Shown in pieces: positions 1 to 64,000 of a stretch of 64,000 nucleotides of DNA. A model generated the notes under the pieces. The model was not told the origin of the DNA. It saw only the letters and a list, made by a program, of their open reading frames with translations, and did not search any database. The DNA comes from Pseudanabaena yagii GIHE-NHR1 (GTDB lineage: Bacteria; Cyanobacteriota; Cyanobacteriia; Pseudanabaenales; Pseudanabaenaceae), in assembly GCF_012863495.1 (NCBI RefSeq), contig NZ_JAAVJL010000001.1, forward strand, positions 186,001-250,000, given 5' to 3'. The position numbers and the translations under genes are program-made. How positions within the stretch are numbered: the first letter of the stretch is position 1; each line of letters begins with the position of its first letter.

Positions 1-561
1 CTCAAGGGTGAACAATTGCGCCAAATGCGATCGCAAATGCAAATGATCTTCCAAGATCCTCGCGCTTGCTTTAGCCCCTATATGACCGTTTTTAACAGCG
101 TTGCCGATCCTTTAATAATTCATAACTTTGCCCCCAATCTCGAAGCGGCTAAGGATAAGGTCTATGCAATTCTCGAAAAAGTCGGACTTAATTCTGATCT
201 TGCTGATCGCTATCCTTCGGACTTATCGGGTGGTCAATTGCAACGGGTAGCGATCGCCCGCGCCTTGATTACGCATCCCAAATTTATTATTTGCGATGAG
301 CCTGTGAGTATGCTCGATGCGTCGATTCAGAGCCAAGTTTTGCAATTAATGCGCGATCTCAAACAGGAATTTAAGCTAACTTATATTTTCATTACCCACG
401 ATCTCGCCGTGGCTCAATTTTTCTGCGATCGCATTGCGGTGATGCGTAAGGGTAAAATTGTAGAGCAGGGCAGTACTGAGGCAGTGTTGACCAATCCCCA
501 ACATGAATACACCAAGTCTTTAATCGCTTCGATTCCACGCATTCCCTATGTCAATAATTAA
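1..561 (+). CDS. Oligopeptide-type ABC transporter ATP-binding protein (5' truncated)
   Basis: The reading frame is open from base 1, so the gene starts outside the window and only about 186 C-terminal residues are visible. The visible part has the Q-loop (QMIFQDP), the ABC signature (LSGGQLQRVAIARAL), Walker B (FIICDEPVSMLD) and the H-loop (FITHDLAV). Walker A must lie upstream. The QDP followed by PYMTVFNSV, and the ending NPQHEYTKSLIASIP, are typical of the DppF/OppF-type ATPases that power peptide or nickel import at the inner membrane. The substrate cannot be told from this fragment. A perfect 14-bp-arm palindrome follows the stop codon by one base. Confidence 0.88.
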   Translation, partial: LKGEQLRQMRSQMQMIFQDPRACFSPYMTVFNSVADPLIIHNFAPNLEAAKDKVYAILEKVGLNSDLADRYPSDLSGGQLQRVAIARALITHPKFIICDEPVSMLDASIQSQVLQLMRDLKQEFKLTYIFITHDLAVAQFFCDRIAVMRKGKIVEQGSTEAVLTNPQHEYTKSLIASIPRIPYVNN

Positions 562-562
562 T

Positions 563-593
563 CTAGGAAAAGATACTTCGTATCTTTTCCTAG
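563..593. terminator. Perfect palindrome after ABC ATPase
   Basis: Arms of 14 bp (CTAGGAAAAGATAC and its complement) around a TTC triloop, starting one base after the stop codon. No clear T-tract follows, so terminator function is inferred from position. Confidence 0.5.
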
Positions 594-618
594 TGACTAT
601 AAATCATTAACCGCGACA

Positions 619-1986
619 ATGCCCGATTTCCCTCCCGATTTTTTACCGCAAAATTTTCTTGATTCCCACTTTCTCAATCCCGATCGCTCTAATCTTGAAG
701 ACATCCGTAAGTTGGGCTATGCCTTTGTCGATCTCATTGTTGATTCGGTTCTAGATACACAAAATCAAGCCTTCGTTCAGGATGAATCCTCTTTTAAAAT
801 CAATATTCCTGAACATGGCGATAAACTTGCAGACTTGTTAGCCGAAGTGCGATCGCAGGTTTTGCCTCGTACTGTCAATTTCCAAAATCCTCGCTACATG
901 GGACATATGGACAGTGTACCTACTGCGATTACGATTTGGGCAGATGCGCTCATCTCGGCTATTAACAACAATATGCTCAGTTATGAACTCGCTCCCGTAT
1001 TTACAGAAATGGAAGCACAACTGATGCAATGGTTTGGGAATCTCTTTGGAATGGGAACTGATTGTTTCGGTACATTGACCGCAGGGGGAAGTCTCGCCAA
1101 TATTTCGGGACTATTATTAGCGAGAAACTGGAAACAACCACAGAGCAAGACTGTAGGCGAGGCGAATAATTTAGTTGCCTTTGTCTCCGATGCTGCTCAT
1201 ACTTCCTTTGAGAAGGCGATGAATGTAATCGGTGTTGGCAAAGAGAACTTAGTACGAGTTCTCACCAATGATCGGGGTGAAATTATTCTCGAAGAATTAG
1301 AACTGGAAATCCAAAAAGCAATTAGACAAGGGAAACAACCTTTTTTTGTAGCAGCGATCGCAGGAACGACAGTCACAGGCGCAGTCGATGCGATTCAAGC
1401 CGTGGGAGAAATCGCTAAACGTTATGACTGCTGGTTTCATATCGATGCAGCCTACGGTGGCGCAGGGATTTTTTCGCCGAAATTACAACCGCTATTCCAA
1501 GGCTGTGAACTTGCGGACTCGATCACCTTTAATCCGCAAAAATGGCTATGGGTAGCGCGAACCTGTGCCATGCTCATCGTCAAAGATAAGCAGCATCTTG
1601 TCGATGGCTTTGATGGCGAACTTCCCTATATGGATGATCGCACTCTCAATTTTGGAAACCTTAACCTACAGGGAACGCGCCGTACCGATAGCCTGAAGCT
1701 ATGGATGGCACTGAAGGCGATGGGAATTTCAGGTTGTCGCTATCTCGTCGAGCGATCGCTAGATCTCTCCGATAACTTGAGACAATGGGTAGAAGCATCA
1801 CCCGAATTAGAACTAGTCTGTGAACCAACTCTAAATATTATCTGTTTGAAATCTAATAATCCAAACCTTAGTAGTACCTTCCTGCGTCAACAATGGATCG
1901 ATGCAGGGAAATTATGGCTATCTTTACCACTCTGGAAAGGCGATCGCATTCTCAAAGCCGTCGTTTTACATCCCTATGCAGGTTAG
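619..1986 (+). CDS. PLP-dependent group II amino-acid decarboxylase
   Basis: 455 residues of the aromatic-L-amino-acid/glutamate decarboxylase family, fold type I PLP enzymes that remove the carboxylate of an amino acid to give an amine. Visible landmarks are NPRYMGHMDSVPTAI near the N terminus, LTAGGSLANISGLLLAR (PLP-phosphate region), HIDAAYGG (Asp that contacts the pyridine nitrogen) and FNPQKWLWV with the PLP lysine. The protein stops at LKAVVLHPYAG, where relatives usually carry a further short helix, so the C terminus looks slightly short. The substrate cannot be assigned. It stands alone between the ABC gene and nrdR. Confidence 0.85.
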   Translation: MPDFPPDFLPQNFLDSHFLNPDRSNLEDIRKLGYAFVDLIVDSVLDTQNQAFVQDESSFKINIPEHGDKLADLLAEVRSQVLPRTVNFQNPRYMGHMDSVPTAITIWADALISAINNNMLSYELAPVFTEMEAQLMQWFGNLFGMGTDCFGTLTAGGSLANISGLLLARNWKQPQSKTVGEANNLVAFVSDAAHTSFEKAMNVIGVGKENLVRVLTNDRGEIILEELELEIQKAIRQGKQPFFVAAIAGTTVTGAVDAIQAVGEIAKRYDCWFHIDAAYGGAGIFSPKLQPLFQGCELADSITFNPQKWLWVARTCAMLIVKDKQHLVDGFDGELPYMDDRTLNFGNLNLQGTRRTDSLKLWMALKAMGISGCRYLVERSLDLSDNLRQWVEASPELELVCEPTLNIICLKSNNPNLSSTFLRQQWIDAGKLWLSLPLWKGDRILKAVVLHPYAG

Positions 1987-1999
1987 CCCTTGTCTTTGA

Positions 2000-2036
2000 T
2001 TTGTTGAAAGTGTTGCTTTGCAACACTTTCAACAAA
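2000..2036. terminator. Perfect palindrome after decarboxylase
   Basis: 17-bp perfect arms (TTTGTTGAAAGTGTTGC and complement) with a TTT triloop, 13 bases after the stop. The TTGAAAGYGTTG arm recurs in the hairpin at 6264-6296 and partly at 36963-37009. Confidence 0.55.
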
Positions 2037-2138
2037 AATTATTTTGGAATGACTCACTATAATTTAAAGTTAATAAATAGCTGGGACAGTCCAAAACAAA
2101 GCCTAAGCTAGCAATAATTCATCAATTTGAGATATGTC

Positions 2139-2591
2139 ATGCTCTGCCCGTTTTGTCAGCATACCGATAGCCGTGTTTTAGAATCTCGTTCGGCAGAGGC
2201 AGGCAGTAGTATTCGGCGCAGGCGGGAATGTCTCAGTTGTCAGCGTCGCTTTACTACCTACGAGCGCATCGAATTTGTACCCATTACCGTGTTAAAACGT
2301 GATGGTGTGAGTGAGTCCTTCGATCGCTCTAAATTATTGCGAGGCATGATCCGCGCCTGTGAGAAAACTGGGGTATCACAGACCACCCTCGAATCGATCA
2401 TCGATGAAATTGAAGCACAACTACAAACACGCGATCGGCATCAAGTGTCTAGTGTCGAAATTGGCGAAATGGTTTTGCAATATTTGCAAGATATTAACGA
2501 AGTTGCCTATGTACGTTTTGCCTCAGTCTATCGACAGTTTCGTGGAGTACGAGATTTTGCTGAGGCTTTAAATCACTTTGATGCAAAGTAG
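2139..2591 (+). CDS. nrdR: Transcriptional repressor NrdR
   Basis: 150 residues, the usual NrdR length. An N-terminal zinc ribbon (CPFCQ...CLSCQRRF) is followed by an ATP-cone domain ([20 protein letters not shown]...). NrdR senses nucleotides through the ATP cone and represses ribonucleotide reductase operons. The ATG at 2139 is preferred over an in-frame TTG at 2127 because family members begin at M(Q/L)CPFC. No ribonucleotide reductase gene is adjacent. Confidence 0.95.
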
Positions 2592-2892
2592 GATCTAAAA
2601 TTTAGATGATTGGTGATTATTCACCAAAAGCATATTTATCCGACAACCTTTTAGGAACAAAATTTGGAGAATGCCTAACCATCGTTAAGTGGCTGACCGT
2701 AATTAAATATAAAATAAAACCTAAAAACCTATGATGTAAGCTCTGTGTGCGCTATGAGTTTTTGATCTGAGTTTGAATAAAGTTTCAGTGATGACGAGAG
2801 CAGTCCTCGCACTATATAAGCTTTTTGTCAATTCTAAAATGTATCTAACTAAGCACATTAGAGACAACCTAACAAAAATTTGTAAAGAAAAG
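2592..2892. other. Intergenic stretch, no gene seen
   Basis: AT-rich spacer between nrdR and the DUF3155 gene. No convincing coding frame or hairpin was seen; it ends at the promoter of the next gene. Confidence 0.5.
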
Positions 2893-2922
2893 TTGAAATT
2901 TCTTATTTACCCTAGCTATAAT
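2893..2922 (+). promoter_or_regulatory. Sigma-70 type promoter of DUF3155 gene
   Basis: A -35 box TTGAAA (2893-2898) and a consensus -10 box TATAAT (2917-2922) are 18 bases apart. The predicted transcript start is near 2929, which excludes the upstream in-frame ATG at 2927 as a start codon. Confidence 0.65.
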
Positions 2923-2977
2923 AGCTATGTTTTGTAATCCCGATCGCATTTCAGGGTCTAAATTAGGAGGTATTGAT

Positions 2978-3286
2978 TTGGCAAGGAGACGTAAGCGCAA
3001 GAGTAGACGTCGCCAAGAAGGGCGCAAAATCCTAGAACATATTCCTCAATTTAGTATCGATAGCGGTGAAGATAAGCCTGTGACGGCTGCACGTAAGTAC
3101 ATTCATACACATGGCATTCTTCCTCCAGCACTGTTGCTTGTAAGACGCAACGAGCATACAACAGATCGATACTTCTGGGCAGAAAAAGGACTATTTGGAG
3201 CACAGTATGTTGAAGAAAATCACTTCTTGTTCCCTAGTCTAAAACCGCCTGAAGAAAGAGAAGTTGCACTTGCTGTATCTCGATAA
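2978..3286 (+). CDS. DUF3155 family protein, TTG start
   Basis: 102 residues. The very basic N terminus (ARRRKRKSRRRQEGRKIL) and the core SGEDKPVTAARKYI match the cyanobacterial DUF3155 family as I recall it; the function is unknown. A start at TTG 2978 is chosen because a full AGGAGG (2965-2970) lies 7 bases upstream and the family begins at the basic stretch. The in-frame ATG at 2927 coincides with the predicted transcription start and adds an unrelated leader. The basic head suggests RNA or DNA contact, which is inference only. Confidence 0.8.
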   Translation: MARRRKRKSRRRQEGRKILEHIPQFSIDSGEDKPVTAARKYIHTHGILPPALLLVRRNEHTTDRYFWAEKGLFGAQYVEENHFLFPSLKPPEEREVALAVSR

Positions 3287-3381
3287 ATTTTGATCAAATA
3301 ATCAGAAATATAAAAAAGCCTCACTACTAACTTGTGTTGCTTTTCTAACAGATTTTACCTGTTTAACTTTTTTATTCCATC

Positions 3382-3418
3382 TTCCAGAGGTGACATATTA
3401 CCTCTGGAATTTTTGTTT
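3382..3418 (+). terminator. Intrinsic terminator of DUF3155 gene
   Basis: 10-bp stem TTCCAGAGGT / ACCTCTGGAA with an 8-nt loop, followed by a TTTTT run on the plus strand. Confidence 0.7.
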
Positions 3419-3431
3419 GGAAATTTTTATT

Positions 3432-3492
3432 TTCAGCGCGTTGCGCTGAATTAAAACCAAATACAAATAGCGGCGCTTCGCGTCGCTATTTG
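3432..3492. repeat. Two adjacent triloop palindromes
   Basis: 3432-3450 has 8-bp arms (TTCAGCGC) with a GTT loop. 3464-3492 has 13-bp arms (CAAATAGCGGCGC, one G-T wobble) with a TTC loop. Neither has a T-tract. They belong to the window-wide palindrome class. Confidence 0.6.
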
Positions 3493-3512
3493 AAAGAAAG
3501 GCAATAAAAACA

Positions 3513-3550
3513 ATAAAAAAAGAGCGAATCAAGATTCGCTCTTTTTTTAT
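3513..3550. terminator. Bidirectional terminator between convergent genes
   Basis: 18-bp perfect arms (ATAAAAAAAGAGCGAATC) around two bases, with an A-tract on one side and a T-tract on the other. It sits between convergent genes (DUF3155 on plus, the 70-aa protein on minus) and can serve both. Confidence 0.8.
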
Positions 3551-3618
3551 TTATTGAATTATTTGTCAAAATTAGTATTTTTTCAATATCAAACATAAAG
3601 GAAATCAGAAAGCTACAA

Positions 3619-3831
3619 TTAAGCACCTACAACTTCGTTAGTAGCCGCCTTTTTCCATCCTCTAGGTAACTTAAGATCGTCGGGGTCAACGTAATGACAG
3701 GCATAGTCATCCAAGCAAATCAACGCCCAACCATTGCCATCAATGTTAATCAGCTTGTAAGAAGCTTCTAAAACAAAAAAGCCCTTGTGGTTGCGGGTGT
3801 CAGGCTTGACTCTAACATTTTCTAAAATCAT
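3619..3831 (-). CDS. Small conserved-looking protein, 70 aa
   Basis: A 70-residue soluble protein with no signal peptide or membrane segment. It starts MILENVRVKP, has a central ALICLDDYACHYVDPDDL with two cysteines, and ends in a basic/Trp patch (LPRGWKKA). I do not recognise a named family. The coding sequence has good codon usage, is read towards the bidirectional terminator, and has AGGAAGT-like sequence upstream of the ATG at 3831, which supports it being real. Confidence 0.6.
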   Translation of the reverse strand: MILENVRVKPDTRNHKGFFVLEASYKLINIDGNGWALICLDDYACHYVDPDDLKLPRGWKKAATNEVVGA

Positions 3832-4067
3832 GGGACTAACTTCCTTTTCAATACAAAGATTTACAACTATCGGCTAAAAAATTTAACAACTTTATTAGTT
3901 GCTTATATTTAGGTAGCCTAACACTCTTGACAAAAAACCTGTGTTAAGTTTTTCTGACAAAGTACGGATAGTTATGAAGTTATATGAGTTTAGGTAAAGT
4001 TATATACAGAACTCAATCAATTAAGTTTAATAAATATTAAAGATAGAGAAAATTTACAACTTGTACT

Positions 4068-4490
4068 TTAGTTAAGTACCCAATCTCTAACCTTTTCAAG
4101 GGCTTTCCAATTTGGGCGACGACGTAGACCTTCTTCAAAATTCTCAACAATCTCTGGCTTAATATCTTTGAGAAGCATTAGCCAATTTTGGGCTGCCTCG
4201 ACTTGCTCGCGCACACCTTTTTGAGATAACTCCAACATAGCGATCGCAAGGTTAATGCGTCCTTGAGGATCTTCGGGGGCAAGTTTGACTGCTTTTTGAG
4301 CAGCTTTGACAGCAAGCTTGGCGTTATTGTCTAGTAGATATAACCAAGACAAACAGATCCAACCGCTTGCAACTTTGGGCTGGCGATCGCACACTTTTTC
4401 AAACACAGGAATTAAGGTCGCCGCAGATTCACCTTGTTTGTAGCGTTCTAAACCTTGAGTGAATAAATCTTCCGCAACTTCTGTACTCAT
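4068..4490 (-). CDS. TPR-repeat protein
   Basis: 140 residues. At least two tetratricopeptide-like units can be read: VASGWICLSWLYLLDNNAKLA followed by AAQKAVKLAPEDPQGRINLA. TPR domains are protein-protein adaptors; the partner is unknown. There is no signal peptide, so it is predicted cytosolic. It is monocistronic, divergent from the sugar transferase at 4769. Confidence 0.75.
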   Translation of the reverse strand: MSTEVAEDLFTQGLERYKQGESAATLIPVFEKVCDRQPKVASGWICLSWLYLLDNNAKLAVKAAQKAVKLAPEDPQGRINLAIAMLELSQKGVREQVEAAQNWLMLLKDIKPEIVENFEEGLRRRPNWKALEKVRDWVLN

Positions 4491-4605
4491 TTAGTGAATC
4501 ACAACTCCAAAGCCATATTTTTTGCCTTAGTGATATTAGCATAAAGCTTACACACAACTCATTGGATTTGGCTAAAAGCTTTTAGCTATTAGCCTTTAGC
4601 TTAAC

Positions 4606-4644
4606 GATTTTTGATGGCGCAGCTTTGCTGCGCCATCAAAAATC
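4606..4644. repeat. Perfect 18-bp-arm palindrome
   Basis: Arms GATTTTTGATGGCGCAGC with a TTT triloop, lying between divergent genes (4490 minus, 4769 plus). Here it cannot be a 3'-end terminator of either flanking gene, so the class is not purely terminators. Confidence 0.6.
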
Positions 4645-4768
4645 TGGCTCTTTATTTATTAAATTACAGAATTCTCTTGACTGCGTAAGTCCTAATAAAT
4701 TTGGGCAAGATAGTAAGCAGGGATTAACTAGTTGTGATGCAAAATCAGGGTAAGAAGACAAGAGGAAT

Positions 4769-6223
4769 ATGAGAGTGAGTAGCGATCGCAAACCAACCGA
4801 AAAACGTTCTAACAAACGTGACCTTCGGGCAGGTCATCATTTCCAACAGTGGCATATAGTGGAAATGAACTGGTTGCGAACCCTATTACTAATCTTGAGT
4901 GATATTTTCGGGCTAGGAATAGCTTGGAAAGTTTCATTAGATTTTAATCAAGCTTTTTCGCCTTTACCACCTGAATTAAATTGGGGAGAATTTGCAGGTT
5001 TAACGGGTTTGTTTTGGGCATTTGCGGCAGTAATTGTGACAGGTTTTGCCTATTACAATTTCTATAAAAGTGAGTCCCAGTGGCGCAATTACGTCAAACA
5101 GGCGCAATTTATTAGTAGTGTTTACCTATCATCATTAGTAGTTTGTTACTTTTATGATCCTAAAGTGGATGCACCGCGATCGCTATTTTTGCCTGCATGG
5201 TTAGGTAGCGTTGTCATGATTATTGGCTTGCGGTTGCTCTTGACGTTGATATTTGACCAATTTCCGATCGCTAGAACTCATACACCCGTTTTTATCATTG
5301 CCCCTAGCGATCGCCTTTCCTATTTAGCAAATATTGTCGAAAAGCGTACAGGCTATAGAGTTGTCGGGGTGCTAGCTTCTTCACTAGCCAATTCTTCCCA
5401 CTCCATTCAAGCAATTATGAGTTCGGGTGCAAAGGAAGTAATTGCCGAAGGGCTGCCTGAAACCCAACTAGCTTCTCAATTGTATTGGCAACTTCGTAAT
5501 GCGGGAATTGGACTAAGGCTTGTTCCATCCAGTTTGATGTTGCTGCATCGACGTGGTAATCCTGAAATTTTTGCCTCCATGCCGATGATTCGGATTGAGC
5601 CATCATTACTAGCAAATTGGGAATATATCTTTAAGCGGTGCTTAGATTTTGTGGCGGCTTTGATTGGGCTAATTGCACTGTCGCCTGTATTTGTGGCGAT
5701 CGCGATCGCGATCAAGGCTAGCTCGAAGGGAAGTGTTTTTTATACCCAAGAGCGAATTGGCTTACAGGGACATGTGTTTCGCATGTGGAAATTTCGCAGT
5801 ATGTTCATGGATGCCGATCGCCGCCAAGCGGAATTAGAGCACCTCAACAAAAGCTCTGATGGAGTCATGTTCAAGATCGAACGCGATCCCCGTATTATTC
5901 CCGTTGGACATTTTTTACGCTGTACCAGTCTAGATGAGCTTCCCCAATTATTTAATGTATTACTGGGACAAATGAGCCTTGTTGGCCCTCGACCTTTGCC
6001 GATACGGGATGTGGCAAAATTTTCCAGTTGGCATCATACGCGCCATTTGGTCATACCAGGGATTACGGGGCTATGGCAAATTTCAGGGCGATCGGATTTA
6101 GATACAATTGATGATGTTGCTAAGTTAGATCTTTTTTATATAGATCGCTGGTCACTAAACTTCGATCTAGAAATTCTTGTAGAAACCGTTAGACTCGTTC
6201 TATTTGGCAAAGGTGCATATTAA
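4769..6223 (+). CDS. Polyprenyl-phosphate hexose-1-phosphate transferase (WcaJ/WbaP-like)
   Basis: 484 residues. Four or so hydrophobic segments at about residues 30-175 are followed by a nucleotide-binding-like middle domain (VFIIAPSDRLSYLANIV) and a C-terminal bacterial sugar transferase domain from about residue 285: KRCLDFVAALIGLIAL, VFYTQERIGL, MWKFRSM, LDELPQLFNVL, MSLVGPRPLP, PGITGLWQISGRS. Such enzymes load the first sugar phosphate onto undecaprenyl phosphate to start exopolysaccharide or O-chain synthesis at the inner membrane. It likely primes glycans assembled by genes such as those at 12.6-29.5 kb, though it is unlinked to them. Confidence 0.92.
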   Translation: MRVSSDRKPTEKRSNKRDLRAGHHFQQWHIVEMNWLRTLLLILSDIFGLGIAWKVSLDFNQAFSPLPPELNWGEFAGLTGLFWAFAAVIVTGFAYYNFYKSESQWRNYVKQAQFISSVYLSSLVVCYFYDPKVDAPRSLFLPAWLGSVVMIIGLRLLLTLIFDQFPIARTHTPVFIIAPSDRLSYLANIVEKRTGYRVVGVLASSLANSSHSIQAIMSSGAKEVIAEGLPETQLASQLYWQLRNAGIGLRLVPSSLMLLHRRGNPEIFASMPMIRIEPSLLANWEYIFKRCLDFVAALIGLIALSPVFVAIAIAIKASSKGSVFYTQERIGLQGHVFRMWKFRSMFMDADRRQAELEHLNKSSDGVMFKIERDPRIIPVGHFLRCTSLDELPQLFNVLLGQMSLVGPRPLPIRDVAKFSSWHHTRHLVIPGITGLWQISGRSDLDTIDDVAKLDLFYIDRWSLNFDLEILVETVRLVLFGKGAY

Positions 6224-6263
6224 TTACCCCTGATATTCAGCCCACTTTGTTTTTCTGTTGAGT

Positions 6264-6296
6264 TTTTGAAAGCGTTGCTTTACAACGCTTTCAAAA
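6264..6296. terminator. Palindrome between convergent genes
   Basis: 14-bp arms TTTTGAAAGCGTTG around CTTTA, between the convergent sugar transferase and hybrid kinase genes. The arm is close to that at 2000-2036. Confidence 0.55.
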
Positions 6297-6311
6297 GAGG
6301 ATGTATAGAGA

Positions 6312-8909
6312 TTACGATGATAGAGTTTGTTGAATGATTTTCGCTAGTTGCTTGAGTTTAATTGGTTTGCTGAGGTACTCATTTGCCCCTGCTTCTAGAC
6401 ATCTTTCGCGATCGCCTGTCATTGCCAAAGCTGTCACAGCAATAATTGGCAAATCCTGAAACTCACTAGCCCTTAGCCTTTTAATGGCTTCTAGTCCATC
6501 GATCACGGGCATTTGGATATCCATCACGACCAAATTTGGATGGGCTGATTGCACCAGATTGATCGCCTCCTGTCCATCTTTAGCAACCATAATCCGATAT
6601 CCCTTAGCTTCCAAATAGCTGCATATTGTCATCACATTCATCTCATTATCATCTGCGATCAGAATTAGCGGTGCTCCTTGGATTTGACTAGGATCAGATG
6701 CTGTTGCGTCGGGACTATTGGAGGGGCTACGTTTGACGGATGAAATCATAGTGTCTGGGCAAGGTAAATCAATCATAAAGCTACTACCGACACCAACTTC
6801 GCTAGTCACCTGTACTTTGCCTCCATGCATTTCCACAATCCGTTTAACTAAAGATAGTCCTAAGCCTGTACCTGCATATTTACGATTCAGAGAGCTATCA
6901 ACTTGGACAAAGGGTTGAAACAATTTCTGTAAATTATCATCGCTAATGCCAATCCCATTATCGATCACCGCAAAGCGGAGCCATTGCTGAGGCTCATTAT
7001 TACTGTTAGGAGTAGGTTCTACGGTTACTTTGAGCGTGATACAGCCTTCTTCGGGGGTAAATTTCATCGCATTGTTTAGCAAGTTAATAAGAACTTGGCG
7101 AATGCGTCGTTCATCAATGAGCAAATCGGGAAGTAATGGAGGAATCTCTTCCTTGAGTTGTAGATTTTTTTGGGCTGCCTGCTGTCGGATGAAGAGCATA
7201 CTAGACTGGCAGAGGATTTCAATATTTGCGGGTGCAAATTCTAATGAGACTTTTCCTGATTCAATTTTGGCAAGATCGAGAATATCATTAATTAATTCCA
7301 ATAAATGGTTGCCGCTACGCTCGATGATTTTTAACATCTTCTGCCCCCTGTTCGAGATTTCCCCAAAAACTCCATCCAGTAAACTTTCAGTTAGTCCGAG
7401 AATGGCATTGAGTGGCGTGCGTAGTTCATGGCTCATACTTGTCAAGAATTCATCTTTTAGGCGAGTAACCTTCATCAATTCTTGATTAGTTTGCTGCAAT
7501 TTTTCTTCATATTCTTTCCGTTCGCGAATATCAAATAGGGTGGAACGACTGTAAACATAATTGCCATCACTGTCATACACTGAGGTCGCGCTCAGTGATA
7601 CAGGAAGTAGATTGCCATTTTTACCAACTAGTTCGTATTCAATATCACTGACCCACCCTCTTTGTTTAAATATTGGATAATTATGGCGAAAGATTTGAAT
7701 ACTTGATTCAGAAAGAAAATCTTGAAAGCGTCTACCAATTAGCTCTTCGCGGCTATAGCCTAGCCATTTAAGTTCTGTGTCATTAACTTGGACATAACAG
7801 CCGTTGCGATCTAGAGAATGGTAACCACAGGGGGCATTGTTATAAAGATCTTCGATTTCATGGGCATAGTTGGTCAGACTGATTTCTGCTTGTTTGCGAA
7901 TCGTAATATCAAATCGAATTGCGAGATACTTTACAGGTCGTCCCTGTCCATCTAAAAAGGGCACAATTGTGCTTTCCATCCAATACAAGTTACCTTGCTT
8001 AGTCTGATTACAGATTTCACCACGCCAGACTTTACCCTTAACAATAGTGCGCCACATATTCTGAAAGAATTCAGGTGGATGGTAGTCAGACTTGACAATA
8101 CGATGGGTTTGTCCGATTAGTTCATCACGGGAATATCCAGATATCTCACAGAATTGATCGTTGACATAGGTCATCACTCCTTGGGCGTTGGTGATCGCCA
8201 CGATCGCAGATTGATCTAAGCCGAGCTTAAATGCAGATAGCTCTTGCAGCAGTTGTTGTCGTTCTTGTTCGGCAAGTTTGCGATCGCTAATATCTTTGGC
8301 AACACCTAAAAAACCTGTGATTTTTTGATTGGCATCCTTGAGGGAGGTAATGGAGAGCAAGACGGGAAAACGTGAGCCATCTTTGCGAATATAAGTCCAT
8401 TCTTCTTCACAAACGATATCCCGCCGAGCCTTAGCAACAAACACCTCAAAACCTAAAGGAATCTCTTCTCCTAGCTCCTCAGAGAGGATAGGCGCACGCT
8501 GGATGACCTCTTGTAAATCATGAAAAGCTTCAGGGGTAGATTTGCCAATTAATTCCTTGGCACTATAGCCGAGCATCCTTTCGGCGGCAGTGTTAAAGGC
8601 TTGAATGTAACCTTGGGTATCTGTCGCAATAATTGAATAATCTGCACTGTTGAGAATAGTTTGTTGGAGATGATTAACTTGCCATAACTCATTAGTACGT
8701 TCTGCGACCTTAGCTTCTAATTCTTGATTAAGCCTTTGGAGCTTTTGCTCATTTTCTTCCCTTTCCCGTAATAATTCTTGTAACTGTGCTTCTGTTTTTT
8801 GCCTTTGGCTCGATTCCTCTTGCAGTTCAGCAACACATATGTCCATAATCTCTTGGAGATTTAAAGAATCGAGAATGCGGTTAGCAATTTGAGTGACTAA
8901 CTTGTTCAT
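6312..8909 (-). CDS. Three-PAS hybrid sensor histidine kinase
   Basis: 865 residues, no membrane segment seen, so probably soluble. Order: N-terminal coiled coil (about 30-80), PAS 1 (about 85-210, with RKDGSRFPVLLS), PAS 2 (about 225-345), PAS 3 (about 350-465), HisKA with H-box MSHELRTPLNAILGL (about 490), HATPase with LINLLNNAMKF, DNGIGIS and GTGLGLSLVK, and a C-terminal receiver (about 745-860) with IADDNEMN, VVMDIQMPVIDG and LSKPIK. It autophosphorylates on His and passes the phosphate to its own Asp. No output gene is adjacent. PAS ligands cannot be told. Confidence 0.92.
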   Translation of the reverse strand: MNKLVTQIANRILDSLNLQEIMDICVAELQEESSQRQKTEAQLQELLREREENEQKLQRLNQELEAKVAERTNELWQVNHLQQTILNSADYSIIATDTQGYIQAFNTAAERMLGYSAKELIGKSTPEAFHDLQEVIQRAPILSEELGEEIPLGFEVFVAKARRDIVCEEEWTYIRKDGSRFPVLLSITSLKDANQKITGFLGVAKDISDRKLAEQERQQLLQELSAFKLGLDQSAIVAITNAQGVMTYVNDQFCEISGYSRDELIGQTHRIVKSDYHPPEFFQNMWRTIVKGKVWRGEICNQTKQGNLYWMESTIVPFLDGQGRPVKYLAIRFDITIRKQAEISLTNYAHEIEDLYNNAPCGYHSLDRNGCYVQVNDTELKWLGYSREELIGRRFQDFLSESSIQIFRHNYPIFKQRGWVSDIEYELVGKNGNLLPVSLSATSVYDSDGNYVYSRSTLFDIRERKEYEEKLQQTNQELMKVTRLKDEFLTSMSHELRTPLNAILGLTESLLDGVFGEISNRGQKMLKIIERSGNHLLELINDILDLAKIESGKVSLEFAPANIEILCQSSMLFIRQQAAQKNLQLKEEIPPLLPDLLIDERRIRQVLINLLNNAMKFTPEEGCITLKVTVEPTPNSNNEPQQWLRFAVIDNGIGISDDNLQKLFQPFVQVDSSLNRKYAGTGLGLSLVKRIVEMHGGKVQVTSEVGVGSSFMIDLPCPDTMISSVKRSPSNSPDATASDPSQIQGAPLILIADDNEMNVMTICSYLEAKGYRIMVAKDGQEAINLVQSAHPNLVVMDIQMPVIDGLEAIKRLRASEFQDLPIIAVTALAMTGDRERCLEAGANEYLSKPIKLKQLAKIIQQTLSS

Positions 8910-9235
8910 CCTTTTGTCCGTTTTTGCTGATAATTTAGACGCTAATAACTAGAAGCTAAATAGCGATTAATACTATTGTTGGGGCTAATACATATAGCCT
9001 ATGGAAGCTGAGAAATTTTTGAAAGCATGGCAAAGCCGCACTATCAAGAATTTCTCTGGTTTTTAATTCAGCACAACGCGCTGTATATTTGAACAACATA
9101 GCGTTTCCCCCCATTTTGTAAGCACATAATTTTTTAATTATTCGCTTACAAAACACACACAATAACTGATATTTAATTTGCTTTATTTTCTCATAAGTAT
9201 TGACTTGGATTGACCGATGATTAGCAACACTTAAT
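8910..9235. other. Intergenic, no supported gene
   Basis: AT-rich stretch upstream of the hybrid kinase on the minus strand. A 99-codon minus-strand frame crosses it but has no ribosome binding site, no recognisable motif and overlaps the next gene, so it is not called. Confidence 0.5.
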
Positions 9236-9832
9236 CTAGCGAATATATCTGGCATCGAGGGGAGGGCGATCGCGCTTTTCTCGGTTAGGTTTGGCTGATT
9301 TTAAATTTTTGCGATCGTTATAGGGGACAGTATCAGGATCATCATCTTCCTCTTCCTCCTCCTCATACAGATCCTCATCTTCTAGTTCATCCTCGTCATA
9401 TTCTTCGTCATCGTAAAGTTCATCGTCTTCAAAAGATTGTTCATCCTGTTGTTGAGCTTTATCTTGAGGATAACTATTAGGAGAAGTCGTCGATTTGACC
9501 TGCTCTTTTTTAGGTTCTTTGTCATAACCTGACGCGACTATCGCTCGACGGATCATGATATTTTGTCGCCAAGAGGCGATCGCATTACAGACAAAAGCAA
9601 TTAAGCCGCCAGTCACAAAAGCGATTAACATTGCCATACTTAGAGGAATGGGGAGAGTCTTTTGTCCTAAAAAGAAAACCTGCACTACAGGCTGTAAATT
9701 TTGGATCATAATTGCGGCTATGAGGGTAATCCCAATGCCTAAGATGATAAGTTGCATAATTGGGAACGCGACTGCATCTTTTTTGGTAGAGTTTTGGGCT
9801 TGAGATTTGGGAGCAAATGGCGATCGCGTCAT
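9236..9832 (-). CDS. LapA/DUF1049-type membrane protein with acidic tail
   Basis: 198 residues. Two transmembrane helices (LIILGIGITLIAAIMI near 30 and AMLIAFVTGGLIAFV near 67) flank NLQPVVQVFFLG, the pattern of LapA-domain (DUF1049) proteins, which in other bacteria help control LPS assembly. The second half is unusual: a long run of Asp/Glu with Tyr (DEEYDEDELEDEDLYEEEEE region), then a basic end. The tail probably projects into the cytosol and could bind cations or basic partners; that is inference. A start at 9832 keeps a short basic cytosolic head before helix 1. Confidence 0.75.
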   Translation of the reverse strand: MTRSPFAPKSQAQNSTKKDAVAFPIMQLIILGIGITLIAAIMIQNLQPVVQVFFLGQKTLPIPLSMAMLIAFVTGGLIAFVCNAIASWRQNIMIRRAIVASGYDKEPKKEQVKSTTSPNSYPQDKAQQQDEQSFEDDELYDDEEYDEDELEDEDLYEEEEEEDDDPDTVPYNDRKNLKSAKPNREKRDRPPLDARYIR

Positions 9833-9873
9833 GGTTGTTACTCTCTTTCGACAATATTTGCGGTTTATTTATA

Positions 9874-9904
9874 TTGATGGGCGGTGCTTTGCACCGCCCA
9901 TCAA
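9874..9904. terminator. Perfect palindrome upstream of LapA-like gene, after ubiX side
   Basis: 14-bp arms TTGATGGGCGGTGC with a TTT triloop. It abuts the ubiX stop codon at 9905 (minus strand), so it is the first thing after ubiX. Confidence 0.6.
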
Positions 9905-10534
9905 TTACTCTCTATTTATGGGCTGTTTGCCTTGCCAACGCTGGATTAAATCGGAATCAATATCTAATTGATCAAGTGCTCTAGCAATTACAAAGTCTAC
10001 TAAATCCTCGATAGTTTGAGGATTGTGATACCACGCAGGAATTGCGGGGACGATCCTTGCACCTGCCTCCGCTAAGGTGGTGAGATTTCGCAAATGGATT
10101 AAGCTTAAAGGGGTTTCACGCGGCACGAGTACAAGGCGGCGACCTTCCTTTAAATGCACATCAGCAGCGCGTTCTAATAAATCGGAACTCAAACCATGGG
10201 CAATTTTGGCTACCGTTGCCATGCTACAAGGGATAATTAACATTCCCAATGTCCGAAATGAGCCACTGGCAATTGTTGCCCCCACATCTGCCCATTGATG
10301 ACAAACAAGCTTACCCGATTGACTCTCAGCATGATCGCGCCAAAATTGTTCCTGCGATCGCAAGTTACTTGGCATCGCAATATTATTTTCCGATTGCCAT
10401 ACCATCATCGCCGCCTTAGATGCCACCAGATCGACATTGTAATCATTACTCAGTAAAAATTTGAGCGATCGCACAGCATAGATCATGCCTGATGCCCCAG
10501 ATACTCCTAATACGATAGCCCTTTGATTTTGCAT
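9905..10534 (-). CDS. ubiX: Flavin prenyltransferase UbiX
   Basis: 209 residues of the UbiX/Pad1 family, which attach a dimethylallyl group to FMN to make prenyl-FMN, the cofactor of UbiD decarboxylases. Visible are GVSGASGMIYAVRSL (FMN-binding loop), the VASKAA segment, GSFRTLGMLIIPCSM, AHGLSSDLLERAADV, LVLVPRETPLSLIHLRN and PAIPAWYHNPQTI near the C terminus. No ubiD is in the window. In cyanobacteria the pair serves plastoquinone-pathway decarboxylation (family knowledge). Confidence 0.94.
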   Translation of the reverse strand: MQNQRAIVLGVSGASGMIYAVRSLKFLLSNDYNVDLVASKAAMMVWQSENNIAMPSNLRSQEQFWRDHAESQSGKLVCHQWADVGATIASGSFRTLGMLIIPCSMATVAKIAHGLSSDLLERAADVHLKEGRRLVLVPRETPLSLIHLRNLTTLAEAGARIVPAIPAWYHNPQTIEDLVDFVIARALDQLDIDSDLIQRWQGKQPINRE

Positions 10535-10582
10535 TCAGTCTTTATGTAATATTCAGTTAATTAGGTAGGCACAATTAAATAT

Positions 10583-10639
10583 AAAACCCAAAGAAGCTGA
10601 TTTGACCGCGAAGCAGGCGAATCAGCTTCTTTGGGTTTT
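10583..10639. repeat. 20-bp-arm hairpin with 17-nt loop
   Basis: Arms AAAACCCAAAGAAGCTGATT and complement around a 17-nt GC-rich loop. The arm base AAAACCCAAAGA is shared with hairpins at 56505 and 63209. Confidence 0.65.
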
Positions 10640-10695
10640 GGCTTTTAAGTAACTCAGCGTAGTTATCAACAATATTAAGGGACATGCAGGGAAAT

Positions 10696-10750
10696 AAGGA
10701 ACCGATTTTTTGTGGCGCGGCGAAGCCGCGCCACAAAAAATCGGTTCCTT
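10696..10750. repeat. Perfect 26-bp-arm palindrome
   Basis: Arms begin AAGGAACCGATTTTTTGTGG and end GCGCGGC, with a GAA triloop. It lies between divergent genes (ubiX minus, kinase plus), so it ends neither gene. Confidence 0.7.
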
Positions 10751-10862
10751 GTTAATGAGAACCACTCCCTAATATGATTAATTAAGCACAGTAGCTCAAT
10801 CATATCTCTGTTTGTTAAGCTTAAAATCATAGAAATTCTCTGGAGCTTGGTAGATAACTATT

Positions 10863-12584
10863 ATGCTATTAGGTACAACATTAAGGAATCGCTACAGAAT
10901 TCTACAAGTACTAGGAAGTGGGGGCTTTGGGGATACTTACTTGGCTGAAGACATAGATTTACCAGGACATCCGAAGTGTGTTGTGAAGCAACTTAAGCCC
11001 AAGGATACTAGTCCACAGGTGTTGCCGATCGCTAAAAGTCTCTTTGAACGCGAAGCTGATTATCTCTACAAATTAGGTAATTCCCATTCTCAAATCCCTA
11101 CATTATTTGCTCACTTTGAAGAAAATGGGGAATTCTTTTTAGTTCAAGAATTTGTGGATGGCTATAGCTTAGCCCAAGAAATTCCCATCGGTCGCAAACT
11201 ATCGGAAAGTGACGCGATTACCTTATTGGTGGATATTCTCGAAGTACTTGCCTTTGTCCATCAGCATAATGTCATCCATCGTGATATTAAACTGGCTAAC
11301 CTCATGCGTCGTCGTCAAGATGGCAAAATTGTCCTCATCGATTTTGGCGCAGTAAAGGATGTGGGCGCATTAGGAACCGATCCCCAAGGCAATACTAGTG
11401 TTACCGTTAGTATTGGTTCCCCAGGATATATGCCCAGTGAACAAGCAAGGGGGAAGCCTCGATTAAGTAGTGATGTCTATGCGGTGGGGATGATTGGTAT
11501 TCAAGCCTTGACGGGCATTGCCCCAGACAGCTTACAGGAAGATCCGAATACTGGTGAAATTTTGTGGCGCGATCGCGCACAGGTCAGTCCTGAATTTGCC
11601 GCAATATTGCAAAAAATGGTGGCTTATCATTTTAACCAGCGCTATGAATCTGCGAGTGAAGCACTGCACGCCATGCGATCGCTGTCAGCCACTAACATCA
11701 ACTTCATCAATACAGCCAATATTCCTGTCGTGAATATTGCTCCCACTGAAGCCATTACCCATCCTCCCTATCCATCATCAGGAGGAGCCGTACCACCCAC
11801 CACTGCCCCCAATTCTGCTAATGGCGCAACTGCACCTATTCCTGCTCAAACCACTCCCCAAACTCCTAGAACAGATGCTCATCCAACTATTTCTGCACCT
11901 AGTCAATCTTCTAATTCTGTTAATCCAATTTTATGGATCGCTCTCATTGGCTTGACCTCAGTTTTTGCCGCGATCGCCACAGCGATGATCTTGCCCAAAA
12001 TCACCAATCGTCAAGCAGACAGTAGTTCTAACAATTCTAATAATAGTTCTAAACCTGAAACCTCAACTACAACAACTGCTTCCATTTCTCCCACTGCCTC
12101 TCCCACCACTTCTCCAAGTAATACTCCTAGTGAATCCCCAAAATCTTCCCCAAGCACAGAAACCCCTAAACCAACAGCAACTCAAAGTGTTACCCCTAAA
12201 CCTGAAACTCCTACCCCCATAGTCACTCAGACGGTAGTCCCCACAGCACCTCCTGACATGACAGGAACTGTTAGTTATGGTGCGATCGCCTTTTCATCCA
12301 TCACTCAAGATAAAGGATATTCATGGAATTACTCTAACCAAAAAGCGGCTGAAGCTAGGGCTTTAAGCGAATGTGAAAGTGTTTCCAATGCGACAGATTG
12401 TCGAGTTCTAGTCTGGACAAGAAACGCCTGTATGTCTATTGCTGAAGGTTCTAACGGTGCAGCAGGCTCAGCTTGGTCAGTAAAATCCACTGAAGCGGAA
12501 AACCTAGCTAAGAAAGTTTGCAGAGATTATCAAGGCGTGAATTGTCAAGTCACACGCACAATTTGCTTACCAGTCCGTCAATAG
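10863..12584 (+). CDS. Membrane Ser/Thr protein kinase fused to DUF4189
   Basis: 573 residues. Hanks-type kinase domain at about 1-280: glycine loop GSGGFGDTYLAED, VVKQLK lysine, catalytic loop VIHRDIKLANLM, DFGAVKD, SPGYMPSEQARG. One transmembrane helix (WIALIGLTSVFAAIATAMIL, about 356-377) is followed by a Ser/Thr/Pro-rich linker (about 385-460) and a C-terminal DUF4189 domain (about 465-571) starting YGAIAFSS with conserved cysteines (SECESVSNATDCRV...). The topology puts the kinase in the cytosol and DUF4189 outside, as an expected sensor. The substrate is unknown. Monocistronic, followed by a hairpin. Confidence 0.9.
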   Translation: MLLGTTLRNRYRILQVLGSGGFGDTYLAEDIDLPGHPKCVVKQLKPKDTSPQVLPIAKSLFEREADYLYKLGNSHSQIPTLFAHFEENGEFFLVQEFVDGYSLAQEIPIGRKLSESDAITLLVDILEVLAFVHQHNVIHRDIKLANLMRRRQDGKIVLIDFGAVKDVGALGTDPQGNTSVTVSIGSPGYMPSEQARGKPRLSSDVYAVGMIGIQALTGIAPDSLQEDPNTGEILWRDRAQVSPEFAAILQKMVAYHFNQRYESASEALHAMRSLSATNINFINTANIPVVNIAPTEAITHPPYPSSGGAVPPTTAPNSANGATAPIPAQTTPQTPRTDAHPTISAPSQSSNSVNPILWIALIGLTSVFAAIATAMILPKITNRQADSSSNNSNNSSKPETSTTTTASISPTASPTTSPSNTPSESPKSSPSTETPKPTATQSVTPKPETPTPIVTQTVVPTAPPDMTGTVSYGAIAFSSITQDKGYSWNYSNQKAAEARALSECESVSNATDCRVLVWTRNACMSIAEGSNGAAGSAWSVKSTEAENLAKKVCRDYQGVNCQVTRTICLPVRQ

Positions 12585-12594
12585 TAAAATTTTT

Positions 12595-12626
12595 GTTTAC
12601 AAATGAGTGCATACTCATTTGTAAAC
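12595..12626. terminator. Hairpin after Ser/Thr kinase
   Basis: 14-bp arms GTTTACAAATGAGT with a GCAT loop, between convergent genes. Confidence 0.55.
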
Positions 12627-12639
12627 TCACCTCCTCTGA

Positions 12640-13866
12640 TCAACTAATCGCTCTTTCTAAAGTTCTTAAAATAGTATTTTCTTGATTCTCCCAATTTAGT
12701 TGTGATTGGGCAGTTCTCAAAGCTGCTTGTTTAGATAGAAGTAGTTGAGGATAATTATTTACTAAATTATTAATGGCGTTTGCTAGTGCTATTGGATCGT
12801 TGCTTGGTATTAGTTGCCCAACTTCAGGGTACTGAGACAAAATTTCGCTTTGTCCTTCTGTATTCGTAGCAATTATAGCTAACCCAGCCTGTAAATACTG
12901 GAAAAGCTTGTTAGTAATCGTCAAGTTTCGACTAGGGATTGCAGTTGTTTCCAAAGCCAAGCCAATATCATGCTCAGCAATCCGCGATAGTAGTTCACCA
13001 TTAGAAACAGTGGGGTGAATAAATAAGCGATCGCGCCATTCGTCAGGAATCTGTGGCTCCAACCACCGTCTCGAACTTTCTGGATAATTTCCGCGTAAAT
13101 GTATTTCTATTGGTTGATGAATATATGGAAGTGATTGGAAAAGAACTTCCAACCCTCTACCTTGTCCTATAGTTTGGGAAAACCAATGAATTGAGATCAA
13201 ATCAAGATTTTGGTGATCGCAAATTTTCCCATCTATTTGAGATCGCTCTGACCAAGGAAATACATTATAAATAGCTGTTGGCTTGGTAGCTTGATAAGCA
13301 TTGGCTAGAGATTCAGCTAAGGCATGAGAGGTTGTTAAACAATATTTACATTTATGCATTAGATGTCTTTCCAGATTTCTTAACATATCAATAGGTCGAT
13401 CAATACGCACCTCAGGCAAAAGATCCTCAGAAAACCAGTCTTCAAAATCGACTCCCACTTTAAATCCCTGAGCTAGTAACTGCTTCCCAATCCAAAGTCC
13501 AGATTCTGAATGGACAATAGTCAAATCTGCATGAACACTTTGGGCATATTTCAATATTCTCCTTATTCCATAACCAAGTAGTTCAGGCAAAAAAAGTTTA
13601 AATCTTCTAAAAACCTCTTTAGCAATTTTTGTTTGAATACGAATCCAATAATTAATAAATTTACGATTAGGTTGGATATCAATTATTGGCTCAAATTTAT
13701 ATTTTTGTTGAGATATTAATAGGCGATCACGTTCAACTAGTTCTGGGCTAAACCAAATTCCACCCACAATTACATCATAACCAGCATTAGCTAAAGTCTC
13801 AGCTTCTTTCTGGGGACGAGGTGCAGTACATAAATGTCCACCAATGAGAATGAAGATTTTTACCAT
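12640..13866 (-). CDS. GT-B glycosyltransferase (family 4-like)
   Basis: 408 residues. N-terminal GT-B domain starting MVKIFILIGGHLCTAPRPQKEAE; the C-terminal donor domain shows RLFIHPTVSNGELLSRIAEHDIGLALE and NKLFQYLQAGLAIIATNTEGQSEIL, the usual GT4 pattern of a donor-site Glu region. It transfers a nucleotide-activated sugar to a growing glycan at the cytosolic face. This is the last gene of the minus-strand glycan cluster, 22 bases after the previous stop. Sugar specificity is unknown. Confidence 0.85.
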   Translation of the reverse strand: MVKIFILIGGHLCTAPRPQKEAETLANAGYDVIVGGIWFSPELVERDRLLISQQKYKFEPIIDIQPNRKFINYWIRIQTKIAKEVFRRFKLFLPELLGYGIRRILKYAQSVHADLTIVHSESGLWIGKQLLAQGFKVGVDFEDWFSEDLLPEVRIDRPIDMLRNLERHLMHKCKYCLTTSHALAESLANAYQATKPTAIYNVFPWSERSQIDGKICDHQNLDLISIHWFSQTIGQGRGLEVLFQSLPYIHQPIEIHLRGNYPESSRRWLEPQIPDEWRDRLFIHPTVSNGELLSRIAEHDIGLALETTAIPSRNLTITNKLFQYLQAGLAIIATNTEGQSEILSQYPEVGQLIPSNDPIALANAINNLVNNYPQLLLSKQAALRTAQSQLNWENQENTILRTLERAIS

Positions 13867-13888
13867 TCTAAAACCAAAAATATTTCCC

Positions 13889-14863
13889 CTAAATATTTAA
13901 CAATATATCAAGATAATTTTTGGCACATTTTTCTAAAGTTAAATTATTCAAAATATAGTCACGAGGGGCAAAATATTGGGAACTCAAATTATCTAAAAAC
14001 TCTTCTAACTTATTCGGAAATTCATTAATATTTTGAAATTTTATACCACAGCGATTGCTCCAATAAGGTACTGATGTAGCACGAATATAGGGATCACCCC
14101 ATTTAAAGCGATTTGGATCTAAATATTCTCCCTGATCCCAAGCTAGAATCGGTACATCACTAGATAAACATTCTTGATAGGCTAAGCCTTGGCTTTCATG
14201 TTCACAAAGAAAAATCATACTACGGCAAGAAGACAGAATATTTTTATAATCCTGAGGATTATAGGAGCCATAACGTAATTCCTTAAAAGTTAGTCCTTTA
14301 TCATTTAGTAATTCACGAATTGGTCTCAGTATCTGTTTAGATTTTATGTCATAGTTCCACATAATTTTATCATATATCAAAAAATCAGTAGTCTTCATAA
14401 TTGTCTGTTGATTTTGCCATGTTTCCGTATCAATTCCTACAGCCCAAATCTGGCAGCGATCACCAAAATAGGGTTTATAGATATTATTTGCCCATTCTGA
14501 ATGCTGCAAATATTTTACAATTGGATAATCTTTGCAAAGCGTCGACCACTCACTTGGATGAGTCATTAATCCTATTCCTGCAACAATCGAATTGGATTTT
14601 CTATACCCATTTAAGCATCCCTTCCCTGCTCCTAAAACCCCAACAAAATCACTTTCATGGAGTTGATTAAATGGTAAATTGATATAGTATTTAATTCCTA
14701 ATTTATCCAACCCTAAGCAAAGATTCGCAAAAACCTTTTCAATCCCACTAAGTCGAGACTTACCTCGAACTAATCGGCGAGCCAAATGACGAATATATCG
14801 ATCACCTACTAACCAACGATCACCTTCAGCTTCTCGTTTATAATAAAGACAAATACGGCTCAT
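13889..14863 (-). CDS. GT-B glycosyltransferase
   Basis: 324 residues. Glycosyltransferase-like features are SGIEKVFANLCLGLDKLGI near residue 38, HSEWANNIYKPYFGDRCQIWAVGID in the middle and a donor-site stretch SCRSMIFLCEHESQGLAYQECLSSDVPILAWD. The family level is uncertain but the GT-B type is fairly clear. Its start overlaps the stop of the gene at 14860 by 4 bases, so the two are translationally coupled. Confidence 0.75.
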   Translation of the reverse strand: MSRICLYYKREAEGDRWLVGDRYIRHLARRLVRGKSRLSGIEKVFANLCLGLDKLGIKYYINLPFNQLHESDFVGVLGAGKGCLNGYRKSNSIVAGIGLMTHPSEWSTLCKDYPIVKYLQHSEWANNIYKPYFGDRCQIWAVGIDTETWQNQQTIMKTTDFLIYDKIMWNYDIKSKQILRPIRELLNDKGLTFKELRYGSYNPQDYKNILSSCRSMIFLCEHESQGLAYQECLSSDVPILAWDQGEYLDPNRFKWGDPYIRATSVPYWSNRCGIKFQNINEFPNKLEEFLDNLSSQYFAPRDYILNNLTLEKCAKNYLDILLNI

Positions 14864-16023
14864 TGAAAGTTACTAATAATTTTAGCTAGAGTGTTGGGAA
14901 TGCTATGCTCTTTTATTGCTTTATATTGTGCATTTGCTCTCATGATTTTACGCTTTTCTGGACTAGCTTGTAAATATTTTATTTTTTCAGCCATCTCTTC
15001 CACTGAAGAATATGTTTCTATTTCTTCACCTATTTCATATAAGTCATCTAGTCCCTCAGTCCATTCTGTTAGATAGCAAGCTCCTAACATTGGTGCTTCA
15101 ATATCCCTCATTCGGGAGTAGGTATTAGGTCTATCTAAAGGATATTGAAAACTAGGATAACGATTTACTCCTAATGTGATTTGACTTTGTTGAGTAATTT
15201 TAAAGTATTCATCAAAATCAGGCTTTTCTCGAACATATGGGGAAAACAATTGATTCGTGACCCTTGGTATAAATCGAGATTGAATCTTTCTTAACCAATA
15301 TATTAACCCTTCATTACTAATATCTAATAGATGATTATTAGCTTTTATCCATAAATTTTGCCGTATTTTTTGTAGTTTATTAATTAGTTCGTCGGGCTCA
15401 TCATATAACCATCCTTCACCTCTAAGCTCAAGATTGATATTAAACTCAATCAAATTAGCAAATAGCCTTTCTCTCTGTACATCTCTTGAACCGATAAAAC
15501 TCACTCCATATTTTTCGGAGTGATTGTAATTACGGAGTGCTGGAGGGATCCAAACAGGCATAGGTGCATATATATAGTTTAAAGTCGAGGCTTGGTACAT
15601 TTTAATGGCTTTAAATTCTGGAACCCAATGTAAGTTAAAACAATAAAAAATTTTAGGGATTTTTTTAAACTCTCTAACATTATCACAAAAAAAATTAACA
15701 CAAGGTATGCCTAATTCTTGAATTTCTCTAATTGCAAGTGAATCAACTTGTTTGGGAAACAAGTAGCTTAGAAATAAATTAATAGGCTTAATTTTATGTT
15801 GATATTTTATATAATTTACTGTCTGTATCCAAGCGAGATCACGCCATATTTTTAATCTTTCTTTATCTAAATAAACTAGTCCTTCTGCCCAATCTACCTC
15901 TTTTACTTCTAGCCATTCATGTCCTGCTTCTTCAATTCCATTTTTAAGATATATTTCCCAAAACCTATAGGCAGGTATATTATGCTTTTTTAAAGACTGC
16001 TGGCTACTTAAAAAAATTCTCAC
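14860..16023 (-). CDS. CgeB-like glycosyltransferase
   Basis: 387 residues. The C-terminal part has the CgeB/Glyco_trans_1_2 pattern: TYSRMRDIEAPMLGACYLTE, YEIGEEIETYSSVEEMAEKI and SPEKRKIMRANAQ; the centre has YGVSFIGSRDVQRERLFANL. Members are glycosyltransferases, some acting on surface glycans or protein glycans. It is part of the same minus-strand operon, 18 bases from the preceding FkbM gene and overlapping the next gene. Confidence 0.8.
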   Translation of the reverse strand: MRIFLSSQQSLKKHNIPAYRFWEIYLKNGIEEAGHEWLEVKEVDWAEGLVYLDKERLKIWRDLAWIQTVNYIKYQHKIKPINLFLSYLFPKQVDSLAIREIQELGIPCVNFFCDNVREFKKIPKIFYCFNLHWVPEFKAIKMYQASTLNYIYAPMPVWIPPALRNYNHSEKYGVSFIGSRDVQRERLFANLIEFNINLELRGEGWLYDEPDELINKLQKIRQNLWIKANNHLLDISNEGLIYWLRKIQSRFIPRVTNQLFSPYVREKPDFDEYFKITQQSQITLGVNRYPSFQYPLDRPNTYSRMRDIEAPMLGACYLTEWTEGLDDLYEIGEEIETYSSVEEMAEKIKYLQASPEKRKIMRANAQYKAIKEHSIPNTLAKIISNFQ

Positions 16024-16041
16024 AGATAGAAACTTCCTTTG

Positions 16042-16815
16042 TTAAGTCTTACGAATGAATAAGGCATCAGTTTGAGATAATTCTTTTCCTGTTGGTGTAT
16101 TTACACCTAGAGCATATAAATAAAAATTCTTAGCTGCTAAAAAATTTACAATATCATGAAAAAGAGGTTGGTCTTGATAAAATTCGACAAAGCTAACTTC
16201 GATAATTATATATTTTGCATGTCTTAAACATTCATTTGCTCCTTTGAGTGCTTCTAGTTCATATCCCTGAATGTCAAGCTTAATTAGATCTGGCAATGGC
16301 AATTTATTAGAAATCACATAATCATCTAGAACGACAACGTTGACTAATTCTTCTCTTTCTTGCGTTATACCAAAAAACTGGTATGTAGCATTAGCAAAGC
16401 TAAGTAAGCTTGACGCATCTGAAAAACTAGCCACTTTTATATTCTTCTGTTCCTTAGTTGCTCCTAGTGCAACTTGATGTAAATGAATGTTCGCACTTAC
16501 ATCTTTATGAGTTGCAATTATTTGTTCTTTAAAAATTTTGCAATGAATTATTAATGGCTCAAATGCATAGATTATTGATGATGGCAGAGTTGCTTTAGCT
16601 AAAGCTGTCCAAGTCCCTACATTTGCACCAATATCATAAATAATCTGAGGTGATTGCTTTTGCGTAAGCTCTAAAAGTTCTAGTGAATCAATATGACCGA
16701 TTAGCAAACTGGATGCAATAGTTCCTTTAAGCTTACCTAAACGTCTATATCGCAGCGATTCAACAGCTAGGCGTTCAATGAGTAGCCGAGGATTGTACAG
16801 AAGTTCTAATCTCAT
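16042..16815 (-). CDS. FkbM-family SAM methyltransferase
   Basis: 257 residues. SAM-binding motif IIYDIGANVGTWTALA, followed by AFEPL, then the FkbM core VVLDDYVISNKLPLPDLIKLDIQGYELEALKGA and IIIEVSFVEFY. FkbM enzymes put methyl groups on hydroxyls of sugars or polyketides; in a glycan cluster a sugar O-methyl is most likely. It overlaps the upstream GT2 by 4 bases. A second, broken FkbM gene lies about 1.1 kb upstream. Confidence 0.9.
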   Translation of the reverse strand: MRLELLYNPRLLIERLAVESLRYRRLGKLKGTIASSLLIGHIDSLELLELTQKQSPQIIYDIGANVGTWTALAKATLPSSIIYAFEPLIIHCKIFKEQIIATHKDVSANIHLHQVALGATKEQKNIKVASFSDASSLLSFANATYQFFGITQEREELVNVVVLDDYVISNKLPLPDLIKLDIQGYELEALKGANECLRHAKYIIIEVSFVEFYQDQPLFHDIVNFLAAKNFYLYALGVNTPTGKELSQTDALFIRKT

Positions 16816-17771
16816 TTAATACCTTGTTTTAAATTTCTTTGGATTATTTGAAGTCTCCTTGCTATTTTCCATCCCAAAAAACTTTTAAAAAATTCAAATA
16901 GTGGACTATTAATAAATTCAATATCTGATCCACCTAACTCAATAATTTTTTCTTCTACTTTAATTAACAAGTCATTTGCTTCTGGATAATATTCATAAAT
17001 AAACCTTTGGAATAAGTTAGCACAAGCTCTACGAGTTCTTACACTATTTTCTTTAGCTAATAAATTTTTAGTACATATATCTAGAGATAAAAAAACAGAT
17101 TCACAAGCTTTACTAGATTTTAATCCACTTAAACTATTAGAATTACCTGACCTATAATAAGATCTTGCTCCCCAGCAAAATTTAATGCCTTTACTTTCCA
17201 GTAAAACCCTACAAAAATATTCACCATCATCATTTAGAGATAAATTCTCGTTCCAACTACCTGATTTGTCTGCAATGTTTCGAGGTGTTAACCAAGCCGC
17301 AGGGTGCATCATACCTCCACCCAACCAAGAGCAGAGAAGCCAATCTATTGAATCCATATCTTGCCAAACTTGCTCCTGCACAAATAAAGCCTCAGATGGT
17401 GCAGTATAAAATCGCCCCCACTCACCCGCAATGACACAATCTTCAATTCCTTTCTTGAGCATCTCTATCTGTAAAGCAATTTTGTTGTGACATAATAAAT
17501 CATCAGCATCTAAATATTGAATAAAATCTCCCTGTGCTTCCATCAAAGCTCTATTTCTGGCAGCACTCGCCCCTCGATTAGACTGTGAAATGATTTTGAC
17601 TTGAGGTGATGCGAATTGTTGGGCGATCTCCAAACTATTATCAGTAGAGCCATCATCTACTAAAATTATTTCTATATTTTGCCAAGTTTGATTTAAGGCA
17701 GAACTAATTGTTTCTCTAAGATAATTCTCGGCGTTGTAGATAGGGATTAAGATCGAGACTAATGGCTTCAT
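16812..17771 (-). CDS. Family 2 glycosyltransferase
   Basis: 319 residues, GT-A fold. N terminus MKPLVSILIPIYNAENYLRETI, nucleotide-binding LVDDGSTDNSLEIA and the DXD-type YLDADDLLCHNKIALQ near residue 92. It adds a sugar from a nucleotide donor at the cytosolic face. The first residues are almost the same as those of the GT2 pseudogene at 22451-22561. Confidence 0.9.
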   Translation of the reverse strand: MKPLVSILIPIYNAENYLRETISSALNQTWQNIEIILVDDGSTDNSLEIAQQFASPQVKIISQSNRGASAARNRALMEAQGDFIQYLDADDLLCHNKIALQIEMLKKGIEDCVIAGEWGRFYTAPSEALFVQEQVWQDMDSIDWLLCSWLGGGMMHPAAWLTPRNIADKSGSWNENLSLNDDGEYFCRVLLESKGIKFCWGARSYYRSGNSNSLSGLKSSKACESVFLSLDICTKNLLAKENSVRTRRACANLFQRFIYEYYPEANDLLIKVEEKIIELGGSDIEFINSPLFEFFKSFLGWKIARRLQIIQRNLKQGIK

Positions 17772-17909
17772 ATGATTAGAAATTAGTTTTCATTATCAAT
17801 CAACTAAATAACATAGGAACTGATCACCTAAAGTGTGAGTGGCATATATTTACATCTTTTTTTCAGCATGAGGACATTTTAGTGTTCATCTTTCATTAAC
17901 TGAGCAGTG

Positions 17910-18329
17910 CTAATAACGTAAATCTCTAAAGTAGGCATTATCTTCGAGAATAGCTTTATCTAAATCTTTCCCATCGATAGTCTTTCCTTGATAACCTCGA
18001 CTGACGAAAAAATCTAGAATACTCTTTCTACCTTCTCCTTGAGAACGTGCTGAGTAGTCTGTAAACTCAATGATTATATGCTGCGGTCGTAAATGACTTC
18101 CCCAGTCCATATAGAATTTGCAGCTCATAGCCCTCCACATCTATCTTCATTAATGTAATTGTCTTAACACCAGAAAAATTTAATAGAGATTGCAAAGTTG
18201 TCGTTGAAACTGCATGGGTGAATTTAGATGAAATACTATCAGAATAATACAACCCTAGCAGTACCAAGATTAGCATTGTTATTACATTCCATCTCTATTA
18301 TCCCTTCAAAATCTGCAAGGGCAATATTA
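17910..18329 (-). pseudogene. FkbM methyltransferase remnant, C-terminal part
   Basis: The C-terminal half of an FkbM methyltransferase can be read in three frames: NIALADFEGIIEMECNNNAN (18329 downwards), then TLMKIDVEGYELQILYGLGK, then HIIIEFTDYSARSQGEGRKS to the stop at 17910. At least two frameshifts (near 18248 and 18100) break it, and the 5' end is cut exactly at the IS1-like element boundary. It is beyond repair by a single mutation, so it is a true pseudogene. Confidence 0.85.
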
Positions 18330-18341
18330 GGCACTGGACAG

Positions 18342-19339
18342 TTAACCCGTGAGAGAAGTAAAGCCCTGTAATGACAGCAACTCTAACATCGAAATCGGTC
18401 GATGATACAGACCGATCGCCATAACTGGAGTCTTGTTCTTGCCTAAGCCCCCATGTGGTCTTACCCAGTTGTGTACCAATCTTTGCACAGTGACAGCCCG
18501 TTGTAATCCTTCAGTATTTTTCGCATACAGGTTTTGTCTACGGCGATAAGCGCTACATCTCCTTCTCAATGCACTGTTGTTTGCTTCATTGTGATTAGCA
18601 TGAACGTCACTCTTGTCGCTAATCGCTGTATAGGGATGTTCTAGCTTTACCCATTCGACTCGACGATTACCTTGTGAACCTTTGATTTTGATTGCCACTT
18701 CTAATCCATGTCGCCATACCTTGCGATGTCCATACTCACGACTTACTTCGCTAGCTTTGAGGTACACACTTGCCATTTGCCACAGTTGTTGGGCATATCT
18801 CCTTTCGCCATCGCTAAAACATCGGATGTATTGACTCATTTTTGCCCATTGCCATGCTATTTTCGTTGCTTTTGCAAATAGTTCAGTGGTTTTAATTCCT
18901 GCCTTTGCTTCAATCCAATAGCGACTGTTGCGTTCGATAAATACTACTGTCCACCCTTTTGATTCACTGGGGGGGGAAGGTTCTCGCCTACGCGAGTATA
19001 AATTTCATCTCCTTCAATAGTCACTTCTCCTCCTGCTGGTGCTTCTGGACTCCATTGCTGTGACTGGTTCGCCAGTTTTTGCTCCCATCTCATGATGCTG
19101 GTGTGCGATTTCTCTAGCACTCTCCCACTTGCTCTGATTCCCATCCCCTCTGTCCTCATTTTCAGCGCATAGGACACGATACTTGCGGGTGTTCTTAGCC
19201 TTGACATCGCTGTTCCTGTCCGTTCGTTGAATCGCTTGCCACATCCTTTGCATAAATAATTTTGGATTGCTTTGCCGTCTTGGTGGTAATCTCTGCCATT
19301 TTTGACCACCTTTTCACTTTGGCAGTGCGGACATTTCAT
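18342..19339 (-). CDS. IS1-family transposase in two frames (-1 shift)
   Basis: Frame 1 (19339 to 18944) encodes a zinc-finger-like head (CPHCQSEKVVKNGRD...CKGCGKRF) and an HTH (SRLRTPASIVSYALKMRTEGMGIR), ending shortly after GENLPPP. Frame 2 is open from the same point to 18342 and encodes the catalytic part (GWTVVFIERNSRYWIEAKAG... to the end, with NLYAKNTEGLQRAV). The switch is a -1 shift at a run of eight C on the coding strand (plus strand G run near 18970). This may be programmed slippage, as known for IS1, or a plain mutation. Confidence 0.8.
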
Positions 19340-19387
19340 CTTTGCCTCCTTGTCTCTACCTCTCTATTTTAACCCTCACTCCTTTAC

Positions 19388-20700
19388 CTGATTGACTGAC
19401 AAAAGTCTATGAAGCATAGTCGAGAGTAGAAGCATAGAACTCAATGCGGAATAATTTCTGAAGATGTTTTCGACGAGAAGCAATAGCAGGGTGAGAGTCA
19501 AGATAAGAAGTAAAAGAGTAGAAAGGCAAGAAAGCCCAGTTTTTAGTGATAGCGGTGTGAATCCAGTTCCAGCCAATCTTGAGATAACTAAGCCCACGAA
19601 ACCAATGAGGATCAACCAAACGACGATAGCCAGAATCAGCAACCGCCAGTCCTTGAGCCGTTAAAAACAAGGTGGTCAGTGCTATCACAAAACAAAGGCG
19701 AGAAATGGCAGGAGCCGAACGTAAACGCGAAGATTCTAAATCAAAGCCATTAGATTTATCATCCAAGAAATTCTCCTCAATATCGAATCTCAGACCATAC
19801 TCCCAAAAAGTTTGGAGTGTGGTAGGTTCAGTACTGAGAATATACCAATACTCTCGGCTCCCAGATTCCCAAGCCGCCGCAATATGCACATCGGTAAGAC
19901 GCTTGGACTCAGTTTTGTGAACTTTAACATTGTGGATCAACTTAGCTTCACCAAGACGAAGATGTAATTGTTTGACTGTTTGCCAGCCATGCTTGGGGGC
20001 ATATATCCAGAAATTACCCTTGATCCGAATCCGACATTGCCATTTTAATTCCCACACATAGCGCACCAGTTCTGGATTAGCAAATGCTCGGTCTGCTAAT
20101 AAAACTACTTTGACATTCACGGGCAACAGTTTCGATGCGCGTTTGAGCATGTCTTGATAGCTACTCATCTCCACACTACTACTGCGATGTTTGATTACAC
20201 GCCAACATAACGGTAAAGCTCTTCCCTGATGAACTACACACAATCGGATCATGCTGTATTCTTCCCACAGTTGACTGGTATCAAAACTCAGATATATTTC
20301 TGGCTCTTTCCATTTAGCGATTAACTCTTTGATTACTGGACTGTATAGCTTAGCTGGATTTATGCGCGGATTGTTCAGCCATCTTGATAGTTGTCTTTGC
20401 GTGCTTTGGGCGATCAATGCTTTTGTGTTGATATGGCTTAACCACTTCGTTAAATTCACACTCCCTGTGGCGATCATTCCCACCATCATCCACGCCATTA
20501 CTCCCAAATGGCGCACATCTGACCACTGGCTGTATTGACTCCCGAATTTTATTAGTTCATTATAGATACGTGAGGCGTTTTGGGTCATTTGTCCTATGCT
20601 CCTTTTTCTTCAAAAAACAGCATACGCCTCTTTTTTACTCAAATTCAATCTCTGTATACTTTCTCGCAACTTCTCTTACCACTTTTGTCAGTCAATCAGA
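19388..20700 (-). mobile_element. IS4-family insertion sequence, nested
   Basis: Perfect 19-bp terminal inverted repeats CTGATTGACTGACAAAAGT (19388-19406 and complement at 20681-20699). An 8-bp duplication TCCTTTAC lies at 19380-19387 and 20701-20708, with one extra A on the right. It is inserted in the right end of the IS1-like element and looks complete and recent. Confidence 0.9.
19407..20588 (-). CDS. IS4-family DDE transposase
   Basis: 393 residues, intact. First catalytic Asp in EIYLSFDTSQLWEE, second in KVVLLADRAFANPEL, and Glu in the IS4 signature Y-x2-R-x3-E-x6-K (YGLRFDIEENFLDDK). The stop codon directly abuts the left inverted repeat. Transposes by cut-and-paste. Confidence 0.92.
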   Translation of the reverse strand: MTQNASRIYNELIKFGSQYSQWSDVRHLGVMAWMMVGMIATGSVNLTKWLSHINTKALIAQSTQRQLSRWLNNPRINPAKLYSPVIKELIAKWKEPEIYLSFDTSQLWEEYSMIRLCVVHQGRALPLCWRVIKHRSSSVEMSSYQDMLKRASKLLPVNVKVVLLADRAFANPELVRYVWELKWQCRIRIKGNFWIYAPKHGWQTVKQLHLRLGEAKLIHNVKVHKTESKRLTDVHIAAAWESGSREYWYILSTEPTTLQTFWEYGLRFDIEENFLDDKSNGFDLESSRLRSAPAISRLCFVIALTTLFLTAQGLAVADSGYRRLVDPHWFRGLSYLKIGWNWIHTAITKNWAFLPFYSFTSYLDSHPAIASRRKHLQKLFRIEFYASTLDYAS

Positions 20701-20719
20701 TCCTTTACTGACCACTGCC

Positions 20720-20834
20720 GAAATAAAAATTTAAAAAGACTCCTAACAATTCGTATTTTTGAAAAATGATTAGGAGTATAACGGAGATATCCAATAATTA
20801 AACGAATGATAGGATGATGCATTGACCATGTCAT
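20720..20834 (-). pseudogene. Probable 5' fragment of the broken FkbM gene
   Basis: From an ATG at 20834 the minus strand reads about 38 residues, including RLIIGYLRYTPNHFSKIRIV and SLFKFLF, then runs into the IS1-like end. This resembles the basic N-terminal leader of FkbM methyltransferases, and the remnant of such a gene lies on the far side of the IS. About 100 residues between the two pieces are missing. The link is an inference from position and style. Confidence 0.5.
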
Positions 20835-21023
20835 AATATTTGTTTTTACTTACAGTATAATAAAGGATTAAATAGTACAAAATGAGAAATTAAATAGTGC
20901 AAATAACGATCAGTAAACTAGTTATTGAAGAAAGACTTGTCTGATAAAGTTAAATTGGCTAGCCAATTTAACTTTTTAGTGATGTGTATTTTTTACATAC
21001 ACATCGCTGAAACTACCATCGAC

Positions 21024-22441
21024 CAGCAATTCTCATTATGAAAAATTAACTACTGTTGGGAGGGAGATCTAACTCCAAACCTTGAATCATAAAAGTCAAA
21101 AGATGATCCCAACTATCAAAAACAAGATATCGAGTCAAGGCGCGTAAATCGTTAAAAAAGGTTTTGCGGGTTGGCAAATGAGAGCGCAATAACTGGTACT
21201 TGTCATCGACCAATTCCAATAACGTGTGAAATAGTAGGGACAAAATATTGAGGGTGGCTAGGAATGAAGCAAGATGCTCCTTGCCATGTCCAAAGTTGTG
21301 TTCTAGGTTGTAGCCCTTAGTTTTGAGAGTATTGTTATTCTCATTTTCCACTTTCCAACGAGTACGACCAGCCAGCACGATTTCCACCACTGTTTGCTCA
21401 GTAATCAGGTGATTGGTGGCAAAAGAGTTTTTGTAAACTACCTTGCCATCAGGTCTAGTCACAGTTAGTTCACACCAGTTAACCAGCAAAGCATCGTCAC
21501 CATCTTTGATAGGTAGCCCATTGACATATTGGTAGGTATAGGTCTCTTGAACTTTCCCTGTCCACTTATTGACAACCACCGTTGGCAAAGCAATCCCTTC
21601 TATATGCTCATAGATAGTGGGGTGAGATTCGGGGCGGCAGACTAAGATGAAGTTGAACTGTTGCTCTAATAGCATTTGGCAGAGGGGTTGGCGAGAATAA
21701 AGGTCATCACCCAAAACAGTTACCTTGAATGCACTGTACTTACTGCCATGTTGTAACAACCATCTTTTGGCGGCTGTATTCTCACAGTCTTGCTTGTCAT
21801 TTCCATCCTGCGGCACAATAAATTCTGGTACTAGGGGAATCACTTGCGATTGATGTGGACTGACGATAACTGGCGTAACTACGCTATGAAAATAATGAAT
21901 TTCTCCTGATTTCATTTTCCTACTCGAACAATGGTGACAGTGTATTTGTTTTGAACTAAAGTACTCTGTCCCATCTAGCGCCATTAATAGATTGTTGGCG
22001 AATCCTCGAAATCCTTGCAGTTTCCCCTTTTGCTCTATCGTCTCCAAGATTGTCTCGAACACTGGAAACATTTCTTTAGGTTGCACTGGGTCTAGCAAGT
22101 CTCGGATATGGTTATCCGTTGGTATTTTATGCACCCCAAATAAACTTTGGGCGTTGCTTCGCCCTTTTGTCTGCTCCATTGTCCGCTGGTAAGACAAGAA
22201 TGATGGACTTTGAGTGAAAAATACACTGAATGCACTCATGGCTGCATCTTCCATGCCATAGCGACTATTTTTGCCTGTCCGCTTGTCTGGCAATGATTCT
22301 AGTTGTTGTCGGAAAATTTCTACAATTCTGTCGAATGAGCCTTGTGCTTTCAAAGCTCTTCCCCTAAATCAATCATCATGTTATTTACAATATCCCTATA
22401 TCAACGGTTTGACTAGCCTTCGTTCATAATGAGAATTGCTG
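21024..22441 (-). mobile_element. Insertion sequence with perfect TIR and 9-bp duplication
   Basis: 19-bp perfect inverted repeats CAGCAATTCTCATTATGAA at 21024-21042 and (complement) 22423-22441. Target duplication ACCATCGAC at 21015-21023 and 22442-22450. The target was a GT2 glycosyltransferase gene, of which a 5' remnant survives on the right. Confidence 0.92.
21046..22353 (-). CDS. DDE transposase of the 21.0-22.4 kb IS
   Basis: 435 residues, intact. The N-terminal part has RTGKNSRYGMEDAAMSAFS and a zinc-like patch CHHCSSRK. Likely catalytic acids are Asp in LLMALDGTEYF, Asp in KVTVLGDDLYSRQPL and Glu in RWKVENENNNTLKTKGY followed by LEHNFGHGKEHL. The family was not assigned with certainty; it resembles unclassified (ISNCY-like) or distant IS4-like elements. 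Confidence 0.85.
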   Translation of the reverse strand: MKAQGSFDRIVEIFRQQLESLPDKRTGKNSRYGMEDAAMSAFSVFFTQSPSFLSYQRTMEQTKGRSNAQSLFGVHKIPTDNHIRDLLDPVQPKEMFPVFETILETIEQKGKLQGFRGFANNLLMALDGTEYFSSKQIHCHHCSSRKMKSGEIHYFHSVVTPVIVSPHQSQVIPLVPEFIVPQDGNDKQDCENTAAKRWLLQHGSKYSAFKVTVLGDDLYSRQPLCQMLLEQQFNFILVCRPESHPTIYEHIEGIALPTVVVNKWTGKVQETYTYQYVNGLPIKDGDDALLVNWCELTVTRPDGKVVYKNSFATNHLITEQTVVEIVLAGRTRWKVENENNNTLKTKGYNLEHNFGHGKEHLASFLATLNILSLLFHTLLELVDDKYQLLRSHLPTRKTFFNDLRALTRYLVFDSWDHLLTFMIQGLELDLPPNSS

Positions 22442-22450
22442 ACCATCGAC

Positions 22451-22561
22451 AATAATAGTTCTATATTTTGCCAAGTTGTGGGATAGTAAAGAATCCAATA
22501 TTTCTGACATATATAGTGAAGCATTGTAGGCTGTGGGCAAAATATAAACTAGTGGCTTCAT
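22451..22561 (-). pseudogene. GT2 glycosyltransferase 5' remnant
   Basis: From the ATG at 22561 the minus strand reads MKPLVYILPTAYNASLYMSE and continues to a TIIVDG nucleotide-binding motif before the IS. The frame after the IS (below 21015) soon loses similarity. This is the start of a GT2 gene close to the intact one at 16812-17771, truncated by IS insertion and decay. Confidence 0.75.
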
Positions 22562-22569
22562 GACTATAC

Positions 22570-23514
22570 TTAAAAATTACTACGAAGTTGTGGCTTCAAA
22601 AGCCTGATCAACCATTCTCTTAAGCGAATTGCTAAATAAGGATTATAGCTAGATAATAATCGAAACGAAGAGCTTAATTTTTTTGAAGGTTTATTGTTGA
22701 GAGATAGAGCTAATTGTAAACAGCTATCAGCCGTCTCCCAATCTAAATAAGCAGCCGCATTACCAGCAATTCCCCAAAGATTTTGAGTAATTTCTTCAGC
22801 ATATTTACCCTTAAGAGACTCAGCCACCTTTCTCATAACATGAAATTTAGCTTTTATACATTTAATTTGATTAGCAGAAGACATGGAATTTGATCGATAG
22901 TAATTAATAATTGTGATAGTTGGTTCGGCTGCAAATTTTAAACCAGCGATCGCCATCCGACAATGAAAAGCTACATCCTCATTATAAAGAACTAAAGGAT
23001 CGGTATCATAACCACCTGCACGTAAATATGAAGAACGGAGATACAAACCACAAAAGGGATTAATTTGTTCTCGGATTGCATAGGATATCGAATCTCTTTT
23101 TAATTCAGCAGCATCAAATTGACGCACACTAATTAACTCTCCAGTATCATCTCTGCGCCATTCATAATCAAACAAAACAATATCTGGTGGATTCTTTAAT
23201 GCCATCCATTTACGAGCTTGTTCTACAAAATTTGGATACAAGGCATCATCAGCATCATGGAAATGTATCCAGTCACAATTTGTTGCTTCTGCTAATACAT
23301 TTTTTCCATAAGAACAACCTCGATTAACCTCACCTCTAATTATTTGAATTCCATACTTAGCAGCAACTTGTGCTGTCTCATCAGTACTACAGTCGTCATA
23401 AACCAAAATCTCATCAAATGGGACTTGTTGCGATATAGCAGATTCTAGTAGTCTTGGTAAATATGAAGCAGCATTATATGCTGGAATACACAAAGCTAAA
23501 GATTGCGAAACCAT
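22570..23514 (-). CDS. Family 2 glycosyltransferase
   Basis: 314 residues, GT-A fold. SLALCIPAYNAASYLPRLLE at the N terminus, LVYDDCSTDETAQVAA, WIHFHDADDALYPNF (DXD type) and FCGLYLRSSYLRAGGYD with DPLVLYNEDVAFHCRM in the acceptor half. The first base of its start codon region overlaps the previous stop by one base (23514), showing tight coupling with the GT4 gene. Confidence 0.9.
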   Translation of the reverse strand: MVSQSLALCIPAYNAASYLPRLLESAISQQVPFDEILVYDDCSTDETAQVAAKYGIQIIRGEVNRGCSYGKNVLAEATNCDWIHFHDADDALYPNFVEQARKWMALKNPPDIVLFDYEWRRDDTGELISVRQFDAAELKRDSISYAIREQINPFCGLYLRSSYLRAGGYDTDPLVLYNEDVAFHCRMAIAGLKFAAEPTITIINYYRSNSMSSANQIKCIKAKFHVMRKVAESLKGKYAEEITQNLWGIAGNAAAYLDWETADSCLQLALSLNNKPSKKLSSSFRLLSSYNPYLAIRLREWLIRLLKPQLRSNF

Positions 23515-24851
23515 TACATTTTCTTCAAAACTTTCCTAAGACTACGATTAATTGTATAGCCAACTAAATCTCGTAATGGCAGTCTATCTAAAAAAGCTAG
23601 TGGTCTATCTAGTTTCTGTTGCGGTGAGACCGCATCAATTAACCATTGATTAGGTTTCATAGGATATTTACCACGAGTGATTAAATCTTCGTAAGCACGT
23701 ATTCGTTTTTGAGCAATTAGCCTCGGATCAAGCTCCTTAATTACAGTTTCCTTTGCTATTAGACCAACTTCGCGTAATTTACTTGCACTCCAACTCATTA
23801 CTGTTTCTAGACAAGTAGCTAAACTTTGTGAATCATTTGCTTTAAAAGTTAAGCCATTTAATCCATTATGAATTAAATCTACGGCTCCTGCTCCTTCTGA
23901 ACACAGTACCACCTTTCCCTGAGCCATTCCTTCTACACAAGTATAGTTAAATACATCCCAAATAGAAGGCACAACGATAAATTTTGCATGTGCTTGATAT
24001 TGGCGAATTATTTCTGATGAAAACGTACCAAGTGGCAGTATTTTACTTCGCCAAATATCTCTATAATTTTGCTCTAAATGTCTGGACATCAGACTCTTGG
24101 AATCGAAATAAACTGTATCACGCCCAATCCAATCAATATTTGGGGCTTGCTCTCTCAACAGCCTCAATGCTTCGCAAAGAACTGTTACACCTTTCCAATA
24201 TTGAATTCGTCCTACTACTAAACCATTACCCAAATCAGGATTTTCGGGTGCTATATTTATATTCTTAAGTGTTAGCGATGGTGGAATATAGTGAACATTA
24301 CGGTTTGTTAGCAGTTGCCAAGCCTTTGCGTTAGATTGGCTATTTGCTTGCAACTCATCGGCACTAGCTAATAATCCTGCTTCTAGTAATCGAACAAAAC
24401 TGCCTTGCAAGCGACTATCGATCTGCGGATCATAGAAATCTATCTGCCCGACACTGGCATGAAGCTGAACGACAGTAGGGGGACTATTAGTAGATGTAAT
24501 CCAAGGTGCAAATAGCATTCCCCAATCAGTTACTTCAACTAAATCATATCCATCTCCTCCCTTGACGTACTCCCATGCTGCCCACGCTGCGGCAAGATGT
24601 CTTTGCAATTCAGGAGTTGTTTTGTAGCAACTAAATTTATGTGAATAGAAATTGACTAAATCTGTGTCTAGAAAATCCACTTTAACACTATCTTTTACAT
24701 AGCTAGGTAACTTAGACATAAAGGCGCTACCTACTACAATACTAATTTGATGTCCTTGGTCAGCAATTTCTGGAATTATATCTCTGTAGAAGGTAGAAAT
24801 TCCACCACCGAAATGAGGCGGATATTCAGGGATAATATACAAGAGCTTCAT
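23514..24851 (-). CDS. Family 4 glycosyltransferase
   Basis: 445 residues, GT-B fold. The acceptor domain opens with MKLLYIIPEYPPHFGGGIST; the donor domain shows VVGRIQYWKGVTVLCEALRL, IVVPSIWDVFNYTCVEGMAQ and VVLCSEGAGAVDLIHNG, with the typical E-x7-E region. It works on the same cytosolic glycan assembly line. It overlaps the next upstream gene by 4 bases. Confidence 0.92.
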   Translation of the reverse strand: MKLLYIIPEYPPHFGGGISTFYRDIIPEIADQGHQISIVVGSAFMSKLPSYVKDSVKVDFLDTDLVNFYSHKFSCYKTTPELQRHLAAAWAAWEYVKGGDGYDLVEVTDWGMLFAPWITSTNSPPTVVQLHASVGQIDFYDPQIDSRLQGSFVRLLEAGLLASADELQANSQSNAKAWQLLTNRNVHYIPPSLTLKNINIAPENPDLGNGLVVGRIQYWKGVTVLCEALRLLREQAPNIDWIGRDTVYFDSKSLMSRHLEQNYRDIWRSKILPLGTFSSEIIRQYQAHAKFIVVPSIWDVFNYTCVEGMAQGKVVLCSEGAGAVDLIHNGLNGLTFKANDSQSLATCLETVMSWSASKLREVGLIAKETVIKELDPRLIAQKRIRAYEDLITRGKYPMKPNQWLIDAVSPQQKLDRPLAFLDRLPLRDLVGYTINRSLRKVLKKM

Positions 24852-25786
24852 TTAATCACCTCATCTAGGAATTCATCTAACAGAGAATTAAGAAGCTTAG
24901 GATTTCTTTCCTTTAGATACGTAAGATAATAGTTTTTAGATATATGTTCCAAGTCAGATAATGGGATAGAGAAAATATACTTGATTGATCGATATAAATC
25001 ATCAAAATTAAGTTCAAGAAAAAACTCCTTTAGTTTTGGACTAAAACTCAAAGGAGCCTTGCCAACTGGCACACATCGAGCATAAGCACACTCACTATAT
25101 TTTAAAAATTCTAGTCCACAACGAGATGGCGAAATGAACATGAATATATACTTAGATAAATATTCAATATATTTATTTCCAATAATGTCATGAACTAACT
25201 TTTGGTTAATATCAGGGTAACCAGGATGTTTTAAGGTAGAAATTTTGTTGACTAAGCAGGGATTAAATTTAACCTTTTTAATAAACTGGTATCTATACGG
25301 ATAAACAAAACGATCTTGATTACCCGAGAATAGTATTTTTTTTATTCGTTTATCTAAACCTTTCTTAATATTAAAGTTATCATTAAATGGATATGGAATA
25401 AATATCATTTTCTTACTTTTCAAGGATATTTCTAAATCCTTAACCACCTCCTGTGGAATATAAGTAGTAAGAAAAAAAACATTTATAAGGTCTTTTATTC
25501 TAAACAAAAAGTTATAGTAATAGTGGTTCCTACACCATTCCTCACATGGATCAACTACCTTGAGCAGAAATAACATAGCCTTGTTTGCTCCTATGTACTT
25601 CTCAAGTTTAAAACACTCTAATTCATTAATACGGTTATCGATAATAATGATACTTGTTTGATACAAGCTAATATTATCTAAATAATCAGTTTCCCAACCC
25701 ATATTGAATGCATAGTTTGGACCAGCGTCCTGAGTAATCATTTTAGAGTAATCAAATTCTTTTGATAGAATTAAAATTTTTTTCAT
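24848..25786 (-). CDS. Unrecognised protein in glycan cluster
   Basis: 312 residues, soluble, AT-rich codons. N terminus KKILILSKEFDYSKM; middle KKMIFIPYPFNDNFNIKKG and KKILFSGNQDRFVYPYRYQF; later FMFISPSRCGLEFLKYSECA and ARCVPVGKAPLSF. The IPYPF, LFSGNQ and the S-rich C-terminal donor-like segment are reminiscent of GT-B glycosyltransferases, so a divergent glycosyltransferase is a fair guess, but I cannot name a family. It overlaps the downstream GT4 by 4 bases. Confidence 0.6.
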   Translation of the reverse strand: MKKILILSKEFDYSKMITQDAGPNYAFNMGWETDYLDNISLYQTSIIIIDNRINELECFKLEKYIGANKAMLFLLKVVDPCEEWCRNHYYYNFLFRIKDLINVFFLTTYIPQEVVKDLEISLKSKKMIFIPYPFNDNFNIKKGLDKRIKKILFSGNQDRFVYPYRYQFIKKVKFNPCLVNKISTLKHPGYPDINQKLVHDIIGNKYIEYLSKYIFMFISPSRCGLEFLKYSECAYARCVPVGKAPLSFSPKLKEFFLELNFDDLYRSIKYIFSIPLSDLEHISKNYYLTYLKERNPKLLNSLLDEFLDEVIK

Positions 25787-25872
25787 TAGCTAGACAATAT
25801 AAAAATTAGTCAGACAAACAAATTTAATCAAACACTCAAATGGAATAATAAACTTATATTGCTCGTATAAGT

Positions 25873-26817
25873 TCACTTTGTTGTTGTTGCTATATTCTTA
25901 ATTTCTTGTAAAGCCAACTTAAGTGCTAAGTTACTAGCTAGTCTCATCTTTCTTTCTAAAGGAGTAAGTTTAAGTAATCGGATTTGTTCAATAAAAGCTA
26001 AAATTAAATTTTTGTTTGGATTGTTCGGTATTCTACCGTTACGGATGTAATCAAGTATATATCCTGAAGTTCCACCTTCACGCCTGAGACGCAATAGATA
26101 TTCTAGACTTAACCGCTTATTGGGTATCAGGTGTAATAATTTGAGAGACGGAAAAATACCTGTACCATAATTACAGTCATACGAGGTAAATGCTAAATCT
26201 GTATCTCCACCACTAGATAGAAAGGTTCCTCTGCGATCAAGTAGAATTCTAACAGGGTCATTTTTGACAACTTCTTTGTAATAAATAGCCACTTCTCTTC
26301 GGATACACATACCAGCTCCATAGGGTAAATTTTGATCATTGACTGATGTATTTCCCCAAATTGGTTTACTTACAGTTCGTATCGCCAAAAAAGATAGAAA
26401 TGGTTTCTGCCATTCTTCAATAGGCTTCTCTGTTTCTGCAGTGATAGAGCCTCCTATTGCTCCTAGATAGGGATATTTAGTGAAAATATTTAAACATTCT
26501 TCAAGATAATTAGCATCTATAACATTATCATCATCAACAAAAACTAAAATATCTGATTTAGCTTCTTCAATGCCTCTTAATCTAGCAGGAGTTAATCCTA
26601 GTTGTTCTTCTCGAATATGACGAGAATTTAAATGCCATCTCAGATCTATTTCGTCTGAGAGTATCCTTGAGCTTGCATTATCAATTAATAATAACTCCCA
26701 TAATTCTTTAGATAAAGTTTGTGAATCAAGGGCTTGTAATACTCGAATCAAATAATCGGGACGTGGATTGTACGTGCAAATAATAACGCTAATTAAAACA
26801 GAGGAAGTCATAAACAA
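25873..26817 (-). CDS. Family 2 glycosyltransferase
   Basis: 314 residues. VLISVIICTYNPRPDYLIRV, LLLIDNASS, ILVFVDDDNVIDANYLEECL (DXD motif) and LGAIGGSITAE, then SSGGDTDLAFTSYDCNYGTG in the acceptor part. GT-A enzyme of the glycan cluster; donor and acceptor unknown. About 85 bases separate it from the next gene downstream, the largest gap in this half of the operon. Confidence 0.9.
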   Translation of the reverse strand: MFMTSSVLISVIICTYNPRPDYLIRVLQALDSQTLSKELWELLLIDNASSRILSDEIDLRWHLNSRHIREEQLGLTPARLRGIEEAKSDILVFVDDDNVIDANYLEECLNIFTKYPYLGAIGGSITAETEKPIEEWQKPFLSFLAIRTVSKPIWGNTSVNDQNLPYGAGMCIRREVAIYYKEVVKNDPVRILLDRRGTFLSSGGDTDLAFTSYDCNYGTGIFPSLKLLHLIPNKRLSLEYLLRLRREGGTSGYILDYIRNGRIPNNPNKNLILAFIEQIRLLKLTPLERKMRLASNLALKLALQEIKNIATTTK

Positions 26818-26839
26818 TTAAACAATTACTTAATAGTTT

Positions 26840-27550
26840 TTAATAAAATTTCTTTTTGATTTTCTTTAAAAATATTTCCAAATATGTTTTAAGACTAGCA
26901 TTTCCTTCTATAAATTTATGTAATGATTTAAATGTTTCAATATACAGATCTGGATGGACTATAGACATTAATTTGGTTTCTGTGCCAGCATTTATTTCAT
27001 CCCTTTTAGCGACAAAAATATTTTGCTTATACCACCATTCAGGAAAATCTTTATTCCAAATTAAAGGTCTAATTTCATCAAAACAAGCATATCTATACTT
27101 ATTAAATAAGTCTTGCCAATAATCAATCCATTGGCAATTAATATGTCCTTGACCAGGTTGATTTGGACATGCTGCCGAAAATATTATTATGTCAGAATGA
27201 TTTGTAAGAGATTGCACAAAAATGGAATCTAAATCACTTGGCAAATGTTCTGCTACTTCAAGGCATAACAGTAAATCAAATTTTTTTCCAAGATTCCAAT
27301 AATTTGTTAGATCATATTTTTTAAATTTTTCTTTAGATGCAAGGAACTCTTCATCACTTACTTCAATTCCATCAATCCCAACATAGTCTTCAATTCCATA
27401 TTCAGAAACTATCTTTAGCCATGTCCCTGTTCCACAACCAACATCTAATATATTCTTTGGTCTATACAATTCATTAATAATTGGAAATATGACGGAAGGT
27501 GCATCTATAAGATGCATATTTCCTGAGTGACTATAGTTGATAATACTCAT
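26840..27550 (-). CDS. Class I SAM-dependent methyltransferase
   Basis: 236 residues. SAM motif I NILDVGCGTGTWLKIV, motif II YVGIDG, and FDLLLCLEVAEHLP, which is typical of Methyltransf_11/23 enzymes. Acts on an unknown small molecule or sugar; within a glycan cluster it may methylate a sugar. It overlaps the TylF-like gene by 4 bases. Confidence 0.85.
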   Translation of the reverse strand: MSIINYSHSGNMHLIDAPSVIFPIINELYRPKNILDVGCGTGTWLKIVSEYGIEDYVGIDGIEVSDEEFLASKEKFKKYDLTNYWNLGKKFDLLLCLEVAEHLPSDLDSIFVQSLTNHSDIIIFSAACPNQPGQGHINCQWIDYWQDLFNKYRYACFDEIRPLIWNKDFPEWWYKQNIFVAKRDEINAGTETKLMSIVHPDLYIETFKSLHKFIEGNASLKTYLEIFLKKIKKKFY

Positions 27551-28218
27551 GATTTTTTGATAATAAAGCAGACTTTATTGAATGATTCAATCCTCTCTGA
27601 ACGAGATTTTTCACTTAAAAAGTCATGAATGGCTTTGCTGCAACCATCCCAAGTATAATAGTCATCTAAAATTATTAAACCTCCTTCTTTTACCAAATCA
27701 AACAGATTATCCAAGCAGATTTTTGTTGACTTATACCAGTCAGCATCAAGACGAAGCAGAGCGATTGGAGTATCTGGTCTAAAATCAGGTAGTGTCTCTT
27801 CAAACCAGCCCTCACCAAAAGTATATTTCTTTGCGCAGGAAATTGACATTGCCTCTTCTGCGTATTCTTTAGGTGCATAACAATTGTCAAAATACATTGC
27901 ACCATTAATATTATTCTGCCAGTCAAGGGCTGATTGACCATCAATTTCTTGAGCCTTAGGAAGTCCTTGAAAACTATCAAATAAATAATAGGACCTCGTA
28001 TCTCCCAATACATCTGCAACACCTCCGATCATACCTCCTCGCCAGACACCACACTCAACAACACATCCATCTAGATCAATTATTTTCTTAGCTAAAACTA
28101 AGTTGCTAATATAAACTGATTCAGGAATCATAGTAAATTTCTTGAATTTTTTATATATTCTCTTAAATTTTAAATTTTCTTTATATTTGCAAAATATTTC
28201 GCGTAAATAATTTACCAT
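27547..28218 (-). CDS. TylF/macrocin O-methyltransferase family
   Basis: 223 residues. VVECGVWRGGMIGGVADVL, YYLFDSFQGLPKAQEIDG, EGWFEETLPDFRPDTPIALL, LRLDADWYKSTKICLDNLFD and GGLIILDDYYTWDGCSKAIH match the TylF family closely. Members O-methylate deoxysugars with SAM and a metal; the Asp-rich LRLDAD and LDDYYTWDG carry the metal site. This supports a methylated sugar in the glycan. Confidence 0.92.
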   Translation of the reverse strand: MVNYLREIFCKYKENLKFKRIYKKFKKFTMIPESVYISNLVLAKKIIDLDGCVVECGVWRGGMIGGVADVLGDTRSYYLFDSFQGLPKAQEIDGQSALDWQNNINGAMYFDNCYAPKEYAEEAMSISCAKKYTFGEGWFEETLPDFRPDTPIALLRLDADWYKSTKICLDNLFDLVKEGGLIILDDYYTWDGCSKAIHDFLSEKSRSERIESFNKVCFIIKKS

Positions 28219-28232
28219 AGTATATTAATTCC

Positions 28233-29471
28233 TTAGTATTCAAGCTTAATACAGGAAGATATAGGAACTATATATCCATGATCAATACTATGAGGATAGC
28301 TTCTATTAATAATTGGTGATTCATTAATCTCAAACACCACAGCTTCTTTTATCCAATCTATTGTTTCATTATTATGACTTCCAACCCAAGCAGAGACTAA
28401 GTATTGTCCTGGAATAAGCGGAGGAAGTTGAATATTAATTCTTAATAAATGAAGTGTTATTTTATAATATAGAAGATCATCATAGCAAGGGACTGCCTGC
28501 ATTATAGCTGTACCAGTAGAATCCAAAATATCAATTGCTAAAAATGCTGGCTTATGACTGTCTAATGACTTAAGCTGCAACTCTAGTTCTATTTCTAGAT
28601 TGGGCTGCTTCCCAATTAGATCAATAGTGATTTGAGTAATTACTAAACTACCATTTTTATATTTTTCTGATCTCTTCCAAAGAGAGCCTTGATTTTTTAT
28701 GTTTTCAGCTTCATAAATTTTCAAGCAGCTTAAAGAACTACCAATACTGACTAATTTCCCAGTTTTTAATAGCATTGCAGTTGAACATAGCGTCCGAATC
28801 GCAGCCATGTTATGACTAACGAATAGAATAGTTCTTCCTTCTTTACCAACATCTTCCATCTTTCCTAAACATTTTTTCTGAAACTGGGCATCACCTACGG
28901 CTAGGACTTCATCAACAATTAAAATCTCTGGTTCTAGATGGGCAGCTACGGCAAAGGCTAGGCGCACGTACATTCCTGAAGAATAACGTTTGACAGGGGT
29001 ATCTAAGAATTTTTCGATTTCTGCAAAAGTGACTATTTCATCAAATTTTTTCTTGATCTCAGCGCGATCCATCCCTAAGATCGCTCCATTGAGATAGATG
29101 TTTTCCCTGCCTGTAAGTTCTGGATGGAATCCTGTGCCAACTTCTAGAAGACTGGCGACTCTACCTTTAATTGAAATTTTGCCAGTAGTGGGTTCAGTGA
29201 TGCGGCTAAGAATTTTTAATAATGTTGATTTGCCTGCACCATTGCGTCCGATGATGCCAACGCGATCGCCTTGTTTAATTTCAAAAGAGATATCTTTAAG
29301 TGCCCAAAATTCTTCGATATTTGGATCAATATATTCCTGCTTAGAAAATCTTTTACCTATTGATTTTATGCCATTAGCGATAACATCTCTTAGAGCTGTA
29401 TATCTTTCTCTCTCGTGACCAATTATATATTTTTTACTTAGATTCTCTACTCTAATTACAGTTTCGGACAT
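28233..29471 (-). CDS. Wzt-type polysaccharide export ABC ATPase
   Basis: 412 residues. ATPase domain at about 1-245: Walker A GIIGRNGAGKST, signature RYSSGMYVRLAFAV, Walker B ILIVDEVLAVGDAQF, switch His LFVSHNMAA. A C-terminal Wzt-type beta-sandwich (about 270-412, IEIQL-rich, ending GYIVPISSCIKLEY) binds the finished glycan. Wzt works with a Wzm permease to export O-antigen or teichoic-type polymers; no wzm is next to it, because the upstream neighbour is tRNA-Leu. It is the first gene of the minus-strand cluster. Confidence 0.93.
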   Translation of the reverse strand: MSETVIRVENLSKKYIIGHERERYTALRDVIANGIKSIGKRFSKQEYIDPNIEEFWALKDISFEIKQGDRVGIIGRNGAGKSTLLKILSRITEPTTGKISIKGRVASLLEVGTGFHPELTGRENIYLNGAILGMDRAEIKKKFDEIVTFAEIEKFLDTPVKRYSSGMYVRLAFAVAAHLEPEILIVDEVLAVGDAQFQKKCLGKMEDVGKEGRTILFVSHNMAAIRTLCSTAMLLKTGKLVSIGSSLSCLKIYEAENIKNQGSLWKRSEKYKNGSLVITQITIDLIGKQPNLEIELELQLKSLDSHKPAFLAIDILDSTGTAIMQAVPCYDDLLYYKITLHLLRINIQLPPLIPGQYLVSAWVGSHNNETIDWIKEAVVFEINESPIINRSYPHSIDHGYIVPISSCIKLEY

Positions 29472-29648
29472 AAGTAATTTGGTGTTTTTTTTAAGAGCAA
29501 GTCTAGGTCATTAAGCATTTATCTCAATTCTATTAAGTGATGATAGGGCACTTATTTATAGAATAAGATAAGAACTTATAACATAAATTTTTGAAAAAAT
29601 CTTTGGATCTCTTACAGATTAAAGAGGCTGTAATAATCTTGATGAGAC

Positions 29649-29701
29649 TTAACAAATCAAAAAGAGCCATTGCTAAGCAATGGCTCTTTTTGATTTGTTA
29701 A
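29649..29701. terminator. 25-bp perfect palindrome, bidirectional terminator
   Basis: Perfect 25-bp arms (starting TTAACAAATCAAAAAGAGCC) with a TAA triloop; the A/T ends give a T-tract on either strand. It directly follows tRNA-Leu and precedes wzt on the minus strand, so it would end the tRNA transcript. Confidence 0.75.
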
Positions 29702-29702
29702 A

Positions 29703-29783
29703 TGCGGATGGAGAGACTCGAACTCTCACATCAGAGATACTAGAACCTAAATCTAGCGCGTCTACCAATTCCGCCACATCCGC
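29703..29783 (-). tRNA. tRNA-Leu (UAG anticodon)
   Basis: The acceptor stem GCGGATG pairs with CATCCGC, followed by discriminator A at 29703. The anticodon stem CTAGA/TCTAG encloses the loop TTTAGGT, giving anticodon TAG. A long variable arm and the T-loop GTTCGAGTC are present. The 3' CCA is not encoded. Confidence 0.95.
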
Positions 29784-30017
29784 TTGTATAGGTGCTTTTA
29801 ACACCGAATAGAATAATACATCAATCTTGGTGAATTGCAGCACAAATTTTTGGAGAATCTTTTTGAGTGAAATTTTAAGGATTTTAAGATGATCGCTATA
29901 TTGGTAAATAGGTTACTTAAATTGTTGCTTTTACCTTATTTGTATTGATATACAATTTTTAGATAAGTATCTTGCTCTGCGTATATTGTTAGCATTTTTG
30001 TTGAGCCTGTCTGTCTA

Positions 30018-30434
30018 GTGCATATTCATAAGCCTCAAAAAATCGACCTAGAGCAAATTTATCCTTGTCCTTGCCCACGCAAACGAGGAAAGTTAAAACC
30101 GATCGCATTGACGGATGCCTTTGGCTGCGATCGCTGCTCATTGTTGTTCGAGTTGGAAAATGATGGCTATAGTTTATTGCAGGTAGGCGGGATTGACTCT
30201 CAACGCCATACATGGCAATGGATTGGCAAATGGCGAGCCATTCGTGAATATCAGCAATATCCTTTGCTAGAGACAGTCTTGATGTACATAACCTCTTTAC
30301 TGTTTTTATCACTAGTAATTATGTGGATGCTGGATCCCAAATCAGCGTTTACTATGCCTCTAGTGATTTTGCTGTTTACGCTTTTGAGTTTGTTAATATG
30401 GCGATTGCTCATATTGCGTCGTCGCGATTTTTAG
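30018..30434 (+). CDS. Two-TM protein with Cys-rich head
   Basis: 138 residues, GTG start. The N-terminal half carries PCPCPRKRGKL and GCDRCSLLFEL, a four-cysteine pattern like a treble-clef or zinc ribbon. The C-terminal half has two transmembrane helices (VLMYITSLLFLSLVIMWML and MPLVILLFTLLSLLIWRLL) and a basic tail. I do not recognise a named family; a membrane-anchored zinc protein is the visible architecture. Confidence 0.65.
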   Translation: MHIHKPQKIDLEQIYPCPCPRKRGKLKPIALTDAFGCDRCSLLFELENDGYSLLQVGGIDSQRHTWQWIGKWRAIREYQQYPLLETVLMYITSLLFLSLVIMWMLDPKSAFTMPLVILLFTLLSLLIWRLLILRRRDF

Positions 30435-30524
30435 AAACTTTTTGAGAATATTTTTAGTAAATTTCGTTAATTTTTATTTGTACAGAAATATTTTCGGTCT
30501 TGTATTTAAGTAGTTATTACCCAT

Positions 30525-31823
30525 ATGTCACCAGAAGACCTTACAGGCTTCATTTATAAATCCCACGCTGCCGCACTACAACTCGCGCAAATTCCTACAA
30601 AAGAACGCGATAGTTTATTGCTAGAGATTGCTGAAGTAATTAAAAAGCATAAAAATGCAATCTTAGAGGCAAACACCTTAGATTTAGAGGCGAGCCGAGA
30701 TATGGCAGTGCCTGAGATCGTACTAGAGTGGCTTAAACTAACTCCTGAAAGACTAAATCATGCGATCGAATGCTTGAGACAGCTTTCTAGCTTGCCTGAT
30801 CCTCTGACACTGCATGTGGGGATCAATGGTTATCAACGCATCCCACTGGGAGTGGTGGCTTTTGTGTATGAGGGATTTCCGCAGCTGAGCTTGATTGCGG
30901 CGGGAATGTGTCTCAAGGTTGGTAACACGATCATTCTCAAGGGTGGCAATGAAGGTACATATACCCAAGAAGCGATCACAGCGATCGCTAAAGATGTTCT
31001 CCTCTCTAGGGGCTTTCCTGAAGCATGTATGACCTCTGTACCTAAAGGGGTTGCACTGAAGGAGCTAATTGTCCAAGAAAAATATTTGCGGTTAGTAATT
31101 CCCTATGGTCGCCCCAGTTTTGTGCAACAGGTGAGTAAGCAAGCTACAGTTTCCGCCTTGCCGATCGCTATGGGTAATTGTTATCTATATTTATCGGCTT
31201 CAGGTAACCTCGACTTTGCTAAGGAAATTATTTTAAATAGTCGTAAAGGTGAGCCTGATGCTGTCAATGCGATCGAGAAAGTAGTTGTGCATCAGTCATG
31301 GCTAGATCGTGGTTTAGGCGAATGGATTGTTCGTTTAAAGAAGCAAGGTTTGGTGGTAAGGGGCTGTGCAGGAGCAACTAATTATTTTCGACAGTTCCTT
31401 GAAGAGAGCCATAGCGATGAAACAGATAAACCGAGTCAAGCGCTGATTGATAAAGCAATTGAGCTTGAAGATGTTTGGGGACAATCTTATTTAGATGAAA
31501 CCATTGCCATTAAAGTGGTGCAGGATACTGAAGAGGCGATCGCATGGATCAACCAATATAGTAGTGGTCATGCTGATGTGTTACTAACTGACTCCTTATC
31601 TGAACGCGATCGCTTTGTTAGTCGCATTAATAGCAGTACGATTTTTGTCAATGCCCATAGCCGTTTTAGTCGTTGTGCCAAAGTTGGCGAAAATGGCAAT
31701 GTCAAAATCGCCTTGGGCATGTCCAGCTTAAAAACGCGAGGAGCATCCAGATATCCGGGGATGATCGATATTTATGCGTTGACAACGACCAAGCAAGTGT
31801 TAACAAGTTCTTGGTCACTTTGA
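30525..31823 (+). CDS. proA: Gamma-glutamyl phosphate reductase
   Basis: 432 residues, full length. An NADPH-dependent aldehyde-dehydrogenase-fold enzyme that makes glutamate-5-semialdehyde for proline. Motifs: LEANTLDLEASRD, PLGVVAFVYEGFPQLSL, KVGNTIILKGGNE, VIPYGRPSFVQQV, and the expected active-site Cys in AMGNCYLYL. The C-terminal signature usually reading NASTRFTDG is NAHSRFSRC here, and the GLGAE-type loop is KVGENGNVKIALG, so it is a divergent paralogue. It is alone between the membrane protein and glyQ. Confidence 0.88.
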   Translation: MSPEDLTGFIYKSHAAALQLAQIPTKERDSLLLEIAEVIKKHKNAILEANTLDLEASRDMAVPEIVLEWLKLTPERLNHAIECLRQLSSLPDPLTLHVGINGYQRIPLGVVAFVYEGFPQLSLIAAGMCLKVGNTIILKGGNEGTYTQEAITAIAKDVLLSRGFPEACMTSVPKGVALKELIVQEKYLRLVIPYGRPSFVQQVSKQATVSALPIAMGNCYLYLSASGNLDFAKEIILNSRKGEPDAVNAIEKVVVHQSWLDRGLGEWIVRLKKQGLVVRGCAGATNYFRQFLEESHSDETDKPSQALIDKAIELEDVWGQSYLDETIAIKVVQDTEEAIAWINQYSSGHADVLLTDSLSERDRFVSRINSSTIFVNAHSRFSRCAKVGENGNVKIALGMSSLKTRGASRYPGMIDIYALTTTKQVLTSSWSL

Positions 31824-31826
31824 TAA

Positions 31827-31863
31827 AGCTATTTGATCCGTGCGAAGCACGGATCAAATAGCT
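31827..31863. terminator. Perfect palindrome after proA
   Basis: 17-bp arms AGCTATTTGATCCGTGC with a GAA triloop, 3 bases after the stop. Confidence 0.6.
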
Positions 31864-31930
31864 CTATCAATAATGTCAAGGCGATCGCTGGTAGGATTAA
31901 GACAATTAGAGTGTTATTGCCCCGTAAAGC

Positions 31931-32845
31931 ATGGATTTTCAGTCGGTTATTTTGGCGTTGCAAAAGTATTGGAGCGATCGCGGATGTTTGATTGCTCAAC
32001 CCTATGACATTGAAAAGGGTGCGGGAACAATGAGTCCGCATACTTTCCTAAGAGCGATCGGTCCTGAGCCTTGGAACGTTGCCTATGTCGAACCATGCCG
32101 CCGTCCTACCGATGGGCGTTATGGCGAAAATCCTAACCGTTTGCAACATTATTATCAATTTCAAGTAATTCTCAAGCCATCGCCCGATGATGTGCTAGAG
32201 CAATATTTAAATAGTTTGAAATACCTTGGCATAGATCCCGCCGATCACGATGTCCGATTTGTTGAAGATGACTGGGAATCACCCACCCTTGGTGCATGGG
32301 GTGTGGGTTGGGAAGTCTGGCTAGATGGCATGGAAGTTACCCAGTTCACTTATTTCCAACAGGTTGGGGGGCTAGACTGTCGCCCTGTGTCCGCCGAAAT
32401 CACCTATGGACTAGAGCGCTTGGTGATGTATCTCCAAGGTGTGGACTCGGTGTACGACATTGTGTGGCGATCGCACCCAGAATTAGGCGACATCAAATAT
32501 GGTCAAGTACATCACCAAGGTGAAGTCGAGCATAGCGGCTACAACTTTGGCAATTTTGGCGGTAAACCTCAAGATTCTGACCTATTGTTCCAGCTATTCC
32601 TCCAATACGAAAAAGAAGCAGGACATTTACTAGAATCTGAGCTAGTATTGCCCGCCTTTGACTATGTATTGAAATGCTCCCATTCCTTTAACTTACTAGA
32701 TGCGCGAGGAGTAATCTCTGTAACCGAGCGTACCCGCTATATCGGACGCATCCGCAATCTGGCTCGGCAGGTAGCAAAGCTTTATTATGCTCAACGAGAG
32801 GCATTAGGATTTCCACTAGGATCTGAGTTGCAAGGAGTAATTTAA
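31931..32845 (+). CDS. glyQ: Glycyl-tRNA synthetase alpha subunit
   Basis: 304 residues, normal length. [77 protein letters not shown] and [20 protein letters not shown] are the GlyQ class II motifs. It charges tRNA-Gly together with the beta subunit (glyS), which is not in the window. The final TAA overlaps the start of a 16-bp-arm palindrome. Confidence 0.97.
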
Positions 32846-32879
32846 AAAGAAAGGAGACGCGATGCGTCTCCTTTCTTTT
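32845..32879. terminator. Perfect palindrome at glyQ stop
   Basis: 16-bp arms AAAAGAAAGGAGACGC with a GAT triloop; the A/T ends give a short T-tract (CTTTCTTTT), so it is probably a working terminator. Confidence 0.7.
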
Positions 32880-33395
32880 ATGCAAAAGTTCAGTATTTAT
32901 GGTTCCAAGTGAACAGCAAAACATCAATCTGGCTACCTATTTGGATTATGTGATGAACAAGAAAAAATTCATATTTAACCTTCTTAATACTTACAAAGAG
33001 CTGAAAAAGCTTACATGCCAAGGATTTTAGTTATTCCTCTTTTTAAAGAAATTGTGATTTGTGATACTAAAGTTTATGCGCTCGAAACAAGCTGTTATAA
33101 ATTGTGACAATCCGTAATATAAAACGATCCAACGACATAGTATAAACATAGAAGTTGGAAATCGAAACTAAACAAAACCAGCGAAAAAGAAATTTTGAGC
33201 TAGTTAGGTTGAGAGAAACAACTCTTTAAATTAAAAATAAAAACTTTTTCTAGCTAATTCTGGCTTTTTTGATTTTCTAGTTAAATTAAAAATTAATTAA
33301 AGTTCAGAACTTGAGTAGATTTAGAAAAAAATGATTGGCTCTGCCTATCTCAGTCTTTATAAAGACACTTAAACATATTTGGAGATAAACGTAAC
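32880..33395 (+). promoter_or_regulatory. Long upstream/leader region of cpcBA
   Basis: A gene-free 516-base AT-rich stretch upstream of cpcB. Phycobiliprotein operons usually have a long leader, so it probably holds the promoter(s) and 5' UTR. I could not fix a -35/-10 pair with confidence. The run of A and T from about 33220 to 33330 and the GGAGATAAACGTAAC before the cpcB ATG are visible. Confidence 0.5.
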
Positions 33396-33917
33396 ATGAC
33401 ATTAGATGCATTTGCCAAGGTAGTATCCCAAGCTGATTCACGTGGCGCATACCTCACCTCTTCTCAGCTAGATGCTTTGAATGCACTCGTTGCTGATGGC
33501 AGCAAGCGTATTGACGTTGTAAACCGCATCACTGGTAGCTCTTCTGCAATCGTTGCTAGTGCTGCTCGTGCTTTGTTCGCTGAGCAACCTGCATTGATCG
33601 CTCCTGGTGGAAATGCTTACACCAACCGTCGTATGGCTGCTTGCTTGCGCGACATGGAAATTATCTTGCGCTATGTAACCTACGCAGTATTCGCTGGCGA
33701 TTCTAGCATCTTGGATGACCGTTGCTTGAACGGTTTGAGAGAAACCTACTTGGCTCTTGGTACTCCTGGTGCTTCCGTTGCAGTTGGCGTTCAAAAGATG
33801 AAGGATGCAGCGATCGCTATCGCTAACGATCCTAATGGCATTACCCGTGGTGATTGCAGCAGCTTGATTGCTGAACTCGGTAGCTATTTCGACAGAGCAG
33901 CAGCAGCAGTTGCTTAG
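33396..33917 (+). CDS. cpcB: C-phycocyanin beta subunit
   Basis: 173 residues. Globin-like phycobiliprotein that forms the rods of the phycobilisome with CpcA. Bilin-binding cysteines are at about 83 ([19 protein letters not shown]) and about 154 (RGDCSSL); the normally methylated Asn is in the preceding [29 protein letters not shown] and [17 protein letters not shown] are diagnostic. A GGAGAT ribosome site lies upstream. First gene of the cpcBA unit. Confidence 0.98.
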
Positions 33918-33966
33918 TTTGCATCTTTTGATTGTTTAAAAAATTTATTTGGAGATATTGTAAGTC

Positions 33967-34458
33967 ATGTCAAAAACCCCTTTAACCGAAGCTCTAGCTA
34001 CAGCTGATTCTCAAGGCCGTTTCCTCAGCGCTAGCGAATTGCAAGTTGCTTTTGGTCGTTTCCGTCAAGCAGCATCTGGTCTAGCTGCTGCTAAGGCTTT
34101 GACCGAAAAGGCTGATTCTTTGGTTGCTGGTGCAGCTAATGCTGTTTACCAAAAGTTCCCTTACACCACCAATACTCCTGGTTCTAACTATGCTTCTAGC
34201 CAAACTGGTAAGGACAAGTGCGCCAGAGACATCGGCTACTACCTCCGCATCGTAACCTATTCGTTGGTTGTTGGTGGTACAGGTCCTCTTGATGACTACC
34301 TCATCAGTGGCTTGGCTGAAATCAACCGTACTTTTGAATTGTCTCCTAGCTGGTATGTTGAAGCTTTGAAGTACATCAAGGCTAACCACGGTTTGAGCGG
34401 TGACGCTGCTTCCGAAGCAAACTCCTACCTCGATTATGCTATCAACGCATTGATCTAG
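33967..34458 (+). CDS. cpcA: C-phycocyanin alpha subunit
   Basis: 163 residues. [36 protein letters not shown] and [20 protein letters not shown] with the single phycocyanobilin cysteine at about 85, and [20 protein letters not shown]. Forms the alpha-beta monomer with CpcB. 49 bases after cpcB with its own GGAGAT site; a terminator follows, with no linker gene next. Confidence 0.98.
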
Positions 34459-34485
34459 TTTGATCTTTAATTAGATTCTTCGGAT

Positions 34486-34518
34486 TAAAAAAGGCACTCC
34501 TTAGGGGGTGTCTTTTTT
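34486..34518 (+). terminator. Intrinsic terminator after cpcA
   Basis: Stem AAAAAAGGCACTCC / GGGGTGTCTTTTTT with a TTAG loop and a T run. It separates cpcBA from cpcEF. Confidence 0.85.
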
Positions 34519-34520
34519 AG

Positions 34521-34551
34521 TTGGAAAGTATTGCAAGACAATACTTTCCAA
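34521..34551. repeat. Second palindrome after cpcBA
   Basis: 13-bp arms TTGGAAAGTATTG with a CAAGA loop, immediately after the cpcA terminator. It resembles the TTGAAAGYGTTG arms seen elsewhere. Confidence 0.6.
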
Positions 34552-34660
34552 AAGAGAAAGGCTATAAAATGAGGGTTTGTTTGATTGTAAAATGCTTTAT
34601 GTGAATTTCCATTTTGACCACAGCAAAATGGAATCTTAAAAATTTCTTAGTGACAAAACG

Positions 34661-35476
34661 ATGAGTGAATCCGAACTTCCAGACGATAATCAGTTGACCT
34701 TAGAACAGGCACTTATTAATTTACAATGCGAAGATTTAGGATTACGGATCTATGCGGCATGGTGGCTCGGACGATTTCGAGTAAAGGATTCTAGAGCGAT
34801 CGCTCTTTTAATTAATGCTCTAGCTGATGAAGCCGATCGCACTGATGCAGGTGGGTATCCATTGAGACGTAATGCTGCTAGAGCTTTAGGAAAGCTTGGT
34901 GATCGCAGCGCTGTCTCGGCATTAATTCGCTCATTAGACTGTGAGGATTTTTATGTACGAGAGGCTGCGGCTCAATCTCTAGAAATGCTTGGTGATATAG
35001 CCTGTGTTCCTAAGTTATTGGAAATGCTCAATACACCGATAACATCAGAAGTATCGGGTTTAGAAAGTGAGCAACCTTTTGACGCAATTCTCGAAGCTTT
35101 AGGAACCTTGGGAGCAGTGGAAACAATTCCCCAGATCTTGCCATTTTTGGAACATCCTATTCCTAGAGTGAAGTATGCGGCGGCGCGTGCCATGTATCAG
35201 CTTTCGTCCGATCCTGAAACCGCAGCTCAGTACGGCAATATTCTCATTAATGCCTTAAGCAACAATGATTTACAATTGCGGCGAACTGTTCTTTCTGATT
35301 TAGGTGCGATCGGTTATTTGGGAGCAGCGGAAGCAATTAGCAACACAATGGCGGAAAATAGCCTCAAATTAATTTCTCTCAAAGGTGTATTAGAAAAACA
35401 AATACCACTCGCTACACCTCCTGATCTAACCGCAGGTGCAGTTAGAGTCATGGCACTGATGGATGATTTATTGTAA
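34661..35476 (+). CDS. cpcE: Phycocyanobilin:CpcA lyase subunit E
   Basis: 271 residues made of HEAT-like repeats (LRIYAAWWLGRFRVKDSRAI, LRRNAARALGKLGDRSAVSA, VREAAAQSLEMLGDIACVPK and later copies). CpcE and CpcF form a heterodimer that attaches phycocyanobilin to the CpcA cysteine. The location directly after cpcBA supports this over other HEAT lyases (PecE, NblB-like). 58 bases before cpcF. Confidence 0.93.
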   Translation: MSESELPDDNQLTLEQALINLQCEDLGLRIYAAWWLGRFRVKDSRAIALLINALADEADRTDAGGYPLRRNAARALGKLGDRSAVSALIRSLDCEDFYVREAAAQSLEMLGDIACVPKLLEMLNTPITSEVSGLESEQPFDAILEALGTLGAVETIPQILPFLEHPIPRVKYAAARAMYQLSSDPETAAQYGNILINALSNNDLQLRRTVLSDLGAIGYLGAAEAISNTMAENSLKLISLKGVLEKQIPLATPPDLTAGAVRVMALMDDLL

Positions 35477-35534
35477 AGTAGAGAAACCACAAAGCTATCC
35501 TTTACTTTGCTTGCCTCATCTAATTTACTGATAT

Positions 35535-36365
35535 ATGTCTCTTTCTCAACTCATTCAGGCTGTAGAAGAAGCAGATTCTTCTAGACGACTACTTGAAGCA
35601 GTCCAAAATCTAGCGAATGCTCGGTTAGAAGGAGCTATTCCTACTTTAATTGAGGCGCTTAGCTACAACAACCCCGGAGCTGCTGTTGCTGCTGTGGATG
35701 GACTGATTTTGCTAGGCGATCCAGCAGTTCCTGCGTTATTGGAACTGCTGGATATGCATAACTACACAGCGCGATCGTGGGCAATTCGTGCATTAGCAGG
35801 GATTGGTGATCCGCGAGGATTGGTAACTTTGCTGGGTGTGGCAACTGCGGACTTTGCTTTTAGTGTACGTCGTGCAGCAGTTAAGGGTTTGGGTTTAATG
35901 AAGTGGCATTGGTTTCCTGATGAACTTCGTGAAATTGCTCAAGAGGAAGCATTGGAAGCATTATTATTTGTCGCACATCAGGATGATGAATGGGTAGTAC
36001 GCTATGCGGCGGTTGTGGGTTTACAGGCTTTGGCAATGACGATCGCTGATACCTATCCGCATTGGCGATCAGAGATTCAATCGCAACTTGAGCAAATGGC
36101 GAATAAGGAACAAACCTTGGCAGTGCGTGCTCGTGTATGGCTTGCCTTAAAAAATATTCAGCACAATATTCAACCAGAGGCGCATACATCTATCAATTTA
36201 GAAGAATCTGAAGCTAAGAAATCTCCTTTAACTCCTGATGATTGGCAGGATATTCTCAACAAACTCTATGAAATTAAGAGTCAAGAGAGAGCAGAGAACT
36301 TAGAGGAGGGAGATCCACGTCGGTTCCAGAAATTAGCGGCAGCGATCGGAAAAGATCAACCTTAA
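35535..36365 (+). CDS. cpcF: Phycocyanobilin:CpcA lyase subunit F
   Basis: 276 residues; HEAT-like repeats (AIPTLIEALSYNNPGAAVAA, NYTARSWAIRALAGIGDPRG, FSVRRAAVKGLGLMKWHWFP). Partner of CpcE in chromophore attachment to CpcA. It carries a C-terminal charged extension after the repeats (from about residue 225, ending RRFQKLAAAIGKDQP) that I do not recall from typical CpcF. Confidence 0.92.
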   Translation: MSLSQLIQAVEEADSSRRLLEAVQNLANARLEGAIPTLIEALSYNNPGAAVAAVDGLILLGDPAVPALLELLDMHNYTARSWAIRALAGIGDPRGLVTLLGVATADFAFSVRRAAVKGLGLMKWHWFPDELREIAQEEALEALLFVAHQDDEWVVRYAAVVGLQALAMTIADTYPHWRSEIQSQLEQMANKEQTLAVRARVWLALKNIQHNIQPEAHTSINLEESEAKKSPLTPDDWQDILNKLYEIKSQERAENLEEGDPRRFQKLAAAIGKDQP

Positions 36366-36416
36366 ATCTTTAAATCTTTATTGCTTAATCTTTACTTTGC
36401 CTTGCATCGTCAAGAT

Positions 36417-36836
36417 TTAAGATATCTCTTCGCGCTTTTCCCTAAACCCCAATTCTATTAAAGCCTTACGGATTTTTGCTTTTGATGGTTGAATTTTGGG
36501 CATAGCTAAATTTAACTCACGAGCAGTTTCTAGCATTTGCCTAATTAAGATATCTAACAAATTATCATCAACATCTTCAGGAACCTGTTCAATCCTGCCC
36601 TGATATGCCAAGGTATACAGCTCTAAATGGTGCTTGCCCATGATTTTTGCCAACTTTCTTAGGGTTTCAGGTGTGGGGCATGTTCCTTTAAAACAAGCAC
36701 CACGAAGCCTTGGTTGGGGTACACCAGCCAATTCTGCGAGATGGTTCATGCTAATGTCTTGTTCTTCTAAATATTGGAGAACATATAGTCCTAAAGGTGA
36801 GCAATCTTCAGTTTTAACCTGTAACCTTGGTGGCAT
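36417..36836 (-). CDS. HTH (Cro/C1-like) protein
   Basis: 139 residues. LGLYVLQYLEEQDISMNHLA followed by GVPQPRLRGACF and TPETLRKLAKIMG reads as a Cro/C1 helix-turn-helix. The C terminus is Lys/Arg/Glu-rich (SKAKIRKALIELGFREKREE). It converges on cpcF and is divergent from nothing visible. Probably a DNA-binding regulator with an unknown target. Confidence 0.7.
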   Translation of the reverse strand: MPPRLQVKTEDCSPLGLYVLQYLEEQDISMNHLAELAGVPQPRLRGACFKGTCPTPETLRKLAKIMGKHHLELYTLAYQGRIEQVPEDVDDNLLDILIRQMLETARELNLAMPKIQPSKAKIRKALIELGFREKREEIS

Positions 36837-36962
36837 CTTTAGTAATATCGAAAACTTGGTCAGATCTTCAAATAGAAAGCTAATCTAACATTAATGGATG
36901 ATCTTATACCAATTATAGTGTTCGCTTTCACTGTTACAACGCTTTGCACCCAAAACCGAACT

Positions 36963-37042
36963 AAGGGATCTTTGAAAGTGTTGCTTATCAGCTCTTTCAA
37001 AGATCCCTTGCCGTAAGACAAACAAGGGGTTTAAGCCCCTTG
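36963..37042. repeat. Two hairpins upstream of HTH gene
   Basis: 36963-37009: 16-bp arms AAGGGATCTTTGAAAG with a 15-nt loop. 37023-37042: CAAGGGG/CCCCTTG with a short loop. They lie in the 294-base gap between the HTH gene and the carotenoid oxygenase; no gene was seen there. Confidence 0.55.
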
Positions 37043-37130
37043 CTCATTCTAGAATTCCTACCAAAATGCTAATTAAATCTTCTAAATCATCGGGTAAGGT
37101 ATACGAACCAATATGAATATTCCCTTTATT

Positions 37131-38561
37131 TTACGATCGCCAAGTGCCGTGAAATCCCATTGGCACAACGCTTGGTAGGGCAAGACGACAGACTGGTTCA
37201 GCATCTAAGCGATCGCTATCAAAAATCCATACCTCGGAACATTCGCGATCACCATCAAAGACGACGGTAATGATATAACCTTTGTTAGGATTGGTGGGAT
37301 CAGGGGCAAACAATGGCTCCATTGGATAGCGATTTGTACCTAGATCAGCTTCAGTTACAGTATTAGTTTGGTAATCATAACGAGCGATCGCATCAAATAA
37401 TTCTGTTTGCTGATCTTCAGAACGATGCACAGACAGATAAGTATAGCGAGAATTTTCACCAACTTGGGCAGAGGCAACAATGGGGAATTCAGAACCGCGA
37501 TCTAGTACTTGTGAAGTTTCGAGAAATTCACCCGTTTGGGGATTGAGGCGTATTTGCCAGAGAGTTCCCTTGGCTGGAGTTTTAATTTTACCCGTAGCAA
37601 CTTCCTTCAAAAATTGATTGGTGGCAAAGTCAGAATAACGGATGAGATCAAATACTAGATTGCCATCGCGATCGCTGTAGCCATTACCAAAATGCCACTG
37701 AAACCAAGGCTCGGCGATATTGCGGCTAACCAGTTCGAGATTATGGCGATCAAATACCAAGATTTCTGTACCCTCCTGAGGCTTCCATGCTAGAGAATCG
37801 CTATAACTTTGGAGATTCAGCAAGATAGGAAAGGGATTCATCCGCAATGGTGGTACACAGAAAATTAGGTAATCACCTGCTAATACAAAGTCATGAATCA
37901 TTGGCAGACCTTGCAAATTCGCTTGATTCTTTTTGATTAACTTACCATTGCGATCGCTGCGATAAAGATTTAAAGTTGCGTTCTTACCGTAGGAAACGCC
38001 AAAGTTAAAGATCTCGCCAGTCTGGGGATCTCGCTTAGGGTGTGCTGAATAGGAGCGCTTATGATCTAGTCCTTCCAGATTTTCTAAGCCATAGGTTTCT
38101 AAAGTTTCTAAATCGAGCGCATGGGGTAAGCCACCTTCCCATAGAGCAAGGAGTTTATCAGGCAAAGCGAGAACAGAAATATTTGCCACATTCTTTGAGG
38201 TTTTCCCGAAACGCTGCCACCATGAGCCTGTAGCCGTCATTCCATAATTACCATAAATCAGCTTGTTAGCTTTTTCTTCTTCGAGATATCCTTCCGTTTG
38301 CACATAGCGATAGGTTGCACGGGCTTGACCTTCTGCAAAATGTACCGCCAGAATTGCGCCATCACCATCAAACCAATGTCCTACTTGCATTCCGCCACGT
38401 TCTAGTCGGGCAGGTCCATTACGATAGAGAGAACCTTTAAGATTGGCAGGGATTTTGCCAGAAACAATTGAGAGTTGAGTAAGGGGAAACTCGGTCGCTG
38501 GCTTAGCGATCGCCTTTGCCCAAGATGCTTGTGTTGCTTGTTTATCAATAGTTGTAGTCAT
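37131..38561 (-). CDS. Apocarotenoid/carotenoid cleavage oxygenase
   Basis: 476 residues, about the size of the Synechocystis apocarotenoid 15,15'-oxygenase. Seven-bladed propeller family with a four-His non-heme iron. Candidate ligands are visible in YSAHPKRDP, MIHDFVLAGDYLIF, WFQWHFGNGY and the C-terminal GFHGTW. GNYGMTATGSWWQRFGK and DRDGNLVFDLIRYSDF also fit. It cleaves carotenoids or apocarotenoids to aldehydes such as retinal. Last gene of a three-gene operon with the cupin (23-base gap) and the epimerase. Confidence 0.92.
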   Translation of the reverse strand: MTTTIDKQATQASWAKAIAKPATEFPLTQLSIVSGKIPANLKGSLYRNGPARLERGGMQVGHWFDGDGAILAVHFAEGQARATYRYVQTEGYLEEEKANKLIYGNYGMTATGSWWQRFGKTSKNVANISVLALPDKLLALWEGGLPHALDLETLETYGLENLEGLDHKRSYSAHPKRDPQTGEIFNFGVSYGKNATLNLYRSDRNGKLIKKNQANLQGLPMIHDFVLAGDYLIFCVPPLRMNPFPILLNLQSYSDSLAWKPQEGTEILVFDRHNLELVSRNIAEPWFQWHFGNGYSDRDGNLVFDLIRYSDFATNQFLKEVATGKIKTPAKGTLWQIRLNPQTGEFLETSQVLDRGSEFPIVASAQVGENSRYTYLSVHRSEDQQTELFDAIARYDYQTNTVTEADLGTNRYPMEPLFAPDPTNPNKGYIITVVFDGDRECSEVWIFDSDRLDAEPVCRLALPSVVPMGFHGTWRS

Positions 38562-38584
38562 AGTTTTCTCTTGTTTAATAGATT

Positions 38585-39049
38585 CTAAGAAGAATAGGGA
38601 GTTCCATCTTTATGGGTAAATTGCCAGCCTTGTTCAGTCGCAATAGCAACAAGATCGTCATCGGGATAATTTCCCGCGTCATTGGGAGTGCGATCGCCGA
38701 TTTCTAGATAGGTTGCAATCTCGTTAGTATGGTTATAGAGACAATGCCCATTCGCCTCACCCGCAGGGAATCCCGCCGCTTGCCCTGACTTTAAAATCGA
38801 TTCGCCTGCATCGGTAATCAGGGTCAATTCTCCCGATAGGACATAGATAAATTCATCTTGTTTGGTATGCCAATGGCGGAGTGCAGAACGAGATTGTGGT
38901 GCAAGGGTGGTCAAGTTCACTCCGAAGTTTTTGATTCCTGCGGCATCGCCGAGGCGTTTCTTTTCGCGCCCCGCTACTACTGGCTTAAAACAATCTGGAT
39001 AGTTAGAACCTGTGCGACTAGGAACTTGGCTAGGATCGATGATAGTCAT
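38585..39049 (-). CDS. Cupin-domain protein
   Basis: 154 residues with ATG at 39049; an upstream in-frame ATG (39172) is rejected because it would overlap the epimerase by about 90 bases. Cupin motif 1 is in RHWHTKQDEFIYVLSGELTL and motif 2 in GFPAGEANGHCLYN, with metal-binding His and Glu. It resembles the small cupins linked to sugar or apocarotenoid metabolism. The substrate is unknown; its place between the epimerase and the oxygenase implies a shared pathway. Confidence 0.85.
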   Translation of the reverse strand: MTIIDPSQVPSRTGSNYPDCFKPVVAGREKKRLGDAAGIKNFGVNLTTLAPQSRSALRHWHTKQDEFIYVLSGELTLITDAGESILKSGQAAGFPAGEANGHCLYNHTNEIATYLEIGDRTPNDAGNYPDDDLVAIATEQGWQFTHKDGTPYSS

Positions 39050-39081
39050 AGATTTGTGAGGAGAATTGACTGGAATTTGCT

Positions 39082-40098
39082 CTAGGTTGCAGCAACTTTC
39101 TGGACAGACTTGCGAACTTCGCTTTTTACTTGCTCTAGTTCTGCTTGTGTTTGTAAATATTGCTGATACCATGCAATTGTATTGCGAATGGCTTCGCGAT
39201 GGGGAGTAGCAATATCACCAAAGGCTTTGACAAATTTCGAGCTATCCACGATAAATGGATTCTCAAATTGATAGAACATTTCGATGGTTTCGGCGGCTTC
39301 AGGAATGAAGACTCCACCAATCCGCAGCATCATTTTGCCCATGCCGTTCATCTTGGCGGGTAATCCTAATTCCTCAAAGAGAATATTCAGCATTGCTCTT
39401 GTGGTGATGGTGGGCGCATTGGGAACATGCCAGACTTGCCCGATCGCTTCTTCCCGTTCACCCAGAATAATCATCGCCTTGGCAAAATCACCGATGTAGG
39501 TATAGCTGTGGGGCAAATCTAAGTTACCGATCGCCTCCGCAGTCTTGCCTTGAATGGCAGGAATAAATACGCGATCGCCAAATACGGAACCAAGAACACC
39601 TTCACCATAAAAATCAGAGCTTCTTGCGATCGCTACTTGTGCTTTGCCTGCGCGATGGGCATCCATGACGGTTTCAGCAAGGGCTGCTCGCATTTTGCCT
39701 TTGTTGGTTTGCGCGGCATAGGGCATATCTTCCCGCATAGGTGCATTGACTTTGCCATAGCCATAAAGACTATCGCCATAGATTAACTTCGCACCACTAG
39801 CGATCGCCCCTGCGAGAATGCCCTGTTGCAAAGGAGGAAACTCCTGTTGCCAAATTTTGAAGTTGTACTTTGTCCCTGCACAGTGATAGATCACCGATGC
39901 GTCTTGGCAAACAGTTTCAGAGAAATGTGGATCAGCGGCATTGCCCACCATCAATTCCACTTCTTGAGGCAGCTTGACCCGATTGCTACGGTTAACCATT
40001 CGCACCCTTTTACCTTGGGCAAGCAGTTGTTTGGAGATCGCCATGCCCAATGCCCCTGTACCAAAAATAACGTGAAGTCCGTCCTGAGAAGCGTTCAT
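39082..40098 (-). CDS. NAD(P)-dependent epimerase/reductase (extended SDR)
   Basis: 338 residues. Rossmann motif VIFGTGALGMAISKQLLAQG (GxGxxG), VIYHCAGTKYNFKIW, and an active-site region LIYGDSLYGYGKVNAPMRED with the Ser-Tyr-x3-Lys equivalent (YGYGK). The C-terminal part has HVPNAPTITTRAMLNILFEE. Its relation to the carotenoid oxygenase downstream suggests reduction or oxidation of an apocarotenoid aldehyde/alcohol, but this is inference. First gene of the operon, facing the PadR regulator across the palindrome. Confidence 0.85.
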   Translation of the reverse strand: MNASQDGLHVIFGTGALGMAISKQLLAQGKRVRMVNRSNRVKLPQEVELMVGNAADPHFSETVCQDASVIYHCAGTKYNFKIWQQEFPPLQQGILAGAIASGAKLIYGDSLYGYGKVNAPMREDMPYAAQTNKGKMRAALAETVMDAHRAGKAQVAIARSSDFYGEGVLGSVFGDRVFIPAIQGKTAEAIGNLDLPHSYTYIGDFAKAMIILGEREEAIGQVWHVPNAPTITTRAMLNILFEELGLPAKMNGMGKMMLRIGGVFIPEAAETIEMFYQFENPFIVDSSKFVKAFGDIATPHREAIRNTIAWYQQYLQTQAELEQVKSEVRKSVQKVAAT

Positions 40099-40163
40099 GA
40101 TTTTAGTCTCCTGTAAAGTGATGAGTTGTTTGGATAAAAGCTAGGCTCTATTCAAACAAGTTA

Positions 40164-40215
40164 ATATGCACTTAGTTGAATATACGAAACAATGTATACT
40201 CAACTAAGTGCATAT
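40164..40215. promoter_or_regulatory. Long palindromic operator, likely PadR site
   Basis: 22-bp arms with a single mismatch (ATATGCACTTAGTTGA then ATATAC at the left, complement at the right) and an 8-nt spacer CGAAACAA-like centre. Inner bases TATAC-N8-GTATA match the spacing of known PadR operators (ATGTAC/ATAC-N8). It lies 66 bases upstream of the epimerase and 103 upstream of the PadR start, between divergent genes. Confidence 0.8.
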
Positions 40216-40251
40216 GTCAACCCTAATTACATAAAACCAAGAAAAAATTAC

Positions 40252-40288
40252 TAAGTAGCTAGACCTGCGGCGCAGGTCTAGCTACTTA
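40252..40288. repeat. Perfect 17-bp palindrome upstream of PadR gene
   Basis: Arms TAAGTAGCTAGACCTGC with a GGC triloop, inside the divergent promoter region. It could be in the padR 5' UTR; distinct from the operator. Confidence 0.6.
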
Positions 40289-40317
40289 CTCAAAATCTTC
40301 TTGATAGTTACAAAAGT

Positions 40318-40869
40318 ATGTCTCTTGCTTACGCTCTGTTAGTCTCACTAATTCAAGAACCAAAAAGTGGTTATGACCTCGCTAAACAATTTGATGGCTC
40401 GGTAGGATTTTTTTGGCAAGCTACCCACCAACAGATTTACCGAGAGCTAACCAAACTAGAACAACAAGGCTGGATTGCAGCCGAAGCGATCGCCCAAGAG
40501 GGCAGACCCGATAAAAAAGTTTTTTCGGTAACAAGTTTAGGCTTGTCCCACTTGAAAACATGGCTTCTCCAAGCTAGCGATATTGCACCGAGCAAAGATG
40601 AGTTTTTGCTTAAGATCTATGCAGGTTATTTAATTCCTGAAGAAGCAACCATCCAAAAAATCAAAGATCATCGCCAACTGCATCAACAACAATTGGAAAT
40701 TTATCAAGCGATCGAGCGTAATTTTTTTAGCTCACCCCAAGACTGTCAGAGGGAATATCGTTTCGCCTATTTGACCTTGCGCCGAGGCATTAACTTTGAG
40801 CAAGGCTGGATTGATTGGTGTAATGAAGCGTTAGAACTTTTAGAAACTTGGCATGAGGTCGAAGCTTAA
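40318..40869 (+). CDS. PadR-family transcriptional regulator
   Basis: 183 residues. Winged-helix head SLAYALLVSLIQEPKSGYDL, FFWQATHQQIYRELTKLEQQ, GRPDKKVFSVTSLG, then the longer alpha-helical C-terminal domain of the PadR subfamily 2 (LQQQLEIYQAIE...). PadR regulators usually repress an adjacent divergent operon and are relieved by phenolics or other small molecules. The 22-bp-arm palindrome and the apocarotenoid operon on the other side fit that arrangement. Confidence 0.93.
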   Translation: MSLAYALLVSLIQEPKSGYDLAKQFDGSVGFFWQATHQQIYRELTKLEQQGWIAAEAIAQEGRPDKKVFSVTSLGLSHLKTWLLQASDIAPSKDEFLLKIYAGYLIPEEATIQKIKDHRQLHQQQLEIYQAIERNFFSSPQDCQREYRFAYLTLRRGINFEQGWIDWCNEALELLETWHEVEA

Positions 40870-40911
40870 TGTAGTGTCTTCCCGCCGAAGGCGGGAAGAC
40901 ACTACATTAAG
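40865..40911. terminator. Perfect 22-bp palindrome across padR stop
   Basis: Arms CTTAATGTAGTGTCTTCCCGCC (22 bp) with a GAA triloop; the PadR TAA stop is part of the left arm. Confidence 0.65.
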
Positions 40912-40986
40912 CCAGACAACGCTTTAAAATTTGTAAAGTATTAAGTACTCCGCCAAAAAATCTAACTGAAATATAAGTAAAAATCA

Positions 40987-41175
40987 ATGAGTGAAAAGAT
41001 TACATGGACTGCCGAAGCTGAAGCGAAACTCAAGGATATCCCATTTTTTGTGAGACCTTTTGCTTTTAAAAAGATTGAAAAATACGCTCAAGATAACAAC
41101 TTTCAGCAGATTACACTTGAGGTTTATGAACAGGCTAAGAAACAGTTCAACAAAAAATATAACGAGATGAAGTGA
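40987..41175 (+). CDS. Small PCP_red-domain protein
   Basis: 62 residues: ITWTAEAEAKLKDIPFFVRP then FAFKKIEKYAQDNNFQQITL. This matches the PCP_red domain found at the C terminus of light-independent protochlorophyllide reductase ChlB, here as a stand-alone protein. Stand-alone copies exist in cyanobacteria as I recall; their role is not settled. It could aid nitrogenase-like or chlorophyll-related complexes. Followed by a dispersed repeat copy. Confidence 0.8.
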   Translation: MSEKITWTAEAEAKLKDIPFFVRPFAFKKIEKYAQDNNFQQITLEVYEQAKKQFNKKYNEMK

Positions 41176-41181
41176 ATTGCA

Positions 41182-41285
41182 AAGGCTCTTACGGATAAAA
41201 AATGTCCCACCAAGGTTAGCTGAGCGGAGCCGAAGCTAACCTTGGCTGAGCGGAGCCGAAGCCACAGGTACTTTATAGCAAGTTT
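41182..41285. repeat. Dispersed repeat B, copy 1
   Basis: Begins AAGGCTCTTACGGATAAAAA and ends ATAGCAAGT. The other copy is at 47538-47648 in the same orientation. Inside are two GCTGAGCGGAGCCGAAGC units. See the other copy for the comparison. Confidence 0.75.
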
Positions 41286-41391
41286 CAAAGGACAAGGCAG
41301 TGCTTTGTCCTTTTGCAATTTAGAGGAGTGGTAAAGCACTGCTTTGATTTGCTGATAGTATATTGGCAAGTTCTACGATGGGCTAACGGGA

Positions 41392-43095
41392 ATGAGTCAG
41401 ATAATAGGGCAAGTGGGGCAATCCGTAGGGGAATCAGTTTGGAAAAGGTTGCGTCATGGCAACATTGCCTCCTGTGAAGAGGCTTTGCAATTTCTAATTG
41501 ATATTCACGGCAACGTACATCTAGATTGGTTAGATAAAGATTTAAATCATCGATTTTTTCGCGAATTTGAAGATCGCAGCATTTTGCCGCCTGTAATCCC
41601 ATTATTGCTATGGCGCAATTGTTTTTATATCGGTAGCCCCAACAATATCAGTCACGAACAGATCAAGCTAATTAGCGATCGCACGTTAACGGAAATTAAA
41701 GTCCTCAGGATTTCAGCCGACAGTTATCGCACATGGTTTCGTCGCCAAAATATTCCTAATCCTAATCAGATTCACTCAGCACAACCGATCAATCCCCTCA
41801 CAGGTGAAACCGAGCAAGTTGATATTGGTGAAGTCACCGATTTGTACCTATCCCAAGCGGTCGATCAGACGCGACGCATTAATGCCCTAATTTCGATCGC
41901 CTTACAACATCGCGCCAGTGACATTCATCTAGAGCCAACCCCCACTGGCTTACGGGTACGCTATCGCATTGATGGCATTTTGCGCGATATCAAAACCTTG
42001 CCACTCGAAATTAGTCGCAAAATTATTGTTGCCCTCAAGGTAATGTCCAATATGGATATTGCCGATAGTCGCCGCCCCCAAGATGGACGCATTGGCAAAG
42101 AATATACCAGCGATGAAAACCTCAATCTCAATCTCGATATGCGGGTGAGTACCTTGCCCTGCGTCTGTGGAGAAAAAGCGGTAATTCGGCTATTGCCTCG
42201 CGATAATCCTTTTTCTAATCATTTGGAATCTTTGGGCTTTAGCGATCACACTCTGAAAATTTATGACAGTTGGTTACGGCAACCTCAAGGACTAATCATC
42301 ATGACGGGACCAACGGGATCGGGCAAAACCAGTACTCTGTATACCAGCTTGCAAGCGATCGCCCAAGAACATGTCAATGTGATCACCGTGGAAGATCCCG
42401 TTGAATATGTTTTGCCGAATATTACGCAAACACAGGTTTGTGAACCCGCAGGCATGACTTTTGCCGCAGGACTACGCGCCATCCTCAGACAAGATCCCGA
42501 TATTGTCATGGTCGGGGAAGTCCGCGATCCTGAAACGGCGGAAACCGTTGTCCGTGCAGCTCTAACAGGTCACTTAGTTCTCTCAACCATGCACACTAAT
42601 GATGCGGCTAGTGCGATCCCCCGCCTTAAGGATTTAGGACCTGATCCTGGATTAATTAGTGATGCTCTATTAGGTGTAGTCGCTCAACGTCTTGTCCGTA
42701 AAAACTGTCCCTATTGCTCAGTTACCCATCATCCACAAACCTCGGAATTACAAGCCCTAAGGCTGGAACGCGAAGATCTTAATCCCACACAGTGGCGTAA
42801 AGGCAAGGGCTGTAAAAAATGCTTTTTCACAGGTTACATTGGGCGGGAAGCAGTTGTGGAACTCATCGATATTGATGATGCCTTTCGCCACATGATTTAT
42901 GAAGGCACAATTACCCAAATGAATCGTTATCTTAATGAAATTGATTTTAATTCTTTCCGAAAGGCAGCGATCGATAAACTCAATGCTGGAATTACCACCA
43001 GTGAAGAAGTTTTACGAGTATTACCACGCAGTGCCTTGCATCGAGTTAATTCCCCTATTTCCCGTCAAGCCCATATCAAAGCCATTAACGTATAA
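41392..43095 (+). CDS. GspE/PilB-type secretion ATPase
   Basis: 567 residues. After an N-terminal region of about 150 residues comes IALQHRASDIHLEPTPTGLR, Walker A GPTGSGKTSTLYTSL, ITVEDPVEYVL (Asp box), LRQDPDIVMVGEVRDPETAE (Walker B) and the His box HLVLSTMHTNDAA. A four-Cys zinc module (NCPYCS...GCKKCFFTGY) is present. These hexameric ATPases drive type IV pilus or type II secretion assembly from the cytosolic side. It lacks pil neighbours here, so PilB versus GspE is open. Confidence 0.93.
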   Translation: MSQIIGQVGQSVGESVWKRLRHGNIASCEEALQFLIDIHGNVHLDWLDKDLNHRFFREFEDRSILPPVIPLLLWRNCFYIGSPNNISHEQIKLISDRTLTEIKVLRISADSYRTWFRRQNIPNPNQIHSAQPINPLTGETEQVDIGEVTDLYLSQAVDQTRRINALISIALQHRASDIHLEPTPTGLRVRYRIDGILRDIKTLPLEISRKIIVALKVMSNMDIADSRRPQDGRIGKEYTSDENLNLNLDMRVSTLPCVCGEKAVIRLLPRDNPFSNHLESLGFSDHTLKIYDSWLRQPQGLIIMTGPTGSGKTSTLYTSLQAIAQEHVNVITVEDPVEYVLPNITQTQVCEPAGMTFAAGLRAILRQDPDIVMVGEVRDPETAETVVRAALTGHLVLSTMHTNDAASAIPRLKDLGPDPGLISDALLGVVAQRLVRKNCPYCSVTHHPQTSELQALRLEREDLNPTQWRKGKGCKKCFFTGYIGREAVVELIDIDDAFRHMIYEGTITQMNRYLNEIDFNSFRKAAIDKLNAGITTSEEVLRVLPRSALHRVNSPISRQAHIKAINV

Positions 43096-43128
43096 GAGCA
43101 AACTACATTAAGTGTAGTTTGCTCTTAT
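43092..43128. terminator. Palindrome across GspE/PilB stop
   Basis: 16-bp arms ATAAGAGCAAACTACA with a TTAAG loop; the TAA stop is in the left arm. It lies between convergent genes. Confidence 0.6.
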
Positions 43129-43133
43129 GCTGC

Positions 43134-43418
43134 TTATGCCTGAACTTTTACACCTCGCCAAAAAGCTATATGTCCTTTAATCTGTTTAGCCGCATCCTTT
43201 GGTTCAGGATAATACCACGCAGCATCCTTGTTGGTTTCACCATTAACTTCGATGTTGTAGTAGCTTGCTACACCCTTCCAACCACAAGTTGTATGGGTAT
43301 TGCTAGGCTTAAAATATTCCATATTCAGAGAATCCGCAGGGAAGTACTGATTTCCCTCCACAACTTCACAGCGATCGCTCTCCGCAAGGACAGCACCATT
43401 CCAAATAGCCTTTGGCAT
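43134..43418 (-). CDS. DUF427-domain protein
   Basis: 94 residues from ATG 43418. MPKAIWNGAVLAESDRCEVV, YFPADSLNMEYFKPSNTHTT, CGWKGVASYYNIEVNG and AAWYYPEPKDAAKQIKGHIAF are the DUF427 pattern. The upstream in-frame ATG (43469) adds a leader not typical of the family. Small, soluble, of unknown function. Confidence 0.88.
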   Translation of the reverse strand: MPKAIWNGAVLAESDRCEVVEGNQYFPADSLNMEYFKPSNTHTTCGWKGVASYYNIEVNGETNKDAAWYYPEPKDAAKQIKGHIAFWRGVKVQA

Positions 43419-43469
43419 ATATTTTAATATCTTGAAAATCATTTCACTTGCTATTGTAATAGTTCGCAT

Positions 43470-43933
43470 CTAGCAATCTATAATAATTTACGATAGCAGT
43501 TTCCAAATTAAGTGAATACTCATTTGCAAACTAAAAATCAATCCTAGTAAGAGTTTTTAGTTTTCATTTTGGTCTATGGCAAAATGAAAACTGCTATAAG
43601 AATACGTCGCTTCCAATCCCCAACCCAATCCCTAGAAGATCGTAAATCTCTACAAAGAGAATTGTAATCTTTGGGAATCATTCTACTGACTAAAAATGAG
43701 TGGTAATTTAATAGATGCTTGTAAAAGCTTTAATCAAAATGTAAGCTTTTTATAAACTGATAATCCCTTTAATCCTCATCATTATGTATAAAACTAAAAT
43801 AAATACGATTAACGTATAACTTGCTCTTAAAGCAATGAATTTATTTGGTTTTTAAACATTATTATTAGGTTTATAGAGGAGATTTTATTAGGGATTGCCA
43901 TTTGCTTGTTTGAGACGTAATAAGGTTTGAGAT
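43470..43933. other. 464-base spacer, one hairpin
   Basis: No gene seen. A 13-bp-arm hairpin AGTTTTCATTTTG ... CAAAATGAAAACT lies at 43559-43592 (loop GTCTATGG); a similar CATTTTG/CAAAATG pair occurs at about 34607-34629 before cpcE. The rest is AT-rich and may carry the promoter of the next gene. Confidence 0.5.
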
Positions 43934-46072
43934 ATGCTTTTAATCACAGTTGGCACAGAACAATATCAGTTTAATGCTTTAATGCAATGGATAGACATAC
44001 TGATAAAGTACCAACTAGTTAATAATGAAGAAATAGTAGTACAATATGGCTCTTCTAATTATTTACCCGATGGAGCAAGAGCTTATCGGTTTCTGTCTGA
44101 GCAAGAATTCTTGAGCTTTGTTGACAGAGCAAGTTTAATTGTTAGTCATTGTGATGAAAGTATTGCTGAACTACTGGAGGATCAAGAAAATCCCTATGTT
44201 CTAGTTCCGCGATTACAGAGATTTCGTGAACATATAGACAATCGTCAAATGGAGGTTGCAGAGGATTTTGAACGTCGAGGAGTAGCGATCGCAAGATCCC
44301 CAGGAGATCTTGTGAAATTTCTAAAATTACAGCAAACTTCAGATATAACTCCGCAAGTTGATGAAACTGATTTGTGTGAATACCTAAAAGCAAGATATCC
44401 ATCTCAGAAGTTAATGTTAATTAGCTCTTCAGGTGGTTACTTCCGTTATATGCAAAGCATGAAGCCATTTTGGCAAAAATTTAGTGATCGCTGTTGGATC
44501 TCTATCCGTACTGCGATCACGGAAAAACAGATAGAAGATGATCACCGCTATTGGGGATATATACCTGTCAAGGATAACTTGCCAAACATGTTTCGCAACC
44601 TACTATTGGCGATAAAGGTTGTACCAAAACAGAAGCCAGATTTAGTTTTTTGCACAGGTTCAGGTTTTGCCATTCCCTATTTGTTAGTTGCGAAATGGAT
44701 TTGTCATAGCAAGATAGTTTATGTTGAATCTAAGACGCGCCTTCATACTTTAGGTTTACCTGCTTGGCTATTAATGAAGTTAAATGTATTAGATTTACTT
44801 GTAGTTAGAAGTAGAGAGATTGCGAATCTTCATCCGAAATCTGTTTACATTCCTGTCCATGATATTAGTCAAGACTCTACTAGTCTCAGGGATTACAAAC
44901 AAGCATTAATTGTGACCTTTGATGAGGTTGCTTTTATCTACAGTCCTGAAAGATTAGAATTTTCTACTGCTAGAGAATTCCTGAGTGATTTTCAAACTAT
45001 TTGTAATCCTGATGAGTTTTACAAAAAAATTATCATTGATATGAGCCATACCACTTTTATGGATGGAGCAGGATTAGGTGCATTAACTAATTGTCTGAGA
45101 TTCGCTAAATTAAACAAGACTGAGTTAGTACTTTGGAGTGTTAGTGAAGCGGTAAGCTCTTTGATATCACTGTCTTCCCTCAGCAATTTATTTATAATTG
45201 AGCCAAACACCAATACATTTCGGTTTTCACATTTAATTCAGGAAAATCGAGTCAGTAATATTACACCATTTGGTTTATTCCTATTCCGCACACAGAGATT
45301 ACTCAAGAAAATCCCTGTCCTAAGAATTTTTTATCCGATATTAAAATTCTGCTTCCCTTCGGTGGATATTGATCCTGGTGTTCCTGTCCATCCCTCTGTA
45401 AGAGACCCTTTAAAGAGATTAATTGATATCATCGGAGCACTGATCGGGCTAAGCTTTACAGCTATTCTATTTGCACCGATCGCGATCGCAATTCTCATGG
45501 AAAGTAAGGGTAATGTGTTATTTGGGCAAGTCCGTTGTGGACTACTCAGTCGACCATTCAAGATTTGGAAATTCCGCTCAATGGTACAAAATGCTGAACA
45601 GCTAAAGATGAAAGTAGAAAATCAAGTGAGTGCTAGTACTGCTAATGCCCAAGGAAGTGAACAATCGAATAGTGCTAATGACAAATTTTTCAAGAATGCC
45701 GATGATCCTCGTGTAACTAGGATTGGTAAATTCTTACGAAAGACTAGTCTTGATGAATTTCCCCAATTTTGGAATGTACTAATTGGTGATATGAGCTTAG
45801 TTGGTACTCGTCCACCTACCTTTAATGAGATTAACTCCTACGAACTAGAGGTTGAATATCAGGATGAGCGCTACACTGAATGGAACCGCCTTGATGTCAG
45901 ACCAGGGATTACAGGTGTATGGCAAGTAAATGGGCGTTCTAGTGTAAGGAGTTTTGCAGAAGTAGTGAACTATGACATCGAATACCGTAAAAATTGGAGT
46001 ATTTGGTACGATCTTCAGCTAATTGTAAAAACAGTTTTAGTTATATTTGATAAAAACAATAAAGCAGTATAG
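43934..46072 (+). CDS. Alg13-Alg14-STAS-sugar transferase fusion
   Basis: 712 residues with four recognisable modules. (1) About 1-130, an Alg13/PssE-like glycosyltransferase half (MLLITVGTEQYQFNALMQWI, SLIVSHCDESIAELLE). (2) About 150-310, an Alg14/PssD-like half (LMLISSSGGYFRYMQSM, DLVFCTGSGFAIPYLLVAKW, KIVYVESKTRLHTLGLPAW). (3) About 320-440, a STAS domain (KIIIDMSHTTFMDGAGLGAL) in which the usual phospho-Ser position is not Ser. (4) About 485-712, a polyprenyl-phosphate sugar phosphotransferase (KRLIDIIGALIGL, IWKFRSM, TSLDEFPQFWNVL, PGITGVWQVNGRSS). It would prime a lipid-linked sugar and add the second sugar in one polypeptide. Confidence 0.9.
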   Translation: MLLITVGTEQYQFNALMQWIDILIKYQLVNNEEIVVQYGSSNYLPDGARAYRFLSEQEFLSFVDRASLIVSHCDESIAELLEDQENPYVLVPRLQRFREHIDNRQMEVAEDFERRGVAIARSPGDLVKFLKLQQTSDITPQVDETDLCEYLKARYPSQKLMLISSSGGYFRYMQSMKPFWQKFSDRCWISIRTAITEKQIEDDHRYWGYIPVKDNLPNMFRNLLLAIKVVPKQKPDLVFCTGSGFAIPYLLVAKWICHSKIVYVESKTRLHTLGLPAWLLMKLNVLDLLVVRSREIANLHPKSVYIPVHDISQDSTSLRDYKQALIVTFDEVAFIYSPERLEFSTAREFLSDFQTICNPDEFYKKIIIDMSHTTFMDGAGLGALTNCLRFAKLNKTELVLWSVSEAVSSLISLSSLSNLFIIEPNTNTFRFSHLIQENRVSNITPFGLFLFRTQRLLKKIPVLRIFYPILKFCFPSVDIDPGVPVHPSVRDPLKRLIDIIGALIGLSFTAILFAPIAIAILMESKGNVLFGQVRCGLLSRPFKIWKFRSMVQNAEQLKMKVENQVSASTANAQGSEQSNSANDKFFKNADDPRVTRIGKFLRKTSLDEFPQFWNVLIGDMSLVGTRPPTFNEINSYELEVEYQDERYTEWNRLDVRPGITGVWQVNGRSSVRSFAEVVNYDIEYRKNWSIWYDLQLIVKTVLVIFDKNNKAV

Positions 46073-46082
46073 CTACATCATG

Positions 46083-46106
46083 TTAAGTAGTTAAGTAGTT
46101 AAGTAG
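46083..46106 (+). repeat. Three perfect 8-bp tandem repeats
   Basis: TTAAGTAG repeated three times head to tail directly after the fusion gene, just before a long palindrome. Confidence 0.85.
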
Positions 46107-46118
46107 ATAGACACAATT

Positions 46119-46183
46119 AAATTAAAACCCCCAAACCTGTAGCGCACGCGCAGCGTGCGCTACAGGTTTGGGGGTTTTAATTT
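46119..46183. terminator. 31-bp perfect palindrome
   Basis: The longest of the class: 31-bp perfect arms (begins AAATTAAAACCCCCAAACCT, ends AGCGCACGC) with a GCA triloop, between the fusion gene and the convergent TldE-like gene. Confidence 0.75.
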
Positions 46184-46193
46184 GCATAGCTAC

Positions 46194-47498
46194 TTAGGAA
46201 TCCCGACTAGTAATAGATATACCCTCAACAAGCATGGCGGGAACATATAGCGAACCATGCCAATGCCGATCGCTTGCTACTGCCGTCACTTGATTTAGTA
46301 CCGTATAGACTTTTCCTGTTAGCATTGTGTCCTTGACGCGCCCGATGATTTTGCCATTTTTGACGCGATAGCCCAAATCGACATTGATTGAGAAATCTCC
46401 TGATAAATCTGTATCATCACCGAGAACCTGATCGACAATTAATCCATCTTTTAAAGTAGCCGCAAGTTCTAAAACATCGCCTTGTATCGTTTCACTAGCA
46501 GCGATCTCCAAATTGCATAAACCCGGACTAGGATAATTGCCTAAATCACCACGAAATCCGTTACCCGTTGCGGCAATTCCTAACTCTTTACAAGTACGCA
46601 TATCGCCATAGAATCCTTGCAAGATGCCCCGATCAATCCAAGTTATTTCCTTAGTGGGCGTACCTTCATCATCAAAGGGAGCACTATAAACGCCAAAATT
46701 CGGATGTTGACTGACGGTGAAAATAGGGGAAATTACGGGCTGTCCTACTTTTTCGAGCCAAGGTGTTGCCTTTTGTTGAACTTGTCTGCCACTCATCGCG
46801 ATCGCTACTACGCCCCATAACAAATCTGCTGCCTTGCCTGTAAAAATCACGGGGACTTTACCTGATGGGGCTTTGGCATTTTTCTTAGCCCAGTGAAGGG
46901 ATTGCAGTACTTTTTGAGCGATCACCTGAGGATTTAAGTTGCCACGTTCCGATTGAGCATACCAAACATTGAGAAAGTCATCGCCTCGCGTCAATTCCAC
47001 ATTCAAAGAGCCATCCACAGTGATATCTGTATAGCCACAGTCCAGCCCTTTACTATTGATAATGCTTACCGACTCTTCGCTACATTCCCAATCAGCACCA
47101 CAAATTGCTTCGGGGTAATGAGCTAGGACTTCCGTGATCGCTGTTTTCCCCCAATCGATCATTTGCTCAACACTAACTTCTTGACCATAAATTTGCGGAT
47201 AGTCAGCAATTGTAGAGTTACGCAACAAAATTTCTTCAGGTTCATTCAATGCACTGAGCGCGATCGCCTGTTCCACCAAGTCCTTAGGTTCTACCTCACC
47301 ATAGGCAGTGACTAAACCGACGCGCCGATCTTTCCAGATTCTTAGTCCTACGCCTTCTGAGTCAATGCTTTCCAGTTGCTTGAGTCGATTAGCTTCAAAA
47401 AATACGGGACGGGAAACTGAGCGAGATGCATAGACCTCTGCTGCTTCACAGCCCAATTTGTGCGCCAGATCTAATAATTGTTCAGGTTCAATGGTCAT
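46194..47498 (-). CDS. TldD/PmbA-family protein (TldE/PmbA-like)
   Basis: 434 residues. GVGLRIWKDRRVGLVTAYGE in the N-terminal half; IINSKGLDCGYTDITVDGSL; C-terminal SAPFDDEGTPTKEITWIDRG, LQGFYGDMRTCKELG and GDFSINVDLGYRVKNGKIIG. No HExxxH zinc motif is present, so it is the TldE/PmbA type rather than TldD. TldD-TldE heterodimers trim peptides such as microcins. No TldD is next to it. Confidence 0.9.
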   Translation of the reverse strand: MTIEPEQLLDLAHKLGCEAAEVYASRSVSRPVFFEANRLKQLESIDSEGVGLRIWKDRRVGLVTAYGEVEPKDLVEQAIALSALNEPEEILLRNSTIADYPQIYGQEVSVEQMIDWGKTAITEVLAHYPEAICGADWECSEESVSIINSKGLDCGYTDITVDGSLNVELTRGDDFLNVWYAQSERGNLNPQVIAQKVLQSLHWAKKNAKAPSGKVPVIFTGKAADLLWGVVAIAMSGRQVQQKATPWLEKVGQPVISPIFTVSQHPNFGVYSAPFDDEGTPTKEITWIDRGILQGFYGDMRTCKELGIAATGNGFRGDLGNYPSPGLCNLEIAASETIQGDVLELAATLKDGLIVDQVLGDDTDLSGDFSINVDLGYRVKNGKIIGRVKDTMLTGKVYTVLNQVTAVASDRHWHGSLYVPAMLVEGISITSRDS

Positions 47499-47537
47499 AA
47501 ATATCGTAGTCCTAAAGTTTTGAGAGAAGACATACCT

Positions 47538-47648
47538 AAGGCTCTTGCGGATAAAAAATGTCCCACCAAAGTTATTTAGCTTCGACTTCGCTCAGCTAAC
47601 GTTGGCTGAGCGGAGTCGAAGCCACAGGTACTTTAATTAATAGCAAGT
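47538..47648. repeat. Dispersed repeat B, copy 2
   Basis: Begins AAGGCTCTTGCGGATAAAAA, ends AATAGCAAGT, with ATGTCCCACCAAAGTTA, GGCTGAGCGGAGTCGAAGCC and ACAGGTACTTTA shared with 41182-41285. About 111 bases against 104. Both lie in intergenic DNA; the inner part contains inverted GCTTCGACTTCGCTCAGC. Confidence 0.75.
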
Positions 47649-47673
47649 CCCTAAGGGGTACATTCTCTCAAAA

Positions 47674-49368
47674 CTATTGCTCAGCAAGATTATCAATCTT
47701 CTCACGAATCGAGAGCTGAATTAGGGCACGAATCAGTGATAAGCCAGTAAAACCTGCACCCACAAAAGTGACGATCGCCCAACTCGCATAAGTACCATTT
47801 GTACCGACCAAAAGCACAGCTCCCGCGAGCAATAAAAATCCTGTTAAACAAGCATAAATGAGAGCTTTAACCGCAATATTAATCCGCTTGAGTGTGCGAT
47901 CGCTTTCCGAAGACTTGACTTGAATCATCAATTCGCCACGTTCAATTCTTTCTTCCAAACGCTCTAGCAGGATTTCCATCCGACTCGGTTTATTCAACTG
48001 ATAAACCAGAAAATCTTTGGCTTGTTGAGCTAATGCTCCTAAAGTATTACCCCGACCTCTAGTCAACACAATACTTTTGACAAAGGGCTGAGCCGCCGTG
48101 GAAAAATTATATTCTGGGTCGAGAATCCTCGCGATGCCATCCAATGTCGTCAGGGATTTGAGAAGATAAGTCATCTGTGGCGGCAATCGGAAGGGCTGCT
48201 TCTCAAAAATGGCAACCACTTCACTTTTGATTTGCTCAAATTCGTAAATATTGACAGGTCTTTCCGTAAAGCGATCCAAAACGAACTTTAACATCCGTTT
48301 CACAGGACTCATATCGGCGATCGGCTCGATAAAGCCCATACTCATCAAGGTATCAACCACTTCATTCGTATCTTTTCGCAATACGGCAAAGAAGGTTTTG
48401 ACCATCTGATCCTTTGCCATGGTTTTGACTTCCGCCATCATCCCATAATCATAGAAAATCAAACTACCACTAGGGCTAACAGCTAAATTCCCCGGATGGG
48501 GATCGGCGTGAAAGAAGCCATCTTGGAGCAATTGCTTGAGATAGCAGCAGATCCCCAACTGGTTAATTTCCTTGGGATTTAAGCCACAGGCTTCGAGAGC
48601 TTGGCGATCGTCCACCTTAATTCCAGGAACATATTCCAAGGTCAAAACCATCGAAGTCGAATATTCCCAATAAACTTTAGGAATAACAATTCTTGGATAG
48701 CCTTCAAAATTTTTGCGAAAGCGATCGGCATTGCTCCCCTCGATCGCATAGTCGATTTCTTGATAAAGAATAGTGAAAAATTCGTTATAAATCCCCTCTA
48801 AGTTATATTTGCGAGCCCAAGGCAAATATTGCCGAAAAACCTTAAGCAACTTACCAACAGCAAGTAAATCAAGATCGAATAGTCTTTTTAACCCAGGGCG
48901 TTGAACCTTGACCACCACATCTTCCCCAGTATGTAGAGTCGCACGATGGACTTGACCCAGACTCGCCGCCGCTAGAGGCACTTCATCAAAATCACGATAG
49001 ATCGTATAAAGAGACTTGCCAAGTTCGAGTTCAATGATGTCTCTTGCTTCTTTGGCACTAAAAGCAGGGACTTTGTCCTGTAGCTGTGACAAATTACTAA
49101 TATATTCGGGAGGCAATATATCCACACGGGTGGATAGGGACTGACCGATTTTGATAAAGGTTGGACCAAGCTCGAGCATATTGCGTACTAGCCATTCGGC
49201 GCGTTTGCTGCGGGTACGCGATGTGTCGATTTGCCAAAATTTATCCCACCATATAAAAAACAGGAATGTAAAGGCAGCTAAAAATACTTCCCGTTGGCGG
49301 GCAAGAGAGGAGCTTTTAATTCTCTGCCAGCGTAGTTTTTTGGGAGGTAATTGGGCGATCGCAGACAT
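47674..49368 (-). CDS. AarF/UbiB-family (ABC1) atypical kinase
   Basis: 564 residues. The KxGQ motif is in LGPTFIKIGQSLSTRVDILP, followed by QDKVPAFSAKEARDIIELEL, ASLGQVHRATLHTGEDVVVK (Ala-rich loop and Lys), FFHADPHPGNLAVSP, LIFYDYGMMAEV. Two transmembrane helices are at the C terminus (about 505-545). ABC1 kinases act in quinone and tocopherol metabolism; cyanobacteria carry several. Start 49368 fits a short soluble head. Confidence 0.93.
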   Translation of the reverse strand: MSAIAQLPPKKLRWQRIKSSSLARQREVFLAAFTFLFFIWWDKFWQIDTSRTRSKRAEWLVRNMLELGPTFIKIGQSLSTRVDILPPEYISNLSQLQDKVPAFSAKEARDIIELELGKSLYTIYRDFDEVPLAAASLGQVHRATLHTGEDVVVKVQRPGLKRLFDLDLLAVGKLLKVFRQYLPWARKYNLEGIYNEFFTILYQEIDYAIEGSNADRFRKNFEGYPRIVIPKVYWEYSTSMVLTLEYVPGIKVDDRQALEACGLNPKEINQLGICCYLKQLLQDGFFHADPHPGNLAVSPSGSLIFYDYGMMAEVKTMAKDQMVKTFFAVLRKDTNEVVDTLMSMGFIEPIADMSPVKRMLKFVLDRFTERPVNIYEFEQIKSEVVAIFEKQPFRLPPQMTYLLKSLTTLDGIARILDPEYNFSTAAQPFVKSIVLTRGRGNTLGALAQQAKDFLVYQLNKPSRMEILLERLEERIERGELMIQVKSSESDRTLKRINIAVKALIYACLTGFLLLAGAVLLVGTNGTYASWAIVTFVGAGFTGLSLIRALIQLSIREKIDNLAEQ

Positions 49369-49703
49369 ATTTTGCTAATAGGAGCCTTGCTAACTAGCAT
49401 TGCTGTGTTTATATTACCCAATTCCAGCTTAAAAGTAGATGACAATACTTGTTCCTGTGCCTTTCTTTTCTGGGTTTAGCTATACAACAAAAATGACAAG
49501 ACTTTGCTATGGTTATTTTGTATTGGCGATCGCCAGAATATTCACAGTCCAAAAGCTAAAATTTTGGCTAAAACTTGGCTAAAAATTTATAGCGTTTTCC
49601 AGTCTAGTGAAGTAAGGGGGGTATTTCCCCGCCTTTGGCGGGGAAATACCTATCTGTACCTCCGCACTATATATCCGTTACAAACATTCCTAGAGGTAAT
49701 CCA
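49369..49703. other. Spacer with palindrome before 49.7-kb gene set
   Basis: No gene called; a 79-codon plus-strand frame here has no support. It holds a perfect 14-bp-arm palindrome at 49620-49650 (arms GGTATTTCCCCGCC, TTT triloop) about 53 bases upstream of the next ATG, so probably within that 5' UTR. Confidence 0.55.
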
Positions 49704-50399
49704 ATGGGTGAAATCACCAGAGATGAAATCCGCGAACGCTTAGGCAATATTGATCAAATTCGCGATATCATTTTCGGCGCACATTTGCGCGAATATACCA
49801 GTCGGTTAGATAAGGCAGAATCCGATATTTCGGCAATTCAACAGGATGTCCGCGATCGCCTGAATGATCTAAAACTAACATTAGCTACTGAATTAAGAAC
49901 TGCCGTTGAGTCAATTGACAAACGCTTAAAAACCATTAGCTCATCAGCCCAAGAAGAAGCCGCTGACCTCCGTCAACAGTTTGATCGCCTAAACCGCAAG
50001 TTTACAAGCAACATTGAAAACCTTGATGAAACCGTTGAGGCTCAAAGAATCGCTTTGCGTGATGAACTCGCTCAAACTAGAGATAGTCTGCAAAATGATA
50101 CCCGTGAATTGCGATCGCTAGTTTTAGAAGAGCTAGATCGTCATTTCTCAATTCTCCGTGAAGATAAGCTGTCCAAAGATGATTTGGCAGAGTTGCTATT
50201 TGAGTTAGGGATGAGACTCAAAGGCTCAGAATTTGTACCTGCTTTGCGTGAGGCAGCCGAAGAAAGGGTTGACGAAAAGTATGAGCAAGTCAATATCGAA
50301 CCTAAAAGCGAACGCCCATCTTCACTAAGTGCTGAAACAACTGCAAGCAGCACAGCTACTAAAGCCTCTCGCACCAAGTCTACATCTTCTAAGCTTTAA
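49704..50399 (+). CDS. Coiled-coil protein
   Basis: 231 residues from ATG 49704 (AGAGGT 5' of it). The N terminus reads MGEITRDEIRERLGNIDQIR; about residues 25-165 are heptad-rich coiled coil (SDISAIQQDVRDRLNDLKLT, LRQQFDRLNRKFTSNIENLD and more); DDLAELLFELGMRLKG follows and a Ser/Thr/Lys tail ends it. No membrane segment. It opens a same-strand run with the OmpA/BON protein, GTPase and hybrid kinase, 106 bases before the next ATG. Likely a cytosolic scaffold; inference. Confidence 0.8.
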   Translation: MGEITRDEIRERLGNIDQIRDIIFGAHLREYTSRLDKAESDISAIQQDVRDRLNDLKLTLATELRTAVESIDKRLKTISSSAQEEAADLRQQFDRLNRKFTSNIENLDETVEAQRIALRDELAQTRDSLQNDTRELRSLVLEELDRHFSILREDKLSKDDLAELLFELGMRLKGSEFVPALREAAEERVDEKYEQVNIEPKSERPSSLSAETTASSTATKASRTKSTSSKL

Positions 50400-50505
50400 A
50401 TTTTAGCTAATTCGAGAGTTATTAACTCTGTAGGGGGGTAGTGCCTTGAGCCTACCCTATTATTGCTATTTATAATTACAAATTACCGTTGTTATCCCCA
50501 ATAGT

Positions 50506-53295
50506 ATGTCGGAGAGAAATGGAAATTTCAACGATAATGCTCTCAGCGATGTTGAGAAATTTTTCCTTCTGCTCTCCGAACTTAATATTATTGAATCTGA
50601 CAAGTCTCAAAGTTCTACTAATCAAGATCCAATCCTGCCTGATGATGACAATAGAGTTGTTAAATCAAGCCCACCCTCTAGTCCTATAGTTCCAATTGAA
50701 GAGCCAAAATCTAGAGCAAAACTATTAGATACCCTATCTGAACAGGAATCTCTAAATGAATATGAGAGCAAGCAATCGCCTGCGGTTTATCCATTTCCTA
50801 GCCTTTTAGATGAATTACCTTTTTTAAAAGATCTGGAGGCTATTCGTGAAGTCCCTGAAACTAATGGTCACAATAGTTCAGGGAGCTATCAACAGCCTCA
50901 AACTCCAGAAATTGCTATCCGCTCAAGTAATCCCAGCACTCCTAACAATCCAGATTATGCATCCCTAGGACAAACCAAAGAAAAAGAAACTGTCAACCGT
51001 CTTCAAGATTTGCTACTAGGTGGAGAAATTCTAAATATACTTGATGAACCTTTAGCTCCTGCCCAAGTACAGCTAGAACAGTCACAACTAGCAGTTAGTA
51101 ATCAAGATGTCTATCCCAAAAGTACAAGGGAATTACCCAAAGTATTACCAAGCGAATCTGCCTACAGCAATTCAGGAGATGTCTTAGCAGATGATCAAGC
51201 CCTGCATCTTTTGCAAGATATTCTCGTTGTGCCAGAAATCGAAGATCTAAGAAGTTTCAAAATTTCTGTCGAACAAAAGCTGGGAATTGTCGAAAGTCAG
51301 GTCAATAATCCTGAAATTATGAATAAGATTGAGGGCTTAGAAAGCCTCATTCAAAATGCATCGCGTGGGCTCAATAGTCTTGGCTCAAAGCTAACGGAAC
51401 TTGGGAATGAGCAAGACAATATCCCTACAGAAATTGCTCAGGTGAGAGCGCGGATTACTCAATTAGAACACCGAATTAACGAACCCGATGAACTAGTACA
51501 GCTTTTATTGCCAGTAATTGCCGATATCCTAAGTCTCAAAGTGACGGAATCACGCGAGTCAATGTGTCAAGCGATTATGCCCATTATTGCGGAAGTGATT
51601 TTTGAGCGATCGCAACTTGATCGGGTCGCCATGGGTCATGCCATTTCCGATATTCTGCCCAGTGCAATTAGTGAGCATATTCAAAGTAGTCCTGAAGGGA
51701 TTGCCAAAGCGATCGCTCCAGAGATGGGGGCAGCAATTCGTGAACAAATTCGCTTAGATCGAGATGCGATTATCGATGCTCTAGCACCAGAAATGGGATC
51801 AGCGATTAAGCGTCAAATTGCCCTCGAACGGGACTCCATGGTAGATGCCCTTTATCCTGTAATCGGCAACACGATCGCGAAATATTTTGCTGAAGCGATT
51901 CGGACAATTAATGAAAAGGTTGAGCAAACCTTTAGCGTGGAAGGATTGCGCCGCAAAATTCGAGCAACGATACAGGGTGTTTCCGAAGCAGAACTCATTC
52001 TCAAAGAATCAGTTCCCTTTGAGGTACAAGCGATATTTCTGATTCACAACCTTTCGGGACTAGTGATGGTTGACATTCAGCAAAGTGACTTGAATGCACT
52101 GATTGCACCGATTGATTCGGATATGTTGGCAGGGATGCTGACCGCCATTCGCAGCTTTGCTAGTGAATGTATGTCACGCTCATCTGAGGACAAGGCTGAA
52201 ATTGATACAATTAACTACAGTGGCTCAAAAATTTTATTAGAAGTAGCTGGCTATTGCTATCTCGCAGTTATCATTCGTGGTGAGCCTGATCTAGAATTTG
52301 TCACGAAAATTCGCGATGTGTTTGGTCAAATTGTCCAAGTCTATGGGGAAAAGCTGAAACAGTTTGACGGAGATGCTAGTACTGTCCCTTTCAAAGTCCA
52401 TCTTGAACTCAAGTCATTGATGGAAGTACAAGCGGAGAAACCTCAAAAAAAATCATCCAAAGCTCTGATCTTTCTGGGTTTAGCGTTAATGGCGCTCATT
52501 TTTGTCCCCATTGGCATTTATCAGCATCAATCTCAACGCGATCGCCAAATCGAAGCCAAAGTCTTAGAAGCCTTTGCCAATACGCCTGAATTAGCGGTCT
52601 ATCGTCTCAATGTGAACGCCAATGGCAATCATCTCAAGTTATCAGGAAAATTACCTAATCAAAATTTACGCGATCGCGCCCTCCAAGTTGCCAATGAAGC
52701 CACCAAAGCAGAAATAGCGATCTCCAATATCAATAACAGTATCTATGCCGTGAATGTACCTCCAGACCCAATCCTCGTTGCGGCTGAGGTGGAACGCCTC
52801 ACCAAAGTACTGAACTATACCCAAGGTGTGAAGATCGCCACTCAATTCAAAGACGGGCAATTGACGATTACAGGACAAGTTGAGCAGCCCCGACTCATGC
52901 CCAAAATCACCCAGACCTATAGCAAAATTTCTGGAATTACAACCGTCACTAATACCGCAACTATCCTGATACCAAAGCTATCAACTCGGATTTATTTCCC
53001 CTTTGGAGTGACCACTCTCCAGCCAACGGAACTAGAAAAATTAGTAGAAGTAAAAGCTTTTTTAGACCTATATCCCGACTATAACCTCAAAATTTCTGCG
53101 AAGAGTGACAATATTGGCGATCGCAGTATCAATTACCAATTAGGGGTCAAACGCACCCAAGCATTACGCGATGCTCTCACAGAGAAGGGAATCAATGCAA
53201 ATCGGTTGCATATTTCTGGGATAATAGAGCCATCTATTCAGCAACCTTCTGACCAAATAGCAAGATGGGTAGAGTTTGAACCTACGCTAAAATAA
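50506..53295 (+). CDS. Trans-envelope OmpA/BON protein with roadblock-like cytosolic part
   Basis: 929 residues. About 1-240 acidic, Ser/Pro-rich, low complexity; about 245-325 coiled coil; about 325-465 repeated amphipathic units (IAPEMGAAIREQIRLDRDAI, LAPEMGSAIKRQIALERDSM, LYPVIGNTIAKYFAEAI); about 490-640 a mixed alpha/beta domain with FEVQAIFLIHNLSGLVMVDI that resembles a roadblock/longin fold; a transmembrane helix at about 651-672; two BON-like domains (about 678-745 and 750-815); a C-terminal OmpA-like domain (about 825-929, IYFPFGVTTLQP). Topology implies a cytosolic N part and a periplasmic, peptidoglycan-binding C part. Confidence 0.8.
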   Translation: MSERNGNFNDNALSDVEKFFLLLSELNIIESDKSQSSTNQDPILPDDDNRVVKSSPPSSPIVPIEEPKSRAKLLDTLSEQESLNEYESKQSPAVYPFPSLLDELPFLKDLEAIREVPETNGHNSSGSYQQPQTPEIAIRSSNPSTPNNPDYASLGQTKEKETVNRLQDLLLGGEILNILDEPLAPAQVQLEQSQLAVSNQDVYPKSTRELPKVLPSESAYSNSGDVLADDQALHLLQDILVVPEIEDLRSFKISVEQKLGIVESQVNNPEIMNKIEGLESLIQNASRGLNSLGSKLTELGNEQDNIPTEIAQVRARITQLEHRINEPDELVQLLLPVIADILSLKVTESRESMCQAIMPIIAEVIFERSQLDRVAMGHAISDILPSAISEHIQSSPEGIAKAIAPEMGAAIREQIRLDRDAIIDALAPEMGSAIKRQIALERDSMVDALYPVIGNTIAKYFAEAIRTINEKVEQTFSVEGLRRKIRATIQGVSEAELILKESVPFEVQAIFLIHNLSGLVMVDIQQSDLNALIAPIDSDMLAGMLTAIRSFASECMSRSSEDKAEIDTINYSGSKILLEVAGYCYLAVIIRGEPDLEFVTKIRDVFGQIVQVYGEKLKQFDGDASTVPFKVHLELKSLMEVQAEKPQKKSSKALIFLGLALMALIFVPIGIYQHQSQRDRQIEAKVLEAFANTPELAVYRLNVNANGNHLKLSGKLPNQNLRDRALQVANEATKAEIAISNINNSIYAVNVPPDPILVAAEVERLTKVLNYTQGVKIATQFKDGQLTITGQVEQPRLMPKITQTYSKISGITTVTNTATILIPKLSTRIYFPFGVTTLQPTELEKLVEVKAFLDLYPDYNLKISAKSDNIGDRSINYQLGVKRTQALRDALTEKGINANRLHISGIIEPSIQQPSDQIARWVEFEPTLK

Positions 53296-53317
53296 ATGTC
53301 CGAGATTATCTAATTAA

Positions 53318-53884
53318 ATGCATTCTTCTCCCAAAGTAATTTCTCAAAAAATGTGTCTTGTTGGCGATTTTGGGGTTGGCAAAACTAGCCTCATCCGTCA
53401 ATTTGTAGATCGTCAATTTAGTGATAAATATCTATCAACCGTTGGCGTGAAAATTTCGCGTAAACTAGTATCTATTTCAGATTCAGTTGTCAATACCACA
53501 AATACTTCTTCAGAAGAATTAAAGCAACTCCAGCTAATTATTTGGGATATTGAAGGAAGTACACGCTTTAAGGGAATCACTCCTAGCTATCTACAAGGAG
53601 CTAAAGGCGCATTAATTGTTGGTGATGTCACTAGACAAACAAGTATGCAAAATCTGGAAGCTCATGTCCAACTTTTTCGGTCGATTAATCCTCGCTCTCA
53701 AGTGATCATTGCTCTAAATAAAGTCGATTTAATCACAGCCCACGAAAGGGATACTCTATTTCAATCTCTTCTGATGGAATTCGCTAAGCTTAAAATCTCT
53801 GTATATGTAACATCTGCAAAGACAGGGGAAGGAGTTGATGAAATATTTCAAACTCTAGCACACCAAATCCTAATGTTAGAATAG
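53318..53884 (+). CDS. Small Ras/Rab-like GTPase
   Basis: 188 residues. G1 GDFGVGKTSLIRQFVDR, switch I STVGVKISRK with the G2 Thr, G3 WDIEGSTRF in place of the usual DTAGQ, G4 NKVD, G5 SAKTGEG. No lipid anchor or membrane segment. Bacterial relatives (MglA-type and Rab-like) set polarity or motility and are controlled by roadblock proteins. It begins 22 bases after the OmpA/BON gene, which has a roadblock-like domain, so a direct partnership is a sensible inference. Confidence 0.9.
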   Translation: MHSSPKVISQKMCLVGDFGVGKTSLIRQFVDRQFSDKYLSTVGVKISRKLVSISDSVVNTTNTSSEELKQLQLIIWDIEGSTRFKGITPSYLQGAKGALIVGDVTRQTSMQNLEAHVQLFRSINPRSQVIIALNKVDLITAHERDTLFQSLLMEFAKLKISVYVTSAKTGEGVDEIFQTLAHQILMLE

Positions 53885-53978
53885 AGGCACTATTTACCAT
53901 TCGATACATTCAAAAATATTAACAAAAGCTCTCTAAAAGAACCATAAGATTGATTCTCTGTCCCATCGTTACACTGCT

Positions 53979-56507
53979 ATGAAACAGTCAAAAATCCTCA
54001 AAAAACTACTTACTGCTTCAGAGAGATCCTTTGTAATGATTGATCGAGAGTTTGTAATTACGGACACATCCTATGGTGCGGAGAGATTTTCTGAATTTCC
54101 CTATGAATCTCTATTATCGAAAGACATTCGCCATGTATTTCCAGAAACAATTGGCTTAGAAGAGATATTTCGCAACATTTGGCTCAATCAAGTAACTAGC
54201 TTTGAAATCAAGGGGATTTGCCGTTCTTCCCATAATGCGAATAAGCACCTTTATTTTGATTTTTATATCATTGGCACTAATGAGTTAGAAGAAACAGATA
54301 AAAGCATTATTATCTGTATTGAAGATGTTACGGATATCATGGATAGTTCTCAGGTCTTATTACAGAGGATTAATGAATCTGAGTTGCTTACAAATGCCCT
54401 CAGTAAATCCAAGGAATATATTGATAAGATTATTTCGTCAATGGCAGATGCCTTAATTGTCACTGATGACCAAGGGATGATTAAAACGGTCAATCCTGCG
54501 ACTATCAATTTATTTGGGTATTCACAATCTGAGTTGGTTGGTAGCCCGATGAGCATGTTATTTCATAATGCTCATCAGTTTGAAGCGCTCCAATCACAAT
54601 ATGATAATTCCGAGCGTTCTGATGAGCAAATCACCGTAAGCGATCGCAATTTCTATAACATCGAAGTACTCTGTCTCTCTAAGAATAGAGAAGAGGTCTT
54701 AATTTCTTTCTCTTGCTCAACCATCTTAAATCATCAGCTTGAATATGATATCGAACCAAGTCATCATTTCGTCTATGTTGGTCGAGATATTACCGAAATT
54801 AAGCGCAAAGAACAAGAATTACTAGCTGCCCGACAATTTGCTGAGCAATCGGCTCAAGCCAAAAGCATTTTCCTCGCAAACATGAGTCATGAAATCCGCA
54901 CTCCCATTAATGGAGTATTGGGGATGACTGACTTATTGCTAAGTACAGAACTCGATGATCGTCAACAGGATTTCGTTGATAATATTCGCTTGAGTGGGAA
55001 TCTCTTGCTGAACTTAATTAATCGCATTCTCGATTTATCAAAATTAGAAGAAGGGAAACTAGAGTTAGAAAGCTTATCTTTTCATTTAGAGCAATGTTTA
55101 GAAGAGACTCTAGAAGTATTTGCTCTACAAGCTCACAATAAAGGATTAGAACTCAATGTTATTTTTGAAGATAATTTACCTAATTTTCTCCTAGGAGATA
55201 CCGTGAGATTAAGGCAAATGCTTATGAATCTCATCGGTAATGCCATTAAGTTTACGGATCACGGCGAAGTATTTGTCAAGGTTGAGCGCGATCGCCTCTT
55301 TGAGGAAACCTTAGCTGATACAGACAACAAATTAGCAAGTATTGCTGATAACTATTTGGAACAAACTCCAATTTACTTAAAATTCTCAATTACTGATACA
55401 GGTATTGGCATTAATGAACAAGACTATGACAAATTATTCAAACCTTTTTCGCAAGTCGATGCCACCACAACTCGTCGTTTTGGCGGTACTGGCTTAGGTC
55501 TAGCTATTTGTCGGCAGTTAGCAGATTTGATGCAAGGAGAAATTGGAATATCCACTCCAGAGCAGGGAAGCGGCACTTGTTTTTGGTTTCGAGTTCCTTT
55601 CTATGTTCAGCCGCCAAGTAGTTCAGCCTCAGTGATGGATGGCAGCGAATCTCTCAAGCATAAATCAGTTTTAGTAATTGATGAAAAGCAACATACCCGT
55701 GATGCAATTTGCTATTATCTGAAACATTTTGGTGCAGAGGTCTACGAAGCTATCAATATTGCCAAAGTGAACGCCTATTTAGATGCCGATCAAACGATTG
55801 ATATAGTCCTACTTGATTGGAAATTAACAGATTTTGATGCTACAAAATTAATCCAACAAATTCATACACAATCCAAGTCGAGAAACTTACCATTTATCGC
55901 CATCTTGACCGCTAACCAACAAAGTGAGATCCAGAAAGTTCTTACTCAAGGTTTTCATGGCTATATTACGAAACCCTTTAAAAGACAACGATTGTTGAAA
56001 ACTATATCTGTAGCCTTAGGTATCGATATCCTCTCTACTATTAATGATTGTCCATTACCTAATTCTGCTCAATATAACGGGAAGCCTTGCAAAGATACTT
56101 CTCACATAGAAAATTTAAGTAATTTAAAAATTTTGTTAGCAGAAGATAATATCGTCAATCAAAAAATCATGATGACATACTTATCACAGCTAAATTGCCA
56201 AGCAGATCTGGCTGACAATGGGGAAAAGGTACTGCAATTAGTGATATCCAAGCATTATGACATTATCTTGATGGATTGCCAGATGCCTTTATTAGATGGA
56301 TATGACACCACTCAGGCTATCCGTCAAATGGAAATGGCAAATGAGCTACCGCATCATATTGTGATTTTAGCGATGACTGCGAATGCCTTTAAAGAAGATC
56401 GCGATCGCTGTTTAGCGGTTGGTATGGATGATTACCTCAGTAAACCCATCCGCCGTAAACAACTCCAAGAAATGCTCGAACATTGGATGCTCAAAATTAG
56501 GGCATAA
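53979..56507 (+). CDS. Hybrid histidine kinase with two receivers
   Basis: 842 residues. An N-terminal PAS-like region (RSFVMIDREFVITDTSYGAE), a second PAS (about 155-270, ADALIVTDDQGMIKTVNPAT), a HisKA H-box SMSHEIRTPINGVLGMTDLL (about 308), HATPase with LMNLIGNAIKF, DTGIGI and GTGLGLAICRQL, receiver 1 (about 560-670, VLLDWKLTDF, weaker acidic pocket VIDEK) and receiver 2 (about 715-835, ILLAEDNIVNQ, ILMDCQMPLLDG, YLSKPI). No membrane helix. 94 bases after the GTPase; probably the same transcript. Stop overlaps a palindrome. Confidence 0.92.
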   Translation: MKQSKILKKLLTASERSFVMIDREFVITDTSYGAERFSEFPYESLLSKDIRHVFPETIGLEEIFRNIWLNQVTSFEIKGICRSSHNANKHLYFDFYIIGTNELEETDKSIIICIEDVTDIMDSSQVLLQRINESELLTNALSKSKEYIDKIISSMADALIVTDDQGMIKTVNPATINLFGYSQSELVGSPMSMLFHNAHQFEALQSQYDNSERSDEQITVSDRNFYNIEVLCLSKNREEVLISFSCSTILNHQLEYDIEPSHHFVYVGRDITEIKRKEQELLAARQFAEQSAQAKSIFLANMSHEIRTPINGVLGMTDLLLSTELDDRQQDFVDNIRLSGNLLLNLINRILDLSKLEEGKLELESLSFHLEQCLEETLEVFALQAHNKGLELNVIFEDNLPNFLLGDTVRLRQMLMNLIGNAIKFTDHGEVFVKVERDRLFEETLADTDNKLASIADNYLEQTPIYLKFSITDTGIGINEQDYDKLFKPFSQVDATTTRRFGGTGLGLAICRQLADLMQGEIGISTPEQGSGTCFWFRVPFYVQPPSSSASVMDGSESLKHKSVLVIDEKQHTRDAICYYLKHFGAEVYEAINIAKVNAYLDADQTIDIVLLDWKLTDFDATKLIQQIHTQSKSRNLPFIAILTANQQSEIQKVLTQGFHGYITKPFKRQRLLKTISVALGIDILSTINDCPLPNSAQYNGKPCKDTSHIENLSNLKILLAEDNIVNQKIMMTYLSQLNCQADLADNGEKVLQLVISKHYDIILMDCQMPLLDGYDTTQAIRQMEMANELPHHIVILAMTANAFKEDRDRCLAVGMDDYLSKPIRRKQLQEMLEHWMLKIRA

Positions 56508-56561
56508 AACCCAAAAGATGAGTTGCGGCGCTTCGCGCCGCAACTCATCTTTTGGGTTTTA
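56505..56561. terminator. 27-bp perfect palindrome across kinase stop
   Basis: Arms begin TAAAACCCAAAAGATGAGTT and end GCGGCGC, with a TTC triloop. The TAA stop is its first triplet. It ends the 49.7-56.5 kb unit and shares the AAAACCCAAA base with the palindromes at 10583 and 63209. Confidence 0.7.
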
Positions 56562-56696
56562 GTTTATCCTAGCTATCTCTTTCGTTGCTATAAAAAACAG
56601 AGAATTACTGTTTGTTTTGCGAAAAGTCTCATGTAGTGAGACTTTTATGACAAAATTTATAAGCACAATGTCAAAAAAGTTTTCGTTTAGATAGCC

Positions 56697-57791
56697 ATGC
56701 TCAAAGCTGGGATTGTCGGACTACCCAATGTGGGCAAGTCTACGTTATTTAATGCCCTAGTTGCCAACGCCAAAGCCGAAGCAGCCAACTTTCCCTTTTG
56801 CACGATCGAACCCAACGTTGGCTCGGTGTCCGTCCCTGATGATCGCCTCAAAACCCTCGCTGAAGTTGGTAAGTCCGCGCAAATCATCCCCACCAGAGTC
56901 GAATTTGTCGATATTGCAGGACTGGTCAGAGGTGCTAGTAAGGGTGAAGGTTTAGGAAATCAGTTTTTAGGAAATATTCGAGTTTGCGATGCGATCGTCC
57001 ATGTGGTGCGATGTTTTGAAAACGATGACATCATCCATGTGGAAGCATCAATCGATCCTGCCCGTGATATTGAGATCATCACCCTTGAACTCGCTCTGTC
57101 TGATTTAGCCCAAGTTGAGCGCCGCATTGAGCGCACCCGTAAGGGAGTCCGCAGTAATGACTCTGAAGCAAAAGTCGAAATGGCAGCTTTAGAAAAAGTC
57201 CGCGAAGTCCTTGATGCTGGTAAACCTGCGCGTTTAGCTAATCTTACTGATGAAGAGAAAAATGCAATTTCAGTATTGCAGTTGTTAACGCTCAAGCCAA
57301 CCATTTATGCTGCCAATGTTGCTGAAGATGATTTGGCAACAGGTAATGCTTTTGTCGATAAAGTGAGAGCGATCGCTGATGCGGAAAATGCAGAAGTAAC
57401 CATTGTCTCCGCCCAAGTGGAGGCAGAGTTACTAGAGCTGCCCGAAGAAGAACGTCAAGATTTTCTAGAATCTCTTGGGGTTAAGGAAGGCGGATTAAAA
57501 TCCCTAATTCGAGCTACTTATCATCTCTTAGGTTTACGCACCTATTTCACGGTTGGGCCCAAAGAAGCGCGGGCATGGACAATTCATGCAGGCATGAAAG
57601 CTCCTCAAGCCGCAGGTGTGATTCACTCTGACTTTGAGAAAGCATTCATTCGTGCCGAAACCGTTGCCTTTAAGGATCTTGTAGAATCAGGATCAATGAG
57701 TGCTGCGCGTGCCAAGGGACTACTACGCAGTGAAGGCAAGGAATATGTCGTTCAAGAAGGCGATGTAATTTTATTCCTTACTAGCGCTTAA
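56697..57791 (+). CDS. ychF: Ribosome-binding ATPase YchF
   Basis: 364 residues. G1 [29 protein letters not shown]3 [18 protein letters not shown], coiled-coil middle, C-terminal TGS-like domain with [20 protein letters not shown] and [16 protein letters not shown] end. YchF is an Obg-family ATPase that binds ribosomes and modulates stress responses. The TAA stop overlaps the start of dispersed repeat A. Confidence 0.97.
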
Positions 57792-57894
57792 TGCCAATTC
57801 ACGAAAGTGTGACAACACTTTTATGAATTAAAAAACAAACCAAGTAAGGGTTTTCAAAACTAAAAATGGCGTAGCCATTTTTAGTTTTGGTATA
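57791..57894. repeat. Dispersed repeat A, copy 1 (MITE-like)
   Basis: Begins ATGCCAATTCACGAAAGTGT and ends GTTTTGGTATA. It contains the palindrome CAAAACTAAAAATGGC (GTA loop) at 57855-57889. An inverted, about three-quarters identical copy is at 63692-63795. The short ends ATRCCAA / TTGGTAT are inverted repeats. Confidence 0.7.
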
Positions 57895-57922
57895 ACTAGC
57901 TTTATCAAAGGAGTTGAAATCA

Positions 57923-58375
57923 ATGACTCAAGCAATCACTCCGTCAATAACCCTATACGAGCGTGACCTTGACCTATGGTTAGAAACCGCGATCGCCCAG
58001 TTAAAAGCAGGTGATTTTCACAATCTTGATGTTGAAAATTTAATAGAGGAGTTAGAGGGCTTGTCGGGTAGTAACAAACGTGAGGTAGAGACTAGGCTAA
58101 AAAGGCTAATTGAACATATTCTTAAACGTTGCTATGTCAATATGCCTGAATGCTTTAGAGGATGGGAAGTCACGATCATTAATCAACGCGATGAACTCCA
58201 AAAACTTCTTAAGCAATCACCAAGCCTCAAACGTCACTTCTCAAAAATGTTTGATGACTCCTTTGCTACAGCCTTAAAAATAGTACGGACTGAATATCTT
58301 GAAACGGCTTTTCCTGAAACATGGCAATTTAACCGCGATATTGACACGATGTTAAATGTTGATTTTTGGGAATAG
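57923..58375 (+). CDS. DUF29 protein, copy 1
   Basis: 150 residues from ATG 57923 (AAAGGAG upstream). TLYERDLDLWLETAIAQLKA, LDVENLIEELEGLSGSNKRE, LKRLIEHILKRCYVNMPECF and WQFNRDIDTMLNVDFWE are the DUF29 pattern. Function unknown; common and often in tandem in cyanobacteria. A second copy follows 33 bases downstream. Confidence 0.9.
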   Translation: MTQAITPSITLYERDLDLWLETAIAQLKAGDFHNLDVENLIEELEGLSGSNKREVETRLKRLIEHILKRCYVNMPECFRGWEVTIINQRDELQKLLKQSPSLKRHFSKMFDDSFATALKIVRTEYLETAFPETWQFNRDIDTMLNVDFWE

Positions 58376-58408
58376 CGATCGCGCCAATAATAAAGGAGCT
58401 AAATCAAA

Positions 58409-58864
58409 ATGACACAAGCAATCCTTAGTAAATCGCTATATGAGTCGGATTTTCTGCTCTGGACTCAAGACACAGTAGCCAAGCTAAAGGCTAAGGACTT
58501 TGACCATGTGGACTTGGAAAACTTGATAGAGGAAATCGAAAGTTTGGGTAAATCAGAAAAAAAGGAGATTAAAAGCCGACTAACAACCTTGCTAGAACAT
58601 TTGATCAAGCGTATATATGTCGATATGCCCCAAGAGTTCAATGGCTGGGAGCGAACTATCAGAAATCAAAGAACTGAAATTGAGTTCTTACTTGATGACT
58701 CCCCTAGCTTACAAGCTTTGTGGAATGATACCTTCGATATTGCTTTTCGCGCTGCACTGAGAGATGTGAGAAAGGAATATTCCCAAAAAGGATATCAATT
58801 CCCTGATGTATGGCAGTTTGGGCGTGATATCAACACGATGTTAAATGTTGATTTCTGGGAGTAA
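58409..58864 (+). CDS. DUF29 protein, copy 2
   Basis: 151 residues, clearly related to copy 1: LYESDFLLWTQDTVAKLKAK, LENLIEEIESLGKSEKKEIK, GRDINTMLNVDFWE. AAAGGAG at 58392-58398 serves as ribosome site. Its end runs into the palindrome beside the IS982 element. Co-transcribed with copy 1. Confidence 0.9.
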   Translation: MTQAILSKSLYESDFLLWTQDTVAKLKAKDFDHVDLENLIEEIESLGKSEKKEIKSRLTTLLEHLIKRIYVDMPQEFNGWERTIRNQRTEIEFLLDDSPSLQALWNDTFDIAFRAALRDVRKEYSQKGYQFPDVWQFGRDINTMLNVDFWE

Positions 58865-58917
58865 AACTCTAATAGGTAAGATGCAGTGCTTCGCACTGCA
58901 TCTTACCTATTAGAGTT
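58865..58917. repeat. 25-bp perfect palindrome, left flank of IS982
   Basis: Arms begin AACTCTAATAGGTAAGATGC and end AGTGC with a TTC triloop, one base after the DUF29 stop. Its core (58873-58912) is repeated exactly at 59891-59930 beyond the IS. Confidence 0.8.
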
Positions 58918-59890
58918 CGGGTTAAGCAGAAGGAGGTAAAGCCCAATCCATATGGAGAGAAGGCTTTTTAGGTTGATGACAATAAGCAATCAGTCCACAA
59001 ATGACATTGAGCATGGCATTGATGGGACTACGGTGTCGAGAGTGTTCAATCTGGGAAATATTTTTGAGTTGGTCGATGACGGTCTCAATAATTGAACGCT
59101 TGCGACTTAACAACTTGTCAGTTAAGCGCATCAAACGGTTTTTCATCTTGCGCTTGGGTTTTGCAAAAAACTCAATGCCAAAGTTGTCCAATAATTGTGT
59201 TGCCAAAGGTTGAGAAACATAACCTCGATCACCAAACACCTTGCCAAACAATGATTTGAATAATTCAGGAATAGGCTTACGGTCATCGACATTGCCTGGA
59301 GTAATCTGAATGTTTAGTAGCTCACCACAGTCATTAACCACCAGATGCAATTTAAAACCGAAGAACCAGTCCACGGAAGTTTTCCCTCTTTCTGCCATCT
59401 CTTTAAAGACACGGTGTTGTTTTATGCGTCGATTGTGGCAAACATGCAGGCAGGTAGAGTCAACAAAGCTGATACCTGTACATTTGCCAAAACATTGCTT
59501 GAGGTATATGCACAACGGCATCATTGCTGAACCCATAAACTCAACGAACCTGTTATAGCTTAGTAGTTTCGGGAATTCTTTGCGCCAATATTTACAAACA
59601 TGGTCTTGATAAAAGTGTTTGAAATTGCGGTAGTGGTTTTGATGAAAGCTAATCAGAATCGTCATAATTTCACTCAGGCAAAGACATCGTGACCTTTGTC
59701 TTTGCTGTAACCCATTGCTTAACAGTAACTGCCGCCATTTTGGTTCAAATATTTGGCAAAAATCATCGACGTGGCAAAAAAGTTCTTCTAAACTATTAGT
59801 CATGGGAGTTACCTCGCTGAACTTGTTTTACTTATTTTCAGCTTATCGGTTTCTCCCTTTTTTGTCCTTATCCTTATCCCGAACTCACGT
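58913..59890 (-). mobile_element. IS982-family insertion sequence
   Basis: About 978 bp. Ends read GAGTTCGGGTTAAG (left) and, inward from the right, GAGTTCGGGATAAG, so inverted repeats of about 14 bases with one mismatch. No simple 6-9-bp target duplication was seen; instead 40 identical bases (a palindrome core) flank the element on both sides. Confidence 0.85.
58922..59803 (-). CDS. IS982-family transposase
   Basis: 293 residues, intact. [20 protein letters not shown] at the N terminus is typical of IS982. Catalytic acids are likely in [20 protein letters not shown] (D), [19 protein letters not shown] (D) and [20 protein letters not shown] region (E). Uses a DDE mechanism. Confidence 0.93.
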
Positions 59891-59930
59891 TAGGTAAGAT
59901 GCAGTGCTTCGCACTGCATCTTACCTATTA
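59891..59930. repeat. Palindrome core, right flank of IS982
   Basis: Forty bases identical to 58873-58912, 17-bp arms TAGGTAAGATGCAGTGC with a TTC triloop. Confidence 0.85.
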
Positions 59931-59933
59931 AGC

Positions 59934-59965
59934 AAAAAGACCGAGCCAATGGCTCGATCTTTTTG
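59934..59965 (-). terminator. Intrinsic terminator of the mini-gene
   Basis: On the minus strand a stem (AAAAAGATCGAGCC / GGCTCGGTCTTTTT) with a 3-4 nt loop ends in a T run. It lies about 105 bases after the 24-codon gene and would close its transcript at about 260 nt. Confidence 0.75.
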
Positions 59966-60068
59966 TTTCGGAATACTTTAGGATCTTTAGGTCACAGTCA
60001 ACTGCTGGAAGGATCTCAGGCTTACTAGTAAATCAAACTAGCGAACTAGAGATATTTAACTAGATACC

Positions 60069-60143
60069 TTACAGAACAGCCCCAGCGCACAGCTCGGAAA
60101 CCTGAAGACCCATACGTTTACCGTTACTACTATCTGATTGCAT
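60069..60143 (-). CDS. 24-residue mini-protein or leader peptide
   Basis: An ATG at 60143 and TAA at 60069-60071 give 24 residues, starting MQSDSSNGK and ending SELCAGAVL, with one Cys. Seven bases upstream is AGGAGGT in the longer stretch AGGAGGTGATG, a near-perfect match to the 16S anti-Shine-Dalgarno end. A sigma-70 promoter (60229-60257), a 5' UTR of about 80 bases with a TTTCGATGTC/GACATCGAAA dyad (60187-60207) and a terminator frame it. No known family. It could be a tiny protein, a leader peptide or an RNA with an accidental frame. Confidence 0.55.
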   Translation of the reverse strand: MQSDSSNGKRMGLQVSELCAGAVL

Positions 60144-60228
60144 GGGCATCACCTCCTGTTGTCTAAATGTTTATTATCAAACGGGGTTTCGATGTCTGAC
60201 ATCGAAAGGTTTATTCAACCTGATAGCT

Positions 60229-60257
60229 AATATAGCTGACAACTCTAGATTTGACAA
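60229..60257 (-). promoter_or_regulatory. Sigma-70 promoter of mini-gene
   Basis: On the minus strand -35 TTGTCA (60257-60252) and -10 TATATT (60234-60229) with a 17-base spacer. The expected start is near 60222. It lies just after the tyrA stop, so the unit is independent of tyrA. Confidence 0.65.
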
Positions 60258-60288
60258 TATATTCAGCAAAAACAAGCAATGCTCGTTT

Positions 60289-61167
60289 TTATTCCACATA
60301 AAACAGGCGATCGCGTTGAGTATTAGCTAAAAATGCTTCGAGTTTGTCCCATTCTTTGGACTCGATCAAATTGATTACTTGCTGTAAAGATTGCTGATAT
60401 GTATGGAGCGATCGCAATACTGCCGATTGATTGTACTCCGCCATGAGCCTCCCCAGTTCAGGATTGCCACCACCCACACGGCTAGTATCACGGAAACCCG
60501 AACTTGCCAGAGTCTGCGCTAGGTCTAAAACTTTGACATCATCTTCCTGTTGGCAAGCGGCAATTAAACTAGCACTAATCATCACAGGCGCATGGCTAAT
60601 CATCGCTACCGCCCGATCATGCTCTTCTGGACTACATTCAAGGACTTTCATTCCCACTGCTTGCCAAAGCGATCGCACTTTCTCTAAGGCTTCAAGATCT
60701 TCGCTCGGTGTAATTACACAGGGACGATCTTGAAAAAGATTTCTCTCGGCGGCTAAGATGCCTTGAAAAGCTGTGCCTGCCATCGGATGACTACCGATAA
60801 ACCTTTGCCCAAAATCTGCACAAATTTTAGAGGCAGGTTCAACGATCGCTGCCTTCACCGAACCAACATCCGTAAAAATCACATGGTTTGGTAGCTTGGG
60901 CGCGATCGCCGCAATCGTCGGTAATATCGAAGCGATCGGTGTACAGATAACGACTATCTCTGTTTCCGCCAAAACGCGATCGGGAATATTCTCAATATTT
61001 GGATTGGCAATATTTACCGCAGCGATCGCTTCTGCTTGTTTACAGGTTTCAGGATTACGACTGATGCCCCATACATAATTATCTTGTTTAGAGTCTTGAT
61101 TTGCAGCGAGAAGATCTAAACCTAGAGATCCACCAATTAATCCCAGTCCGACTATACCAATTTTCAT
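60289..61167 (-). CDS. tyrA: Prephenate/arogenate dehydrogenase
   Basis: 292 residues from ATG 61167 (MKIGIVGLGLIGGSLGLDLL); a longer frame upstream is rejected because the Rossmann GxGxxG should be near the N terminus. IVVICTPIASILPTI, VIFTDVGSVKAAI, FIGSHPMAGTAFQGILAAE and DLAQTLASSGFRDTSRVGGG are TyrA motifs. It makes tyrosine from arogenate or prephenate with NAD(P). The start lies 10 bases from a palindrome that separates it from rpmB. Confidence 0.95.
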   Translation of the reverse strand: MKIGIVGLGLIGGSLGLDLLAANQDSKQDNYVWGISRNPETCKQAEAIAAVNIANPNIENIPDRVLAETEIVVICTPIASILPTIAAIAPKLPNHVIFTDVGSVKAAIVEPASKICADFGQRFIGSHPMAGTAFQGILAAERNLFQDRPCVITPSEDLEALEKVRSLWQAVGMKVLECSPEEHDRAVAMISHAPVMISASLIAACQQEDDVKVLDLAQTLASSGFRDTSRVGGGNPELGRLMAEYNQSAVLRSLHTYQQSLQQVINLIESKEWDKLEAFLANTQRDRLFYVE

Positions 61168-61177
61168 AGAGGCTCCA

Positions 61178-61212
61178 ATGCGTAAAGGGGTGCTTTGCAC
61201 CCCTTTACGCAT
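61178..61212. terminator. Perfect palindrome between rpmB and tyrA
   Basis: 16-bp arms ATGCGTAAAGGGGTGC with a TTT triloop, one base from the rpmB stop (minus strand). Confidence 0.65.
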
Positions 61213-61213
61213 A

Positions 61214-61450
61214 TTAGAATTTACGGAGATCAAGTCCAGCTTCCTTAGCAAATGCAGCAAGCCCTTTCTTTTGCAAAGTCTTGATTGCTTTGGTAGAAAT
61301 TTGTAATTTTACAAAACGCTTGCCTTCTTCCCACCAAATTCTCTTATCTTGTAAGTTTACGTGTTGTAAGTGCTTATGGCGTTTGTGTGAGAAGGAAATC
61401 GATACGGCATTATTGGCTTTTTTGCCTGTTAGTTGGCATACGCGACTCAT
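61214..61450 (-). CDS. rpmB: Ribosomal protein L28
   Basis: 78 residues. [40 protein letters not shown] and [20 protein letters not shown] are L28 signatures. Part of the large ribosomal subunit. GGAGACTAGTACT upstream of the ATG gives the ribosome site. Confidence 0.97.
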
Positions 61451-61662
61451 AGTACTAGTCTCCTATTTTTTCAGTCCAGCTAACCATATTACAACCTCGA
61501 ACTATTCTTAAGCAATTAATTTTTGAGATTTTCTGCAACGCGCATTAATCTCGCTGAAATTAAAATGATTTTTCAAGGAATGTAGTTAATTCCATGTATC
61601 CAATAAGCCAGCTTATCGATTTGGTTATAATGGTTCAACTTTCGCTTTATATTCTGGTTTAG

Positions 61663-62655
61663 ATGGTTTTACTTCAACAATCGGTAGACAAATGGAATTT
61701 TCAAACTGAAGCAGAGTTAGAAGAATTTATTTGGACTAACTTAGAGGGGATATTTGATCTTTTACCGCTAAAAAGACAGCATCATATCAATGGTCAATAC
61801 TGCGATATTGTTGCAGTCAGTAGAAACCGTCAATTAGTTGTCATTGAACTAAAAAATCAAGAAGATCGTTATGTTGTACAGCAACTAACTCGCTACTATC
61901 ATGCGTTGATAGAAAGTAAGCCCCATGATGACAAAGTTGATTATTCAAAGCCAGTCCGTCTCATAGCTGTCTCTCCATCTTTTCATAGAGACAATCTAAT
62001 TGATCGGCAATACAACACTCTTTCTATAGAATTTTTAACATTTAAAGTTGTTCATGAAGATCTTAAGTTCAATTTTATTTTGCAAAACTCAGAAAACGGT
62101 CAGTTTTCACATTTTGACATTGTTTATAAGCAAGAAGAAGTAAAGCGAATTTTGCCTTCAGTACCAAGAAAACTTTTAAATTGGGCTTTAAGCAATGATG
62201 AAAATATTCAAAAAAGGATCTTAGACATCAGAGAAAAGATTTTAAACTTTGATGAAAGATTAAAAGAGATAAATTCAACATCTTCTGTTCTGTATAGTAA
62301 AACTAAAAATAGCCCATGTGCTGAATTTCGCTTTGATAAAGCAAGCAATTCTTTCCGTCTTTTCCTATGGTTGCCACATCCTAGCCGCAGGCACATGGCT
62401 AGAATGCTTATTTCTACACAAGATTGGCTCTTAGTAAATAGACTAGATTATTGTCCTAAAGGTTTTAGAAAAGGTGACGCATGGGATTGGTCTTACTGGT
62501 CAGATCCTATTGACCTAGTTAAATGGTATCAAAAGGATAGAACTGGTTATGCAGCTAAAGGCTATAAAAAACTTCTTGACAACCCTAGTAAAGCAAATTC
62601 ACTCGATCTAATTATTGAGGTTGCGCTTGACTTGTGGTTAACTAAGATCTCCTAA
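61663..62655 (+). CDS. DUF91/PD-(D/E)XK-like nuclease protein
   Basis: 330 residues. Residues about 15-100 contain a PD-(D/E)XK-like core: QTEAELEEFIWTNLEGIFDL, GQYCDIVAVSRNRQLVVIEL then KNQ (D ... ExK), and VVQQLTRYYHAL. This is close to the DUF91/NucS-type endonuclease domain. The rest (about 170-330) is a different domain with FRLFLWLPHPSRRHMARML and Trp-rich end. The role could be DNA repair or defence; nothing next to it decides this. Confidence 0.75.
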   Translation: MVLLQQSVDKWNFQTEAELEEFIWTNLEGIFDLLPLKRQHHINGQYCDIVAVSRNRQLVVIELKNQEDRYVVQQLTRYYHALIESKPHDDKVDYSKPVRLIAVSPSFHRDNLIDRQYNTLSIEFLTFKVVHEDLKFNFILQNSENGQFSHFDIVYKQEEVKRILPSVPRKLLNWALSNDENIQKRILDIREKILNFDERLKEINSTSSVLYSKTKNSPCAEFRFDKASNSFRLFLWLPHPSRRHMARMLISTQDWLLVNRLDYCPKGFRKGDAWDWSYWSDPIDLVKWYQKDRTGYAAKGYKKLLDNPSKANSLDLIIEVALDLWLTKIS

Positions 62656-62840
62656 CTAGAAGTTATTCAAAAATTACGTCTAATTAAAATCAAATAAAAT
62701 ATCGTTCTATTACTCATACACTATATTAAATGAAATTTTTTAATAAGCTTTCATAAGGTGATTAGTTTGACAGTTTTTATGTAGATTAATCAGGAAAATT
62801 AAGTTTGTAAAGCAAGCAAATTGCACGCACTGTAATACAA

Positions 62841-63212
62841 ATGAGTAATAGCCGAATTTTTGATAGTGCTAAGTTTTTTCAATCAACAAAAGGAGATCCT
62901 ATTCGCTCAGTCATTACCGAATCTCCAGATACCGTCGTTGTTGCTTGGTATATTAACCCCAATCAAGAAATTGCGCCCCATCTTCATCCTCATGGACAGG
63001 ACACTTGGACTATTTTGCAGGGCAAAGGCAAATATTATTTAGATCAACAAGGTAGAACTGAAGCGATCGCCGCAGGCGATATCGTAATTGCACCTAAAGG
63101 CTTTGTGCATGGAGTATTGAACGATGGCGAAGAACCGTTAGTTTTTATCTCAACCGTTTCACCTGCTACCGCAGGGTATCAACCTGTATTGATAAGTACT
63201 TCGACTTCATAA
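62841..63212 (+). CDS. Small cupin protein
   Basis: 123 residues. Cupin motif 1 is in EIAPHLHPHGQDTWTILQGK with metal His, and motif 2 in GDIVIAPKGFVHGVLNDGEE. Single-domain cupin; the substrate is unknown. Unlike the cupin at 38585 it is not in an operon. The stop overlaps a 29-bp palindrome. Confidence 0.88.
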   Translation: MSNSRIFDSAKFFQSTKGDPIRSVITESPDTVVVAWYINPNQEIAPHLHPHGQDTWTILQGKGKYYLDQQGRTEAIAAGDIVIAPKGFVHGVLNDGEEPLVFISTVSPATAGYQPVLISTSTS

Positions 63213-63269
63213 AACCCAAAGAGGCTGTTTTGCTCGCGTAGCGAGCAAAACAGCCTCTTTGGGTTTTAT
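63209..63269. terminator. 29-bp perfect palindrome across cupin stop
   Basis: Arms begin ATAAAACCCAAAGAGGCTGT and end TTGCTCGC, with a GTA triloop. The stop TAA at 63210-63212 lies in the left arm. Shares the AAAACCCAAAGA base with 10583 and 56505. Confidence 0.7.
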
Positions 63270-63293
63270 TGTAATTTTTTTGGCATAGAAACT

Positions 63294-63692
63294 ATGAAAT
63301 GGTTGATGCAATATTTTCGAGAGATCAAACTCAATAAATTAATTTTATGGTGCTATTTAATTTGGTATTTAGTGATCATTACTTTTCATTTTGACCCTAC
63401 GCCTAAAATATGGATCAATGCGATGGGAATAAGTGTTGTAATTGGTACTGCACTAATCTTAAGTGTTTCTAATAGCAATGACAAAGTGGATTATTGGCAA
63501 GTATTTCGACTGTACTTAATGCCCTTTTGTGTATCTAGTTTCTCTTCACTGATCAAAGATCAAGGTTTTATCGTAATTATTTCCCCTAAGCCACAGGAAA
63601 CAATATTGGCAATCTTAAGCTGTGTGATTTTCCTGTTAATTATTGGCGCGATTAAATTCACGAATAGAGAGATTAAACAAGAAATTGGCTAA
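63294..63692 (+). CDS. Small multi-pass membrane protein
   Basis: 132 residues with about four hydrophobic helices (KLILWCYLIWYLVIITFHF, WINAMGISVVIGTALILSV, VFRLYLMPFCVSSFSSLI, TILAILSCVIFLLIIGAIKF) and charged ends. No recognised family. Function unknown. It ends at the start of dispersed repeat A copy 2. Confidence 0.65.
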   Translation: MKWLMQYFREIKLNKLILWCYLIWYLVIITFHFDPTPKIWINAMGISVVIGTALILSVSNSNDKVDYWQVFRLYLMPFCVSSFSSLIKDQGFIVIISPKPQETILAILSCVIFLLIIGAIKFTNREIKQEIG

Positions 63693-63795
63693 TACAGAAA
63701 CTAAAAATGGCATAGCCATTTTTAGCTTTGAAAAGCTTTACTGGGTTTGGTTTTAAATTCACAAAAATGCAGTCACACTTTCGTGAATTGGTATA
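63692..63795. repeat. Dispersed repeat A, copy 2 (inverted)
   Basis: Read on the minus strand it starts ATACCAATTCACGAAAGTGT, then passes through CCAAACCCAGTAAAGC and CTAAAAATGGC, like 57791-57894. Orientation is opposite to copy 1. Confidence 0.7.
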
Positions 63796-63861
63796 ACTTG
63801 TAAGCTAAGCTCGTAAATGCACTGCAACACTTGCTACACTTCCCTGCTTCATGAGGTAAAA

Positions 63862-64000
63862 ATGCCTGCAAAAGATATGTTCCATGACAGCGCTAAAGCA
63901 GCATTGCTCAAGGATGGCTGGACAATTACCCATGATCCACTAAGTTTACGCATGGGGAAAAAGGATTTTTTCGTGGATTTAGGCGCAGAGAAACTTTTGG
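63862..64000 (+). CDS. XisH-family protein (3' truncated by window end)
   Basis: The first 46 codons, starting MPAKDMFHDSAKAALLKDGW then TITHDPLSLRMGKKDFFVDLGAE, match the XisH family of cyanobacterial fdxN-element excision control factors. GAGG lies upstream. XisH is usually followed by XisI; that gene would be outside the window. XisH has an endonuclease-like fold. The gene has no excision element in view. Confidence 0.9.
   Translation, partial: MPAKDMFHDSAKAALLKDGWTITHDPLSLRMGKKDFFVDLGAEKLL

Follow-up and report, generated by a model that had tools for sequence, protein, structure and literature searches.

A fusion of PssE-like, PssD-like, STAS and phosphoglycosyl transferase modules in Pseudanabaena and the divergence of its two copies

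Can the first two steps of exopolysaccharide assembly be coupled in one polypeptide, and which of its parts still carry the residues that such a coupling would need? The question is raised by a gene in a 64,000-nucleotide stretch of the Pseudanabaena yagii GIHE-NHR1 genome (contig NZ_JAAVJL010000001.1, positions 186,001 to 250,000; hereafter the window), for which an initial annotation made from the DNA alone had proposed a single chain of Alg13-like, Alg14-like, STAS and sugar-phosphate transferase modules in an arrangement unfamiliar to it. Provided that each module acts like the rest of its family, one chain would tie together the first two membrane steps and a switch domain.

Gene, modules and neighbourhood

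The proposed single chain is borne out by an intact ORF and by Pfam and NCBIfam profiles, which place a PssE/Alg13-like module (E), a PssD/Alg14-like module (D), a STAS domain and a monotopic phosphoglycosyl transferase (PGT) in this order from the N-terminus (Table 1). Both glycosyltransferase halves, whose kinship with Alg13 and Alg14 was the part of the annotation most exposed to profile searches, do match profiles of that type: Glyco_tran_28_C, the family of the MurG C-domain and Alg13, matches residues 1-129 (E 1.7e-5, 25.4 bits, cut-off 22) and Alg14 residues 219-306 (E 1.3e-9). The NCBIfam models PssE (residues 3-121, E 1.5e-17, 63.9 bits) and PssD (residues 161-305, E 6.1e-16, 59.1 bits) match below their equivalog cut-offs of 120 and 110, respectively. 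STAS spans residues 331-426 (E 6.1e-11) and Bac_transf (PF02397) residues 494-705 (E 9.5e-64).

Table 1. Features of the fusion gene and its upstream neighbours (window coordinates)
Feature	Position	Strand	Basis
PilB/GspE-like ATPase (T2SSE), syntenic with copy A	41392..43095	+	profile, synteny
DUF427 protein, neighbour conserved beside copy A	43134..43469	-	synteny
Four-module fusion gene, copy A, 712 aa	43934..46072	+	uninterrupted ORF, ATG to stop; Pfam, NCBIfam
E module: PssE/Alg13-like (MurG C-domain-like), residues 1-140	43934..44353	+	Pfam PF04101, NCBIfam PssE
Asp74 at the Gly position of copy B (HCDE vs HCGEG)	44153..44155	+	copy A/B alignment; Asp in 22/22 copy A
D module: PssD/Alg14-like (MurG N-domain-like), residues 155-310	44396..44863	+	Pfam PF08660, NCBIfam PssD, MurG N-domain fold
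Tyr169 replacing the His of the GGH motif	44438..44440	+	copy A/B alignment; need for the His in Agl24 from passages of PMC8993221
STAS domain, residues 325-432	44906..45229	+	Pfam PF01740; RsbV/SpoIIAA-type fold
Ala379 at the presumed SpoIIAA-type phospho-Ser position (DGAG vs copy B DSSG)	45068..45070	+	alignment
Monotopic PGT (Bac_transf) module, residues 486-712	45389..46069	+	Pfam; PglC/WbaP fold
Asp607-Glu608 pair of the PGT	45752..45757	+	kept in 22/22 copy A, 21/21 copy B; presumed catalytic dyad

Structure prediction agrees with the D, STAS and PGT modules drawn from the profiles. In the predicted model of the window protein (mean pLDDT 84.0, pTM 0.67) residues 157-308 take the MurG N-domain fold (Z 14.1-14.7), residues 320-427 the STAS fold of the RsbV/SpoIIAA type (from the Foldseek list and a fold alignment) and residues 484-707 the PglC/WbaP fold (Z 17.0-19.0). 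The predicted model of the paralogue, copy B (L016; pLDDT 84.4, pTM 0.58), has the same three folds for D (MurG Z 15.0-15.4), STAS and PGT, and its E half aligns, in a single row, to the C-domain of the glycosyltransferase 8h5d (Z 11.5). As MurG is described in passages of PMC8993221 as an Alg14-like part followed by an Alg13-like part, the two halves are reversed in the fusion protein.

Copy A is found as the same four-module ORF in 22 genus genomes, and copy B in 21. The window gene is therefore free of the frameshift or assembly join against which the initial annotation had asked for a check, and the probability of an artefact, in favour of which nothing was found, is practically negligible.

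In the window, a PilB/GspE-like ATPase gene is situated upstream of copy A, as it is in 18 of the 19 other loci whose upstream flank extends for 5 kb or more. A paralogue precedes copy B in 2 of 16 loci with such a flank, and in G397 and G404 one is found about 9 kb from copy B. A functional tie between copy A and the ATPase was nevertheless rejected and the association kept as synteny only, because the ATPase is also present in genera without the fusion and in three genomes with copy B alone; at E 1e-100 it is matched in 36 of the 38 genomes of the host's family, and in 34 of these a copy reaches 69% identity or more. Paralogues of the window ATPase in the host genome are 61% identical to it and, in a frame of 677 aa that may be PilB, 43% identical. 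Elsewhere in the window, a further Bac_transf PGT of 484 aa (4769-6223, +) was observed, as was a run of glycosyltransferases with an FkbM methyltransferase and a Wzt-like ABC protein (12640-29471, -), perhaps a surface polysaccharide cluster; for 3 of the 10 window proteins scanned, a Pfam match was not found at E 0.001.

Distribution and origin of the fusion

The host genome carries two full copies, A in the window and B on contig C3, which are 51% identical; the only further match to the E-D profile in this genome covers 63 positions (E 0.0012). The full-length chain occurs in 4 of 386 sampled cyanobacterial genomes, all of the host's genus. At E 1e-5 the E-D profile matches 28 of the 386, and in the 24 matching genomes outside the genus whichever halves were found lie in separate frames, E being fused to STAS-PGT in G109. 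In other cyanobacteria STAS-PGT stands alone or adjoins separate D and E genes, several Nostocales loci having the order D, E, STAS-PGT, followed by a STAS on its own. A contig scan returned sequences with cyanobacterial titles throughout the best 80 of 582 relatives (14 of the 80 at full length), and none of 1014 matching plasmid records had one place spanning 80% of copy B.

Within the host's family, which includes Pseudanabaena, the fused form was found in 28 of 38 genomes. It is present in 25 of the 26 genomes of the genus (both copies in 18, only A in 4, only B in 3), the fusion-free one being 82% complete, and in 3 of 12 genomes of other genera, once interrupted by a contig end. The 22 copies of A, host genome counted, are 69-100% identical to the window protein. 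Four genus genomes are without it: the 82% complete one, G411 with only a remnant (E residues 1-94, L266:8422-8701) adjoining the ATPase and DUF427 genes, and G398 and G399, in which copy A was not found at its site at E 1e-3. Among the genomes examined, the four-module chain is confined to the host's family, and no description of it was found among the literature matches listed (titles, abstract openings and passages, mostly outside subscription papers), so that it is not a common and described fusion by either measure. The unfamiliarity claimed for the arrangement holds for the chain as a whole but not for its STAS-PGT part, which is already known, widespread in cyanobacteria and in print as Anabaena all4160.

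A quick maximum-likelihood tree of the STAS-PGT part (95 rows, with G386, at a contig end, left out) separates the 45 fused forms from the rest by a branch with an SH-aLRT support of 99. Copies A (100) and B (99) form groups of their own and join each other with a support of 98, the single-copy forms G390 and G415, both long branches, lying outside. This topology fits a single fusion followed by a duplication. The stem of copy A is longer than that of copy B (0.62 vs 0.33), and some loss of invariant positions in copy A is therefore to be expected anyway, although the PGT module escaped it. In G390 all three motifs are present (E loop, D His, DSSG); in G415 the E loop and the D His are lost and the STAS motif reads DGSG. 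By the proposed history, separate PssD-like, PssE-like and STAS-PGT genes, still found in other cyanobacteria, would have fused once in the host's family, and duplication of the fused E-D-STAS-PGT gene would have given rise to copies A and B.

Divergence of the two copies and its interpretation

Motifs were counted in 22 copies of A and 21 of B. The Asp-Glu pair of the PGT, which we take to be the catalytic dyad of monotopic PGTs, lies in S[LIF]DE in all sequences of both copies, and WKFRSM and GTRPP are present in 22 of 22 copies of A. The second Ser of the STAS motif DSSG, presumably the phosphorylated site of SpoIIAA-type proteins, is kept in 21 of 21 copies of B (DSSG 20, NSSG 1) and absent from 21 of 22 copies of A (DSAG 14, DGAG 7, including residues 377-380 of the window protein, and DTSG 1, whose Ser runs counter to a uniform loss). 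Split STAS-PGT sequences, near-copies counted, read DSSG in 46 of 47 rows of an alignment whose 12 copies of A include one sequence twice (L013/L090). The initial annotation was thus right that the STAS domain is without the usual phospho-Ser, and the residue was lost in copy A, copy B and G390 having retained it. The E loop reads HCDE in 22 of 22 copies of A (HCDES in the window protein) and HCGEG[ST] in 21 of 21 copies of B. The ESKTR stretch of the D half is exact in 17 of 22 copies of A. The His of the GGH motif of this half is kept in none of the 22 copies of A (21 Tyr, 1 Ala) and in all 21 of B; according to passages of PMC8993221, Agl24 deprived of this His is inactive. Profile matches alone would label the window protein a second-sugar transferase despite these missing residues.

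Of the positions invariant in the 21 copies of B plus G390 (E 66, D 56, STAS 27, PGT 98), copy A retains on average 74.6% in E, 61.9% in D, 68.5% in STAS and 95.4% in the PGT, and G415 retains 57.6%, 64.3%, 88.9% and 93.9%. In the reverse comparison, copy B retains 88.1% (of 45), 89.6% (of 26), 83.0% (of 19) and 92.3% (of 108) of the positions invariant in the 22 copies of A plus G390. Mean pairwise identities of A and B in the 18 genomes with both are 0.813 and 0.819 for E, 0.688 and 0.768 for D, 0.762 and 0.771 for STAS, and 0.840 each for the PGT. The D half is less identical in A than in B in 120 of 153 pairs, a weaker conservation which could also come from relaxed constraint. In the 10 of the 153 matched pairs with dS between 0.05 and 1.5 in both copies, pairs which share genomes, the median ratio of module dN to gene dS is 0.056 in A and 0.052 in B for E, 0.116 and 0.097 for D, 0.063 and 0.079 for STAS, and 0.044 and 0.047 for the PGT. 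A decaying pseudogene is disfavoured by the fixed replacements and by a dN/dS that in copy A is about as low as in copy B.

The reading preferred from these sequence comparisons, at a probability of roughly 0.55, is that the four modules were fused once and then duplicated, and that copy A would be a priming PGT with a non-catalytic E-D scaffold or sensor and a STAS domain not switchable at the usual Ser. The PGT module would transfer a sugar-1-phosphate to the polyprenyl-phosphate carrier and thereby start the exopolysaccharide. Second-sugar addition by the E-D half and a STAS switch worked by Ser phosphorylation would be possible in copy B. Copy A would still be a priming enzyme, but one whose E-D half most likely no longer catalyses and serves as a scaffold or sensor; its STAS domain, not switchable at the usual Ser, would act as if permanently unphosphorylated. 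A switch and second-sugar halves without key residues beside an intact-looking starter half suggest that old enzyme parts may have been re-used for control. The four-module architecture originally proposed for the window gene is right, but both of its second-sugar halves have lost residues kept by relatives, so that the coupling of the first two exopolysaccharide steps fits the paralogue better.

Lost motifs alone are no proof of lost catalysis in the E-D half of copy A, which may instead belong to a working two-step enzyme using another donor or catalytic residue, its STAS domain being controlled otherwise. The low dN/dS of E and D, similar to that of copy B in the 10 pairs, the Asp fixed in the E loop and the largely exact ESKTR stretch would all suit such an enzyme; it is nonetheless considered unlikely, as the GGH His and the E-loop Gly were lost together and the retention of invariant positions in the D half falls far below that of the PGT (62% vs 95%). 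Quite improbable is a regulatory copy A that pairs with copy B. Of the 26 genus genomes, 18 have both, and passages of PMC10942596 describe WbaP, a large PGT, as a homodimer, but copy A is alone in four genomes and copy B in three, and copy A keeps its PGT motifs. The A/B pair, with motifs absent in one and complete in the other, offers a natural test of the role of the glycosyltransferase halves and of the STAS phospho-site for the priming enzyme.

RsbW-type kinases, which could serve a STAS switch, are expected as small open frames, and 3 of the 8 HATPase_c_2 matches above the cut-off in the host genome are in frames of 147-154 aa. There are 8 SpoIIE-type phosphatase matches as well; none of either kind was linked to copy A or B. 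Nostoc punctiforme HmpV is suggested in passages of PMC8256260 to be active when dephosphorylated, and by analogy the Ala form of STAS would be constitutively active.

E halves which persist without a D half were found elsewhere in cyanobacteria. Loci in which the E half is separate or fused as E-STAS-PGT number 32 when copies are grouped so as to count once; D is nearby in 28 of them, and the HxGxG loop of the PssE-type half, which the window protein lacks, is present in all 28 by alignment. The loop is lost in all four loci without a nearby D (G008, G213, G109 and L030), in which E adjoins or is part of STAS-PGT (4/4 vs 0/28, Fisher p 2.8e-5 with relatedness ignored). G008 and G213 belong to one family, so that there were about three loss events rather than four. 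A D match was not found at E 1e-5 in the whole genomes of G008, G213 and G109, nor was D found within 17.5 kb in L030. G109 carries a 473-aa E-STAS-PGT fusion (L207:6635-8056, -). The 28 and 4 were counted by hand from the alignment, in agreement with the locus grouping; a fixed-window pattern overlooks the loop in L091 and L149, which have shifted starts and show it in the alignment. The E halves of L208 and L030, with no Pfam match, and of L209, with a weak one, were assigned by profiles built here. STAS-PGT lies within the examined stretch in 17 of the 28 D-bearing loci, the remaining stretches being mostly short. A contrary case is G286, whose D half is without the GGH His and whose E loop is kept. 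Near E and STAS-PGT in G304, a 646-aa ORF (L212:6262-8199, -) was called that joins a GT2 glycosyltransferase to a PssD/Alg14-like domain.

An E half can thus outlast its partner while adjoining or joined to STAS-PGT, a persistence that a role as a plain transferase half would not explain. A wider, tentative and somewhat doubtful idea is that the cyanobacterial Alg13-like half repeatedly gave up catalysis to become a regulatory part of the priming PGT, in copy A, the E-STAS-PGT of G109 and the D-less E genes. Such a pseudo-glycosyltransferase might sense a sugar nucleotide or lipid intermediate and gate the start of the polysaccharide, and copy A would dispense with the phospho-switch.

Comparison with known systems

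The closest known counterpart of the C-terminal part is the cyanobacterial STAS-PGT, as in Synechocystis MYO_RS16820 on pSYSM, which we take, from the adjoining NACHT and response-regulator genes, to be Slr5056/XssP, and in which STAS is followed by a Bac_transf PGT as in the fusion. Loss of xssP is reported in passages of PMC8205485 to abolish bloom formation and suppress EPS. Passages of PMC4390870 list all4160 among the genes needed for heterocyst envelope polysaccharide synthesis, and those of PMC8256260 describe it as a glycosyltransferase with an N-terminal STAS. Both MYO_RS16820 and all4160, the latter compared by description only, are without the Alg13/Alg14-like halves on their chain. 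SpoIIAA and RsbV share the STAS fold with the window protein, whose STAS domain differs in being without the Ser and fused to an enzyme.

PssD/PssE, EpsE/EpsF, Cps14F/G and Alg14/Alg13 consist of the same two halves as the fusion, but such two-part transferases are mostly two genes, whereas the window gene is fused, has E first and shows motif losses. The WelK glucuronosyltransferase profile (NF046028) is matched by window residues 2-146 in its C-terminal part (169-313 of 319); unlike the window protein, it has its PssD-like part first (split PssD matches 3-152) and is without STAS or PGT. The Alg13-Alg14 fusions of Entamoeba and Dictyostelium share the reversed order of halves in one chain with the window protein but are eukaryotic, and the description of them in passages of PMC8993221 includes neither STAS nor PGT. 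Bi-functional and large monotopic PGTs such as WbaP likewise join a PGT core to an extra part, to which a nucleotide-sensing regulatory role is assigned in the case of WbaP in passages of PMC10942596. This part is a PF13727 domain in WbaP; in the window protein it is a MurG-like pair together with STAS.
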